In this document: positions 1 through 64,000 of the stretch, piece by piece
Layout of the letters: the number at the start of each line of letters is the position of its first letter
Numbering within the stretch: position 1 is the stretch's first letter
Translations under genes and position numbers: made by a program
From: Asparagopsis taxiformis
Lineage: Eukaryota; Rhodophyta; Florideophyceae; Bonnemaisoniales; Bonnemaisoniaceae
Reading direction: 5' to 3'
Assembly (NCBI GenBank): GCA_030407315.1
Contig: JALQPE010000069.1
Span: forward strand, 1-64,000
Length of the DNA: 64,000 nt
The notes under the pieces: model-generated
The model's input: only the letters and a program-made list of their open reading frames with translations
What the model was told of the DNA's origin: nothing
Database searches by the model: none

Positions 1-210
1 TAGCGGCAGGGATGTTGTTTCTGAGCAACGTTCACAGGCTGCCACCTATCATCGGCGGTCAGGTGGTACTGAGGGGAGAGAGCAGCCGGAGTGCGGGCCT
101 CGTCACAACAGACTGTCATTGGTGCCAAATATGCGCGTAACGCCCCCGCGACGTCAGGCTATTGGCGATGGAGGACATCATATTCCCGATAGCGTGGGAG
201 ATGGGGGACG

Positions 211-1815
211 GTGAGGGCAGAGAGGTTGCATCCGCCGGAATCCATCGATTTAATGGCGAGTCGCATCAATGCGCAGAAGAAGAAGATCGCGGAGCTGGAA
301 AAAAAAGTGTTTAGCCAGGACATAGCAAACAAGGCGCTCACCACGGAGATTGTTGCGTTGGAGGCTAAGGTGAAGACTCTGCAGGCGGAAAATGCCAGCC
401 TTACTGCAATTGCGAGAACAGGTAGAATCAGTGATCACGGTGGCGGTAAGTCGAAAATACAGAAAGCCATTCCTGTGAAATACCTTGGAGTTCTTAGGGC
501 GGTTGAGGAAAACCTGACAAAGTGGTGCAAGAACGAGACTATGGAGCTGGACCCTATAGCGGAACAAACGCAGAGACGTTGGACTGGACGTACCATCGAG
601 GTAGAGCCGGTAGAAGGGGCACTTTGGAGCGAAAACGGTGTAGGATATATTGCTACCCCTCCGGGCTATATCATCAAGAATCTGCAGTGGTATACACCTT
701 CGTACAGGGACGAGAGTGATCTGCTGAATGACTTGGTGCGACACGTACTGCGTCAAAGTCCGAGTGTGGTGTGATGTGTTTCCGATGAGGAGCAGCGTGT
801 GTGCTGTCAAGAGGCTGTGGCGGGGAGCAAGGAATTGAAAGTGAAGGTGACGCAGAAACTGTCCGACGTGATGAGTGCACGGAAGCGTAATGCGAGGGAC
901 AGATTGTTCGGTTCGCTGGGGTACACGAAATTAATGTCTAGATGCACGATGCTGACGACGCGAGCTGAGATGGACGAGCGAGAGGAACAAAAGCGCGAAG
1001 CGTCTGAGAAGCTTTTGAAACGGGAAAGTAACGGTGATTTGGATATGGGGAGGTGGCGAACGGCACCGTTCTCAGAGCTGCGATACAGCAAAGGCTTGGT
1101 TCCTGACAGCTTCGAAATGGAAGTGAATGGTGATGCATGGTTTAACAACCGAGTAGCTGTGAATGTGCTGGACATCTTCAGGGGTTATTCGATACGACCA
1201 GAACAAGTAATGGACATAGAGACGAGCATACTAACGCTGGCGCGCCTGGATGCTTGGCTAGTGACTACTGTGGAGTGTTTGGATGAACCGAAGGGGAAAG
1301 GAGGTGCACGGCAGAAGGAGTTTACAAGGCGGTACAGTCAATATGTGGGGGTAGCTTTTCAGCAATTAGTTGGTATGGTGGTGTACTGCATGTCTTGTCT
1401 CCAAGGCTCGCAAGCAAGGGAAGAAACGGACGTTGTCGAGAGCGAACAGCGGACTAGTGCACAGTCACGGCATGTGTTTGCAAGCCGTACTGTGACGAGA
1501 GAGGCTGTTGAAGTGTGGCAAAGCGGAGAGGGGTCTGGAATTGTTCATGTCGTTGATGATGTAAACCGCTGCTCATCACTTGTTCTAGTGTCCGAGGATT
1601 GGATTCAATCGCATATTACGTCAAACCTCGGTGCTGTAATGGATTGTGTGATTGCGCAAGGACTAATTGGCGCAGAACTTTTCGTCGTTGACCCATATGC
1701 TGGACACCTGAGTGCAAACCTGAATGTCGAAATCAATGCCCCACAGTATGGGGGCATGGAGCGGCGCCATGCAGCCACTGCTGATAACGGTTTTGGCGTA
1801 ATGGAGGATGGTTGA
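211..1815 (+). pseudogene. Unrecognised ORF, probable second gene of a DNA transposon, with one in-frame TGA
   Basis: One frame runs from a GTG at 211 to a stop at 1813-1815 and is interrupted only by TGA at 772-774; eight sense codons bridge that stop and the next GTG at 799. The first part (187 codons) has a basic coiled-coil-like N-terminus (about residues 15-65, rich in K, E, L, A). The second part is polar with no motif I recognise. A different frame is open from position 2 to 214, so the 5' end may lie outside the window or be shifted. It converges on the tnp2-like transposase, with stops 77 bp apart, which suggests the two belong to one element; that is inference. It could instead be a decayed host gene. 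Confidence 0.4.
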
Positions 1816-1892
1816 AATTAGTGCAGTAAATGTGACGTTGACTAGAAGGTTTATCATGTAGTACATTATCAATAGAGTGCTGCGATTTAGAT

Positions 1893-4800
1893 TTATTCTT
1901 CTTCATTATCATCTGTGAATTGGTAATCAGTGTTGGTGTAGAAGCGGTTGAGATAGAAACGGTGGTCCGACCAGTGCATTTGTTTCGTAAATGGCTTGAC
2001 TGGAAAGTTACTTCGTACGATGTGCACGGTGCCAGATATAGTAGATGCAGGAATGAGGTCAAACCAAGGACCACCTGCACTGTGGGATGCAGTGTCATTG
2101 CTGTCAACGGATCCGTTGTCCGGGTCCCATGTGGACCACTTTAAACAAATGCACCCAAGTGATTTTTCCACAGCGGTTTTTGGGGCAAAGCAGGTCATAT
2201 ACTGAACGAAAGCGAGTTCTACAGGTTGAAACAGGTTTGGAGACTGCAGGCGTACCAGTGCCAGGACGCGCCCTACCCATATGGTTCTGTAGTCATCGGC
2301 AGTTCCGGAGATGACGACAAAGGAGTACTGCGATCTCTTTGCGGGGCCGAACGATGAAGTTGCAAAGACGCGCTGCTGCTTGTGCCTCGACACGTTTGTG
2401 GGGCGAAGCATGCCACTGTGCGGGTCAAAGTCGTCGGCATCTGGGACGTACCCTCCCATGACGTAGGCGGACTTTACCACGGTGACGGAAATGTCCATGT
2501 CATGTATTGGAGGGCCTTCTGCCGTGGCGCGCAGTCTAGCGAGGGTGAGGAACGCTTGTGCAGCTGTGTCACCGAGTTGCTGGAATAGCGTTATGGTGCC
2601 AGACGGGAACGAGGAGTTGTGCAGCGGCAAAAGAGTGGCAGGATCGGGCTGTCCGTCGATATCTGCAACGAGGAGGGTTGCATCGGGCAGCAGGGAGGCA
2701 AAGTCGTGCAGTGCAACGGTGAATCCGTCGCGAACGAGTACTGCACCGTCTGTGGGCGATATCATGCGTGCGTTTCCCAATGTGTTCGATGGGGTATGAC
2801 CAGTTGGAGTGGCCAAGGAGAATTCCATGTGGCGAATAGTCTCTTCCATGGCTGTGGAGCGCCTTCGAGAGGTTTTCCTATAACTCTGTTTGAACAGAAG
2901 ATGCGAGTGTTCGTAGGGGCCTGCATCAATGTGTTCCAGGGCGCCATATCTCTGCAAGTCACCGGGAAGATGGTCTAGAAGATGGAACTTGAAAGTTTTG
3001 AGACCTGTGGTGTGGAATGGGCCGAGGGTGGAGAGCATTGATTGTTTGAAATAGGAAATGGAGTTCTGGAGGCTTTCTAGTTCGGCGGCAGTCCAGTGCT
3101 TGATGCGACCGCGTTTCATGACCCATGCGACGAGGTCAGAGTATTGCGTGCAGATGGAAGTGAGGGGGGCTGTATCTACTTCGTCACAGCATGTGTCAAT
3201 GAATGCTGCGATGAAAGGGAACACCATGTCGACATGGTGATAGTCTTTGGCTGCGAGCATGCCGCGTATGCCGTCCTCCGTGAAGAGGCCGTTCAAATTG
3301 GTGCCCTTCTCACCCTTGGAGAAGTCGACATGAAGACCGGTGATGTAGTAGTCGCGTTCGATAGCGGACAGAATGCTGTTTGAGCCGGCGAGGATGGATT
3401 TTTTCACCTTCTTGAAGGTGCGAGGTGTCCCGGAATGGGAGGCAGTGTGGTGGTGAGGTCTGGGGAGCTGAGGCGGTGGACAATGCACTGTTTGATGAGC
3501 TTTGAGATGCCGAGGTGGAGATTGTGCAGAGGCTCGAAGGAGAAAATGTTGTAGGGGTCTAGGGGACTGTTGGTGGGTAAAAGAGCGGTCGATTCGAGGA
3601 CAGAGTGTTGTTCGAGGAGGGAGAGAGCTTCGAGCGGAGCAGTTGTATGCTCCTGAGCGCTCTCTTGGCGTGCAGAGCGTGTATCATCGAGGGAGCGGGG
3701 CTGGTGTGGCGCGCTGGATTCAAGTTGAGTGGCGGGGATGTAGCAGCGGTGGCAGGGATGTGTGGTGGTAGTGCTGTTGCGAGTGCATGAGAGCTCTTTG
3801 GCCTCTGGAAAGTCGCAGCAATAATTGGCTAGGATGGGAAAGCATTGGCGGGCAGTTGCAGTGGAGTCTGTGCAGGGGAACCCGGAAGAGAACGCGGTGG
3901 ATAGGGACGAAAACACTTTTTCGAGTGCTTTATGAAGAATATCAATTTTGCGAGCGCGACTAGCAGAACTAGAGGTTGTCGGCATTTCATCACCGAACAA
4001 GGCGTTGGACGAAGGGTTAACAATGTACGGAAGATACCCGACGATGGTGAGGCCGGTACGGATGCAGTGGCGACGGAGGGGGGCGGAGAAGTTGAGCAGT
4101 GTGACGTGTATGGGGTATGCGACGATTGCGGAGCTCTTGAGGCTTGTGCTGCTCTTGTCGGAGTACACTTGGAGGAGGCCGGCAAAGGAGGAAGCGGTGG
4201 GATCATTTTCCTCTGCCCATACGACCTGTGGATCTTCCGAGAGCTGCACGCGCTGTCTAGTAACCTGGTGCAGCGTTTTCGCGAATTCTGTGTGTAGGGG
4301 ATGAGAAAATATTGCGGTGCCGTCTGGGGCGGTCTGTGGGGAGGGGTGGAAGAGAGTATTTTGGTCGTTAGCCAGTGCTAACTGCCTGCGGAGCATGTCG
4401 ACTGGGTCGCGGAGGTACAGCTGTGCCGAGTACTTACCAGTTTTGTCTGGAATGATGTGGCTCTTGTAACCTTCGGTGCGGAAATGTGTTTCGACCATGG
4501 AAGCGGTAACGTGGCGACATTCTTCTACGGTGCGAACGGCGCTGTTGAACTTTTCTAGGGAGAATGCGGGGTCTTGTAGGATGGTGATGACTTCGCTCAC
4601 GCGGCCAGCGCCGGCCTTGTACTCGAGGGTTGTGAGACTGGCGGCGAGGGATTGCACGAGGAGGTCTGCGCGGGAGGGGGTTGAGGTTGGTGGCAGTGAA
4701 GCGTCACAGGGTGAGTCGCTGGAGGAAGCACGACCAGATTCTGGGTCTGGGGAGCTGGGTTGCGGGGAATCATGGTCGCCGTTTCGAGCAGGCTCATGGG

Positions 4801-4933
4801 TGACGGCAGGGACACGAGCGTTGTTGAAATGTTGGGGAGAGGGGTTGAAACGGTAGCGACACGTTCGCTCATGCAGCGCGAGCGCATAAGCATCTACGCA
4901 GTAGTAGAAGCACCCTTCATACTTGCATTCCAT
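1893..4933 (-). pseudogene. tnp2/Plavaka-like (CACTA-type) DNA transposase, frameshifted
   Basis: Two overlapping minus-strand frames (4933-3404 and 3488-1893) read as one protein of about 1,000 residues. The N-terminus has a Cys/His cluster (CKYEGC...H..TC) followed by a Ser/Pro-rich linker. The end of the first frame carries the family-like signature around FSFEPLHNLHLGISKL. The second frame continues with FKFHLLDHLPGDLQRYG and DAGPYEHSHLLFKQSYRKTSRR, which resemble the C-terminal half of tnp2/Plavaka transposases. The join lies near 3430-3445, where PIPG in one frame should continue as PRTFKKVKK in the other; a one-base indel explains it. I did not find terminal inverted repeats. Frameshift plus the broken partner ORF suggest an inactive copy. 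Confidence 0.6.
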
Positions 4934-4945
4934 GTCGAGTTTTGA

Positions 4946-5417
4946 CGCAAAAGGGAGGATTGCGAGCTGAACAGGGGAGACTGTGCCGTCCAGATGCGAC
5001 CAATTTTATTTTGTGGTGCTTTCGAGACTTGGAATGTAACGTGTTCGTAGTTTTTGGGTAGTAGTTTTGTGCTCACTCCAGCTGACATCCCAACGGTGGA
5101 ATTTAACCGAGAGTTCAATCATTTCCAACTGTTACATCACATTGCGTGCTGGCAACGTGTGCATGGAAGGACGAACGACTGCCCTGGGAGATGAATTTTC
5201 AATTAATTCATTTGTAATAATAAACTTTTTTATTTCCAAACTTCGTGGAATCTGAATGTGCTTTACAGCGGATATGCCACAGATCATGTAAGGAAAGCAA
5301 ATGGATTCTCATATATATGATTATATGTTTATATTCGTTGTTCTCGATCCGGATCTCTTTGTTCGGGGAATCAGAGACCATGGCTTGGGCCATACTCAAT
5401 CTCACTGCCGGCGATGA
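4946..5417. other. Intergenic, no gene seen
   Basis: The stretch becomes AT-rich towards 5200-5240. A 41-codon frame starting at ATG 5380 reaches a stop at 5503-5505, but nothing in it is recognisable. It could contain the 5' exon of the micro-exon gene that follows. Confidence 0.3.
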
Positions 5418-6649
5418 TTTCGAGTATGCACAGCAAGACTTAAGCGGACGCAGAAAGCTGTCCGGTCGACGCCGCAGGCTCCACTCCGCCCTCATCACCG
5501 ACTGATCTTCTTTGACCGACTTTGCTTTGTACGTGCGCGAATCTTGATCAAGATTCGCGCACGTACCTTCGTTCCATCCTCTACCCTCGAGGGTATGCGT
5601 TGAGGGAAGCGTGGGTTTTGAGTCTGACTATTTCCGTTGATGCGATATTTTTCATGGGAAGCCTGTTGACTGATGGTGTGTATTGAGCGGAGGATGGAAG
5701 AGAGGTACGTGAAGTTTTGAAAGTATGCTGTGAGGGAAGGTTGATTTTGAGTCTGACTGTTGTGGTTGATTCCGATGTTGTGTAGATGATGCAGGAATGT
5801 TGATGACGGAAGGTAAGTTTCATTGAGTGCCAAGATGTGCTTTGCGAAGATATGGACTGCTGACTATGATTATTGTTATTGCAAGGTTTTTGGATCATGG
5901 TTTGTATTGTGTGTAGGATGGATGAGAGGTACATTTGCGAGTTCTCAGGGTATGTAGCGAGGGAAACGTTGGTTTTCAATCTGACTGTTGCGATTGAATC
6001 CGATGTTGCGTAGGTGATGGAGGAATAGTGATGACGGAAGGTAAGTCACATTGGGCGCCCAGACCGGTTGTGCGAAGATGCGGAATGCTGACTACTTTTC
6101 TTGGCTACACGATTACGTGATTTATGGTTTTTATTGTGTGCAGGATGGAACAGGTAAAGTAAGTGTGCGAGTTTTGAAAGTAAGCAGCGAGGGAAGGTTG
6201 GTTTTGAGTCTGACTATTTCCGTTGATGCGATATTTTTCATTGGAAGCCTATTGAGTCATGGTGTGTATTGTGTGGAGCGAAGGTAAGTGTGCGAGTTTT
6301 GAAAGTATGCTGTGATGGAAGGTTGGTTTTGAGTCTGACTGTTGTGGTTGATTCCGATGTTGTGTAGATGATGCAGGAATGTTGATGACAGAAGGTAAGT
6401 TTTACTGAGCACCAAGACTTGTTTTGCGAAGATATGGACTGCTGACTTTGATTATTCATTGCAAGGTTTTTGGATCATGGTTTGTATTTTGTGTAGGATG
6501 GATGATTCAGTCATCCTCTCGGAGAGGTAAGTAAGGGAGTTTCTAGGATATCTGTCGTGGTAAGCGTTGCTTTTGAGTCTGACTGTTGTGGTTGATTCTG
6601 ATGTTGTGTATGTGATGCAGGAGTGGTGAAGCAGGAACGGCAGGACTGA
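5418..6649 (+). CDS. Putative micro-exon gene: eight tiny exons in a tandem array
   Basis: An open frame (5418-5592, no ATG) ends at a GTATGC donor. After it come exon-like blocks at 5693-5704, 5786-5812, 5917-5928, 6014-6040, 6144-6153, 6279-6283, 6368-6394 and 6497-6526, then a terminal block from 6621 to a TGA at 6647-6649. Lengths are 12, 27, 12, 27, 10, 5, 27 and 30 nt. Every gap starts GT and ends AG and contains CTGAC. In three gaps (5705-5785, 5929-6013, 6284-6367) CTGAC ends 28 nt before the AG, as in the host introns at 24144-24227 and 26843-26921. Joined, the blocks stay in one frame without a stop and encode a roughly 13-residue repeat of the form GWxRxDxGxxMTE. The start codon is not located. 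An unspliced, non-coding tandem repeat is the alternative; the 5-nt exon is the weakest part. Confidence 0.4.
5529..5566. repeat. 38-bp perfect palindrome
   Basis: The two 19-nt arms are exact reverse complements with no spacer; the centre is TTGATCAA and the outer ends are GTACGTGCGCG and its complement. It lies 26 nt before the first donor site of the micro-exon array, inside its open frame. As RNA it could form a long hairpin; as DNA a dyad binding site. Confidence 0.95.
5593..6620 (+). repeat. Diverged tandem repeat, about 225-bp unit, of intron-like blocks
   Basis: Two kinds of block alternate. One contains GGAAGGTTGGTTTTGAGTC followed by TGACTGTTGTGG (5705-5785, 5929-6013, 6284-6367, 6527-6620). 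The other contains GATATGGACTGCTGAC and TTTTTGGATCATGG (5813-5916, 6041-6143, 6395-6496). A third, hybrid kind contains CCGTTGATGCGATATTTTTC (5593-5692, 6154-6278). Starts at 5705, 5929 and 6154 are 224-225 bp apart. Confidence 0.8.
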
Positions 6650-6992
6650 AGGAGAGTGAAGAAGGGATGTAGGAAGATGGGAATGAAGCTGTGAGGTGTT
6701 TCTGGTATGTGTATATTTTGGGGCATACGATAGAAGTGAGAGTGCGTTTCAAGTGGTGTAAGATTTTGCTGACCATGTTCGTGTTTGATGTCTTGATGAT
6801 TTAATGGGCTGGGGTGGTGTCGAGGAAAGCGGGGATGGTATTGGGAAGGAGCGATTTTTTTGTAATCTAGGTCGTGAGGGTTCTTGCAGTATGTGCGGAT
6901 GGTGGTGCATGGCGTTCGGATGGTAGGGAGAACGCGATAGTGAGGGAGATGGGTGATCGACGATATGCTGACAGGTATTTTGTATTCTGGCT
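6650..6992. other. Region downstream of the micro-exon array, no gene seen
   Basis: Purine-rich, GT-rich sequence continues from the array (GAAGGAGAGTGAAGAAGG at about 6648) and then loses repeat structure. I see no gene with recognisable content. Confidence 0.3.
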
Positions 6993-7083
6993 GGATACGT
7001 ATTTCCTATTCTCCGGGTATTTATTTCCTATTCTAACCGGGTATTTATTTCCTATTCTGACCAGATATGTATTCCCTATTCTA
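6993..7083. repeat. 24-bp tandem repeat, about four copies
   Basis: Units share TATTTATTTCCTATTCT with small changes (GGATACGTATTTCCTATTC, GGGTATTTATTTCC twice, AGATATGTATTCCC). In one plus-strand frame (6874-7119) each unit encodes a GYLFPILT-like octapeptide; there is no other sign that this frame is a gene. Confidence 0.8.
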
Positions 7084-7204
7084 GAGAGACGTATTGTATA
7101 CGAGCAGTTTCCTAAATGAGAGAATAAAAGGTCCGATATGGGCCCTGAATTTACCATCCGCTGTAATTTCTTCCCTCCCGGTTTTCGCTGATATATTGTA
7201 TACT

Positions 7205-7720
7205 GGATGTCGGGTCCTAGTATTCCGCCATATGTACTAGAGAAAGTGGATGTCGGGTCCTAGTATTCCGCCAATGTACTAGAGAAAGTGGATGTCGGGT
7301 CCTAGTATTCCGCCAATGTACTAGAGAAAGTGGATGTCGGGTCCTAGTATTCCGCCATATGTACTAGAGAAAGTGGATGTCGGGTCCTAGTATTCCGCCA
7401 TATGTACTAGAGAAAGTGGATGTCGGGTCCTAGTATTCCGCCAAACGTACTAGAGAAAGTGGATGTCGGGTCCTAGTATTCCGCCATATGTACTAGAGAA
7501 AGTGGATGTCGGGTCCTAGTATTCCGCCATATGTACTAGAGAAAGTGGATGTCGGGTCCTAGTATTCCGCCATATGTACTAGAGAAAGTGGATGTCGGGT
7601 CCTAGTATTCCGCCAACGTACTAGAGAAAGTGGATGTCGGGTCCTAGTATTCCGCCAATGTACTAGAGAAGTGGATGTCGGGCCCTAGTATTCCGCCATA
7701 TGTACTAGAGAAGTGGACGT
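7205..7720. repeat. 43-bp minisatellite, 12 copies
   Basis: The unit contains GTCGGGTCCTAGTATTCCGC followed by CATATGTACTAGAGAAAGTG. Copies differ mainly in the spacer after CCGCC (ATATGT, AATGT, AACGT, AAACGT); the last two have lost an A in AGAAAGT. A degenerate piece (GTACTAGAGAGACTGGACG) appears at about 7801. The array abuts the truncated left end of the first chromovirus. Confidence 0.95.
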
Positions 7721-7923
7721 CCGCATCCAAAAAATTTTTTTTATTTTTTTTTGGACGCGACGTTCATTTGTTTCTAGAAATCTCGGGCCGACTAGGACCC
7801 GTACTAGAGAGACTGGACGTCCGCGTCCACTTCCGAAAACACAGACAGAGGCCCCACACGGAGGCCAAGCACGGCCACTACGCCTGCCCAGTGCGGCTTT
7901 GAAGCAGCCGCCCTGCCACGGCA

Positions 7924-9722
7924 GTTGCCCGCAGGAGATCCGGGCTATCGCACGGGAGGTAGCCCGTGAAATCGCTCGCGAGGAGGTGGCGTATCGACCG
8001 CGACATTCACCCGCAGGCAGCTTATGACGATATGCGCGCCTCGCTGATCTCCGAAATCGTTCCCATCGTGACCAGACAATTGGAGTCGGTCGTGACCGAA
8101 CGCGTTTACACGCGACTCAAGACGGCCCTAAGGCTCGAAATTCCGCATCTCGTCCGGGACGCCTGTGACAGAAATGCAGGACGCCGAGGCGCCGTTAAGT
8201 CCGCTCTCTCCTCGCAGCAGAGCGGGCCGGAACGATGACGCCGCTCGGCGGTTCGAATGGAACCGATCGGTGGAGACCCACCGAACCATGACCCCCGCAG
8301 GGAAAATAGGGAACATGAAGAAGCCCGTCGCTGGGTGGACCTCATGCGTGAATCATGCGCTCAAGCCCCACACCAAGAACGCCCCCCCGGGCGGAAGAGT
8401 CACCAGACTCGTCTTACCCCGGCCTTGTCGAAATCAGGCCGCTTAACGAGCGCTTCACGAAGGCCCTATCTTACCGCACATATAGGTTGCGGAACCAAGA
8501 CAACCGCTACGACGATGAAGTCGCCCAGCGGCTGTCCCGGACGGCAAGACAGCTCAGGCATGTCATGACCGTACCGCTCTTCACTGGTGAAGACCCAATC
8601 GCCGTTCTGGCGTTCTTGAAGAACTTCAAGTTTGCGTGTGATGAAACCGGCGTGGCCGAAGGAGCCCTCCCGCTCATGAAATATTTCATGGCTGGGGAGG
8701 CTCGTGAAACGATGCTCTCTTACGTCGGCCGAGGCACGGGTTTTGCCGACGCACGTCCGGGAATTGATATCATCAATTCCTATCCGGAAGCCGTCAACTG
8801 GCTGTTACTCGCGTACGCGAAGGAGTCGGTACTCCAGCACGCGTACCGTCAAGTCACGCAAATGCGCCAAGGCGTAGCAGAGACTGAAGACCAGTTCGCC
8901 TTCCGTCTCCGAAGGGAAGCCCTGAGGTGCGGTGACGCATTCCTCGAGCGCTCCCTCATGGCGATTTACATCGATGGATTATTATCATATTCACAACACG
9001 TTGTGCGGGATGATGTGTCCAAAAACCCCCGTATGACGTTTCAGGACGTTCGTATGCGCGCGCAGAGCCTTGGCGATACTGCTCGTGAAACGCAGCGCCA
9101 ACACTCCCGCCTGCGCACTAATCCCCGATACCTACGCAGAAACGGGTCACCACGCGTAGGGTGAATACGATATCCGTAGACGAAGGAACGCTCGCGAGCG
9201 AACAAGGCAATAACGCCGTGTTGGCCGTGGCCTTCGGCGGGGAAAATACCCCGCCTCTGGATTCGGTCGATACGACTCCCATAGGAGTTTCTGAAGGAGG
9301 GGTAGAGGCCGGCGCAACCGCCCACACCCCCACTCAACGCCAGTTGGACTTCAATGGCTCCGATGGTGGTCGACGAGACAGGGACCGTGGAAGACCCTTG
9401 GGTCAGCGACGGGAATACCCTAAGACCCCACACTCGCGAGTGTACCCAGCGCACGCACGCCGCCACGTTGCCTCGTATGCCGCAAGGTGGGTCATGTCAT
9501 GACCCAATGCCGCTTACTCCCCCAGGAGGTCCGCGATAGCATCAAGGCCGCGCAGGCGCGCGAACCATACGACCAGAACGAAAGGGATATGCTACGCACC
9601 CTATGGTTGACACCGAAGAAGCTGAACTCCCACGGGAGTTGGACGAGCTATCGGTAGGAGGGAGCTCTTCCTCCAGCGATATTGGCCCCCACCCGGAAAA
9701 CGGGATGGAGGAGGCGATGTAG
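7924..9722 (+). pseudogene. Gag remnant of the decayed chromovirus
   Basis: Homologous to the intact 793-residue Gag of the element at 50006-63998. The first matching stretch (AIAREVAREIAREEVA) is in one frame, DRDIHPQAAYDDMRASLISE in a second, and the longest piece (8355-9164, 269 codons) in a third. That piece holds the capsid-like block with ERFTKALSYRTYRLR, VMTVPLFTGEDPIAVLAFL and YVGRGTGFADARPGID. A zinc-knuckle remnant and the acidic tail follow in yet other frames, ending at TAG 9720-9722. The first third of Gag is missing. Several indels make this non-functional. Confidence 0.85.
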
Positions 9723-9933
9723 GGGAACCGCCTCCGAGCGCCTCGACACCCGGTGTGAAATTCGCTCATTCACCGCTTCCGGGTGCTGAACAAGTTGGTC
9801 AAGCCCAAACGGCTACAAGCCAACTTGCCCCTGTAGTGCAGAACATTGTCCAAGGACAACCAGCCGGCTCAAGGGATGAGCCGGTGACGTCTCTGTACTA
9901 ACCGTCGGAACGCGCAACTACCAAGTTGACGCG

Positions 9934-11175
9934 TTGCTAGGATTGACCAAGGTCAGTTTTAGTTACTTGGCCGCAGTGTTGGACACTGGGGCCAGCCTTA
10001 GTGTTATTCGAGAGAACGCGCTCCCCACTGATTGGCGGCAGCGATATCCTCTCGAAAAACTTCCCGCAGGAACTCGAGTTCTTGATGCAAACGGCCGCCG
10101 AATGCCACCAATTGCCGTGGCAATCCTACACCTCCAGGTTGGGAAATCGACGATTCGGCAACGCTTCATAGTTGTCGAACAACTTGCTGTCGCTTGCATC
10201 CTTGGATGTGATTTCATCAACGCTCATGTTGATGCCGTACTTCCGCCAAAACGGCTGTTTCATGCGCCATACCCAGGAACGTATACCCATTGGGTGGCGG
10301 AAGTCTCTCACGAGAGTACCAGTGCCTCAGTCGCCATTGCTACCGAGGCCGCGCAACCGCAACGTCCGCGTGGCTGCGAGTATAACCTCCCGCCGCGACG
10401 GACCACTCGAGTCTCCGTAATTACTTCGGAGCCAGGTCTCCAAGTCTTGGTTCCGAAGAAGGCCCTTCTTGAAGGGAAAAACATCCAGATGGCGAACGGT
10501 GTCATCAGCGCTCGTGCGTTGGTACCATTCGCCGTGGAGGTTGCCAATTTCGGCAACCGAGATGTTAAGTTGCCCAAAGGCATGGTTCTCGGACACACTG
10601 AGGGTCCGCCAGCCTCGATACTCACGGTCGGGTCCATAGAGAATGGCCCGCGCGAGGCTAACGACCCTGGGAGAACCAAAGACCCACGGGTCATCGATAA
10701 TGCCTTACCGGTTGGTGGCGAGCCACCGACGGGCGAGGCATGCCTCCGGGCAGAACCGGCGCCAGATTGGCGCCAAACCGTGTTGGACACTATCGAAGTC
10801 TCCAACCCTTCCCTTGGGAAGAAAATCATAGCGATGCTGGAAAAGCACGCGTCGATGTGGAGTGGTCACCTTGGTGAGATTTCAGCGACGCAGCACCGCA
10901 TCGACTTGAAGCCTGACACCGTGCCAATTCGGCAAGCACCGTACCGAGCGGGGCATAAAAATCGCGAGATTATAGCCACCCAGGTGCGCGAAATGCTTCA
11001 GGCCGGCGTCATCGAGCCGGCACAGTCAGAATGGGCAAGCCCAGTTGTGGTTGTGCCGAAAAAGGATGGTTCGTCGCGTTTCTGCGTCGATTACCGACGG
11101 CTTAACGCCGTGACAAGGATGCATACCCCATCCCGAGGATGGATGACTGCATCGACTCCCTCGGTGACAGTTTAA
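9934..11175 (+). pseudogene. Chromovirus protease and N-terminal RT, frame broken
   Basis: A 413-codon frame starts within the protease region. The aspartic protease motif is LDTGAS (near residue 17) and ILGCDF marks the flap/end region. After a linker come RT motifs: HRIDLKPDT, QAPYRAGHKNREI, GVIEPAQSEWASPVVVVPKK and SRFCVDYRRLNAVT. The frame leaves RT just after that, at about 11117: four bases are missing compared with the second element, and it then runs to an unrelated stop. In the second element a TAG lies between HV and the linker at the corresponding place; here the codon after HV is GAT and the frame is open. Confidence 0.85.
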
Positions 11176-11957
11176 GTTATGCATACCACCATCCGAGCGA
11201 TGGACAGCTGCACGAGTCTTGGCAGATCCAGCATCGACTCAGAGCGACAGCACGACTTTGCATCACGCATGGCTCCGGGTGAAGCAGCATTGCCACGCTT
11301 GATTGCAACAGCGGGTATTGGCAGATTCCAATCGCCGAGGTGGACAAGGAGAAGACGGCTTTTACAGCACACGTTGGTTCCTACCAATTCGTGCGCATGC
11401 TTTTGGCCTTACTAACGCGCCCGCAACCTTCCAGCGTGCGCTTGACATTCTCCTTTCGGGAGTCAAATGGCAGTTCTGCCTAGTGTATCTCGACGACGTA
11501 ATTATCTTCTCGCGAGAAGAAGAAGAACACATTGCGCACGTCGACGCCATATTGACCATTCTACGGAATGCAGGAGTCTCGCTCAAGTTCAAGAAGAGCG
11601 AGTTCTTCCGCAAGAGTGTGGATTATCTCGGACACCGCATTCGACGGGCAAGCTCGAGGTCATAACCACTGGCCTAGATGCGATCCACGGATCATTGTAC
11701 CCACGGACGCAAACACAGCTACGGAGTTTTCTGGGTTCTTGCAACGTCTACCGACGTTTCGTTAAATCCTACGCCAAGATATCTGCGCCGCTCACGGAGT
11801 TACTAAAGAAGGGTATGCCCGTGCAGTTGGATGAGCCCTCAGATGCCCAGCTTGAGGCATTTAACGAATTGAAAAGGCGCTCGCGTCGCCACCTATCCTA
11901 CGCCTCCCGCATGCTGGGAAGCCGTACACGCTCGACGTAGACGCGTCGGACGGGCAG
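11176..11957 (+). pseudogene. Chromovirus RT palm to RNase H start, shifted and containing an insertion
   Basis: About 11164-11280 is extra sequence relative to the second element. It partly repeats the sequence just before it (GCATACCNCCATCC and GACTGCATCGACTCCCTCGG reappear in diverged form), as in a local duplication. RT then resumes across several frames: NAPATFQRALDILLSGVKWQ, then FCLVYLDDVIIFS with the YLDD catalytic motif (about 11475-11515), FRKSVDYLGHRIR, and LRSFLGSCNVYRRFVKSYAK. At least three frame changes occur. Confidence 0.8.
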
Positions 11958-13001
11958 ATGGGGTGCGCCCTATTGCAAGAACAGGAGGACAAACTGCTAC
12001 ACCCCGTGGGGTACTGGAGCAAAACGCTCACGGACACGCAACGCCGCTACACGACAACGGAGAAGGAATGCCTCTCGGTGTTCTGGGCTATCAGCCTCCT
12101 AAGGCCCTACTTAGAAGGGGCTCGCTTCACCGTCAGAACGGATCATAATTCGCTCACATGGATCCTGTCCATTACCCCTTCCGAGGGACGTCTAGCACGC
12201 TGGCGACTACGGTTGTCGGAGTTCGACTTCGATATTCAATACCGCCCAGGTATTAAAAACGTCGTTCCAGACGCGCTGTCGCGGATAGAGACCACCGGTG
12301 AAGACCGAACCCCCATCGACGAGGACATACCCACCTTCTCAATCCAAGAAGGGGAGAAAACCCACGGGACCTTTACGAAGGATGATGAGTACAGAGTGAC
12401 AGAGGATATGTATCCGTTGCCCTGGGCGATTGCCGTGCCATGTTTTGTCTCCACTCACGAGTTGGTACCCGAAGCCATCTCGAGGGATGAGTGGATCCAA
12501 GCGCAACTGGTTGATGAGTTTTGTCAGACTATGCGCAAACGTATGGATGACGGAGTGGACCAGCAAGTGGTTCTTACAGAAGACGGGATCCTCGCGAGGA
12601 AATTGCCAGCGCTCGCTCGCCCACAGGTCCTCGTGCCCGAATCGCTACGGCCTCGGCTGTTGCGTAACTATCACTACTCCGCCACCGCTGGACATCCAGG
12701 GGTGAGGCGGATGTACGATACTCTACGACAGGGACTTTATTGGCCGACCATGGTCGTCGATGTGCACGCCACCGTGCGCGGATGCGAAACATGCGCCAGG
12801 GATAGGATGCAGCTGTCCCGCCATACCAACCCCTTGAAGTTGTTCCCGGCCCTTAGGCCACTTGAGGACGTCGCCATAGACCTCATGGGTCCTCTACCGA
12901 AAACCTCCCGAGGAAAGTTACACGTTCTGGTCATCATGGACCGTTATTCTAAGCTGTGCAGGCTCGTGCCATGCGCTCGATACAAGCTAGCTTGGTTGTG
13001 A
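11958..13001 (+). pseudogene. Chromovirus RNase H and N-terminal integrase
   Basis: The 347-codon frame holds the RNase H region (YWSKTLTDTQRRYTTTEKEC, then FTVRTDHNSLTWI). Integrase follows with its HHCC zinc-binding region (GHPGVRRMYDTLRQGLYW, then CETCARD) and the start of the catalytic core (AIDLMGPLPKTSRGKLHVLV, MDRYSKLCRLV). It exits the frame near 12970, where one base is missing compared with the second element, so the core continues in the next frame. Confidence 0.85.
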
Positions 13002-14245
13002 AAGCCTTTGTGGAGGAATGGGTGTTTACTTATGGGGCACCTAAGACTATCCTGTCGGATAATGGACCCCAGTTTCGTTCTAAGACCTTCGTCGACGCCT
13101 GCGTCATTTTGGGTATTAAGCCGGTGACTACTACTACGTATCACCCGCAGACGAACGGTCAGGTCGAACGATTCAATAGGACGCTCGCGTCTATGCTGCG
13201 CCATTACGTGGCTGAGGATCATCGCAACTGGGACGAATACCTCCCCGTCCTTGCCTATGCGTACAATCGGTGCGTGCACCGCTCGACGAATACAATTCCC
13301 TTCGAATTGGTCTTGACGCGCGCGCCACCGCCGATAGGCTTGGAGGATGTTACACTCAAAGGCGATGAAGCCTGGACGCGTGCTTCCTGGCGCCGGCAGC
13401 TTCGTGGGTTGTATGCGCGCGCTAATTCCTCGCTCGCGAGAATGCAAGCCCGGTACAAGCGCGACTTCGATAAGGCGGTGCGAGCACCAAATCGCCGCAT
13501 CCGAGCCGGGGACGCAGTCTATATCGACTTGCGCAATACCTCCCAGGAGACGACTATACTCGGGCGAGCCCGGAACAAGTTGGATTTCCAATCGATGGGT
13601 CCGTATACGGTTATATCTAACCAAGGTCACACGTTTGACATACTTGTCGACGGAATTCCCGAGAGAATTAGTTCGGATCGCGTACGCCCAGCCCCGGGTC
13701 ATGGACCGGTGCAGCCGGGTAGCGACGGTGAGGAGGAAGGCCGCGAAACCGCTAATGCAAGAAGTCGATTGCCGCGTCGCCCCCGGGCGAACGAAGTACA
13801 GACGGAACCGGGTTCCGAAGCGCTTCTACCGGCAGATAGGGCGGTCCCGCCATCCGGGAATACGGTATCCGACCCGCGCAATCCCCAAGGAAGCACCCCC
13901 GCGCCAATCGTACGCGAAGATTACCCACGGGTAACGCAGGACGCAAGCGAACTGGTCAGTCCGACGCCGGTCGACGGTGACTCCGAGGAACACTCCAAGG
14001 AGTATACGATAGACGACCTTATCGAGGAATGGGTAGACGATGATGGCGTGTCCTACTTCCGTGTGCGCTGGTTGGGGTACGCCCCCGAGGAGGATACCTG
14101 GGAGCCGGAAGCGAACCTTCCCCCAGCCATAGTGGCTCGGCATCGGAAACGGACCGCACGTCAAAAAGAGCGCGCTCGTTTCAAACGGCCAAGTCACAGC
14201 CGGAAGGTAAGAATATCGTTGATCCACGGCGTCCGTTGGATCTAA
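12956..14245 (+). pseudogene. Chromovirus integrase core and chromodomain
   Basis: This frame continues the integrase after the one-base deletion. It holds the second catalytic Asp in ILSDNGPQF and the catalytic Glu in TNGQVERFNRTLASM, followed by the GPY/F-like region FQSMGPYTVI. The C-terminus (14000-14150) is a chromodomain: EYTIDDLIEEWVDD, FRVRWLGYAPEEDTWEPEAN. This domain defines chromoviruses and is known to target integration to modified histones. The segment is open from end to end, but it lacks the front of the core, so it cannot give a working enzyme alone. Confidence 0.85.
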
Positions 14246-16796
14246 GTGACGCACAGTCACCGGACCCAGATGTCACGCGCTGGTTGGCCGTGGCCAAATG
14301 GCAACGTACACAACCAGACCGATATATCGCTACGAGTGTACGCTGACCACGGCGCGTGCGCCGTGCCGGAAGGGATGGACGCAAATCGGGCGGGAGCCAA
14401 TAGAAACACCAGGGATGTCGACATCCAGGGTGATCGCCCTGACGTATTCTTCCCCTTCTGGGTGAAGTAATGTAGGGTCAATAACCCGCCTAAGGCGCGT
14501 ACCCCCCTTCCTGAACCCCCTCTGCCACGTCAAGGGAGCAATCAATGGACCGCGGCCGACCCTGCAAACCTTCCTTCCTAGGAAGCCCCTTTTGCTTTCG
14601 TGCACGGAAACACCCCTTGGGCATGATCGAATCAGAATGGACCAATGGTCGTGACCACGGTCAGCGATGCGTGCTTCCCTGTAGGAATCGCGTCATGACT
14701 GACTAATCACGGGCCGCCATCCTGTGGCTTCCCCAACTCACTTGTGAGTTCCAGCCTGCAATCATTAACAAACACCCCACGGGAGTTCCTTGTTATGCAC
14801 GCCGCGGCATCTCGCGACCCGCGACCGGGAAGCCATGGACGCCATTACGCGACTTCAGTGTCCATACCATGGCGCGCAAGGTCCGAGGACATGCGAGGAA
14901 GATCCGGAATCCCCCGTTCGTCCTTGGACTGAGGGGTACTCTGCAACCAGCCGTGAGAGGAAAAAGTGGTCGCTATTGCGTTCGCGACTTCGCACACGTA
15001 CAATTCTGAGTACGCTGGACCCCGTCGGAAACTTGGAAGGTAGTTGGTCGTGACCAGAGACATGCATTCGAGCCGGCAGCGCGCTATTACCATGGTGCGT
15101 CAGCCGCACCTCCGCAAGCCCTGGCTAGCAACGCCAACATTGCGAGTCCGCAAGGAAATGAATGTCACCAGCAGCCGTATCATCCCCAGTGAAACCACCC
15201 TAGGGTGTCGTTTGCAGGCCGGAGCCAGAAGCAAATTACGCCCGAGACTTAGGAAAACCTTGCACTGCTCTGGGAGCAAATGGCAAATTGCAAAATTCCA
15301 TACCCCTATTGGGAGGGTGGGAAGCTAGAAGGTGCGGGCAGTCACCTCGATTTACATTAATGTAGTGTCCACCGTTGGGCGTGAAAATCCGCACATGGAC
15401 ACTCTAGGGTATGCTGAACAGCACCAGCGGCTTGGAAAAACAGTTGGCCAAGGCCGAACACCCGCGGCAAGGGGAACGCACTCGCGTAGAACCCACCTTC
15501 GCGGACGTTCTAACGCCGATTGCGACTAGTTTTGCTAACTTTCCGGAAGGCGTCAACGCCAGCATTCCCAACGACTCCCGACGGTTCTGTTCGCTATGGT
15601 TTCGAGCGAGTGGCGTTGCGATTTAACATTCGTCCTTGGACTTAGAAAATTTCGGCGATCTGCTCCCAGGCAAATTGGGCATTGCAAAAAATTGTCATCT
15701 GCGAAATTGGGCAAGATGCAACCTGAGGGTGAACACAATAACCTCAGTTTACATTAATGTAGTGTCCACCATTGTCCTTCAAAACTCGCGCACGGGCACT
15801 CTGGAGTACGCCGAACATCGCTAGCGACTCGGAAAACAATTGGCCTAGGCCATCACCCATTTCAAGGTCGACTCACTCGGGAGGATTTCGCCTAAGTGAG
15901 CGCCCTGTCACTGATGGTGGGCAACTCTCCTATCGTGCGCGGAGCGCCGACGCTAGCGACACCAGCGTCTCACAACGGCCCTGACCGTAGTCATCCCGAA
16001 CAAGTGGCTGCGCAGGACAACGGACGTCTTCGGACTTGAGAATTTTACAGCTTGCCTCTCACTATGGCCGGTTGTAATTGTCCGCGATGGGATGCACGTA
16101 CCTTGGGACTCTCGACACGCGTGCGTGGATGGTCGCACGACCCCTCGACTTCCGTCCAGTGGGAACTCTATTGCCAGTTCCATGCGTGAGAGCGATTCTC
16201 ACTCACCGGCTTGCCGGTAAAGATTGTCACTGCGGCTATCGAGCCGCCTGACAAAAGCGATGACGTCTTGCAAGAGAGCGTCAGTTCGGATGGCGAATTC
16301 AGTTGAATTCGCGCAACAGCGAAGGCCGTAGCCACGCATCGCCCAAGAGCGTAAGGCGACTAGCGGCGAAGGCCATCGCGAACGGCCATTATTATGGCAC
16401 ATCATAGCCCCGGGACACGGTTTCTCACACCACGGGGTGAGTTTTCATCCGACTCCCGAGGGACCTCTTTTGTAGCAGGGGTTAGGTGATGCGTAATTCC
16501 TACCCTCGTTGCATAAAGGAATTCATTTGGAAACTCAGCTTTATTGTTGCACACCTACAATGGCTCTCTATACGCGGGTATTAACTGTCAAAGATTACCT
16601 TAGGGTATCAGTTGCTACTACGCGCTTCGAACGGGCTGCGACTAACGGCGCGTACGAGTCCGACGAGTCGGCCTGTCCTTGTTAATTGGAGACCCCACGC
16701 TCGCTGAAGGGGAAGAGGGCTGAGCCCTTTTACGCCTTCGGGCGACTCGTTGCCCCGCCGCCGCCACTGCGGCCGCGACTGTCGCCACCGGTGACG
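14246..16796. other. Chromovirus post-pol non-coding block with a 400-bp internal repeat
   Basis: No coding frame is supported. Sequence at about 15230-15460 is repeated in diverged form at about 15640-15850: each copy has GGCAAATTG/GGGCATTGCAAA-type sequence, then the palindrome TACATTAATGTA within TTTACATTAATGTAGTGTCC (about 15352 and 15751), then GGAAAACAGTTGGCC or GGAAAACAATTGGCC. Further pieces (GTCCTTGGACT) recur at about 14921, 15633 and 16026. TTTATT at 16540-16545 reads AATAAA on the minus strand, about 250 nt after the antisense ORF stop. Confidence 0.6.
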
Positions 16797-19700
16797 TCAC
16801 ATTGAGGCGACGCGTGGCGCGCGCGGGCGATCGAGGGTCTTCAACGACTTGCACTGACTCGCCACCAGGGAGGTTGCGTCAGTGGGTTTAGGAGTTGCCT
16901 CCTTTATGCCCTCAGACTCTTTTTCAGTACCCCCAGCGGTGGCGACACCAGTAACACCCGTCGCCGTAGGGGTAGCAACCGCGGAGGTCGGCTTACTCGT
17001 GGCGGGTTCGACCACAGCCGCAGCCGTAGCAGTTCCCGCTGCCGTTGGGGCAGGAGCGACCGAGGTCGTCGCCTTGACAGCTTCGACTGCCATTGGGTCG
17101 GCCGGAGCAGAACCACCCGACGCTACCGCATCGGAAGCGCCCCTAGCCGACGGTGTAGGAGCGTTGGCAACGGGACGCGCGGCCGTAACCGCACCAAGAG
17201 GGGCTGTTATCGTCTCTTCAGACGTGGCCGCCGGGGCAGTCGCTGCACCCGAGGGTGACGCGGCGGGGACCCCCCGCCCGTGTAAGAACGCCATACCCGG
17301 GAAGGCACGCGCGAGCGCGTTACCAGGGAGAGGGCGTGACCCTTCAACGTCTGCTTGGCGAACGCGTAGGTCTTCTACCGTCATGATGGCGCGTGCGGCC
17401 CTAGCGCATATCGTGTTGGACTGCTGGTGCAGATCCCAGACCTGACAGAGCGCGCTCTGCAGGGCTAACTCCTGTTCCGCCAAATCACGCGCGTACCCCA
17501 GCCGGCTCTTGAACAAGTCATCGTGCTTTCGCTTCAGCAGCGTGTTCTCAGCCATCAGTTCTGCTCGCAGAGTTTCCTTCTCGCCCTTAACTGTCGCCAA
17601 GGCAGCTTCGGCTGACACTCGCGCCGCTTCGCTTCGCGCCAACCGCTCTCGGCCCGCAGACACCGCGCGCTGGAGCTCTTCCACGCGCTTTTCCAAGGCC
17701 GAAGCATGCGCAGTCATGTCGGACGGGAGGGAACGGTCGGACGGCCGCGGCCGAGTAACCGACGACAGACCGGCTGAATCAGCCGGGACAGGCTCCACGG
17801 TGGCTATGTCTGCCGACGCATCTGTGGCCGCCGGAGGACGCGCTGACCTGGGAACCGGGACGGGCAAGCCCGTTTCTTCCCGCGGAAGGAGAGGACGGCC
17901 GCCATGGGTCTGATACGATATGCAGTCCTCCACGAGTCGCCCTAGGGTAACGTAATCCCACCCCCTGGCCATCCAACCTCCCATAAGGGGTTGCGCGGCA
18001 GTGTATTCGAGGACCCTAAGGGGGATGCCCAACTCGAGGCGTACTCCGAACAGGTACGACGATAAGTCGATCGAATGCGAGACCGGGTCCATTGGCACCC
18101 ACTTGCTCAGCCGACGCGTCGGTTCGTAAGGAGAATTGGGTAGCGGCACGATGTCCACTGTCTCCCACGGGAATGTTTCGTGCAAGCGATAGAAATGCTC
18201 GAGCAACTCGGGTGTGACATCGAAGCACTCGAAATTGCGGATGAGTCCGCTAGGCCAGATGGGTGCCTCGACGCCCAAAGAGCGTATCTTCTTGAACATC
18301 TCCTCAGGGACCTGGTGCATACGATTTTGCGCCACGATGTTCTCCAACCACGTCGCGGCGTAGTAGCACACCCATTCCGTATGGGCCATCTTGTCTAAAA
18401 CCCTCGCGAGGGTACCCCCTTCCGAGCTCACCAGGTGTGACGCTGCGTAGCGGTACACGAGCGGCATCGGGAACAAGACCTCCCATTCGGGGATTTCCAT
18501 CCAACGGGGTATGCGAGCATAGTAACGTCGGCGTAACCTGGTCGGGATGCGCACGTATTCGACGTCCTTGAACGTTATGACGTAACCCCGCGGACCCGGC
18601 CGGAGATGCAGTGGTTGGTTACTTGTTTGAGGAAACGTGCGCCGACGTTCGTCGCGATACTCCCCACCCCACCGCTGGCGAATCCAGCGCACTGGGAACA
18701 TTGGAGCCTGGTCCGCCAGTAGACGAATGTCCACCTCAGCGAAATCGTCAACCAACGCCCCAAGTTGGTCTAATTTGATCCAACGGGCGATCACTCGAAC
18801 CATTGGTTCGTCTTCTGGTTCACTGAGGTGATACACGTCGCTCGGGAAGTTGGCCGGGATAGTGATACGACATCGGCCATGTTCCATGCGCTTGCGCATT
18901 ACTTGATCCGCCACGGCGGCTCCGTGAGTTCCTTTGATGCATTCGAACCGTTCCAGGACGGGGCGGCGCAACGGCAAGCGTCCGTATGACTCGTAGCTGC
19001 GGTAACCGGGTGCGCGCGAAAGCTCGTGCCCGAATGCGTCCTGATGATGGATGAAGGGTTGCGTGTGAAGCGTCCGCATCCACTCCACCACCCTCGTCTC
19101 ATGCCCAGGGGCAACTCCATCCGACGGAGCTACCGGAGGTTTCGTCAACCATAAAGGCCGCGGCGCCCGCGGGGACGGTGACCCGTAATAAGGATCTCGT
19201 CGCGTCCCTTGAGACTCCGGGGTTCCCCCGGTTAATGGAGTGTGTCCGGGGATGTCTGCCGTCTTGCCCGAGGGCAAAGTGTTGACCAGGTTCAACACCT
19301 CACCCAGCTTGGCGGCCATGGCCGGTGACTCAGCTTCGCCAACGAGGCGAGCCAACGCAGAGTACACTTGTCCCCCAGCGGGGGCCGGGACGGATCCCGC
19401 AGGTGACTCCCCAGGGAGACGGCCACGATTACCGTCACTTGTGATTCTCGGCGGAGCCGGTACCGAAGGGGAGACGCCCCGTCCCTGTCGACCGGGAGTT
19501 TGGTCCCCCCTGGCTGCAGTGGAGCCAAAACGCGGAGGGCGGTTGCCGCCACCTGTGGGGGTGAAGTACGAAACACCCGAGGGGATGACAGAATCGCGCG
19601 CAGGCCGCGGCCGTGGGTGGTTATAGTAATAACTTGGCATCACTTCAGTCCCCGCATAAGGGTCAGAAAGGCCTTGCGTGGCTGCTGCGGCAGGAGCATA

Positions 19701-19958
19701 GAGGTCAAGATAAGAGCCCGGCAACGGTTGATGGGCTGCCGCGCGCGCTGTCACCGCCGAGGTGGTATTGGTCGGAGTACTCGTTGCAGGTAACGAGCGA
19801 GTAGACTTCTGAGGGTTGTTGTCGACGTCGCCTTTCGCGTCGGGATGCGGAGGCGTCATGATTCCCCACTCGCTGAATTGGATCGGGATAGGGGAAACGG
19901 AAGTGACGAGTCGCTGTGAGGATGAAGAGAAGGAAGGTGGGGGAGTTGATGGATACAT
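16797..19958 (-). CDS. Large antisense ORF of the chromovirus (1053 aa), function unknown
   Basis: An unbroken ORF on the strand opposite gag-pol, between pol and the 3' LTR. The first 260 residues are Pro/Ser/Gly-rich and look disordered. A conserved block of about 400 residues follows: EWMRTLHTQPF, DAFGHELSRAPGYRSYE, MRKRMEHGRCRITIP, YVITFKDVEYVRIP, LDKMAHTEWVCYYAATWLE, KWVPMDP and LFGVRLELGIPLRVL. After a spacer comes a coiled coil of about 100 residues (KRVEELQRAVSAGRERLARS onward), then a long Ala/Thr/Pro-rich tail. I see no env, protease or nuclease motif and no signal peptide. The same protein occurs in the same place and orientation in the second chromovirus (51088-54183). That it is intact while gag-pol of this copy is ruined is notable. 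A structural or chromatin role is speculation. Confidence 0.8.
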   Translation of the reverse strand: MYPSTPPPSFSSSSQRLVTSVSPIPIQFSEWGIMTPPHPDAKGDVDNNPQKSTRSLPATSTPTNTTSAVTARAAAHQPLPGSYLDLYAPAAAATQGLSDPYAGTEVMPSYYYNHPRPRPARDSVIPSGVSYFTPTGGGNRPPRFGSTAARGDQTPGRQGRGVSPSVPAPPRITSDGNRGRLPGESPAGSVPAPAGGQVYSALARLVGEAESPAMAAKLGEVLNLVNTLPSGKTADIPGHTPLTGGTPESQGTRRDPYYGSPSPRAPRPLWLTKPPVAPSDGVAPGHETRVVEWMRTLHTQPFIHHQDAFGHELSRAPGYRSYESYGRLPLRRPVLERFECIKGTHGAAVADQVMRKRMEHGRCRITIPANFPSDVYHLSEPEDEPMVRVIARWIKLDQLGALVDDFAEVDIRLLADQAPMFPVRWIRQRWGGEYRDERRRTFPQTSNQPLHLRPGPRGYVITFKDVEYVRIPTRLRRRYYARIPRWMEIPEWEVLFPMPLVYRYAASHLVSSEGGTLARVLDKMAHTEWVCYYAATWLENIVAQNRMHQVPEEMFKKIRSLGVEAPIWPSGLIRNFECFDVTPELLEHFYRLHETFPWETVDIVPLPNSPYEPTRRLSKWVPMDPVSHSIDLSSYLFGVRLELGIPLRVLEYTAAQPLMGGWMARGWDYVTLGRLVEDCISYQTHGGRPLLPREETGLPVPVPRSARPPAATDASADIATVEPVPADSAGLSSVTRPRPSDRSLPSDMTAHASALEKRVEELQRAVSAGRERLARSEAARVSAEAALATVKGEKETLRAELMAENTLLKRKHDDLFKSRLGYARDLAEQELALQSALCQVWDLHQQSNTICARAARAIMTVEDLRVRQADVEGSRPLPGNALARAFPGMAFLHGRGVPAASPSGAATAPAATSEETITAPLGAVTAARPVANAPTPSARGASDAVASGGSAPADPMAVEAVKATTSVAPAPTAAGTATAAAVVEPATSKPTSAVATPTATGVTGVATAGGTEKESEGIKEATPKPTDATSLVASQCKSLKTLDRPRAPRVASM

Positions 19959-20401
19959 GATACCTGCGCGCAGGAGCGCGCCAGTTTAAGAAGGGGAGAG
20001 TGTGGGACTCGTCCCGTATTGCGCTGCGAGCGGTCGCGGGAGGGACAATTCCAGGCGTCTGGAATGGGCGCCAGGAAGGGTCGCTTAAGCGGTACGCTCG
20101 AGAGCGTGAGTGGGTGCTCGGTAGGGAATCAGCTGCGAAGAGCCGCGTTGGGGATCAATGGCCGCGGTGACGTGGCAAGGCAATTGTCGCCCAAGGGCGA
20201 ATGGGCGCGTGCCGCCTTGTATTGGCACCGGGCCACATTGCTTGCGAGGGACCCTTCGGCGAGCGTGCAACGTGTAGCGATAGAGGCGCGATTAGTCACA
20301 CACGTGTGCGAGCGGGAGGATTCTCCCGTTACAGTTGTGCACGTGTACGTTACGGCTAGCCGTTTCTATTAGTTTACACGTAGCAACGTAGCAGCTTACT
20401 C
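19959..20401. promoter_or_regulatory. Block between antisense ORF and 3' LTR, candidate antisense promoter
   Basis: It contains CACACACGTGTG and GTGCACGTGTAC near 20297-20347, and TATTAGTTTAC at 20367-20377. The reverse complement of the last, GTAAACTAATA, is found at the equivalent place in the second element (50725-50735). Both lie 25-45 bp inside the LTR edge and upstream of the antisense ORF. Confidence 0.35.
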
Positions 20402-21273
20402 TGTAAGGCCCCTGGGCCACATAAACACCCCACAAGGTCCATTGGACGCCGGACCGGGACCATTGGTCCTGGTCCGGTCCCGGCAGTCTCGTTGACCATT
20501 TAAGGTCAACGGATTGACCTTAAGCTACAATAAAGGTAGATCGTCTCGGTTCCAAATCTTTCGACCGTGGTCGTTTAACTTACAACTAAACGGCGGCGGC
20601 AATTCCCTTACCGGATACCCGCTGCTCCGTTTCGATCTCCAATTGGGGATCGCTCGCACATTTCCCCAATTGCCCGCCGCGAGCCTCCTCCGGCGGGGGT
20701 GCACGTGGATTGCCCTAGGGCATTTCGTCTCCACGGTAGTGGAGAACCTTCCCGCTTCTTTTAACGCCGCTAGGCGACCGGGAGGGGCCTTCCGCCCACC
20801 GGGACAAGGCTACCGGCTGGGAGTGCTGTCGGTTGGCACCCCCAGCCGGTCAACCGAAGCCAACGCCCGCAGGCTTTTCAAACGGTCCCGACCGCTGCCG
20901 TCAGTGGTATCACAGTTGCGGAATACGTCGTGTGAAAACCACGCGTGGAGGCGACCACAATCCCCGCGGGGATCCATCGCGCTAAGTGCCTAGTTAACCC
21001 TTGAGTGGGTTGAGGACGGCCACGGCCGATAGATCCCTCCGGCAGGTTAGATCCAGCCGTCCCGGACCCCGCTCTACCACCCGCTACCGGGTTGGGAGAC
21101 AGGTGTCCGGGCTCCGAGGGATTGATCCACCCGACACAGCCCTCGGGCTACTAGGATCGCACGAGGCGTCAACCTCGTGGAATCGGCGCTCTCACTCGTG
21201 AGTTCGAACCCTTATCCCTATCCTCTAATCCTCCTCGGAGGTATAATCCATCTACAAGGGCTAAGGTCCTACA
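20402..21273 (+). repeat. 3' LTR of the decayed chromovirus
   Basis: It is recognised by similarity to the 677-bp LTRs of the second element read on their sense strand: ACAAGGTCCA, then GGACCATTGGTCCTGGTCC (GGACCATCGGTCCTGGCC there), TTAACCCTTGAGTGGGTTG, CCCGCTCTACCACCCGCTACC, and the same terminus GTCCTACA at 21266-21273. AATAAA lies at 20529-20534. The right end is firm; the left end is placed at TGTAAGG by analogy and is uncertain. Confidence 0.6.
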
Positions 21274-21316
21274 TTTGTGCCTGCCATTTCGACAGATACA
21301 GCAGCCACGCTGGTAA

Positions 21317-21779
21317 TATCAGAAAAACTCAGTAGTTTCCAATAAATTTCCAGAATATTTTTGATTTCCAGAAAGTTCTCGAATTTTTGACACGTGTAGG
21401 GATAGGTTGCCTTCTGAAGAGGCGGATGCTGTTGCCCGAGGAGGGCAGGAATTGATTACCGATCGCGGGCTCGAAGGGGTGGCTGTGAATGACGATCGGG
21501 CTCGCGCAGGGCTGGGGATTGCCAGAAGGGAATTTTTATTCGTCGCTGAGGGGGGGTTGATTTTTTGGATGATGATGGACTTCTCCAAGAACTGGTTTGG
21601 TATTACTGCTTATATACCGATCAACTGGCGAGGAAAATTCCTCCGCCAAGTGTTGAGCTAAATTGCGCGGCGGCGGCGGTGGTAGATCCAATGAAGCAAA
21701 TCTAATTTCTATCTAATTATTTGATCAAATATTTTGTCGTAGCGAAGAATTACAGTAGGCCAGTCTGTAAAGAATGACA
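21317..21779 (-). repeat. Solo LTR of the Ty1/copia family
   Basis: 463 bp, closely matching the 464-bp LTRs of the copia element at 42256-48976 along its full length. It is flanked by GGTAA at 21312-21316 and GGTAA at 21780-21784, a 5-bp target duplication. The first two bases are TA instead of TG, and scattered substitutions show it is older than the full copy. It sits 43 bp beyond the end of the decayed chromovirus. Confidence 0.9.
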
Positions 21780-21784
21780 GGTAA

Positions 21785-23235
21785 ATTACCTCTCAAAAAA
21801 GTCTGATTATAATAAGAGATATGATAGAATTTCAGGTTTTCACTATTTGACACTGGAACAGAATTAACATATGCTGAGCATGGTTTTTGTGACTTATTTC
21901 ATGGTTACTATTCGACTCTTTCAAGCCTCCCTTTAAGCTGACACGCAACGGAATTTTAGAAAGTTATCAAGGCGAAGTTGTTCCAATTGGGACAAAAGAC
22001 ACTAATATCACATTCAAGGAGCATAATATTTTGTTTGTTGACAACAGACTATTTAACAAGAAGTCATGTACACGAGGAAATCTATTGCTTCCATCTCTTA
22101 CAAATCATATATCTTCGAGTTGTTGAAGAGGTAATTCCTGTGCACTTATTGCAAGTGTACTTCAAAATCGTAATTGATTTCCTGCACGTATAGGCTTTAT
22201 GTGCATCTGCTCTTTCTGGAATAAAATTCAGTACATGCCGCCATACAAGTTGGTGGAAGCATTGATAGAATGTAGAGGGAATCTTACACGTGGACTGAAA
22301 AGAGAGAGAAGGACCAAGGTCTATGCAATGAATCAGTTCACAAAAAATGACACCATACGCGTCATAGGCACCATGAATCTTTGCCTGTAAACTGAGTAGA
22401 AATGTGCTGTTTCGAATATGACACTATTGTTTCTGGCAGACGTTATGGCTGGACGATAACATTGATTCAACACGATGAATTGCAATATATACACCTTGAT
22501 GGCAACTAGTGTTCGGGAGAGGGATACAGTCAAAACAGTGGAATTTGAGAGAGGCTAATGTTTGGAAGTGCAAACATGCATCTTGTTTAAAGACGACTTG
22601 GTGGCGCAAACATGATTTTTAAACAAATTTGAACCAAGTCTAGGCTTTGTGTCATTCACGGGGCCGGTGTGGCAGGTTATAAGACGCATATCAAGGAACG
22701 TATAGAGATGCAATGTTCGCGTGTAATCGTGACAAAGCTCATTGTTTACCATGTGTTGACGATAAGTAGGTTATGTTACACGCGGCATGAATAAGGATCA
22801 ACGAGAAAGTACCCAATGCCAGCACGCCAAGTTTCACATGCCCCAGCGCCTCCTATTCGCTGCGCCTCTTGGTACAACAAGAGCGCATTACTTTCCATTT
22901 TGGTCAATGGCAACATGAGCGCATCTCTACAGTACGATATTCTCTCCGCTCTCAAATGCGTCTTCCCTCACAGATTCCCACCACTGTCATCGTCATGACT
23001 AAATGTTGTGCAAGGAGGATCAACGTCATCCGCACCCTCTCTAATTCACTGCGGCTTCGCCCTCAACATTCCAGCCATACATAGTGGCATAGCCCTGAGT
23101 CAGATGCATCGCTGTGCGATGTCGTGCACACTCCTTTTCATTGATCCCCATATCCTCATTCATCTTCAATTCGCACATGTCACCTAACTTCGTACCTGCA
23201 AACGCTTCCCTCATCTGCACCTCTGTTGCGTTCTA
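21785..23235. other. AT-rich intergenic region, no gene seen
   Basis: Only short frames without recognisable content. The last 400 bp are more pyrimidine-rich and probably contain the promoter and 5' UTR of the bestrophin-family gene; the frame of that gene has an in-frame TAA about 50 bp upstream of its ATG. Confidence 0.3.
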
Positions 23236-26200
23236 ATGCCGTCTGACAATGCTTCCCGAAAGCCCGACTCGGAAGCTCCGTTCTCCCCCTCACGATCCTA
23301 TCCAACCTTTGCACATGCCGCAATTTCCTCCATGCTAACCTACTCTGCGCGCACCGGAACTCTTGGCTCCGGCCCGCCTGAGCCGCCACACACAACCAAT
23401 CCTATCCCGCTACTCATTCGTTCAATTCCAGTTCGCATGCTCATTTCTCAAACAATTTGGTCAATTGCAATAACTTTCGTCGCCTACTTCGTCGGTGACA
23501 AATCATACAGCACCCTCTCTGTCCCATATTGGACCTCTCACTTTCTCCTCCCTTCTACGGTGGTGTACGGCGTTGGTTGGGCTCTCTTCGTTCTGCTAGG
23601 CTTCTTCATTCGTGAAGCTTCCAGAAGACACAGAGAGGCGCTCGTCCACTGGTATGAACTTACATCACAAATTGAAACCCTCGTCCGACATTTAATCCAA
23701 CTCTACCCTGCAGGCACCTGGCATCCAGGCGACACAGACCGAATTGTCGCTCATCTAATGGCTTATCCTGTTGCCCTTAAAATGATGCTGCGCCGCGAGC
23801 GAGAATCCCTCCAGATTGACAGCTGGCTACACTCACATGATGCGCGCGATATTATCCAGTCTGATGATATGCACATTCATTGTATGCGCGTGGTCAGAGC
23901 CTACTTTACATGCTCAGAAACTGATGCACATGCTGGTTTTCAACCAGCCGCGCAGTCCAGTCCCTCTGGAAAAGCTGGCAGTTTTTTTGCTGTCCGCCTT
24001 ATCGATTCAATTGACTTGTCCGCCAATTGCATGATGCGCATTGCCGAGTTTCATCCTGCTGTTGGGTACGTCAATCACTTGCGAATATTCTTGTACATAT
24101 GGCTCTTCTTTCTGCCGCTTGCGTTGATTCAAACTAGCGGATGGTAAGTGATTCCCATTGTATCTTCGATGTCCCGTACATCACTCATCCGTACATCTGA
24201 CCGTGCATGTCTTGTACTTACATGCAGGTTTACTGCGTTGTGGGCGGTACTTATCACATATGGGGTCGGAATGCTTTTCATTGTTGCAATGGCACTCAAT
24301 GACCCCTTTGGGTACGATATTCAGGATATGAAATTGAACACATTGGCTAGCCAAGCCGCGTTGAATATTATGGACGCATATTGTCTTCATGAACGCAGAC
24401 TTTTCGACCTCATCAGAGCTGACCATAATACGCCCCAATGGTTGGAAACCGAACGTCAACCCAAAGAACTAAACACTACAAAGAAACCAAGTTTTGTACG
24501 TCGTCTCATACGTTTTATGTTGTCAGCCGTTTGTGACCGCCTGCAAAGGATATTGTTTATAGCCATGGGGATCTTTCTAGCATGGTTATCCACTGTCGTA
24601 TTCGTCACACGACACATCGCACAAAATCAATCTTCTCCACCGGACCGTGTTTGTCGATGGTGGTGCGTGTATATGCCTGCGAGCTCTTCAACTACGTCGT
24701 ATGTAGGTCTGGGTGTTTTCCTGCTTATGGGCTTCTGGATCAATGACGTATACGATCGATATTGGGCAGGCTTACAGCTCTGGCAGATATCGCTCAAATC
24801 ATGCCTGAATAGGCTGCTGTTTCAGACGGGCTTTTTGTGCAAAACGGGTACATGGCACGACAGAGATATAGAGCGTTTATTCTCTCACATTGCCGCCCTT
24901 CCGTACGCATGCAAGCAACATCTTCGTCACTGTCGAGATGTTATAGATTTCGAGGGTATTCTAGCTCCAGAGGACATTGATGCGCTCTCGGAAGATCCAA
25001 ATTATGTTGCATACTGTTTTCGCGTCATATATGCTTATATTAACAGTCTGGACAAACAGGATGAAGATACATTGCTCTCGAAGAAGCGTCCCGTCAATGT
25101 TTCAATCTTTTCAATGATAATGACCTGCTGGGAAACAGAGAAGATTCTCAATGAATGCCACGCACTTCGAAATATTCCGATATCCCCTTCATTCACGCTT
25201 CATTTGCACGTTTTCGCGGTCTTTTGGCTTGCGTTATTGCCATTAGTATTCGTACAACATGATGGCTTTCTCGCTTTCTTATTTTTGCCACCAGTTGCAT
25301 ACTCCATCATCAAACTTCTTATTATGGGGGACGAGCTTGCAGATCCATTTGGTTACGATGCCAATGACATCCCGCTGGATGATCTCTGTGCGGAATTGAG
25401 AGATTTGGTATATGACGTATACAATGAAACAAGATCTGGACCTGCAAGTATTGTGCATAAGTCAAGTTACAGTGACGAGTTCATCCACACCACCGCATCA
25501 ACGACGCCAAGAATAGCAATCTCTGAAGAATTTCGTCCAACGTTTGGTGGTCTCCTCGCAAATGCTATGAGATATTTTCCGTCTGTCTCATGGCTTGCTC
25601 AAATTTCCGTTACGTTATGGTCGGTTGCAACAGTTCTAATTTCTTATAGACTCTCTTTCGTTTGGGGGGAAGAACGCCGCACCTCGAGTTGCCAGGAGTG
25701 GTGCAGCCCTATCGATGTGGACAAAAACGTCTTGTTGGAGACTGGATTTGCTCTGTTTCTAATCCTTTCATTCAGAGCCTCAGATGCGATGACAAGGTAT
25801 CAAAACGGAGCGTCTCTCCTGCATGATTTGCGAATGGAATTGAGATCGCTGCTCATTGAGATGACACAGGCATATGATAGAGGCGTTTGGCACAAAAACG
25901 ATAAGGAGAGAATTGTCGCCCATTTAGTGCAGATCCCTTTGTTACTGAGGGACAAGCTGCTGGAGGTTGATCTGTCTCATCAAGAGGGCATCCTTTCAAT
26001 CGAGGATTATCTGGTTTGCCGAAGCAGCACAAATCCTTTGAGGTATTGTGTTCAGGTTGTTGAGGCATACATGTTGTCACTCGATACGCCGAGCGAAGAG
26101 TGGAGCTTTGTTCCAGCGCAAAAGAGGCAGAAACCAGCTGCAGCTTTACTGTTCTCTATGATGCGACGGATAAACAGAATCGGGGATCTTATCAGTACGA

Positions 26201-28922
26201 TGGAAGGAATCAAAAGGTTTCCTACTGTCAGCAGTTATACAAAGCATCAAAGGTTGTTTACGATACTCTGGTTACTTTTACTACCACTTGGGATGACACC
26301 GAGAACTGGATTCTATACCATCCTTTGGGCTCCGTTGATTTCATATGGCGTTCTCGCTTTGGAGGCCCTGGCAACAACTTTGGTCGATCCTTTTGGGCAT
26401 GACAGGCAGGACCTTCCTGTCAACAAAATTTGTAAAGAGATGGCCTCACATTTACTGGAGGCTGTTAGATCATCGGAATGGGACTGCACATATCATATCA
26501 TTCCATCTCCGGTTGACAATGCAGCGCGTTTGGGAACCTTCTTGGCTGGTAAGCAAATAAGAAACAATTACGACCTGCCTCGCTTAGCTAAGGAAGAGCA
26601 TGGTGATTTTGCAGACACGCCTTCATTGGTCTTTTCAGGTCCGCGAGAAACAGCAACGAAACCTACCCTTCTCAGCCACCTTATTCGGAGTGTCCCGTGG
26701 TGGGTCCTGATAAGTATAGCCGGCTGGACATCGTTGGTAGTGGTTCTTTCGCGAGTTACGAAAATTGTAGATGCTGATTCTCGGTTGTGGAGGTCTGCGG
26801 TTAGCATCGATGGTGTGGTTGCTACATATATTGGCTTTCCAGGTAAGGTAAACAACAATTCTCACGCTCAGCTCAATTCCAAGCAATCATCTGACCCCTT
26901 CTATTCCAATTGTTCTTGTAGCATTCATGCTATTAGGTTTCTATGTTCAAGCATCTTTTGCTCGATATATGGAAGCTGGGAATGTCTGGGGTGATGATTT
27001 GCGCGCTACATGTCATTCATTGGCAGCTCAATGGTATCTATTGGCGGCTCCTGGAACATGGCATAAGGGCGATCATGAAAGAGTTCTTTCACATCTCGCG
27101 GCAATCCCAATTGCTCTGAAAATGGAACTTCGTGACAAGCGCGATATAAGAGAATTGAAGGGATTACTTTCGCAGCAGGATTTGGGCCGGGTTCTCACAG
27201 CAGAGAGCATGAGTTCCCATTGCCTGGATGTCATTAAGGCATATTACATCGCAGCTCAATGCCGACCGGAGGCATTGTCAGACCCATCGGAACTGATCAC
27301 AGATTACCGAAAGTCAATCAAGTACGAGTTGCGCAATATTGAAATAGCTTTATGTCGGTGCAAGTTCCTGAAAGCGTATCCAATCGCACCTAGCTTCATG
27401 GTTCTTCTCAGAACTATTTTGGGTATTTGGTTCATTTGTCTACCATTTGTCCTCGCAGAAACTACCGGTATGTCGAGAACGATTAAGAGGAAAATAACGC
27501 GGGCGTCTTTCAGAGAGTTGAAACTAACGGTTAGTCTCGCTACATATATTTCGTTCTTTTGCAGGTTGGTTTTCTATCCTATGGGTACCAATCATTGCTT
27601 ACGGATTCATCGGGTAAGTTATCACAAGCTGTCTCGAGAGAAATTTTGCCATCACAGGCAGAGCAATAAGTCTGACACATCTTTCAATTGTGTCTTATAG
27701 AATGTACGCTATAGCGCACGAACTGCAACAGCCTTTTGGAAGTGATCTAAATGACTTTGACCTGGACAAGCTAGCACATACAATCGTTGAAGCTGTCCTT
27801 TTCGTTGAGCAGAACCTTCGGGGAGGACTTGATCGTTTGATTGTCAAGATTGAGCATTCTGGTGCAGCCTGGGAGCAGGAAGCAGCTGAGAAGTATGATC
27901 CTTCATGTCTTTCTGATACTGAGAGGTGTGACCCAAGTTCCTTGAAATGGAGGACGCTTCAAATGGCCTTACATGCCGTACCATTGTGGATGATTGTTGC
28001 GATTGGACTGTGGGCTGCAGGCTCTGTCACTTTAGCATGGTTGATTAATCGAAGATGGCCAGTGGAAAATTCTTGTGCACCGGCATTTTGCATCCCTTTG
28101 GCGATCGATTCTTTCGTGAAAGAATATGTTGGATTCGCTCTTTTTTTGCTGCTTGGTTTCCGACTATATGATAGTCACTGGCGATATGTGGTCGCATTAA
28201 CTGTGTGGAGAGATGGGATTCTAACTGTAACACGCTTATTTGCGAACAGAATGTTTGAGGCGTATCCGACGGGATCGTTCCATAAGGGTGATTCAGAGAG
28301 AATTGCTGCGCATCTTGCGGCATTTTCCATTGTCACTACTCTACAGTTACGACGTGAAGGCTCCTGTTCAGCAATGTTGCAGGGCATAATGAACGAGGCG
28401 GACATAGCACGTCTGGAGAAAGTGGAGCAAAAGGGTGATTATTGCATAGATGTTGTACGGGCGTATCTAAAAGCAGATGAAAAGAAGATGGAATGGAATG
28501 GTCCGAGTCCTTCCGGCGCGTTTGTACACTGGTTGTTGCTGTGCTATCTGGGACTCATGAAGGGTTATGCAGCAACGTGTGAAAGAATGTTGAGCGTACC
28601 AATGCCGTTTGGCTACGTGCAACACATTCGAATTTTTCTGGTGATATATATGGTGACTCTACCACTAGGTCTCGTGGAGACTTCTGGCTGGTGGACTATT
28701 GCGTGGGTTGTGATTATAGCGTACGGTGTGATTGGTGTTGAGAGATGGGCTGCGGAATTGACGGATCCGTTTGGAACAGATCTGTCTGATTTGCCGCTTG
28801 GAAAGTTTCGAATTGATGTGGTGAAGGCCATACAGACTAATCTGCATTGGTTCCGACATGGGAATGAATCTGTGATTCATCCAGAGCGAAAGGCGTTTGT
28901 GGTGGAGTCTGGTGTTCATTAA
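23236..28922 (+). CDS. Five-repeat bestrophin-family (UPF0187) anion channel protein
   Basis: Exons 23236-24143, 24228-26842, 26922-27467, 27565-27613 and 27701-28922 join in frame (about 1,779 residues). All four introns are GT-AG, 79-97 nt, with CTGAC or CTAAC 24-27 nt before the acceptor. The product holds five consecutive bestrophin-like units, at roughly residues 58-365, 391-700, 740-1050, 1112-1410 and 1450-1765. Each unit has hydrophobic helices, the LLGF/LMGF-type second helix, the cytosolic motif GTWHxxDxERxxxHL (GTWH, GTWH, GVWH, GTWH, GSFH), a hydrophobic hairpin near TSGW, and the family signature DPFGxDxxD (QPFG in unit 4). Bestrophins and plant/bacterial UPF0187 proteins are anion channels built from five single-unit subunits, so this chain could form a ring alone; that is inference. 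No targeting peptide is obvious. AATAAA follows at 28928-28933. Confidence 0.85.
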
Positions 28923-29593
28923 CTGCTAATAAAGCCGCCCCGCACAACATTAACTTTTGAGCATTTTTGACTTGATAGTTTGGAGAGTAGGAGATAGAGA
29001 TTACTCTGCGCACATGGGATGTCATTGTATGATTGTGCAGCGATCGAAAACGATCCAGTAAGGCATCTCGAGCATTTATCATGATTCCCGACACAAATAA
29101 ATTACGCAGTCGATAGTGCACGTGAGACCTTGTTCAAGTTTGCGAAGCACACAACTCGAGAGACACAAGTATATCTACGCAAGCGTTTCCAACCAGGAAA
29201 CATGTACAGATTGAACTTTTCTGAAACCAAGGAATTCTTTTGAGGTATCGTTATTTTCATCCCGATTTACGGCTTCGTTTTTTCTCCTGACCCATGATTA
29301 CACGTTTACCTTCCGAGTCCAAGGCAACCCTTTGTATCTCTTGTTCACTCGTTGCTGATGTTTGCAAACAGAGAAATTCAAAAGCTACATCTCGTATACA
29401 AGCCCTGTCTAACGAAACGTCATATTACTCTCAACTCCACCAAAGCATGATAGCAAAGTCGTCACAATTTCAAGTGATGTTACAAGTTTACATGTAGAAA
29501 TTGTTCTATTGTCTCACTGCATGCAAAACAAATTGCTCTAGTCGCTGATTGCACTTCTGTATAAATTCGATAGTCATGCGTGCCGCCAACTGT
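28923..29593. other. Convergent intergenic region
   Basis: It lies between the 3' ends of the bestrophin-family gene and the Sec14-like gene. Apart from AATAAA at 28928-28933 I see no feature. Confidence 0.4.
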
Positions 29594-30468
29594 TCACTGC
29601 ATCTTAATCATAGCTTCGTTTCTCGCCCGTAACTTGATATGTTCTTCGATAAATTCGTACTCAGTGACACCAACAGGGGGGCCTCCAAGCCGCTCAGGCA
29701 TTGCTGACTTCGGCAGCTCCCCCGATGCCAAGAATTCGTCTGACGAATCAAGTTTTATAGCATCTCGCACCTTCTTTGAGAGAAATACTTTCATAAGGCT
29801 CACCATTGCATTGACCTATTTGATTTGCCCGAAATAATCTAAGCAGTCAGCAATGTGAATTCCTAAAACAAAAACAGATTGGAAGAAGTTCAACTTACTA
29901 TTACAGGCGCATCCAGCAAAACAATTGCTTTTATCCGCACAGGGTACGAATCTTGGTAAAATTCTGCCGCACGCTTCTCCAGACGCAAGCTGAAATTTGC
30001 CCAACTGACGTTTTTCGAATCGCTTATCATTACAATTCCGTTTCGCACCGCGTCAAGGTCATAGCTCATGGCATTAAACATGTGATAAAAGCATCCCATG
30101 AGGGCGCACCAATCTTCCTCAGTCTGAATTTTCTTCGGCTGGAACTTGCGATAAGTAATCATCATGAAAGGTCTTCCTTTCGAGTCTATGCCCATACGAT
30201 TGAAAAAACCGGGAAAGTCATTTTCCCATTTCACGAACACTGACATAGGGTCTTCTTCCTGTGCTTCGCGAATGCGATGCTTCTCTTTGAACTCCAAAAG
30301 ATTCCTGATACGCGCTACTCCCTTTTCAACATTTTCTTTCGCAACAATTGCATGCTGCAGATACTCAAAATCTGACAGAAGTGGAAGGCCTTCTGAGAGT
30401 GCCTGCTCTTTAATGCGCTTGGCGTTTGCGGTTTCTTCTGGTGTTGGTGTTGTCGCAGAAGAGGACAT
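29594..30468 (-). CDS. CRAL-TRIO/Sec14-like lipid-transfer protein, two exons
   Basis: Exon 1 is 30468-29899, the intron 29898-29816 (GTAAGT...TAG, 83 nt, CTGAC 29 nt before the end) and exon 2 29815-29594, giving about 263 residues. The N-terminal part (residues 10-75) is helical and charged like CRAL-TRIO-N. The lipid-binding domain follows: WENDFPGFFNRMGIDSKGRP, then a stretch ending IKAIVLLDAPVIV, which continues over the splice as NAMVSLMKVFLSKKVRDAI. That match to the usual 'P..f...w..vkpfl...t..ki' end of Sec14 proteins fixes the acceptor at AG 29817-29816 rather than the one 28 nt upstream, which would lead to a stop. It is a small soluble member without a GOLD domain; the ligand cannot be told. 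Confidence 0.75.
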
Positions 30469-30691
30469 CGCGAAGCCTTCTGGAGCAAATTGGGATGACT
30501 TGCTGGTGCGGACCTCAACTTCCAGAGAAGTTTAATTAGAGGTTGACAAGCGCCCAGTTGGATGTGAATCTGAAGTCGCATCCTTGGTTTGAATTAAGTT
30601 GAATTAGTTTTCTCAATTACTGAGAATTTAAACAAAAATTAATTATATTCCTATCGCTTCTATCTATGTGCATGAGCTGTTTCGCCTTGGC

Positions 30692-33600
30692 TCAGAGCAT
30701 CACAAGTATCAATGAAAATTCTCCACCGCGCAGAGCAACTCCAACAACTCTCGACTTGAACGACTTGCACAAAACCTCCTCAACGTCCTCAAAAGTCGCC
30801 AGCTTGACATCTTCCTGACCCTTCAGATGCTTATATCCGGAGCCATCGATACAGATCCCGCTCTGCGTACATCGAAGCAGCGCCATTTTCATGTCTTCTG
30901 CGCTCATCGACTGGCGTTCAATATCCACAATCTCTTCCGTAGCGAAACCTGAAAGCTGAATGCCACGTTTTTCAGCTTCCAGCGCCTTTGTTGTAAGGTC
31001 CCAACGGTATTCTCTACTGGCTAGTATCTTCCCGTCTTCACTTATTGCGACTGGCAACAATGATTGCACCTGATGTTGTACCTTGCACTTGCGTACGTCC
31101 CATACACGAACGTTTCCGCCGTCGTTCTGCAAATGCTCTTCTCTGCATAGCGTTACAAGCCGGTCTGCACGAGGCGTTATCGACATGGATGTTATGGATG
31201 ATCCATGTTTAAATACTTCACTGCTTGGCTTACCGTTGTAATAATTCCATATTTGCGCAGTACCAATTCTAGTTCCGATGGCGACCTGTCCCTGGATCGA
31301 TGGAATTGTTACACACGTCACGTGCTTGTGAGAGATAGAAGAGATAAGTTCGCCAGTATTACCGTCCCAAATCTGGACATCCTCTCCGGATGAGGTTGCA
31401 ATTCGACTTCCATCAGGCGCTGCTTCGACGATCTTTGGCATTATCGCGTTGTCAATTTGGCAGATACGCGACCCGTCAGAAGTATCCCACGCGTGTAACA
31501 ATCCGTTTTCCGAAACCGAGATAATTCTATTGCCGTCGCAACAAACGACGCATTTAGACACTTGATTTATCCAACGCTGCGACGTATCAAGAGACGACGC
31601 ATCATAATCAACACTCCATACTTGAACAGGGCCTGGCGCAGTTCCTGTCAGAACCTGGCTTCCGTCATCTGTGATTCCAACAAACGTCTTCCAGAATGTA
31701 TCGCCTTCAAAGAAAATAGGGTCGCAAACAAGTTCTCCAAACGCATTCCAAACTCTTGCTGTACCGTCATCGGAAATTGTCGCGAGGCGACTCGAATTAG
31801 TTGTCATAGCTATATCTCGCACGGTGTAGTTGTGGCCTCTCAGCACAGTAGCCATCGATGAATCCTGCGAGATGTCGAAAAGCCGGGCAGTACTATCACT
31901 AGATCCAGTTGCGACGAGACTTCCATCACTTGAGATAGCCACGCATGTGACCGTTCCGGAATGCCCATGCGATATACTCTTGTGTTGTTTTCCAGTTATT
32001 GCATTCCACAAAAGGACGCCCCCATCATTGCATCTAGTAACAACATGTTCTCCATCGCCCGACATGGCCAACCCTTCTACACGAATGTCATGTCCGTGAC
32101 GCAGAGTACAAATAAGCCGCTGTTTTTCGACATTCCAAACGTTAACCAAGCTGTCCGAAAAGTTGATAGCAGCCACATCGCCTTCTGCCGAAATTGCACA
32201 ACATGACCACCAATCATCGAATTTCTCCGGTACTTCATCTTGGAGCTTGCTCGTTAACAGCTCTCCCGTTTGCAAATCCATTACCCGCGCATCTCCAAAC
32301 CCGAGGTCTACAACAGCTCGTCTGCCATTTGCTGATAATGTAATCCTGTTAGCATTAATCATTCCGGACACGCTTTTCTGTTCTTGCCATGCAGCCCTCT
32401 GCATTTGCGTGATCTGACGAACGGCATCAGTCATAAACACATCATTTTGGAAATCTTTGCGTTGCTTTCCGTACGCCAAGGACCCGACGATCCCATTCAA
32501 AATGCCATGAGGCCCATTTTCTGTCTGTCTGAACATATCGATTGTAGATCTCAAGCGCCCTCCGGGTGGGTGTAAAGATCCAAGAATTGGCTTTGCCCAC
32601 GGTGCCCGAGCAAGTTGTTCAATGTTCGAAAGATATATGCGAATGACAGGGTACTTGTCCATCATATTTGTCAATCTTCCCGTCAGCTGGAACCAAAGCT
32701 CTTCAGGATTCTGAGAATAGTATCCCCAGGAAAGATGGATCGCTTTGATGATCAAGTCCATTCCCTTGATCAATTTTTTGTGTTCTGATGTCAATTGCTC
32801 TTCAGCTCTTCGGATAGAATCAACTAGTATTGTGACATCCTTCTGTAACTGAAATGTTCTGTGGTCTTGCAACAAACGACGTGTCCACAATGGGTTCAAT
32901 ACAAGGTTTTCGAGCTCCTTCCGCAACCCGGCTCCTACAAGGTGACGACTGAGTTCACCAAGAATGTATAGATCATCTTCTATCACCCACCATTCTCGTA
33001 TGCTTTGCTGACCACCCCAGCTGTTTTCGAGTGGTTCGATGTAAGTATTTAAAAGTTGCTTATGCCAGAATTGTACCCCTCCTTCACATTGCGATGCCTT
33101 TGTGGAACAATAAATATGCATCCAGTCATGTAAACGAATACCAGAAACAATCATGCCGCCTGCTTCGCGTTCCTCAACTTCAGCCAGACTGGCATCCGCA
33201 AAGAGTTCGGCAATTTTGAGCGCGCGATTCGCTTTTCCTACACCCCAGAGGCGAGCTAGAATATAATCTGGTAACCAGCCTTGCCGTTGAACTATACACA
33301 ACGCTCTGTACATGCGATGAAGCGGCATAGGCAATGGGAAGCCGAGAATATTTGCTGTCACTTCATCGGAAAGAACCTGCAGTGAGGCAGAAAATGCAGC
33401 ATACAATCCCGGATGATTATCGAACCCTTCTTGAATTGCCCCTTGGGCAAAGTCTTCGAGGGTAGCAACAAAAGATTTCAAAACACTAGACTCTCCTTTC
33501 TTGCTCCGTTTTCTGCGCTTGAAGACTGCATTACCAACTACAGCCAGTGCCAAAGGTAGGCCTGCGCAGAACCGTAACAACTCATCCACACATGCTTTGA

Positions 33601-34810
33601 ACTCTTCATCACCATCTAAAATAACATCTTTTTCAACTCGGGCAGATCGCAGTAAAATACCACGTGACTCGTCTCCGAGAGGATCGCGGGGTGAAAAGTC
33701 TAAAATTTCTGTAGCAAGCGAGCCGACGTCAGTGTCTCGAGTTGAGAACACTAAAGCACTTTGCTCACTGCATCGCAATAGTCCAGCTAAAACAGAGATG
33801 AAATCCGCTCCAATATCATTCACAACCGCGACATCATCCACTATAAACAGACATGCTCTTTCTTGAAACCAATCTGCTGTTCGCGCGACAGCTACATCGA
33901 GATTCATCTCAAGACGTACATCCCTCGCCCTGAGTCTACCACCAGAGTATTCCACCATATCACCCAGTTTCTCAATTGCCCGTCTTCGTTTGGCCTCAGC
34001 ACCAAGCGACATGAAGTACACACCACCCGGAAAGCGCGAGATTACATCTTTCTGTTCTGCGAGTCCTCGCAGCGCGCAAGATTTTCCGGCACCACTCATG
34101 CCGACGACAGCAGTCACGGGACGGCCATTGGGATGATTTTCACGCAGAACAATGCGTTTCAGCTTTGCTTCGTGTGTTTCAGGCCCAGGGGTATCAGCGG
34201 CTGTTTCGAAATGGTGTCTCACGAAATGCGGAGGTGTCTCCTTGAAGAATGAGGGTTTGAAGGTGACTGGGTTTTCAAGCGGACTAACGGCGCGATTTAT
34301 GTCGTGCAGGACGGTCTCAATGGGCTGTAATCGTTGCGAAATGTCAGTTCCAACGGCGGATACAGTTGAGAGAAATGCGTGCCAGCTGTCAATTCGTTGA
34401 TGAGCAAGATAGGCAGTTTGTTCCAGCTGCTGCCATTTGCTTTTGATAGAGTGCGCTTGTAGGAATTGGACGAACCAGCCGTCCTGGATCTGCGATTTTC
34501 GGATGTCACTGAGGACTTGGTTGGCAGAGAGGAAGGATTCTCTCATGTTGTTCATGTAGGAATAGTACTCGGAAAGATCGGAGGATTGCAGCAATTGTGG
34601 TTTGGAAACCACAGTTTGGAACTGAGAACTGATAGCATGGAGGCGTTTTTGCAAGTCCGCGTACAACGAACTGATGCGGTCGATGTGTTCTGCATTTGTG
34701 CCATAGATTCGTTTCTGCTGCTTGAAGTACAAGACAAGGGATATCGCCTGTTCGAGTGGAGTCAATACGCTGATAGTGAGAGTCAACACATCAAACGCCA
34801 TGTGCGGCAC
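30692..34810 (-). CDS. NLR-like STAND NTPase: N-terminal helical bundle, NB-ARC, WD40 repeats
   Basis: A single exon of 1,372 residues. Residues 1-200 are predicted helical with a hydrophobic start (LTLTISVLTPLEQAISLVLY) and look like a four-helix-bundle signalling domain; that is inference. The NB-ARC follows: P-loop GMSGAGKS at about 236-243, Walker B CLFIVDDV at about 318-325, STRD sensor-like motif, GLPLAL at about 415, and LHDWMHIYC in the place of the MHD motif near 590. A helical spacer leads to WD40-type repeats from about 820 to 1330, with units such as GHSGTVTCVAISSDGSLVAT followed by GSSDSTARLFDI. NB-ARC/WD40 proteins are signal-gated switches (for example Apaf-1 and fungal NWD proteins), so an immune or cell-death role is plausible but untested. 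It lies 223 bp downstream of the Sec14-like gene in the same orientation. Confidence 0.85.
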   Translation of the reverse strand: MPHMAFDVLTLTISVLTPLEQAISLVLYFKQQKRIYGTNAEHIDRISSLYADLQKRLHAISSQFQTVVSKPQLLQSSDLSEYYSYMNNMRESFLSANQVLSDIRKSQIQDGWFVQFLQAHSIKSKWQQLEQTAYLAHQRIDSWHAFLSTVSAVGTDISQRLQPIETVLHDINRAVSPLENPVTFKPSFFKETPPHFVRHHFETAADTPGPETHEAKLKRIVLRENHPNGRPVTAVVGMSGAGKSCALRGLAEQKDVISRFPGGVYFMSLGAEAKRRRAIEKLGDMVEYSGGRLRARDVRLEMNLDVAVARTADWFQERACLFIVDDVAVVNDIGADFISVLAGLLRCSEQSALVFSTRDTDVGSLATEILDFSPRDPLGDESRGILLRSARVEKDVILDGDEEFKACVDELLRFCAGLPLALAVVGNAVFKRRKRSKKGESSVLKSFVATLEDFAQGAIQEGFDNHPGLYAAFSASLQVLSDEVTANILGFPLPMPLHRMYRALCIVQRQGWLPDYILARLWGVGKANRALKIAELFADASLAEVEEREAGGMIVSGIRLHDWMHIYCSTKASQCEGGVQFWHKQLLNTYIEPLENSWGGQQSIREWWVIEDDLYILGELSRHLVGAGLRKELENLVLNPLWTRRLLQDHRTFQLQKDVTILVDSIRRAEEQLTSEHKKLIKGMDLIIKAIHLSWGYYSQNPEELWFQLTGRLTNMMDKYPVIRIYLSNIEQLARAPWAKPILGSLHPPGGRLRSTIDMFRQTENGPHGILNGIVGSLAYGKQRKDFQNDVFMTDAVRQITQMQRAAWQEQKSVSGMINANRITLSANGRRAVVDLGFGDARVMDLQTGELLTSKLQDEVPEKFDDWWSCCAISAEGDVAAINFSDSLVNVWNVEKQRLICTLRHGHDIRVEGLAMSGDGEHVVTRCNDGGVLLWNAITGKQHKSISHGHSGTVTCVAISSDGSLVATGSSDSTARLFDISQDSSMATVLRGHNYTVRDIAMTTNSSRLATISDDGTARVWNAFGELVCDPIFFEGDTFWKTFVGITDDGSQVLTGTAPGPVQVWSVDYDASSLDTSQRWINQVSKCVVCCDGNRIISVSENGLLHAWDTSDGSRICQIDNAIMPKIVEAAPDGSRIATSSGEDVQIWDGNTGELISSISHKHVTCVTIPSIQGQVAIGTRIGTAQIWNYYNGKPSSEVFKHGSSITSMSITPRADRLVTLCREEHLQNDGGNVRVWDVRKCKVQHQVQSLLPVAISEDGKILASREYRWDLTTKALEAEKRGIQLSGFATEEIVDIERQSMSAEDMKMALLRCTQSGICIDGSGYKHLKGQEDVKLATFEDVEEVLCKSFKSRVVGVALRGGEFSLILVML

Positions 34811-35472
34811 AGTTTCTTCGTTTCTCGCAGCGTGCGGCTATGCATGGAACGGCGGGATTGTTCGCAGGGCTGCGTTTATACTCGATAGTGGCAGCTAGAC
34901 GGGCGCGTTTGGAAGGAATTGTTTGTCGAACTGCTGTGCGAAGGCGGCACACACAGCAATCGTTGGAAAGCTTCCAAACATGTACGCACCGTGAACACGT
35001 AAAGGAAAAACTATTGGCCAACGGCATTTACGCGAAAAGACGATTGGCTGTGTGAATGGAAGAAATTCAAAAAAATCAGGCCGTCCTCGAACGCAAATTC
35101 TGCTGACGTGTTTATCACACTCTTGCACTGTCATTCCGGACCGGTGCCTTACAGTAAAAATATTTGTCGAAAACAGCATTACAGAGCTCCGATGGCTCTC
35201 ACGGTGGCCATGACGTTGGTCGGTCCCACCTTGTTGTGTAAACATATGAGTAGCCACGTCAACCAAACGGTACATTTGCGGTACAAGTTGCTCCCATTTC
35301 GGCCACCGCCTGTCCACTAGCACAGAGGTGTCATGCTGGAGATTGCGCCGCTTCACCTGTGAGCTGTCTAGGTTGTTCAACAGTTGTGTTACCTACACGC
35401 CCCAATTGTGTTGTGTACTTTTCATCACCACCATGATGTAACATATAAACAAATGCTATCATCATGCATCTA
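34811..35472. other. Intergenic region between NLR-like gene and P450
   Basis: It holds the 5' flank of the NLR-like gene and the 3' flank of the P450 gene, both on the minus strand. No conserved motif is seen. Confidence 0.35.
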
Positions 35473-36967
35473 TTAGTTTCGCGAAAAATCTCCCCGATGT
35501 TCGAACCGCATCTCTAGGCCAATCGGCGTCGCAAATGCCCCATAACACTTCGGAATGCCATCGCTCACTACTGCAACACGACATCTCTGAACAATTGAAG
35601 CGATAAAACTCTTAACTTCCAACATCGCAAATCGCTGTCCAATACAATTCCTCGGTCCGAACAAGAAGACGCACCATAGAAATTTGGTACGTTCCACTAA
35701 TTCTCTATCGAGAAAACGATCGGGATTGAAGCATTTCGCACCCGAACCCCAAACCTCTTCATCCGTCTGCACAGCCATAATCGGAATGCGCACCTGTGTC
35801 CCTGCAGGTATTTTATACCCCTCAATCACAGCTTCCGAGACAGTCTGCCGTGAGGTAAACGTCGCAGGTGGGTGCAATCGCAGGCTCTCTTTCACGATGC
35901 GTTGCAGAAGAGGCAGCCCATCGAGAGCTTCCAGACCATCCGCCTCTTTCCAGCTTGATAGCTCCGCCTGTAGCCTATCCTGCCACTCTGGATGACGACC
36001 TAGACAGTACAGTGTCCAACACACCGATATGCTCGTCGTTACCTGACCAGCCGTGAGAAAACTAAGAAACGTATCCACCATCTGTTCATTCTGGATCAAC
36101 TTGTTTGTCTCCTGATCAACCATAAGTTCCAGCAATTTGGTCTCTGATTTTCGCTTTCCACTTTCTTGACACAAGTTGCGCACAGTTTCTCTGATACACT
36201 TGCAAAGATGCCGTTGATAGCCGAACCATTCGACTGGCAAAAAATCAAACACGCCTTGCAACAGTGCCCTCCTCACGGAAAACGCTGGTGGTTCCTGTGT
36301 TGCCATCAGATAACTATGCTGCAATTGCGATATCGCGTCATCCGACATCGCATCATCACCAAAACAGGTACGAAAAATGACAGCAAACGCGGCATTCCTA
36401 ACGACGCGCAAAAGATTATCACTATCAACAATAGAATCAGCAGCCAATAACTCTGCAGAAAGGATACGTCCCTCGCGAAAGAAGGACCTCTGCACGTCCA
36501 TGAGGGCATCATGATGCAAGGCGGGCGCAACGGCTCGTCGCAAACGGGTGTGTTGTGCACCCTCGGCAAGGAGGATTCCCGACGCACCAGTGAGACCCAC
36601 GAGCGTGTTTCGCATTATGGCAGGCTTGATGAACTGGAGTGGTTTGGAAATGGTGATGTAGCGGATTGCATCGGGCGATGTAACGACGAGGGATGGCACA
36701 CCAAATAATAGTCTGAGAACGAATATGTTGCCTAGTTTATGGCGGAAGGTGTTGATGTGATGAGCAGTTTCGGAACATTCGGTGCCTAATAGAAGTTTTA
36801 TTACATTGTGGCCAGTTGTCCATGACTGGGGTGGATAGCGGCGGGGATGGGACGCGGCCCAAACCGCCAATTTGCAATTGGATGCGGAGGACAAGGCCTC
36901 TGAGAACGAAGCGAAGGAGGAGGGGCAGTAATAGGACAAAGAGCGCAAGATACAAGAGGGATACCAT
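35473..36967 (-). CDS. Cytochrome P450 with an apparent frameshift after the membrane anchor
   Basis: The main frame carries the full set of P450 landmarks: I-helix TAGQVTTS, K-helix ESLR followed by LHPPATFTSR, the PERF-like FNPDRFLD, and the haem-binding FLFGPRNCIG with the axial Cys. That frame continues upstream to 37149, but its first 110 codons do not resemble a P450. A different frame starting at ATG 36967 begins MVSLLYLALFVLLLPLLLRF, a typical ER anchor, followed by a Pro-rich hinge (PSPPLSTP). Moving from it to the main frame near 36808-36822 gives about 496 residues, the usual P450 length. So a one-base indel separates anchor from catalytic domain: a mutation, a sequencing error or a very small undetected intron. 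Substrate cannot be assigned. Confidence 0.75.
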
Positions 36968-38193
36968 GATGATTGTAGAGGAGATGGGTAACGATCATGC
37001 GGAAATTGCATCGCAGATTCATCAGTTGAGGGTAACTCGACGGTGTGAAGGACAGGAGCCAGTAAGGACTTGGCTTTTGTTGATTGGTTGTATCGGTGTT
37101 GCGAAAGAGAGTAGGTTGTCATACGCGACGGGCCTCTTGGCCTGTGCACGCAAAGTGATTGCGTGTCATGAAAAGGCTGTTCAGTATTACAACGATCGGA
37201 GCGCTTAGCAATGGCTGGTGTGATTCAAAGGTTGTCGTCTATAAGAATCGGTAACAGAGCGGACGACAGGTCAGCGGTGTGAGGGCGAGGCGAGTGAGTG
37301 GATTGCTAAAAGTTTATATAATTCATGTTTACTTGTTTCCCAGCAGTCGCAGGTTGTGTCTTTTCTACGCTGCGCTTGTGCGCTGTAACCCTATATCGAT
37401 GGGATGCGCGTAGACGACATAAGTGAGCAGAAGATAATCCGCCGGCATCATCCCTTCCAAGTCGGCTTGCAGTACTGGCCATTCACTATATTCAGCCTCA
37501 AGACAGCACTTGCCTTCGACACACGATCGCCAATGACCACCGAGTAATTCCAAATGATCTCGTCGTCTCAAGCAAACCAATGCTCTGCGAATGATGTTGT
37601 GCGAAAAACAAGACGAGATGCCAGCTCAATATACAATTTAGGGAAAAAAGATACCAACAGTACACAAGTGCTTGAGCACATGGTATTGTATTGCCATATG
37701 GCTCACGTTGAAACTAAATTAATTCAACACTCGACAGCGAGTGGTATGCGTGCCAAACGCCGCGCGGTCCAGTCTTACCGTGTATGAGTTGTATTGGTGA
37801 GCCTCCTCCGCGTTTGTATTGCTGTATCATTGTTGGTAGAAAAAGAATGCAAATGCTGTAAATCGCATCAGTTTGTGTTGAATTCATACGCGTTCCTCCT
37901 TGAAGAAAGAGGACGTTAGATGGCCAGCAGTCAAGCTGCATTGTAAAATCTAATATTTTGCTTATTTCTGCGACACATCACTGACTGCTCACTGCCTTAC
38001 TTTGCACACCATAACTACCGACGCCTAAAACACTGCTCTCCTCCTCCAATATATTCCAGCCAGGACAGCAGTGCGCGATAGTCATCTCAACGAGGCCACC
38101 CATCTCCACTGCCACTCGCTGCAATTCCGCCAGCACAGCCCACTACCGGCGTTAAAGCAGCCAGAAGGGAGGCCATTCCCGCCACCCATCTAG
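36968..38193. other. Divergent intergenic region between P450 and MAP kinase
   Basis: About 1.2 kb, AT-richer than the flanking genes. Pyrimidine-rich sequence before the kinase start (about 38040-38210) is consistent with a 5' UTR. No coding frame is supported. Confidence 0.35.
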
Positions 38194-39690
38194 TTGCTGC
38201 CCGCTTTCACACACCGGTGCGCGTCGCCTCGTATGCTATCCCAGCCCAATCTGCCTGCGCGGCCGCGCGCCCGTCCTCCCCAACCTCCCCGCCCCATGCC
38301 CCCCACAAACATGCTCGCCAATCGATACCTCGTCGAGGAAGTCATTGGCGAGGGCGCCTATGGTACCGTTGTGCGCGCGCGCGACACCATCACCGGCGGT
38401 CCCGTTGCTGTCAAGCGCATCAAACGCGTGCTCGACACCTACCCCATGGCAACCCGAATCCTCCGCGAACTCAAGTTTCTCCGCTTGCTCCGCGGCCATG
38501 ACAATATCATCACCATCAAAGAGATTCTCATCCCATCCGATCGCGATCGCTTCCATGACACCTTCGTAGTTTTCGAACTTATGCCATTCGATCTCACACA
38601 AATCATCACTTCCACCCCCCTCGACGGTGCAAAAATCAAGTACTTCATGTTCCAGCTCCTGCGCGGTATTCACTATCTTCATACTGCAGGCGTGCTTCAT
38701 CGCGACATCAAACCCTCTAATATTCTCGTCGACAAGAGTTGCAGCCTCAAAATCTGCGACTTTGGCCTTGCGCGAGCCTCCTTCCGACCTGCAAATGATA
38801 CAGATACCGTGTTGTGGACTGACTATGTCGCCACTCGCTGGTACCGCGCCCCAGAGCTTATTATGCCGCAAGCAAACAACTACGGTCCAGCCATCGATAT
38901 CTGGTCTGCAGGCTGCATCTTTGCTGAAATGATTCTGCGACGCCCGTTGCTCCCCGGTTCAGACGAGCGCAATCAGCTTTGGCGCATCACCCAGTTCACT
39001 GGTACACCGTCTCCAGATGTCATTGCGCGTTTGCGCAACCCGCACGCACAGCAGTACTTGCGCTCCGTTCAACCAATGCCCCCCGCGGACATTCACCAAT
39101 TGTTCCCCAAACATGCAGACCCACAAGCATTGCAACTCATCCGTGCCATGCTTGACTTTGACCCTAACAAACGTATCAGCGCACATGACGCACTCATGTC
39201 TGACTACTTTAAGGAAAGACGCTACTACCACGGGTTTGGTCCGCGTCCACACGCACTGGTAGAGAAGGAGTTTGACTTTGAGAACCGAATGGGCATGTCT
39301 GACCGTGACGGCCTCGCGTACATTCGACGCGAACTGTTGGAAGAGATCTTGCAGTACCATCCAGAGAAACGGGAAGAGATTTATGGAGGTAGAAGACCTG
39401 CTGGATATGAAATGGAAAGCCAAGCGGCTGACTTTGGAAAGGCTCTAGACATGCATGGACGAGGGCACAGGCATGCGATAAATGCAAGGTCAATGCCAAA
39501 GAACGCTATGCAAAACGTGGTTACTAGTCAAACACATCGTCGAACAGCCAATGTAGCAAAGGCGCCGACACTACCGAATGAAGTTATGAGACGGTACCAA
39601 CGCGACCCAAATGATGGTGAGAATGGCCAGAAACCAAAGGAGGTGCCAGTGGTGGAGATGGACAGTGAAGATGCTGCGATGAATGGATAA
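38194..39690 (+). CDS. MAP kinase of the TDY activation-loop type
   Basis: An intronless ORF of 498 residues. A Pro-rich tail of about 40 residues precedes the kinase domain (about 45-345); initiation at Met40 (MLANRYLVEEV) would give a more usual N-terminus. The Gly-loop is GEGAYGTVV (52-60), the ATP-anchoring Lys is in VAVKRIK (about 74), the catalytic loop HRDIKPSN lies near 170, DFG in CDFGLARAS near 191, and the activation loop reads TDYVATRWYRAPE near 209-221. TDY rather than TEY marks the plant/algal TDY class of MAP kinases. The CMGC insert is present (IDIWSAGCIFAEM onward). The C-terminal 150 residues are charged and not conserved to my eye. It would act in a phosphorylation cascade below a MAP kinase kinase; the pathway is unknown. 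Confidence 0.93.
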   Translation: MLPAFTHRCASPRMLSQPNLPARPRARPPQPPRPMPPTNMLANRYLVEEVIGEGAYGTVVRARDTITGGPVAVKRIKRVLDTYPMATRILRELKFLRLLRGHDNIITIKEILIPSDRDRFHDTFVVFELMPFDLTQIITSTPLDGAKIKYFMFQLLRGIHYLHTAGVLHRDIKPSNILVDKSCSLKICDFGLARASFRPANDTDTVLWTDYVATRWYRAPELIMPQANNYGPAIDIWSAGCIFAEMILRRPLLPGSDERNQLWRITQFTGTPSPDVIARLRNPHAQQYLRSVQPMPPADIHQLFPKHADPQALQLIRAMLDFDPNKRISAHDALMSDYFKERRYYHGFGPRPHALVEKEFDFENRMGMSDRDGLAYIRRELLEEILQYHPEKREEIYGGRRPAGYEMESQAADFGKALDMHGRGHRHAINARSMPKNAMQNVVTSQTHRRTANVAKAPTLPNEVMRRYQRDPNDGENGQKPKEVPVVEMDSEDAAMNG

Positions 39691-41079
39691 ACAATTGGTG
39701 GAAAGTTTTCGTATGGCCAAGGTGGTAGCGACTGCTTAGTTTTGGCATGGTGAAATTGTTATTGTGGGAGGTATCGAACGTGGTGTGGCGGTGATACAGA
39801 GATTGGACAGAAGTTTGCGAAAGCGTCCTCAGTGACGAGGCAGACATGTAGATTTGTAAGTAGATTGGATGCTGAAAAGCAATGGAACAGCTGCTGAGGA
39901 TACCAAGCTTAAAGAATGGACTATTATTGTCTCGATTTGTAGCGTTTCGCGGACTAGACGAGCAAGAATTAGGTAGGGCCGTTAGTGACGCCTTTGAGCA
40001 TGATGAGAGGGCATTATGTCGTAGTGATGGAAGCGGTATCATAGATGACATGTGCTAATGCTAGAAGTGCAATCATGAAGAAGTGTCATGCAAGCCATGC
40101 CGGTTGAGTTCATATTGTTTTCGTCATCGGGGATAATGGAGGAGGTATATGAGCAATAGTGCGGCTACACATGAAAACGATTTCTTCGAAGAAATGGAAT
40201 TTCGACGTCTCATACTCAGTAAACCGAAATTTTCATTCAAACAGATGGTACAGCAAGAACAACCCATGCGATTGTCTTTGACATTCATCAGGCACCAGGC
40301 TACAAATCGAATCTTCTCACCTCTTAAAACGTATCATCATCCGGTAAAAATAAGTCGAGCACGAAAAATCTATCACTCTCCCTTGGTGGAAAGTGAACAA
40401 AATTCTCGGGAACGGGTGGGGGCTGAATATTCATTCAAGGACAAAAACATTAAAGTTCCGACGCGACATGCACGAAATCGATGCAATGTATGTCATCCAA
40501 CAAGGAGTACTATCCAGCCATGAAATATTCCAGGTGCGACGTGGCACGGCGCGGAACATCATACAAGAAGAAAAACGAAATTAGTGTTGAAATTGGTCTG
40601 TTCAACAGGGACACATCTCGGTGTCTCAGATTGTCCACCGTGACACGGACAGAACACGGCATATCGATCTTTGTGCCCCGAGTAGGATGGGTTGGCTTTT
40701 GCTCATTCGACGACATGAATTTGTGAGATCGGAAGTGTCTCATCACAGACTTCGTGTTACGTTTTCGAATGAGTTGCGCACTACATGTCATCACAGTGAT
40801 ATACCCCTCTCCCGTACCACAGCCCCGAAAATGCCATCCAAAAAGCAAATCTTGCTCAGGATGGATCGCTCTCGCGTACTCATTGTATATTATTTCCATA
40901 TTGAAGCCACTCTCCAGCTACTCTCGAACTGCATGAAGTACTCTTTTCATTGCAACTAGAACAGTTCTGAGAAAATCTGAGGATCCTTCATGCATGAAAA
41001 ACACTATATGGCTGCTCTCTTTCCCTGATCATCCTAGAGAAAAATCCATGCGTACCATTCTCTAGTTCGATACGACCCT
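39691..41079. other. Intergenic region, no supported gene
   Basis: Several frames of 60-155 codons exist on both strands (the longest plus-strand one with an ATG is 40149-40523), but none shows a recognisable domain, a codon bias clearly unlike its other frames, or a partner. A small lineage-specific gene cannot be excluded. Confidence 0.3.
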
Positions 41080-41883
41080 GTGAAATCTGCTATGAAGCGT
41101 TACCTTCTCCTTCTCTTCGCTGTTTTACTTACTTCTGACATCTACCCAGACTGCGAAGCACGTATCGCTACCCACCAGGCGCTGACTTCCGCTGTTGAAG
41201 GATCGACCACTGAAACGAGCCCTGCTACATCAAGTAGTTCCTCAGTTCAGATTAAACATATACTCAATTTGCCCCATCATGGACCCATGGTGTTTCATCC
41301 AGACAGAGATGAAAACATTGAAATAGTTCATGACCTGGATCTGAACGAAATTGCTAGAGGCGGTCATCTTGGACACCCACCTTCCAGCAATAATAGAAGG
41401 AGAAGAGGCAATCCCAATCGCAGACGAAGAAGAAGAAGGAACAATCGAAGAAGGCGAAGATCCAACGACCGAAGGCGTCGTAGTGCCAATGGAAATGGGA
41501 AGAAAGATCTTTTTAATATCAAATTCCCCAGATCATGCCCATGCAGAAGGATCACAGGGCCACCCAGTATCTGCTACGAATTCATCAAATACAGGAGCGA
41601 AAAATGTAAGAGCAGAGCATGCACCCCATCATATGTCTGTGTATCCAGAAAGTATCAAAGCAAGTTCGGAAAAGACAAAAACCTCTCAATATGTATCCGA
41701 AGAATTTCGAAATACGCTGTAGTGCCGTGGACTTGGGAGGCATGGAGGAAAACACGGCGAAATGCAAAGTTCAAGAAGGGACTCTGTCGCTTTGTTCCTG
41801 CGAAGAGGAGAGTTTTCTATACCCCTTACAATGGACCGATGCGAGGGGAGTACTTTGGATCCACTAACAAAATTCTCTACTAG
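41080..41883 (+). CDS. Secreted Arg/Asn-rich precursor with a Cys-rich basic C-terminal domain
   Basis: 267 residues, one exon. The N-terminus is a signal peptide (KRYLLLLFAVLLTSD, cleavage probably near residue 28); initiation could also be at the second Met (41092). A Ser/Thr-rich then acidic/His-containing propeptide-like segment (about 30-95) follows. Residues 104-140 are almost only Arg and Asn, with many possible dibasic cleavage sites. The final 120 residues are basic and carry eight Cys in the order CPC, ICYEF, EKCKSRACTP, YVCVSR, ICIRR and LCRF, consistent with disulfides. No known family is recognised. Signal, pro-region, basic cleavage zone and Cys-rich end resemble precursors of secreted matrix, defence or signalling peptides; choosing among these would be guesswork. 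Confidence 0.7.
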   Translation: MKSAMKRYLLLLFAVLLTSDIYPDCEARIATHQALTSAVEGSTTETSPATSSSSSVQIKHILNLPHHGPMVFHPDRDENIEIVHDLDLNEIARGGHLGHPPSSNNRRRRGNPNRRRRRRRNNRRRRRSNDRRRRSANGNGKKDLFNIKFPRSCPCRRITGPPSICYEFIKYRSEKCKSRACTPSYVCVSRKYQSKFGKDKNLSICIRRISKYAVVPWTWEAWRKTRRNAKFKKGLCRFVPAKRRVFYTPYNGPMRGEYFGSTNKILY

Positions 41884-42255
41884 CTGAACATGTAGTTTCT
41901 GTAGCCATAGTGCAATGCAATCGCAGGAAAACAGTCTAGTTCAAATGAAAATTGTTTCAACAGCCCCGAATAAGCTTCCAAATGTTAAGCACACGTGGCT
42001 CGAGGACAATCTACGTGTGCAGGCCGTGTAGGAATTTCATCCAATCATCAGTCCTCAGACCACTAAATTGCCCAATAATATTCATTCGTACAGGAGCATG
42101 CGGGAACGTGAAGTATGCAGGAAGCTCCAGTAGACCTCTTGATCAAATAATGGATTTTAAAGTAAATATTTAGAAAGCGACTATATAATATGTTCATTTC
42201 AAAAAATCCTAGAAAATTGATCTAAAACATAACACTTGAATAATTGCAGATTGAA
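41884..42255. other. Intergenic, ends in the copia target site
   Basis: AT-rich 3' flank of the secreted-protein gene. The last five bases (TTGAA, 42251-42255) are the left copy of the copia target duplication. Confidence 0.5.
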
Positions 42256-42719
42256 TGTCAGAAAAACTCAGTAGTTTCCAATAAATTTCCAGAATATTTG
42301 TGATTTCCAGAAAGTTTTCGAATTTTCGACACGTGTAGGGATAGGTTGCCTTCTGAAGAGGCGGATGCTGTTGCCCGAGGAGGGCAGGAATTGATTACCG
42401 ATCGCGGGCTCGAAGGGGTGGCTGTGAATGACGATCGGGGCACGCACAGGGCGGGGGATTGCCAGAAGGGATTTTTTATTCGTCGCTGAGGGGGGGTTGA
42501 TTTGTTGGATGATGATGGAATTCTCCAAGAGCCGGTTTGGTATTACTGCTTATATACCGATCAACTGGCGAGGAAAATTCCTCCGCCAGGTGTTGAGCTA
42601 AATTGCGCAGCGGCGGCGGTGGTAGATCCAATAAAGCAAATCTAATTTCTATCTAATTATTTGATCAAATATTTTGTCGTAGCGAAGAATTACAGTGGGC
42701 TGGTCTGTAAAGAATGACA
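42256..42719 (-). repeat. 3' LTR of the copia element
   Basis: 464 bp, TGTCAGAAAAACTC at the left end and GTAAAGAATGACA at the right. The next bases, read on the minus strand, form a polypurine tract (GAAAGAAAAGTAGGGAG) directly before the LTR (42720-42736), which fixes the element orientation. Confidence 0.95.
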
Positions 42720-42764
42720 CTCCCTACTTTTCTTTCGCTCGACAAAGAATTTTGATTCGTATTT

Positions 42765-45700
42765 CTACTTTCTATCGACCCATTGCTCGATTGGATGATC
42801 AAGTTTCGCCTCGGTCAGAATAGATTCCAAGATAGCTTTCCGAGAAACTTTAGTGAGCGCGTCGGCGGGATTATGTTTACTTCGTATGAAGCAAATTTTC
42901 TCCATCTCTCGAGATGAATAGGCACTTTTGACGACCTGTAAGTCAATCATGAGCCGTTTCTCAGCAGTATTAGTTGCTTTCGATATAACGTCGAAAAGAG
43001 AAAGGCTATCTGTAAGCATGACAATTGGAATATCAATTTGGAGAATTGATTGCAAGTCAGCTTGGAGGATATATGCCATATCAAAGCCATCAGCAAAAGC
43101 CATAGCTTCGCTTCCGAGCACAGATCTGCATACTCGTTTGGACTTCCGAGAAGACCAATAAAGTGGTTGACAACGGTTTATGCCATCAGCTAAAAAGATG
43201 ATGTATCCGATCTGAGAAGATCCATCATAGTTGTTTCCATAGGATGCGTCGGAGTAAACCTGAAGTCTAAGGGATTTAACGTCCAGTTTTGGATATCGCA
43301 ACGGGAGATATTCCATTTTGGACAAGTGAGTGATAACGGAATTGAGAGCTTTGATATGTTCTAGCGTACTGTTCTCAAATCTTTCATTTGTCACCTGGGT
43401 GGATTGAGCGACGGAGCAGGCTATGTCCGGTCGAGTTTGACATACCCACGCGAGTTGTGCTCGTAGAGAGCGGTAGTCACTGAAAGAAGAAGTCTTTTCA
43501 AGCATTTTAAGCTTGTTGATATACTTCCTTTGATGGATTAGTTTCTCGCCGTTTCCTGACTCAATCTCAACGCCGGCGAATTGGGTGTTGTCCCATTCGC
43601 GTTTTCGACACTGGAAACGCTTTTCAGTCGCTTTGGAAGTAGAAGAGAATTCTTCGTTTCCTGCGTGGAGAATGTCATCCACGTAAGTGACGCACAGTCC
43701 AACCAGCTTATTTTGTACTGACTTGTACAATAAGGCCTCATCGCCGATCGTTTTTGTCATGCCCAAGTTGTTGACAAGGTGATCGGAGATTGTTTTTCCC
43801 CAATAGTCTCCACTATCGGGAAGTCCGTATAAGGGTTTTTCCAATTTTAGTACAATATCATCTGGTAGGCCAAAGTCTTTGGATGGTTTGACAAAGACAT
43901 CTCGATTCAGTTTCTCTGCGCTTTGTAGGTAAGCTTGAGTGACGTCTGTCGAAAATATTCGAAAACCAAAAGTAGCCGAAATAGCAACGAGGATTTTGGT
44001 CGAATGCTGTTTCGCAGTCGCCGTGTCGTGAACTAGTGAGAGCTTCATTTTGTCACGGTGACCTTGGACTACGTATCGGGCTTTCAGTTTTTCTTTGTCA
44101 GTCCCGGGATCCTTGATGGCAAGTACAAATCTACCTCCAAGGATATTTGCACCTTTCGGTACAAGGGATTTGGGAATTTCCCTCCACGTTTTTCGATCAA
44201 TTAATCCCTGGATTTCTTTCCTTTTAGCCTCATTGAAGTGGGCTTCTCTAGGATCTCCGGGGTGAATGACTTCAGTGATCATTGTAGAGAACTCCGGGGG
44301 AGGTGAATTCTGTTTGGAACGGAAGGGTTGCAACATCTGGTAAAGAACACTTGGTGACTGAGCGTGAGGGCCATTTTCTTCACCGTCTTTTTGGTAGCGT
44401 TTTACCTGTTGCGAGTTGAAAACTCCTTCATAAGTCCTTTCAGAATTTTGTACGGTAATCATTTTTCCGTCAACGAAAACAACTTTGTACGGCCCAATCC
44501 ATTCCTTCTCTTTTTCTCGATAGACCAGAACTTCGTCATCGATAGAGTACGTTTCATCGGTTGCAGAAGGTACATTCTTAGTGAGTGCAGTGAGAATCCT
44601 TCTCTGGGCGATTATAGTGTTCATCTCACGCTGAGCTAGCGACAGCGCTTCCATACGTTCAGCTTGAACCGGAAGATTGCTGTTGATGATTGGGAATCTG
44701 GGGATGATCCCGAACACTAGTAGGGAGGGAACCAGTCCATTTTCTCCCATAGTATCGTTCATTGCCTTCAACGCGAGTCGAAGTGTAATGTGTTCACTAA
44801 GGTTGCTGACTTCTTTCCGAACTTTACGGTAAATTCTACGGAGAGGGTCGTGAAGTCGTTCACAAATCCCAAGGGAGTTATGAGCTTCGATCCCGGAAAT
44901 TCTGAGTTGAATTCCGTTCTCGGTAGTAAGCTCTTTCCATTTCGGGGACGTAAAAATAGAACCGTAGTCGGTCCTCAGACGGTTGGGGTAACCAGAGTAC
45001 AGAGTACACCAGCATTCTAGGAATGCCAACCAGACACCATAGGCAGTCTGTCCGTATGTGGATACGTTAGAGTCCAAGAACGTAGCCGAAGAAAAACGGG
45101 TAGCTGTGTCAACGACATGAAGTATGGCGTTGGAGTCGATGAACATTAAGTCCATGGAAAGTTCTTCTCCAAAAACGAGGTCTTTTTCAGGGGGCATTGA
45201 AGTTTTGAACCTAATCGGGGGGTGTGCAGTTTTCTGACAAACTTCGCATTTGTCAGAGATTTCGCGAAGTAGTTTGGTAGTTTCTTCGTTGTATTCATTT
45301 GGACGAGCGCGTTTGATAAGTTTTAAGAGTCTTTCGTCCGCTGGATGTTGAAATCCTCTATGCAGCTTTAGCAGCTCGTTTTTGGTGAATAGGATGCGAT
45401 GGGAGTGCTCCCATTCGAGGTAAACATGTCCAAACTTTCGACACAAAGGTATTTTCCATTTTAAGGATGGACACTTTAAAGCATTTTCTACCGTGTCTAC
45501 AGTCATCTCAAGTTGGTCTAGTACGTCTAGTCCAATGAGGAAAGGCACGTCGACGTTTACTACGTCGACATTGAGAGAGACGAAGCTATCTCGGGGGGAG
45601 GCGATCCTAATCTCTATGTAGCCGAGAGATCGTTGGAGGTCTTCTCCAAAGCGGTAGGAGTTTCGGTTTTTTCGGGGCTTGAATTTAACGCCCATAAATC

Positions 45701-45959
45701 GGCAATACGCAAGTGCTTGCGGTTTGCCTATGACGGTTTTCTGGGCTCCAGTGTCCAAGCATGCTCCGTGCCATAGATCCTTGCGGATTCGACGGGATGA
45801 CTTTGAGTCAAGGGCACTGGTTTTGCGTTCCCCTTTTATGACGAAGATCTCCTGGCTTCTTCTCTTAGTGGAGGAACACCGGGATTGATGGAGGACAGAT
45901 TCGGACGTGTTGATGGGGGATTCAGAGCACGAACGACGGTGGGTACTGCCTCCAGCTAA
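42765..45959 (-). CDS. Copia Pol: protease, integrase, reverse transcriptase, RNase H
   Basis: The frame is open from the gag stop to TAG at 42765 (about 1,064 codons) and has no good ATG before the protease, so it is probably made as a Gag-Pol fusion. Protease has LDTGAQK with LIGLDVLD as the second half. Integrase has the HHCC pair (HRGFQHP; CEVCQKT), catalytic Asp in SMDLMFID and RTDYGSIF, and Glu in ICERLHDPLR. RT has TDVTQAYLQ, KPLYGLPDSG and the YVDDILHAG catalytic box. RNase H has YSDASYGN, GSEAMAFADG, LTDSLS and HNPADALTK. Length and order are normal for copia Pol, and no internal stop or frameshift is seen. Confidence 0.93.
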   Translation of the reverse strand, partial: LAGGSTHRRSCSESPINTSESVLHQSRCSSTKRRSQEIFVIKGERKTSALDSKSSRRIRKDLWHGACLDTGAQKTVIGKPQALAYCRFMGVKFKPRKNRNSYRFGEDLQRSLGYIEIRIASPRDSFVSLNVDVVNVDVPFLIGLDVLDQLEMTVDTVENALKCPSLKWKIPLCRKFGHVYLEWEHSHRILFTKNELLKLHRGFQHPADERLLKLIKRARPNEYNEETTKLLREISDKCEVCQKTAHPPIRFKTSMPPEKDLVFGEELSMDLMFIDSNAILHVVDTATRFSSATFLDSNVSTYGQTAYGVWLAFLECWCTLYSGYPNRLRTDYGSIFTSPKWKELTTENGIQLRISGIEAHNSLGICERLHDPLRRIYRKVRKEVSNLSEHITLRLALKAMNDTMGENGLVPSLLVFGIIPRFPIINSNLPVQAERMEALSLAQREMNTIIAQRRILTALTKNVPSATDETYSIDDEVLVYREKEKEWIGPYKVVFVDGKMITVQNSERTYEGVFNSQQVKRYQKDGEENGPHAQSPSVLYQMLQPFRSKQNSPPPEFSTMITEVIHPGDPREAHFNEAKRKEIQGLIDRKTWREIPKSLVPKGANILGGRFVLAIKDPGTDKEKLKARYVVQGHRDKMKLSLVHDTATAKQHSTKILVAISATFGFRIFSTDVTQAYLQSAEKLNRDVFVKPSKDFGLPDDIVLKLEKPLYGLPDSGDYWGKTISDHLVNNLGMTKTIGDEALLYKSVQNKLVGLCVTYVDDILHAGNEEFSSTSKATEKRFQCRKREWDNTQFAGVEIESGNGEKLIHQRKYINKLKMLEKTSSFSDYRSLRAQLAWVCQTRPDIACSVAQSTQVTNERFENSTLEHIKALNSVITHLSKMEYLPLRYPKLDVKSLRLQVYSDASYGNNYDGSSQIGYIIFLADGINRCQPLYWSSRKSKRVCRSVLGSEAMAFADGFDMAYILQADLQSILQIDIPIVMLTDSLSLFDVISKATNTAEKRLMIDLQVVKSAYSSREMEKICFIRSKHNPADALTKVSRKAILESILTEAKLDHPIEQWVDRK

Positions 45960-45962
45960 AAA
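45956..45962 (-). promoter_or_regulatory. Probable -1 frameshift site at the copia gag stop
   Basis: On the minus strand gag ends GAT TTT TAG. The run of five T ends in the stop codon, and the pol frame (-1) is open straight through it, reading AGA TTT TTA GCT. A slip of one base on the T run would bypass the stop. I have not identified a downstream stimulatory structure. Confidence 0.6.
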
Positions 45963-47473
45963 TCTTCGGGGTCCACTGCATCTGTTTCAAGATCGTGGAA
46001 GCTGTAGAAGTTCTTCGGGTCTTCGTTTGATTGTTCATTTTCGCTCGAAGATTCAGAACCTTCTTCTTCTTCGGCGAAGAACGCGTTGAACCTGTCGTCG
46101 TCCTGATAGTTGACCAGAGCGTCTTCAGTTTGAACGGAGAGTTCGAAGAGAATCTGCTTCGTGCGGTTGGGATGCTTGGAGATCATTTTTGCGACATTCT
46201 GTACGACGTTCGGCCTTTGGTTGCAGTCTCTAATGAAGTGATCCTTGCTGCCGCAGTTGTGACAGGTGCGGGCATGGCCAAATCTGTCGGTTCCATTACG
46301 TCCAGCAGAGGGGTTGGGGGTACCGTTTTGATGTACCGGAGGACGGTAAGGTGCGGAAGATTTTGATTTGAACTTCCTAGGTCTCCCATAAGTACCTTGT
46401 CCTTGGTAATGGATTCTAGACGATGTCATCTCACCGAAGTTGTGAGTATGATATTCACGATTATCCCGTTGGCGCGCTTCTGCTTCTTCCTGTTCTTGGA
46501 GCCAGGCAGCGTCGAGGGCGGTGTATAATTGCTGAAAATCCCAAGTTGGGGTAGAAGACTGAGAGGCGGCCAATGGTCCTCTTGCCCAATTTGCTCCAAC
46601 GACAGCTTTGTAGAGATAATCTACTTTGTCTTCCTCGGACCGGTGAGTCATCGGTCCCTGGGGTGCAAACTTAGTGATGGTTTCTCTAAGTTCCTCCAAA
46701 GCTTCGGAAACCGAGCAATTCTTAGTCTTCACTATCGCATTGAGACGCAGCTTCTGGAGGTGTTTGCGAACTCTGTTCTGCCTCGTGATGCTATTGAACT
46801 CTTTCTGAATCATTTGGCAGGCGCTGGCGAAGTCATTGACGGCGGAGAGCACCTTGGTCCGGTAGAACCGTTTCGCTTCGCCATCAAAGATGTGATGGAA
46901 GAAAAGAAGCTTTTCTCCCTGACCCATTGAGTATTCACTAGCTGCATCGAGATAGTTGTTGATGTGCTCAGTGAGATCCTCACCCAATTTGCCGCTGAAT
47001 TTTTCGGAACTCTTGAATCGGGTGGCAATGCTGTGGGCCAGTTTCCGAGAGGGTTCTTCTCCTCCAGCGTTACTTTGGGTGTCAGACGCGTGTGCGGGGT
47101 GTACAGGAGCCTTGTTCTCTGAACGCTCGATTAAACTCATGGTAAGGTCCTGGTCAACCGTTTGGTTGTAGAGGATTGATGGAAGACCGTACGTAATGCG
47201 ATTGCTCTTAGGATGCTGTTTGTATTGACATCCCTTCACGACAAGGTAGTCGCGAAGAATCCGATAGAGGGTATGCGGACCACTTAGAGCTTCCTCGCTG
47301 TAGAGAACGGATGGGGGTAGGTCCTGTCGCAGGTCTCGGATGGCTGCTTCGTCGGAGGGTTGAGGGTCAGCCATGATGATGACACTCATAGCTGCTTTGA
47401 TGCCACCGTGGGCGGATGAGATCGGTGCGTAGTCCTTCAGATTGGACCTGATCTTTTCCAGTGAGGGTGCCAT
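45956..47473 (-). CDS. Copia Gag with CCHC zinc knuckle
   Basis: The Met at 47473 (MAPSLEKIRSNLKDYAP) is preferred over one 18 codons upstream because the extra residues look non-coding; this gives 505 residues. The central region matches the copia Gag pattern: RFKSSEKFSGKLGEDLTEHI, then YSMGQGEKLLFFHHIFDGEA, YRTKV and FNSITRQNRVRKHLQKLRL. A single zinc knuckle CHNCGSKDHFIRDC (Cx2Cx4Hx4C) follows an Arg/Gly-rich stretch. The C-terminus is acidic (EEEEGSESSSENEQ). Gag would assemble the RNA-packaging particle. Confidence 0.92.
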   Translation of the reverse strand: MAPSLEKIRSNLKDYAPISSAHGGIKAAMSVIIMADPQPSDEAAIRDLRQDLPPSVLYSEEALSGPHTLYRILRDYLVVKGCQYKQHPKSNRITYGLPSILYNQTVDQDLTMSLIERSENKAPVHPAHASDTQSNAGGEEPSRKLAHSIATRFKSSEKFSGKLGEDLTEHINNYLDAASEYSMGQGEKLLFFHHIFDGEAKRFYRTKVLSAVNDFASACQMIQKEFNSITRQNRVRKHLQKLRLNAIVKTKNCSVSEALEELRETITKFAPQGPMTHRSEEDKVDYLYKAVVGANWARGPLAASQSSTPTWDFQQLYTALDAAWLQEQEEAEARQRDNREYHTHNFGEMTSSRIHYQGQGTYGRPRKFKSKSSAPYRPPVHQNGTPNPSAGRNGTDRFGHARTCHNCGSKDHFIRDCNQRPNVVQNVAKMISKHPNRTKQILFELSVQTEDALVNYQDDDRFNAFFAEEEEGSESSSENEQSNEDPKNFYSFHDLETDAVDPEDF

Positions 47474-47564
47474 TGTCGCAGTATGGAGGGGTGATGGACA
47501 GAAGGAAAATCTCAAAGGTTTGAACACTTTAGCTAAAAGTAGAAGTTTTGTAAGCTATTACAAC

Positions 47565-48176
47565 TTAGTTATTCAACCTATCTAGAAACTCTTTGTCCCT
47601 TGCTTGGCGTTTTTTGCGCAGGTGGCCACGTGTATGCTCGTGCGCTTCCGCTTCCAGGCGTGTGCGGAAGTGTAAGTCGCACAGCTCGCAAGGGTAGAAG
47701 TTGTTCTTGCGAGCTTCTATTGCTTCAAGCACACGTTTGTGCTTGGAGCCTCCTTCGTGTATGCGCTTCTGATACGCCGAAGACAGAGTGATATCACAGA
47801 CTTTACACTTGTACACTCGCTTGTCAGATGGGGGCTTAATACTTTTGTTGACTCGTGATTGAGCGACCCGATGAGTGTTGACAGAGGCTGCGTGGGGCAC
47901 AAGCTGTAAAGTGCGACCTGTTGCACTCTCACCGACTTTGGGGCGGTCGGAAGAGGATGAGGGATGGTTCGTGCGCGCAGTGGGAGGGGTCTGGTCGGGA
48001 TCAGCGAGATGTTCCCAACCTGTATTGATGACAGGGGTACTGGGCCTGATGGGTGCTTCGGCACAGTCGGACTGGGCACTTCCTGGTCCGTTATTGACTT
48101 GGTAGGCCCGCTGGACCCGTCTCTCCTGCTCCTGTAGGACCTGTGGGTCGTTTGACGCACGCTTAGTTCTCGCCAC
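47565..48176 (-). CDS. Accessory ORF with two U1-type C2H2 zinc fingers, upstream of copia gag
   Basis: A 203-residue ORF between the 5' LTR leader and gag. Residues 1-120 are polar and probably disordered. Two C2H2 fingers of the U1/matrin spacing (Cx2Cx12Hx5H) follow: CKVCDITLS...H...H and CELCDLHFR...H...H, then a basic tail (RGHLRKKRQARDKE). Fingers with this spacing in splicing factors and matrins bind double-stranded RNA or RNA-protein complexes. Copia elements do not normally carry an ORF before gag, so it may be a captured host gene or the true start of a bicistronic RNA. It is out of frame with gag and separated from it by 91 nt. Confidence 0.75.
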   Translation of the reverse strand: MARTKRASNDPQVLQEQERRVQRAYQVNNGPGSAQSDCAEAPIRPSTPVINTGWEHLADPDQTPPTARTNHPSSSSDRPKVGESATGRTLQLVPHAASVNTHRVAQSRVNKSIKPPSDKRVYKCKVCDITLSSAYQKRIHEGGSKHKRVLEAIEARKNNFYPCELCDLHFRTRLEAEAHEHTRGHLRKKRQARDKEFLDRLNN

Positions 48177-48512
48177 TGTAATTTACGTTAGCTTCCAGTT
48201 TTTACCTTCTTTTGGGGGTATTTTTGTTTTTTTACTTACTTTTCTTTTTTTTTTGGTTTTACCTTTTTTTTTGGGGTTCTTCCCCTTTTTTTTCTTTTTA
48301 TCTTTTGGGTTTTACCCCTTTTTTTGTTTTGGGGTTCTTCCCCTTTTTAGATCCCTTTTTTTGTTTTTAGATTTGAGAATTATTACCGAAGTAATCAGAC
48401 GGGAGTCCGCCAAATGTTCCGCACAGTTTCAAACAAAAAAGTTGTAGTGAAACTGTCGCGCAATATTTGGAATTCAAATTTTTAGATGCGAGTTTCCTTG
48501 TATAGTCTAGAC
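48177..48512 (-). other. Copia leader: A-rich with GGGG/CCCC hairpins
   Basis: On the element's strand this is an A- and G-rich leader (48190-48370) with two copies of GGGG-N5-CCCC (48273-48285 and 48331-48343) that can form small stem-loops. The primer-binding site should start at 48512, reading GTCTAGACTATACAAGG; it does not begin with the usual TGG and I cannot name the tRNA. Confidence 0.55.
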
Positions 48513-48976
48513 TGTCAGAAAAACTCAGTAGTTTCCAATAAATTTCCAGAATATTTGTGATTTCCAGAAAGTTTTCGAATTTTCGACACGTGTAGGGATA
48601 GGTTGCCTTCTGAAGAGGCGGATGCTGTTGCCCGAGGAGGGCAGGAATTGATTACCGATCGCGGGCTCGAAGGGGTGGCTGTGAATGACGATCGGGGCAC
48701 GCGCAGGGCGGGGGATTGCCAGAAGGGATTTTTTATTCGTCGCTGAGGGGGGGTTGATTTGTTGGATGATGATGGAATTCTCCAAGAGCCGGTTTGGTAT
48801 TACTGCTTATATACCGATCAACTGGCGAGGAAAATTCCTCCGCCAGGTGTTGAGCTAAATTGCGCGGCGGCGGCGGTGGTAGATCCAATAAAGCAAATCT
48901 AATTTCTATCTAATTATTTGATCAAATATTTTGTCGTAGCGAAGAATTACAGTGGGCTGGTCTGTAAAGAATGACA
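48513..48976 (-). repeat. 5' LTR of the copia element
   Basis: 464 bp, matching 42256-42719 nearly base for base, ending TGACA and followed by the TTGAA target duplication (48977-48981). Confidence 0.95.
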
Positions 48977-49102
48977 TTGAATCATCACAGATCGACCATT
49001 TGATCAAAGATCGATATATTTCCTAATTGCCAAGCGTGAAACTAGATGACCACGACTATTCCAAACACAGGCTTTCTTCATAGTAGTTGCAATCCAATAG
49101 AA

Positions 49103-49110
49103 TATAAAAG
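49103..49110 (+). promoter_or_regulatory. TATA box of the Harbinger-like gene
   Basis: TATAAAAG lies 80 bp upstream of the ATG at 49191, with C-rich, CA-containing sequence between, as expected for a 5' UTR. Confidence 0.5.
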
Positions 49111-49190
49111 TAGCAACTTACCCCAGTCCAGACCAACTCTCACCATCCACATACCTCTACAGGCAACTCATCCGCTCACAGCTCAACAAC

Positions 49191-50005
49191 ATGTCTACCA
49201 ACCCTACCCCCAACGTCAATAGGGCCCTTATCATGCTCAGTGAGGCCGCTGAGACCCACCGTAACCGCATTCAGTCGAGTGTTCCCCGTGATGACTCGTC
49301 CGATGATGAAGTGTCAGCATGTCCGCTTCTGGACTGCTACGTGTCAAAGGGAGGGCCCGATACCCTCAAAACGATGACAAATTTCACGGAGTCTGAATTT
49401 GACTATATTTGGACACGAATGAACACCCATGTTCAGTCCACGTGGAACGTCGGGAGAGGTCGTAAGTCAAAGCATCAGCCCAAGGATGTTCTTTTCATGA
49501 CACTCACTGTGCTCAAGCATCCTTCGACGTGGCAGATGTCTGGTTTGAAGTTTGATATGAAAGGGCCAACCTTCCAGAAGCTGATAATGGGATACCTGGA
49601 AATAATTGGGCCGGAGCTGTAGAAATTCGCAATGACAAGAATGAACTCCAAGTACACTATGAAGAAGGAGATTTTGGAAGGCCAGGTTTTCTCGACATTC
49701 GATTTTTGTCGATATGCGACAGATGTCACTTTTCAGCAGACTAATCGCCCATCTGGGAATATGCGTGAGGGTAAGTTATATTTCAGTGGTAAGCACAAGC
49801 TGTACGGATGCAAAACCGAGGTGTCTGTCATTCCACGTGGATACGCTATTGGCTGCAGCAAGCATCGCCCTGGATCTATTTCGGATATTGACATCTTCTA
49901 TGATAACCTGGATTTTCACGAGAGTTCCGTGGCCAAAGGCAGTGACATGGCTGAACTTGATGATGATGGAGAATTGAATGGCACCTACCCTAATCAATGG
50001 GGCAT
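49191..50005 (+). pseudogene. PIF/Harbinger-like DDE transposase, one stop and cut off by a gypsy LTR
   Basis: A single frame starts at ATG 49191, has a TAG at 49620-49622 and continues in the same frame until the LTR begins at 50006. The N-terminal part contains FTESEFDYIW and a basic GRGRKSKHQPKDVLFMTLT segment typical of the helix-turn-helix region before the DDE domain. After the stop come the first catalytic Asp region (FDFCRYATDVTFQQTNRP), the strand motif YFSGKHKLYGCKTEV and the second Asp in SKHRPGSISDIDIF. The rest of the catalytic domain is missing. The remaining half might lie beyond the far LTR, outside this window. Confidence 0.65.
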
Positions 50006-50682
50006 TGTAGGACTTATTTCTCGCTGCGAAGCGATAGAATTCTCCGGAAACGGAGTAGCGCAAGCGACAACGAGGAAAGCCCCGATCCAGCGAGTACGCA
50101 GTAGAAATGATCTCCAATCGGCGGTGATCAGCCGGATTCCGAAAGGAGGAAAATGAGTAATACTCGAGGATCGAGTCCTGCAACGGCCTTCGACTAAGAA
50201 ATCGGTAGAGTGGTAGAGCGGGTCTTCCACGAGATTCCTCCGACCAGGAGTATTTCGGTCTGCCGTCCCCAACCTACTTAAAGGTTAGCTGGGCTCGTGA
50301 ATCCTCCGAACGGAGTATCTCCTTGTGCGAGTCGGACCGGATGGGGTGCGCGACTGCCAGCACCGGATCTGGTCTTACTACCTCGCGGTAGGAGTCTCCT
50401 GCACAGCCGTGACTCGGCGTCACGGCGCGTCGCGGTGTGTCGTGCGGTTCACGCGCGACGGAACACGATTGGGAATCGTAGATCTACTCTCGCGAGAGAG
50501 GTTGCGCGCTGAAGAGCGGTTGTAAAGCGCTTTCCAGGCGAATAGGATGTAGTCCACAATAGTGCTGACTTTATTGCATCCGTTGCGGTGAGTCACCGTA
50601 CTAAATACGTTAAAGTCGGATCTCGGTTGGCCAGGACCGATGGTCCTGGCCAACCAGTGGGGTGGACCTTGTGGTCCCTACA
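50006..50682 (-). repeat. 3' LTR of the young chromovirus
   Basis: It ends in the 6-bp inverted repeat TGTAGG/CCTACA. On the element's strand AATAAA is at 50575-50570. Sequence directly before the LTR on that strand is AGTGGGGAATT (50693-50683), a plausible polypurine tract, which agrees with minus-strand orientation. Confidence 0.92.
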
Positions 50683-51087
50683 AATTCCCCACTACACTGA
50701 CACTTTTCGTGTACTTCTACTACAGTAAACTAATATTGACACTATAGCTAATAGTGTCGCTACTAGTGTAGAGTGACGTGTACGCGCGCCGGCGTACACG
50801 CGTGGAAAGGCTCGCGTCCCTGCTGTCCCCCGCGCTAATACACGTGTCCGTGAATTCGAGTTAAGATTGGCGCCAACCCTTCGGATCCATCGCTCGCTGC
50901 GCCCGTTACCTTTGTTCCCGATCCTTCAGCCACGTCCGTACGCACTCGCGACCGCTCAGCGATCCTCCCTAGCTCCTTAGCTGTTTTTGATGCAATTAAT
51001 TTGCATGCTAGCCCCCTGCAGAAGCGCAGTGTCCCACATTCTCCCCTTCTTAATTGCCAAGCTCCTGCGCAGGCGCAGTGTTTTTCC
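50683..51087. promoter_or_regulatory. Block between LTR and antisense ORF, candidate antisense promoter
   Basis: It contains GTAAACTAATA (50725-50735), shared with the first element, and a perfect 8-bp inverted repeat GTGTACGC/GCGTACAC with a 6-nt loop at about 50779-50800. The antisense ORF starts at 51088. Confidence 0.35.
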
Positions 51088-54000
51088 ATGTCACCTCCCC
51101 CAAATCCGCCGTTCTTACCACCTTCCACTTCGTACTCCCATCATCCTTACGACCAGCAGGCGGAAGAAGCGACCACTTGGGGCGCTATGAGTTCGTCGCG
51201 CCACACCAGTAATGGTGATAATTCACGGCCTCAAACCGGTTCTAGCGGCGGCCTCGGTCCTGCAGCGCACCCTTTTGTCGCGCCTGCCCCACGCATTGAC
51301 CCCGGTTTTTCAGCCGTGATGGAAGTCCTAGCCAGTGGTGGTGGGGATCCAAAAGATTCTCACCCGGGCGGGAATCCGTCTTCGTCACGCCCTCAAGTCT
51401 CTGATCCTCTCGCGGCTTACCAGCCGGATCGTTTCAGTAGGTCTGCGGGGCGTAGCCGCCCATCAATCCCACCTTCGGTCCCAGCCCGGGGGGTGGCTAG
51501 TGCGTCCTCACCTGCGGTTACGCAGCAACATCTTAGTAACTAGGGCGAGCGGGGTCCGGGCTCCCAAGGCGAACAAGGAGGCTCCGCGGCGACGCAGCGA
51601 CGGGTGCGCGAAATTATGTCAATGATTGACAATTTACCGCCGGACGCTCGCGCGGCGGCGCAAACCCACTTGCGGAGTTCTTCCTCCCAGGGAGGGGCAG
51701 TGGCCAACGACAGTGGCCTTGTTGACCCGTACGCCAAGGCGCCTGCGCGGAATAATCGTCCGGAACCCTCGCCTGAAGAGCGTCGTGACCGCGAGATTCG
51801 TGAGTGGATGCATAGCATCGACACCGAGGTGTTTCCGCGTGACCGCGATGCGTTTGGCCAGCTTCTTCGGAATTCACCGGGTTACCGCGGGTACGCGGAG
51901 CATATGGGTTTGAGCCCCAAACGCGCGATACTCAATCGGTTTAGAGCCATACGGGACACGAATGGTCCTCGCGACGTTGATACCTGCGTGCGCAAACGGA
52001 TGGAACACGGCACCTGCCGTATCCCCATCCCTTCCTACTTTCCAGTAGACTTGTACCACCTTTGCGAAGAGGAAGACGAAGTGATGGTCCGGGCCATCGC
52101 CCGCCTCGTCGTCCTCAGCGGGTACCACACCCTCGTGGATGACTACAGCGATGTAGATGCTCGGCTGCTTCCCCGGGATCTGAAGGTGTTCCCTCCCCGG
52201 TGGACGCGTGGTCGCTGGACGCGCGAGTGGCGAATGGAGCTGCGACGCTCGTTTTACGGGAGCAATAACACTCCACACCGGCTTCTCAGCCGCGAAGATC
52301 GTGCCATTGTCACGTTCAAGGACGTTGAGTACAACAACATGCCCCGCCGTTTGCGTACCGAACATTACGTTCCGCTTCCCGCGTGGATGAGCACACCCAT
52401 ATTCGAGTGCGCCTTCCCGATGCCGGTGGTGTACCGCTACGCGTGGTCCCACATGTTGGGCCGCAACAGCGAAGTGCTTTGCAGTGTGCTCGACAAGATG
52501 GCACACACCGAATAGGTTTGTTACTATGCTGCCTCCTGGCTGGAGTTAATCGTCACGCAGAATCGCATGCACGAACTCCCCAATCGGGTGTTCATCGACA
52601 TCAAGCGTCTCGGTGTCGAGCCTGTACTGCGTCCAAGCGGCCTCCGACGGGAGCATGAATTCTTCGAGATGTCGCCTCGCGCATTGGCTCATCTATACGA
52701 CGTACATGAACGTACTGACTGGGATACGATACCCCTTATCCCCACGCCTGGGGCGGCCTACGAACCCACCCGCCGCACATCGAAGTGGGTGCCACTCAAT
52801 CCAAGCACCCTAGAGATAGACCTATCTTCTCCGCTCTTTGGCGTAACCTTGGATTTAGCCATCCCCTTGTCGGTCATTATGGGGACGGCCATATCGGCAC
52901 ATGTTGACCGGTGGAAGGCCGCACGGCTCGAATCCGTTACCTTGCGTACTCTTATCCAAGAGGGACTGTCGAGTACTACCCCTAGTGTTCCCCCTGGTGA
53001 CCCCGGCGCTGGCTCATCTTCCGCTGTGACGGCGGCACCGGCGTCTCACACTACTGCGGATGCGCAGTCTCCTGGGGAACTGCGCAAACTCCTCAACGAG
53101 ATGGGACAGGAGCTCAACGCGGAGCGGGTTCGTGCAGACAAGTGGCACGCCGAAGCTCGGAGCCTGACCAGCCAGCTAGAGAAGCGGGATAGAACAGTAG
53201 AAGTATTGGAGTCGGTACGAAGGGAACTCACTGAGGGCCAAAGCGCTCTCGTCCAAGAGAAGGAGACAAGTCGTGTTGCTCACGAGCGGGCGTTGGCAGA
53301 GCTGCGGGATGCGCAGGCACCTATCATCGCCACTCGCGATAATTACAAGAACAACTTGGTGAATCAAGGGCCGTTGATACTCGCCACTATACGTCGACTG
53401 GCGACTATTCGTTCCCAAGTACAGGGGATGTGCGAATCTGCCGTGGCCGGGATGATGGAGTTGGATAGCGTGCGCCTTCAGGGCGAGGCTCAGGCACTAG
53501 CAGATGTTACGCCGACCGGCGGGGAGCCCACGTTTCATCTCACTACGGGAGTGGGGCATGCAGCTGGGCAGAGCACTCCATCGCCAGCTCGTATGCCTCC
53601 TTCGTGCAGCGCAGCCGCTGTCACTCCCATGCTTATGCCGCCTCCACCAGCCGAACGTCCTAATCCGGTGTCCTCGCGTCCACCACCTGCGGCCGAGGGA
53701 GGGGCGATTGCTACTCCGAGGGAGACACAATTATCGGACGAAATCTCTATCGTCCACCCGGTTGCCGGTCCCACGCCCACGGTGACGGCTACAGGTCGCA
53801 ACAACCCCAGGAGTGGACCCGCACCACGTGCTTCAGCAACGAAGAATGCTTCAGCGGGTGCTTCTTCTGGCACCGCGCGGGGTAGTGCGACGAAGGGCCC
53901 CCAAGGTTCGGTAGCGGGGTCGCAGGGCTCCTCGGCTTCCCGTACTGCCGCCGCTAACACTCCTGCGGCGGTGAACAACGGGTCTGAGACTACGGGACGT

Positions 54001-54183
54001 AGGGTTGGGGCGCGAACTCGCGGGGGTGCGTCGATCCCACCGGCGGGTGCGGCTCGTAGGCCTCGGGTCCGCAAGCGCTTGCGTGAGTCTTCCGATGAGG
54101 AAGAAGCCCTTCCGCCTCCGGCAGTAGCTCCGCGTAGCACGCGTGGGGCTCGTAGTACTCGCGCACGTCGCTCGGCTAAGTAG
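51088..54183 (+). pseudogene. Antisense ORF of the young chromovirus, interrupted by two TAG codons
   Basis: One frame from ATG 51088 (MSPPPNPPFLPP) to TAG 54181-54183, 1,031 codons, with TAG at 51541-51543 and 52513-52515. It is homologous to the 1,053-residue ORF at 16797-19958 and almost the same length. Shared blocks include TTWGAMSS/SEWGIMTP near the N-terminus, DAFGQLLRNSPGYRGY, RKRMEHGTCRIPIPSYFP, AIVTFKDVEYNNMPRRLR, VLDKMAHTE and KWVPLNP. The second TAG replaces the Trp codon present in the other copy (MAHTEW). A coiled coil lies at 53070-53320 and the C-terminus is an Arg/Ser/Pro-rich basic tail. AATAAA at 54234-54239, 50 nt after the stop, suggests an independent transcription unit. 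Function unknown. Confidence 0.75.
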
Positions 54184-56055
54184 CTAGTTGTCAGCTCTTA
54201 GCCTTTTACCCTGATAGTCATCAGAAACCTCTCAATAAATGTGTTTTGTCAAAACAACATGTCGTTGGGGGTAGTTAACGTCTCCCCCTTTCTGTAGTCA
54301 CAGTCCAGCAAATAGCCAGTTGGGAACCAGAGGGATGAGGTGCAAGGGATACAGGTGCATTCGAGAGTTAGCCACGCTCAGTTTTGCATTTACACGTCCA
54401 GACGAGAATTTGCATTAGCGGCTTTGTATTCCTGCGATAGCAGTCCTGAATGACGGTGAATATGACTCCGTGCTTAGTTCTTGAGTCGTGGTAACAGAGG
54501 GCACCCGAAGCAAAAAGAGCGTTTAGACGCAGGGGGTGCCATGAGTCGAATTCCAGATTAACATCTGTGGGAGTTGGATGCCCCTCAGGGCTACATCGTC
54601 CTTCATCTTTTTGTAGAAACAGCGGTAATAGGCCCAAGACGAGTCCCTTGTTCCGACTTAACAGTCGTATGGACGTCATACACTTTACGTGCAGACCAGT
54701 TGACGACTTAGGCGTGTCGCGATTTGGTCTGTTACAAAGCGCCTAAACGTGCTGTGAGGTCGCACTGTTAGCCGAATTCCTGCGGAAGCAGTGAAAAAGG
54801 GCCTAAGACACGGTGTCCAACTCGACTTGCAAGTCTTATTAGCGTCTAGCAGCCGGAATAAAAAAATGGCCTTCGACTCGGTCGTGGTGCGTTCGTCTCG
54901 TTTTGCCGCATCTCAGATGCACCTGGTGATGGTATCTTTGGCCATCTTTCTGCAGAAGCAGTGAAAAAGGGGCTAACGGGCACTGCTGGGCCCGGCTAGC
55001 GTGTCGCATCCGCGCTTGGTAGCCGAAGTAAAAACCACCTTTCGACTTGGGCGTGTAGACGTCAACTCGTTTGCCGCACTTCGAACGCAACTTGCGAGGG
55101 CGCCGTTGGCCGAATTCCTGCGGAGGCAGTAAAAATAGGCCTAACGTGCGATGCCGGACTCGGTCCGCAAGTCGTATTTGCACCCAGAGGTCGGAGTAAA
55201 AACCACCCTTTGACTTAGGCGTGGGACGCCGTCCCTTTCAGATGCCCACCTGGAGTGGTAAAATTTTGACTTAGTCAAATTTTTGCAACTCGCAAATTTT
55301 AGCCCGTATTAGAGCCTACGAACCGTAGTTAATTCGCGCATCCCGAGGCACGTGGTACACTCTGCGTTGCCCGGGCATGTCCAATGACGCGATCGCGAGC
55401 CCGTCAGCCGACTTCCAGCCGGACTGGACAAGCCGTCCGACTCGCCACTTTTCCTCAGACTAGCGTCTGTACATATCGGGAGACATTACCCCCTTTACTC
55501 CATTGCCTGTACTTTTCACAGGAGTGGGTTGCACCCTTTTCACCATCCCGGTTCTGGGGCGTTTTTACCGGTAGCGAAACCGGAAAAGCGGCATAGTCTC
55601 CCCCGTATTGTTCGCTAGGGTGACTCGTATCCCGGGTGATCGCCCGTTATAGGTGCGCGCAGCAGGTAGAACGCACCCTCCTCGACTTGACAATCGTGAA
55701 TGACGCTCGACCCAAGCGCTTTCCGTGGTGCAACACGTCTACGTAGATGCGCACCGTGTGGAGCGTCAAGGTCATTCCGTCCCAGCGGTCAGTTTCTAAA
55801 TCAACTGATTAGCGCCGGGGCACGGCCCACCTGGGACAGCATTGCTGGCGATCGTCCGTGCCAGATATCTCAGGCTCGCGCCTGGTGGGCACGGGTGGCC
55901 GGCGTGGCCATGCACCGTGGATTTGCAAAAATTAGGAAATTTCCAAATTTTAATTTCCGCGTGCGCGCGCAACGAGCTCCCTCCACACGTGGCACCGTTG
56001 ATCAGGCCGGCGTGGCCATGCAACGTGGTGCGCAAAAATTCCAAAATTTCGGAAT
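54184..56055. repeat. Post-pol non-coding block with five diverged tandem repeats of about 170-178 bp
   Basis: Copies are marked by CCTGCGGAAGCAGTGAAAAA or variants, at about 54429, 54607, 54779, 54949 and 55118, each followed by AATAGGCC/AGGGCCTAA-type sequence and, near the end, CCACCTTTCGACTTGGGCGTG or variants. A separate pair of about 108-bp repeats with GGCCGGCGTGGCCATGCA lies at about 55897 and 56006. AAATTTTGACTTAGTCAAATTT near 55263 forms an inverted repeat. No coding frame is supported. Confidence 0.65.
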
Positions 56056-59000
56056 TTAATATAGATGCACGCTGGCCACAAGCGCCACTCGCGCATGGCG
56101 GCGGTTATTAGGCCGATTTTGGCGCGCTCGCTGCCGCTCGATCCGCCTCCGAAAGCGCGCAACCATGGCTGGCGGTAGATTGGTCTCTGGCTCCCAGGTG
56201 TCGGCCTGGGGTGTATAGCCGAGCCATCGCACGCGAAAACGCGAATTTCCAGCGTCATCAACTCGCTCCTCTTGGAGGTCATCAATGGTGTACTCGCGCG
56301 TCGAGCACCCACCGTCCTCGTTTTCATTCAGCTCTTTAGCTGGTATGGCTGTCGCCCTAGCCTGTCGGCGTTTCCATCTTGAGAAGCGGCGAGGCTCCCG
56401 CGAGTCCCGCGTAGGGGACTTGCGGGGGCCGGCATCCTGTGGGTTCTCACCCGGTACAGGATGACTTAAGCTGCTGCTCGTGCCCTCTGGCGTATCTTTT
56501 GCACCATCCTTGAAGAACTGATTATCGTCCGGATTAGCGTCCTCGTGGGGACCGCTGGAGGCGTCACCCTCCTCGTTACGCAGGGTGGCTGCCTCGACAC
56601 CTCGCCGGTCGTTTGTAGGCCCTAGCGGGCGTGAATTCTCGCTCAGCTTAGCAGCTGTGGGCGCGGTTTGGACCTCTTGGTCGGGCAAACCATCACGGTG
56701 GCTAGTGGCCTCGTCGCTCTCCACCCTCACTGGCGAGTGGGGGAGGGGAGTTTCGCCCTGGCTCTCCGGCTCCACGCAGGGGACGCCGTCCCTTTCCTCA
56801 ACCCTAGCGGGTGTGTCACCGCCAACATCCAGGTTGTCTTTCTCCTCCAGGGGAGTGTTGGCCGCTGGTCGTACGCGGTCCGAACTTACCCGTTCGGGTA
56901 TCCCATCTATCATCACATCCAGTGTGTGGCCGTGGTTAGAAATGACGGTATACGGACCCATGGACTGGAAGTCTAACTTATTCCTCGTTCGACCGAGTAT
57001 CGTTGTCTCCTGCGGCGTGTTGCGGAGGTCTAAGTAAACTTGATCTCCCGCGCGTAGGCGTATGTTCGGTGACCGGACCGCCTTGTCAAAATCCCTCTTG
57101 TAGCGGGCTTGCATCTTCGCAAGAGACCTATTCGCCTTAGCATATTGGTGGCGTAGGCGGTCCTTCCACGTCGCCCGTGTCCAGGTAACGGAGTCAGCTT
57201 CCAGCTGTAGTTCTGCCAAGCCGAGTTTTGGCGGCGGGCGTGTCAGTACCAACTCGAATGGTGTAGTATTCGTCGAACGATGTATACAGCGATTGTACGC
57301 GTATGCAAGGACAGGCAAATATTCGTCCCAATTACGATGGTCATCGGATACGCAGTGTCTCAGCATGGATGCGAGCGTCCGATTAAATCGTTCCACCTGC
57401 CCGTTTGTCTGCGGGTGATAAGTGGTGGTGGTCATCGGTTTGACGCCAAGTATGACGCATGCATCGACAAACGCCTTCGAGCGGAATTGTGGACCATTAT
57501 CCGAAAGGATGGTACGTGGTGCCCCGTACGTGAATACCCATTCTTCAACGAATGCCTTCACGACTAAGTGCGCTTGTATCGAGCGCATGGCCACCAGTCG
57601 GCACAACTTGGAGTACCTGTCCATTATGACAAGAACGTACACGCGACCGCGTGAAGTCCTCGGCAGTGGCCCCATGAGGTCGATTGCCACATCCTCTAGC
57701 GGCTTCACAGCCGGAAATAGCTTGAGCGGGTTAGTGTGCTTGGACAGTTGAATACGGTCCTTCGCGCACGTCTCGCATCCCCGCACGGTGGCGTATACAT
57801 CCACGATCATCGTTGGCCAGTACAGACCCTGTTTAAGGGTCTCGTACATCCTTCTTATGCCTGGATGACCTGCCACCGCAGAGTAATAGTAGCTATGCAG
57901 TAGCCTTGGCCGAAGAGATTCGGGGACAACGACCTGACGCTCCCCCGTAGAGGGGGACTGGCGTACGAGTATCCCTTGCTCTGTTAAAGAGTATGGAGAG
58001 TCCGCGTCGGAGCCACTCTTGTAAAGGAGTGTTTGGCAAAGAGAGTCGTGAGACTGTGCCATGATCCACTCGTTCTCCGAGATATTCTCAGGGACGATAT
58101 CCTGTACCGCTATTAAGCAGGGAACAGCATGGTCCAACGGTTCTGGATACATGTCCATGAGGGAATGCCAACCCTCTTCCTCGGTCGCGGGCGGGTTCTG
58201 TCTCTCCCCTTCTTGGAGTAAGAACGTCGGTATGTCTTCCTCCAATGGGGTACGGTCCTCGCCGGTAGTCTCGATCCGAGACAATGCGTCCGGTACGACA
58301 TTCTTGATCCCAGGTCGATACTGGATGTCGAAGTCAAACTCAGAGAGTCTCAGCCGCCAACGGGCGAGTCTTCCCTCCGATGGAGTAATGGACAAGATCC
58401 ACGTGAGTGAATTATGGTCCGTTCTCACGGTAAACCGTGTTCCCTCGAGATAGGGGCGTAGTAAGCTAATTGCCCAGAACACGGAGAGGCATTCCTTCTC
58501 CGTCGTGGAGTACCGGCGTTGGGTATCAGACAAAGACTTGCTCCAATATCCTACCGGGTGTAGTATGCCGTCGTCCTGCTGTTGCAGCAGGGCGCAACCC
58601 ATCTGTCCATCCGAAGCATCCACGTCCAACGTGTAGGGCCGTCCAGCGTGCGGGAGGCAGAGGACTGGTGGCGACACCAATGCCGTCTTCAATGCCTCGA
58701 AGGCGCTAAACTGCTCCTGGGTCGGCGGGCCCAACTCCACAGGCATGCCCTTCTTAAGAAGTTCGTTTAACGGAGACGCTAATTTGGCGTAGGATTGCAC
58801 AAATCTCCGATAGACATTGCAAGAACCCAGAAAGCTACGCAATTGCGTCTGCGTCTTCGGGTATGCCGATTCTTGAATCGCCTGTAGGCCGGTAGACAAG
58901 ACTTCCAGCTTACCCGGCCGTATTCTGTGGCCGAGGTAGTCGACGCTCTTCCGGAAGAACTCGCTCTCCTTGAATTTGAGCGTGACTCCTGCTTGCCGCA

Positions 59001-60195
59001 GAATTGCCAGTATGGTGTCCACGTGATGGACGTGTTCCTTCTCGTTGCGAGAGAAGATGATGACATCGTCAAGGTACACAAGGCAGAATTGCCACTTGAC
59101 TCCTGACAGGAGGATATCGAGCGCCCTCTGGAACGTCGCGGGGGCGTTCGTCAAACCGAATGGCATTCGAATGAACTGGTAGGAGCCAACGTGCGCCGTG
59201 AAGGCCGTCTTCTCCTTGTCTTCCTCGGCAATGGGAATTTGCCAGTACCCACTATTGCAGTCGAGCGTTGTGAATATCGCTGCCTCCCCCAAGGAGTCTA
59301 TGCAGTCATCCATACGCGGTATTGGATATGCGTCCTTGACGGTGACTGCGTTCAGCCGGCGATAATCCACGCAGAAACGTGACGAGCCGTCCTTCTTCGG
59401 AACAACAACCACGGGGCTTGCCCATTCCGTCTGGGCGGGTTCGATAACCCCAGCCTTCAACATCTCCTGCACTTGTGCAGTGATAATCTCGCGGTTCTTA
59501 TGTCCCGCTCGGTATGGGGCTTGGCGAACTGGCTTCGTATCCGGCTTGAGCTCGATACGGTGCTCTGTCGCAGAGATCTCCCCCAGGTGCCCACTCCACA
59601 TGGAGGCGTGCTTTTCCAGCATCTTGACTATCTCCTTCTGCAAAGAAGTGTCGGATAACTCCATGGTTTTGCAGACAATTTCCTTCCAATCGGGAGTCCG
59701 TTCGACCTCACGGTTGCTTTCTTCTCGGGCATGAGTGGGGATTAGTGTGACGCTGGTGGGCCGTGCGTCATTGGGGCTATGGTCCCCTTCCTCTCCGACG
59801 AGGAGTAATGCAGTTGGGGGACCGTCTGTGGTACCCAATACCATACCCTTTGGTAGACGGATTTCCTTCTTCCCGAAGTTTGCAACTTCGACATCGAACG
59901 GCAGGAGCGGCCTTACCGTGGCGATACCATTCGCCATTTGCACTCCCTTCCAGTTGAGAAGCTGTTTCTTGGGTATCAGAACCCTCGTGCCCGAGTCGTT
60001 GGCTACGGCAGCCACTTTAGTCACCTTCCCGGATGGAAGTATGACCGGTCTAGCGACTCGAATGGAGAATTGCTTCGGCTTGGCCGAGGCTTTTTCTCCG
60101 TTCGGGGTCTTCGGGGGCGGAGCCTTACTCCACCCTATCGGTATACGTTCTTGGTTGTGTTGCAGCACAAATACTCGCTTCCGAGGGTATATCGC
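56056..60195 (-). CDS. Chromovirus RT, RNase H, integrase and chromodomain
   Basis: The frame is open for about 1,379 codons after the TAG that ends the protease segment; the first ATG is at 60168. RT has SRFCVDYRRLNAV, TLDCNSGYWQIPI, MPFGLTNAPATFQ and FCLVYLDDVIIFS. RNase H has TLDVDASDGQMGCALLQ, TTEKECLSVFWAI and FTVRTDHNSLTWI. Integrase has GHPGIRRMYETLKQG...CETCAKD, AIDLMGPLP, ILSDNGPQFRS and TNGQVERFNRTLASM, so Asp, Asp and Glu of the catalytic triad are present. A GPY/F-like motif (FQSMGPYTV) and a long acidic linker lead to a chromodomain (EYTIDDLQEERVDD, FRVRWLGYTPQADTWEPETN). No frameshift is seen, so enzymes from this segment could be active if it is translated past the TAG. Confidence 0.92.
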   Translation of the reverse strand, partial: AIYPRKRVFVLQHNQERIPIGWSKAPPPKTPNGEKASAKPKQFSIRVARPVILPSGKVTKVAAVANDSGTRVLIPKKQLLNWKGVQMANGIATVRPLLPFDVEVANFGKKEIRLPKGMVLGTTDGPPTALLLVGEEGDHSPNDARPTSVTLIPTHAREESNREVERTPDWKEIVCKTMELSDTSLQKEIVKMLEKHASMWSGHLGEISATEHRIELKPDTKPVRQAPYRAGHKNREIITAQVQEMLKAGVIEPAQTEWASPVVVVPKKDGSSRFCVDYRRLNAVTVKDAYPIPRMDDCIDSLGEAAIFTTLDCNSGYWQIPIAEEDKEKTAFTAHVGSYQFIRMPFGLTNAPATFQRALDILLSGVKWQFCLVYLDDVIIFSRNEKEHVHHVDTILAILRQAGVTLKFKESEFFRKSVDYLGHRIRPGKLEVLSTGLQAIQESAYPKTQTQLRSFLGSCNVYRRFVQSYAKLASPLNELLKKGMPVELGPPTQEQFSAFEALKTALVSPPVLCLPHAGRPYTLDVDASDGQMGCALLQQQDDGILHPVGYWSKSLSDTQRRYSTTEKECLSVFWAISLLRPYLEGTRFTVRTDHNSLTWILSITPSEGRLARWRLRLSEFDFDIQYRPGIKNVVPDALSRIETTGEDRTPLEEDIPTFLLQEGERQNPPATEEEGWHSLMDMYPEPLDHAVPCLIAVQDIVPENISENEWIMAQSHDSLCQTLLYKSGSDADSPYSLTEQGILVRQSPSTGERQVVVPESLRPRLLHSYYYSAVAGHPGIRRMYETLKQGLYWPTMIVDVYATVRGCETCAKDRIQLSKHTNPLKLFPAVKPLEDVAIDLMGPLPRTSRGRVYVLVIMDRYSKLCRLVAMRSIQAHLVVKAFVEEWVFTYGAPRTILSDNGPQFRSKAFVDACVILGVKPMTTTTYHPQTNGQVERFNRTLASMLRHCVSDDHRNWDEYLPVLAYAYNRCIHRSTNTTPFELVLTRPPPKLGLAELQLEADSVTWTRATWKDRLRHQYAKANRSLAKMQARYKRDFDKAVRSPNIRLRAGDQVYLDLRNTPQETTILGRTRNKLDFQSMGPYTVISNHGHTLDVMIDGIPERVSSDRVRPAANTPLEEKDNLDVGGDTPARVEERDGVPCVEPESQGETPLPHSPVRVESDEATSHRDGLPDQEVQTAPTAAKLSENSRPLGPTNDRRGVEAATLRNEEGDASSGPHEDANPDDNQFFKDGAKDTPEGTSSSLSHPVPGENPQDAGPRKSPTRDSREPRRFSRWKRRQARATAIPAKELNENEDGGCSTREYTIDDLQEERVDDAGNSRFRVRWLGYTPQADTWEPETNLPPAMVARFRRRIERQRARQNRPNNRRHARVALVASVHLY

Positions 60196-60765
60196 CTAAA
60201 CGTGGGTATCGATAAAATCACACCCCAGAATGCAGGGTACTGCTAAATGTTCCACAACCAGGAAGCGCTGTCTAAGCGGAGAACGACCAACCAATATTTG
60301 CATAACCACCACTGCAACGGGTGGTATGCGTCGGCCATTCGCGTCTACGACCTTCACGTTCGCAGACAGTTTATCAACTGAAAACCGCTCTCTCCAGTCG
60401 AAAGGCAGCGAGCCTTGCCTTAGAATGCTGAGGCTCGCGCCTGTGTCCAGCACAGCAGCCAAATAGCTGTAGCTTGACTTGGATACGCCCAACATGGCGT
60501 CCACACGGTAGTTCCGTGTGCCAACGGCTAACACAGAAACGGCCTGGCCTACGTTCCTACTTCCTGTAGTCACGAGCCTCCCAGGCGGTTCCTGTGCATC
60601 AGGGGGAAGTCGTCCGGGGGCCGTAATTTCCCGATCGACTTTTTCAACGCTCATCAGCGGCAAATTTGCGAGTACCGCTTTACTGAGCGTTGTAGAGTAC
60701 GGAGGCGGTTCCCCTACATCACCTCCTCCAGCCCGTTTTCCGGGTGAGGGGCGGCATCTGACCAT
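60196..60765 (-). CDS. Chromovirus aspartic protease, -1 frame to gag, ending at an in-frame TAG
   Basis: 190 codons overlapping the end of gag by 52 nt in the -1 frame. The catalytic motif is LDTGASLS, and LVVEHLAVPCILGCDFIDTHV closes the domain. TAG (60198-60196) follows directly; the downstream RT frame is the same, so one stop alone separates protease from RT. In the first element the same place reads HVDA without a stop. Expression of the segment needs a -1 shift from gag. Confidence 0.85.
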   Translation of the reverse strand: MVRCRPSPGKRAGGGDVGEPPPYSTTLSKAVLANLPLMSVEKVDREITAPGRLPPDAQEPPGRLVTTGSRNVGQAVSVLAVGTRNYRVDAMLGVSKSSYSYLAAVLDTGASLSILRQGSLPFDWRERFSVDKLSANVKVVDANGRRIPPVAVVVMQILVGRSPLRQRFLVVEHLAVPCILGCDFIDTHV

Positions 60766-63095
60766 GCATCACTATCACCATCTGAGTGATCTTCCTCTCC
60801 ACCAAGGGGAGTATTAGTATCCGGCTCTACGACCAGAGCACGGAGCTGCTCCAATTCTTGGCGGTTGAATGGATCCTTGACCTGCGCGTCTTTGATCGTC
60901 ATACGCACTTCGCGAGGCAACAACCGGCATTGCGTCATGACATGTCCTGTCTTGCGACAGATTAGACACTTGACGTGTGTCCTTCTCATCCCTTGCGGAC
61001 GGGGGTACGCTGTCTTCGGGTATTCTGTACGGCTGGTCGGCCGGTTGTAGCCTTCCACCCTCCTTTCGTTGGACTGTATGTTGTCCGACAGGTTCAACTC
61101 CAGCTGACGCTGCGTTGGCGGGGTACTACCCAGGAACGTAGTACGTTCCTCCCGGCGCGTCACCCCGCTGGAGCCCCTTGTGAGCGAAGATGCCGGGGAC
61201 TCCGATGAGAGCGGTGGTTCTCCTTCCATGCCGACGGCGAATATTTCCCCACTTCCAGTGGCATCTTCGTGAGGCTCCGTCTCCAATGAAATGGTATTCA
61301 CTCGGCGTGTCGTCACTTTCCTCGGGGTGCGTTCCGGAATTACATTATTCCTCACGCGAGTATAGTGGCGGTGCGTCTCTCGCGCCGTGTCGCCCAAACT
61401 CTGCGCACGCATGCGGACGTCCTGGAACGAGATGCGGGGGTTCCTTGACACCTCGTCCCTCACCACGTGTTGGGAGTAAGACGAAAAACCGTCGATGTAA
61501 ATAGCCATCAAAGAGCGCTCGAGGAAGGCGTCTCCACATCGGAGAGCCTCCTTCCTCAGCCGAAAGGCGAATTGCTCTTCGGTTTCGCCCGTTCCCTGGC
61601 GCATTTGAGTCACCTGCCGATATGCAGTTTGTAATACTGACTCTTTGGCGTACGTTAGTAGCAACCAATTTACTGCCTCTGGGTAGGAGTATATTATGTC
61701 GATACCGGGTCTCGCATCCGCAAACCCGGTTCCTCGACCGACATACGAGAGCATCGTCTCTCTGGCCTCTCCCGCCATGAAATACTTCATGAGTGGGAGT
61801 GCAGCGCCTTCAGCAACTCCCGTCTCGTCACAAGCGAACTTGAAATTCTTCAAAAACGCTAGGACAGCGATTGGGTCTTCTCCTGTGAAGAGCGGTACCG
61901 TCATCACGTGTTTCAGCTGGCGAGCTGTTTTGGCCAACCTCTGGGCGACTTCGTCGTCATACCGTTCGTCGCGCTTACGCAGACGGTAGGTACGGTACGA
62001 CAGTGCCTTGGTGAAACGCTCGTTCAGCGGCTTGATTTCCTCTAGCCCGGGGTAGGAGGAGTCTTGATGTTCCCCCAGGTGCGAGTCTCTCGCCATACGA
62101 GTATTGGCGGTAGTCTCGCGCATGAGGGCGACCCAACGGCGGGCTGCCTCGTGTTCCTTATCCCCCCTAGCGGGAGTAACTTCCCGCTGTATGGGCGGTT
62201 CGGCGGGTGCCAAAAGAGGAGCTTCCTCACGCACGTTCACGTCGCTCCGACGGGACTGTGGGCTCTGTGGAGGCTGGCTTGCCTGCATATCCAAGACCAC
62301 ATCCCTAACGAAAAGGGGTAATTCAGCTTGGAAAGCTGCACGGAGTTTCTCGTAAACTCCGTCCACGACCCTGGTCTCCATGTGGCGACTTACGATCGGA
62401 ACAATCTCAGAAATGAGTGATGCGCGCATATCCTCGTAGGATTGCTGCGGGTGTATATCCCGGTCCAGCTTGATCTCCTCGCGAGCGATTTCGCGGGCAA
62501 CGACCCGGAAATGGCGCATGCTGTTAACGTCAGGAATGGGCGGTTTTTGTGTCACCTTGCTGCTCGAAGCAACAGCCAACGGTGGCAACTTCGGCGGTCG
62601 GTCCGAAAACAGCCCGCTAGACGGTAATGCAGTCAACTCCAAGTTGGGTAGAGGGTCGACGGAAAAGGGAGCGTTGCGAATCACTCGCTTCCCGTCGTCA
62701 TGCCCCTCGGTCCGGGTAGAAGTTGGCGCGGTTGCCGTCGGTCGCGCTTCCTCGGGTGGAAACGGAGCTACCGGTGGTAGGGTAAGGGGCTCGGCGCCCG
62801 GTCCCGTGTCGACACTTCCAAGTGTGTCGGCCTTCCCTACCACGGGTAGTGGCGATCTAGGCGAAGCGCCTGCTGAGGCCGCCGACGCGGCCTTCTTTTT
62901 CCTCGCGCTAGCGCGCGTTCGACGAGGGGATGCTCGAGGCGTACTCACCGAACCTCCCCTCGAGCGGCTGTTGTCAGCCGCGGCCAGGGATTTTCTTTCC
63001 CTGGCAAGTGAGCTGGCCGTCGGATCGTTGATTCCGGGGGCCATTTTCTTCTCACAAATGAGTAGTTCTCCAACTTTGAGGTTATTCTTCTCCAA
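60714..63095 (-). CDS. Chromovirus Gag (793 aa) with CCHC zinc knuckle
   Basis: An intact ORF. Initiation could also be at the internal MAPGINDP, 17 codons in. Residues 20-230 are Ser/Ala/Pro-rich. The conserved capsid-like part begins around AREIAREEIKLDRDIHPQ and includes ERFTKALSYRTYRLRKRDE, VMTVPLFTGEDPIAVLAFLK, YVGRGTGFADARPGIDIIY, ESVLQTAYRQVTQMRQ and LERSLMAIYIDG. The zinc knuckle CLICRKTGHVMTQC (Cx2Cx4Hx4C) lies near residue 710, followed by an acidic tail. The sequence just before the stop includes CCCGGAAAACGGG, identical in the first element. Long for a gypsy Gag because of the extra N-terminal region. Confidence 0.92.
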   Translation of the reverse strand: MEKNNLKVGELLICEKKMAPGINDPTASSLARERKSLAAADNSRSRGGSVSTPRASPRRTRASARKKKAASAASAGASPRSPLPVVGKADTLGSVDTGPGAEPLTLPPVAPFPPEEARPTATAPTSTRTEGHDDGKRVIRNAPFSVDPLPNLELTALPSSGLFSDRPPKLPPLAVASSSKVTQKPPIPDVNSMRHFRVVAREIAREEIKLDRDIHPQQSYEDMRASLISEIVPIVSRHMETRVVDGVYEKLRAAFQAELPLFVRDVVLDMQASQPPQSPQSRRSDVNVREEAPLLAPAEPPIQREVTPARGDKEHEAARRWVALMRETTANTRMARDSHLGEHQDSSYPGLEEIKPLNERFTKALSYRTYRLRKRDERYDDEVAQRLAKTARQLKHVMTVPLFTGEDPIAVLAFLKNFKFACDETGVAEGAALPLMKYFMAGEARETMLSYVGRGTGFADARPGIDIIYSYPEAVNWLLLTYAKESVLQTAYRQVTQMRQGTGETEEQFAFRLRKEALRCGDAFLERSLMAIYIDGFSSYSQHVVRDEVSRNPRISFQDVRMRAQSLGDTARETHRHYTRVRNNVIPERTPRKVTTRRVNTISLETEPHEDATGSGEIFAVGMEGEPPLSSESPASSLTRGSSGVTRREERTTFLGSTPPTQRQLELNLSDNIQSNERRVEGYNRPTSRTEYPKTAYPRPQGMRRTHVKCLICRKTGHVMTQCRLLPREVRMTIKDAQVKDPFNRQELEQLRALVVEPDTNTPLGGEEDHSDGDSDAWSDAAPHPENGLEEVM

Positions 63096-63321
63096 GGGTT
63101 TAACGTCTGTCGACGGTTATTACACACGACTCGAGGTCGGATTTACAGTAACCTGCGACTCCGGGCGTACCCGTTTCGACTTTCTTCGTACCTCTCCTTG
63201 TACGGATGGATCCTCTTGTAACGCTGATTAGCGGTGTACCAAGCCCACGCGGCGAAGATGTTCTAGCAACTGAGGGTCCGAGAAAACTCGTAGAATCACG
63301 TTTCTAGGTCGAGAGACCAAA
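63096..63321 (-). other. Chromovirus leader with candidate primer-binding site
   Basis: Reading the element's strand from the LTR edge at 63322, the leader begins TTTGGTCTCTCGACCTAG. TGGTCTCTCGACC (two bases in) would pair with a tRNA 3' end GGTCGAGAGACCA; I cannot name the tRNA. The rest of the 226-nt leader has no other feature I recognise. Confidence 0.5.
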
Positions 63322-63998
63322 TGTAGGACTTATTTCTCGCTGCGAAGCGATAGAATTCTCCGGAAACGGAGTAGCGCAAGCGACAACGAGGAAAGCCCCG
63401 ATCCAGCGAGTACGCAGTAGAAATGATCTCCAATCGGCGGTGATCAGCCGGATTCCGAAAGGAGGAAAATGAGTAATACTCGAGGATCGAGTCCTGCAAC
63501 GGCCTTCGACTAAGAAATCGGTAGAGTGGTAGAGCGGGTCTTCCACGAGATTCCTCCGACCAGGAGTATTTCGGTCTGCCGTCCCCAACCTACTTAAAGG
63601 TTAGCTGGGCTCGTGAATCCTCCGAACGGAGTATCTCCTTGTGCGAGTCGGACCGGATGGGGTGCGCGACTGCCAGCACCGGATCTGGTCTTACTACCTC
63701 GCGGTAGGAGTCTCCTGCACAGCCGTGACTCGGCGTCACGGCGCGTCGCGGTGTGTCGTGCGGTTCACGCGCGACGGAACACGATTGGGAATCGTAGATC
63801 TACTCTCGCGAGAGAGGTTGCGCGCTGAAGAGCGGCTGTAAAGCGCTTTCCAGGCGAATAGGATGTAGTCCACAATAGTGCTGACTTTATTGCATCCGTT
63901 GCGGTGAGTCACCGTACTAAATACGTTAAAGTCGGATCTCGGTTGGCCAGGACCGATGGTCCTGGCCAACCAGTGGGGTGGACCTTGTGGTCCCTACA
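63322..63998 (-). repeat. 5' LTR of the young chromovirus
   Basis: 677 bp, matching 50006-50682 at all but one position in my reading. The two bases after it (63999-64000) are AA, the same as the first two bases after the other LTR rather than the GG expected from the left flank GGCAT. Confidence 0.92.
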
Positions 63999-64000
63999 AA

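Follow-up and report, generated by a model that had tools for sequence, protein, structure and literature searches.

A red algal gene encoding five bestrophin units in one chain, a candidate natural single-chain pentameric channel

The five-unit gene and its copies in Asparagopsis taxiformis

The stretch of Asparagopsis taxiformis DNA that was analyzed (the window; 64,000 nucleotides) carries on its forward strand, at positions 23236 to 28922, one gene with five exons, four GT-AG introns, and an open frame of 1779 aa. The gene model, reconstructed from the DNA letters, begins with the first in-frame ATG, at 23236, and ends with a TAA stop codon (Table 1). One intron lies in unit 1 and three lie in unit 4, with none between units, so that all four unit junctions are read through in open exon. 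Because the linkers are all contained in exons 2 and 5, joining the units requires no splice choice. Two motifs alternate five times along the protein, in the same order in each unit. The rebuilt model and the motif positions bear out an earlier sequence-only reading of the locus, which had described five motif-bearing units joined in frame over four introns.

Table 1. Features of the five-unit gene, in positions of the window
Feature	Positions	Strand	Protein (aa)	Motifs (aa)	Own unit HMM (bits)	PF25539, unit alone (bits)	Remarks
Exon 1	23236..24143	+					Starts with ATG; N-terminal extension plus the larger part of unit 1; GT donor at 24144
Intron 1	24144..24227	+					Within unit 1; GTAAGT...GCAG
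Exon 2	24228..26842	+					End of unit 1, whole units 2 and 3, start of unit 4; one open frame over three unit junctions
Intron 2	26843..26921	+					Within unit 4; GTAAGG...GTAG
Exon 3	26922..27467	+					Unit 4
Intron 3	27468..27564	+					Within unit 4; GTATGT...GCAG
Exon 4	27565..27613	+					49 bases, unit 4
Intron 4	27614..27700	+					Within unit 4; GTAAGT...ATAG
Exon 5	27701..28922	+					Rest of unit 4, whole unit 5, TAA stop codon
Unit 1	23407..24393	+	58-358	GTWH 160, DPFG 328	329.6	96.4	
Unit 2	24523..25440	+	402-707	GTWH 510, DPFG 675		127.9	
Unit 3	25564..26490	+	749-1057	GVWH 855, DPFG 1023	355.8	114.5	
Unit 4	26659..27830	+	1114-1416	GTWH 1219, QPFG 1383	350.8	137.7	Split by introns 2-4; QPFG replaces DPFG
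Unit 5	27948..28862	+	1456-1760	GSFH 1564, DPFG 1728	331.9	134.9	GSFH replaces GTWH
Linker 1-2	24394..24522	+	~43 long				Without intron
Linker 2-3	25441..25563	+	~41 long				Without intron
Linker 3-4	26491..26658	+	~56 long				Without intron
Linker 4-5	27831..27947	+	~39 long				Without intron

Compared with Pfam, the whole protein yielded five stretches of Bestrophin_2 (PF25539; 570 bits, E 1.4e-171), and each unit cut out and searched alone passed the same model at 96 to 138 bits, far beyond chance and against a curated cut-off of 27 bits. The classic bestrophin model, PF01062, remained below its curated cut-off of 24.2 bits, with 9 bits on the whole chain and 13.6 bits on unit 4 alone. Five domain hits had been expected with PF01062; five units were indeed found, but with PF25539, and the model originally named fails its cut-off. 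The five bestrophin units are likewise confirmed, although as diverged, position-specific units of the Bestrophin_2 (KpBest) type rather than as like copies. A search of NCBIfam with one relative (P0001, from Gracilariopsis chorda) gave no match.

The genome assembly (141,494,207 bases in 3156 contigs) encodes an rbcL product whose closest PDB chain is 8bdb (1048.7 bits), a red algal Rubisco (Griffithsia). The assembly was searched with PF25539, which returned at least 87 matches. The set retained for analysis comprised 20 stretches plus the window, 21 in total. Positions 1 to 5 stand in order within a single stretch in 11/21 of these, some with frame breaks (the window, two stretches on C1652, and one each on C1678, C1915, C2212, C649, C1040, C1866, C2664, and C2169). 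Stretches on C193 and C2452 run into the contig end, and C2798 shows positions 1 to 5 only across its three stretches, with long interruptions. C2727 and C967 are degenerate, C1188 holds a single small piece, and C2147 and C2259 each appear to carry a one-unit gene, the two being of different kinds. At a DNA identity of at least 80 percent, the genome contains about seven groups of five-unit genes. The stretch on C2169 matches the window locus at 99.8 percent, carries frame breaks, and is probably its other allele.

Between the two copies on C1652, dN was 0.018 and dS 0.086 over an 890-aa open reading frame that consists mostly of units 2 and 3. The near-identical pair on C1866 and C2664 (dN 0.0039, dS 0.0035) gave no sign of constraint, a comparison in which sequencing errors may weigh. 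Three wider paralogue pairs were saturated at silent sites.

Relatives, position classes, and unit order

The full-length search for relatives recovered 18 proteins and the two-unit search 59, for a total of 68 different proteins. The named relatives are from Gracilariopsis chorda, Gracilaria domingensis, and Agarophyton chilense (Florideophyceae, Gracilariales). The search of other red algae that the sequence-only reading had proposed thus found what was sought, since relatives in three Gracilariales species keep five units, and five-unit relatives are present in further assemblies as well. Five whole units were found in P0001, P0002, and P0006. P0003 has five units in a gene model that lacks part of unit 5, and in P0004 and P0005 one of the five units is partial. 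Pfam counts five stretches in P0001, P0002, P0003, P0005, and P0006, the five of the 68 that were submitted.

Most other relatives are fragments that either start in the late part of unit 1 or end within unit 4, and many break at shared profile positions (~258 to 272 for unit 1; 69 or 256 for unit 4). These boundaries look like exon ends, because some of them coincide with introns of the window gene. P0067 and P0068 are only pieces of units 2 and 3. Among the 68 proteins, no complete one with a unit number other than five was found, in searches that depend on shared words and length limits and that distant forms could escape. A search for one-unit relatives with ten aligned units returned 12 short pieces; its word filter probably dropped bacterial kin, since KpBest scores 112 bits with the same ten-unit profile. 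A scan of prokaryote genomes with the one-unit protein of this genome found no relative.

P0007 has an open reading frame of 1439 aa with units 1 to 3 and most of unit 4, after which the frame changes. It belongs to a GenBank GEZJ record, which we take to be a transcriptome prefix. Because its frame is lost in unit 4, P0007 does not demonstrate five units on one RNA. Skipping of the 49-base exon was considered as the cause of the broken tail and rejected, as the sequence letters do not fit.

A quick tree was built from 70 units; in it, the units of five reference proteins grouped by position, with one clade for each of the five (SH-aLRT 96 to 100). A second, careful tree, with 45 rows and KpBest as the root, recovered every position as a clade (support of at least 100/99) and placed the C2147 one-unit gene outside all five (91/84); KpBest is a long branch, which makes the root less certain than these clades. 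Models of the five positions, built from P0001, P0002, P0003, and P0006, were applied to 86 further sequences, made up of 21 genome stretches and 65 proteins, with the window protein among the latter. In this set, the window is counted twice (as protein and as DNA) and several loci are near copies. Unit order never decreased in 86/86 sequences, 83 of which show at least two positions; order is trivial in L047, L049, and L050, which show one position only, and L045 is the one-unit gene. For the 199 whole units (at least 270 aa) in the proteins, the best positional model led the next by 74 to 373 bits, with a median of 212. For the one-unit gene of C2147, the lead was only 2 to 3 bits, as expected for a gene that has no position. 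The trees and the positional models together identify position-specific repeats with conserved order and, as judged from sequence comparison, each unit can be placed in one of five old position classes.

Pore neck residues and predicted packing

The pore neck of KpBest is formed on TM2 by the residues numbered I62, I66, and F70 in the KpBest literature. The units were aligned to KpBest, and the resulting offset agrees with the chain numbering and with PDB titles that name I180 variants. In the window, the neck of units 1 to 5 reads W-L-F-F-F at the level equivalent to I62 and V-L-L-M-L at I66, and the F70 equivalent is F in all five units. Among the relatives, counted with position labels by chain order, with P0067 and P0068 left out and near-identical rows kept, the F70 equivalent is F in 18/19, 61/66, 63/66, 39/41, and 32/35 units at positions 1 to 5, respectively. 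On the same count, the I62 level is W in unit 1 (13/18), L in unit 2 (59/66), and F in units 3 to 5 (63/67, 51/64, and 26/35). At the I66 level, unit 4 frequently has T (17/42), and the hydrophobicity of the neck is therefore not uniform among the relatives. By alignment, all five positions keep pore-type residues, and the putative neck is position-specific.

AlphaFold predicted confident packing for three consecutive units of a relative (pTM 0.83) and for units 2 and 3 of the window protein (pTM 0.81). The linkers were less confident in both models, with 10-residue blocks at ~50 to 67. A bestrophin subunit fold was predicted for units 1 and 3 of a relative and for unit 2 of the window protein, each matching KpBest or VCCN1. 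The best Foldseek matches to KpBest chains reached an E value of only ~2e-06, with target-normalized TM-scores of ~0.83 to 0.88. Consecutive units are thus predicted to pack in a confident, fixed arrangement.

A single-chain channel and its alternatives

The number of repeats matches the symmetry of the pore, with five units in this protein and five chains in the PDB entries of related bestrophins. The gene most probably encodes a natural, single-chain, fixed-order, five-part bestrophin channel. The five units of one chain would close into a single pseudo-fivefold ring around one anion pore, and the transported anion, by analogy with the bestrophin family, may be chloride or bicarbonate. The order of units along the chain would set the order of neighbors in the ring, and the neck ring would therefore be fixed and asymmetric. 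A closed five-part ring would predict just such a retention of all five units, each diverged and with its own pore neck. The built-in pentamer of fixed subunit order proposed in the sequence-only reading is supported by the five units, the order kept in relatives, the neck residue at all positions, and the confident two- and three-unit packing.

The array most likely goes back to a single origin, in which a one-unit gene was duplicated in frame several times over. This duplication would have preceded the divergence of the sampled red algal proteins, with the units diverging afterward, and such divergence after fusion would parallel that of the four-domain sodium and calcium channels. If the number five descends from one founder, the many five-unit genes represent retention and not independent draws or repeated invention.

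The locus could also be read as neighboring one-unit genes, or as an assembly artifact, mistaken for one gene. Contigs can contain errors, and the 99.8 percent copy on C2169 does carry frame breaks, but this explanation is hardly credible given that every junction lies within an open exon, that five-unit genes occur in about seven groups of the same genome and in other species, and that the transcript-derived P0007 holds most of four units. Separate genes and a chimeric assembly were therefore rejected. Translation as one chain that is then cut into five subunits, yielding a heteropentamer, is improbable: the low-confidence linkers could hold cleavage sites, but the conserved order is something that a cleaved mixture would not need.

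Alternatively, five-unit chains may assemble together, with several chains sharing pores through a domain swap or in a five-pore cluster built from five chains. Known bestrophins oligomerize, bestrhodopsins likewise add extra domains around one bestrophin pentamer, and linkers of ~39 to 56 aa could in principle reach a neighboring ring. We nevertheless consider this arrangement unlikely, as consecutive units of one chain are predicted to pack confidently with each other and the order is unbroken in the sequences examined, which a shared lattice would not need.

The preferred reading, one ring closed by the five units of one chain, departs from the known systems in different respects. To our knowledge, bestrophins otherwise form from five separate copies. 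VCCN1 and animal BEST1 and BEST2 have one unit per chain; the seaweed protein differs from them in unit number and lies below the PF01062 cut-off. KpBest and other bacterial bestrophins (PF25539; PDB 4WD7, 5X87, and 6IVx) also have one unit per chain, with five chains per crystal entry, whereas the seaweed protein has five different units in one chain. Engineered ion channel concatemers likewise join subunits in a fixed order but are laboratory-made, whereas the seaweed chain is natural and old. Bestrhodopsin (PDB 7PL9; Rozenberg et al. 2022, cited in PMC11453091) is, like the seaweed protein, a eukaryotic algal fusion with a bestrophin domain, one that the ten-unit profile detects with an E value of 8.7e-29. 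It joins one bestrophin unit to rhodopsins, and its entry contains five chains, whereas the seaweed protein is without rhodopsin and fuses bestrophin to bestrophin. The four-domain voltage-gated sodium and calcium channels, as outlined in PMC5824947, follow the same principle, in which subunits of a symmetric channel are held in one chain as diverged, position-fixed repeats; they have four repeats and a cation channel fold, whereas the seaweed protein has five repeats and a bestrophin fold.

No natural five-unit bestrophin or single-chain pentameric channel was named among the matches listed in the open-licence PMC literature (titles and abstract starts), outside which most subscription papers and bioRxiv lie, and nothing was found there for bestrophin together with Gracilaria. 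Within the same scope, the claim that no natural five-unit bestrophin has been described holds. The bestrophin family and fused channel repeats are known; the natural five-unit, single-chain form is new among the matches listed in that literature. The protein is probably the first described natural single-chain pentameric channel, a five-part counterpart of the four-domain sodium and calcium channels. Covalent fusion would have let its five subunits diverge, giving a pore neck that is asymmetric and obligate in its order; florideophyte red algae would have retained this form, and it would have grown into a multigene family.

Pentameric channels usually gain asymmetry by mixing separate subunits, whose order is not easily controlled. 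In a natural chain of fixed order, the five positions of the pore could be mutated one at a time. The evolution of a symmetric ring into an asymmetric one would become testable, because a one-unit relative that belongs to none of the five position classes has been retained in this genome. The genes would represent a hitherto unstudied family of channels from red seaweeds, cultivated ones among them, and a candidate for chloride or bicarbonate transport.

Five-unit copies and decayed pieces elsewhere in the genome

The two five-unit genes on contig C1652 are 96% alike and lie tail to tail as an inverted pair. The gene on C2798, in which long insertions fall within units 2 and 3, is about 85 to 96% like the C1652 copies in the parts that align. 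The decayed pieces on C2727 and C967 are 91 to 93% like C1678. PF25539 scores were identical across C967, C1718, C1719, C1727, C1728, and C2296, so the piece on these six contigs is probably carried by a repeat.

Features in the window and on other contigs of the assembly (G000)
Feature	Location	Coordinates	Strand	Basis
Integrase with chromodomain (retroelement piece)	window	12956-14245	+	
NB-ARC + WD40 frame, uninterrupted, about 1370 aa	window	30692-34810	-	domain match
Cytochrome P450	window	35473-37149	-	PF00067, 218.7 bits
RVT_2 with integrase (retroelement piece)	window	42765-45758	-	
RVT_1 with RNase H, integrase, chromodomain (retroelement piece)	window	56056-60168	-	
Two five-unit genes	C1652 (L033, L034)	33-39 kb, 46-52 kb		
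Five-unit gene broken by long insertions	C2798 (L042-L044)	about 40-62 kb		
Decayed five-unit gene pieces	C2727 (L048), C967 (L049), C1718, C1719, C1727, C1728, C2296			
One-unit bestrophin gene, ~five exons	C2147 (L045)	L045 3465-5010		
Second one-unit bestrophin-like gene	C2259 (L047)	about 33329-34463		

Neighbors in the window

The NB-ARC/WD40 frame, whose predicted protein resembles an NLR/APAF-1-type sensor, adjoins the five-unit bestrophin gene.

One-unit genes and a likely stand-in for the founder

The one-unit bestrophin-like gene on C2259 matched PF25539 (96.8 bits) but only partly the profile of the five-unit family (61 bits), and is more distant than the one on C2147. In the tree, the C2147 gene was placed outside all five position classes, the clades of units corresponding to places 1 to 5 along the chain. 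This gene is likely a stand-in for the founder of the five-unit array.
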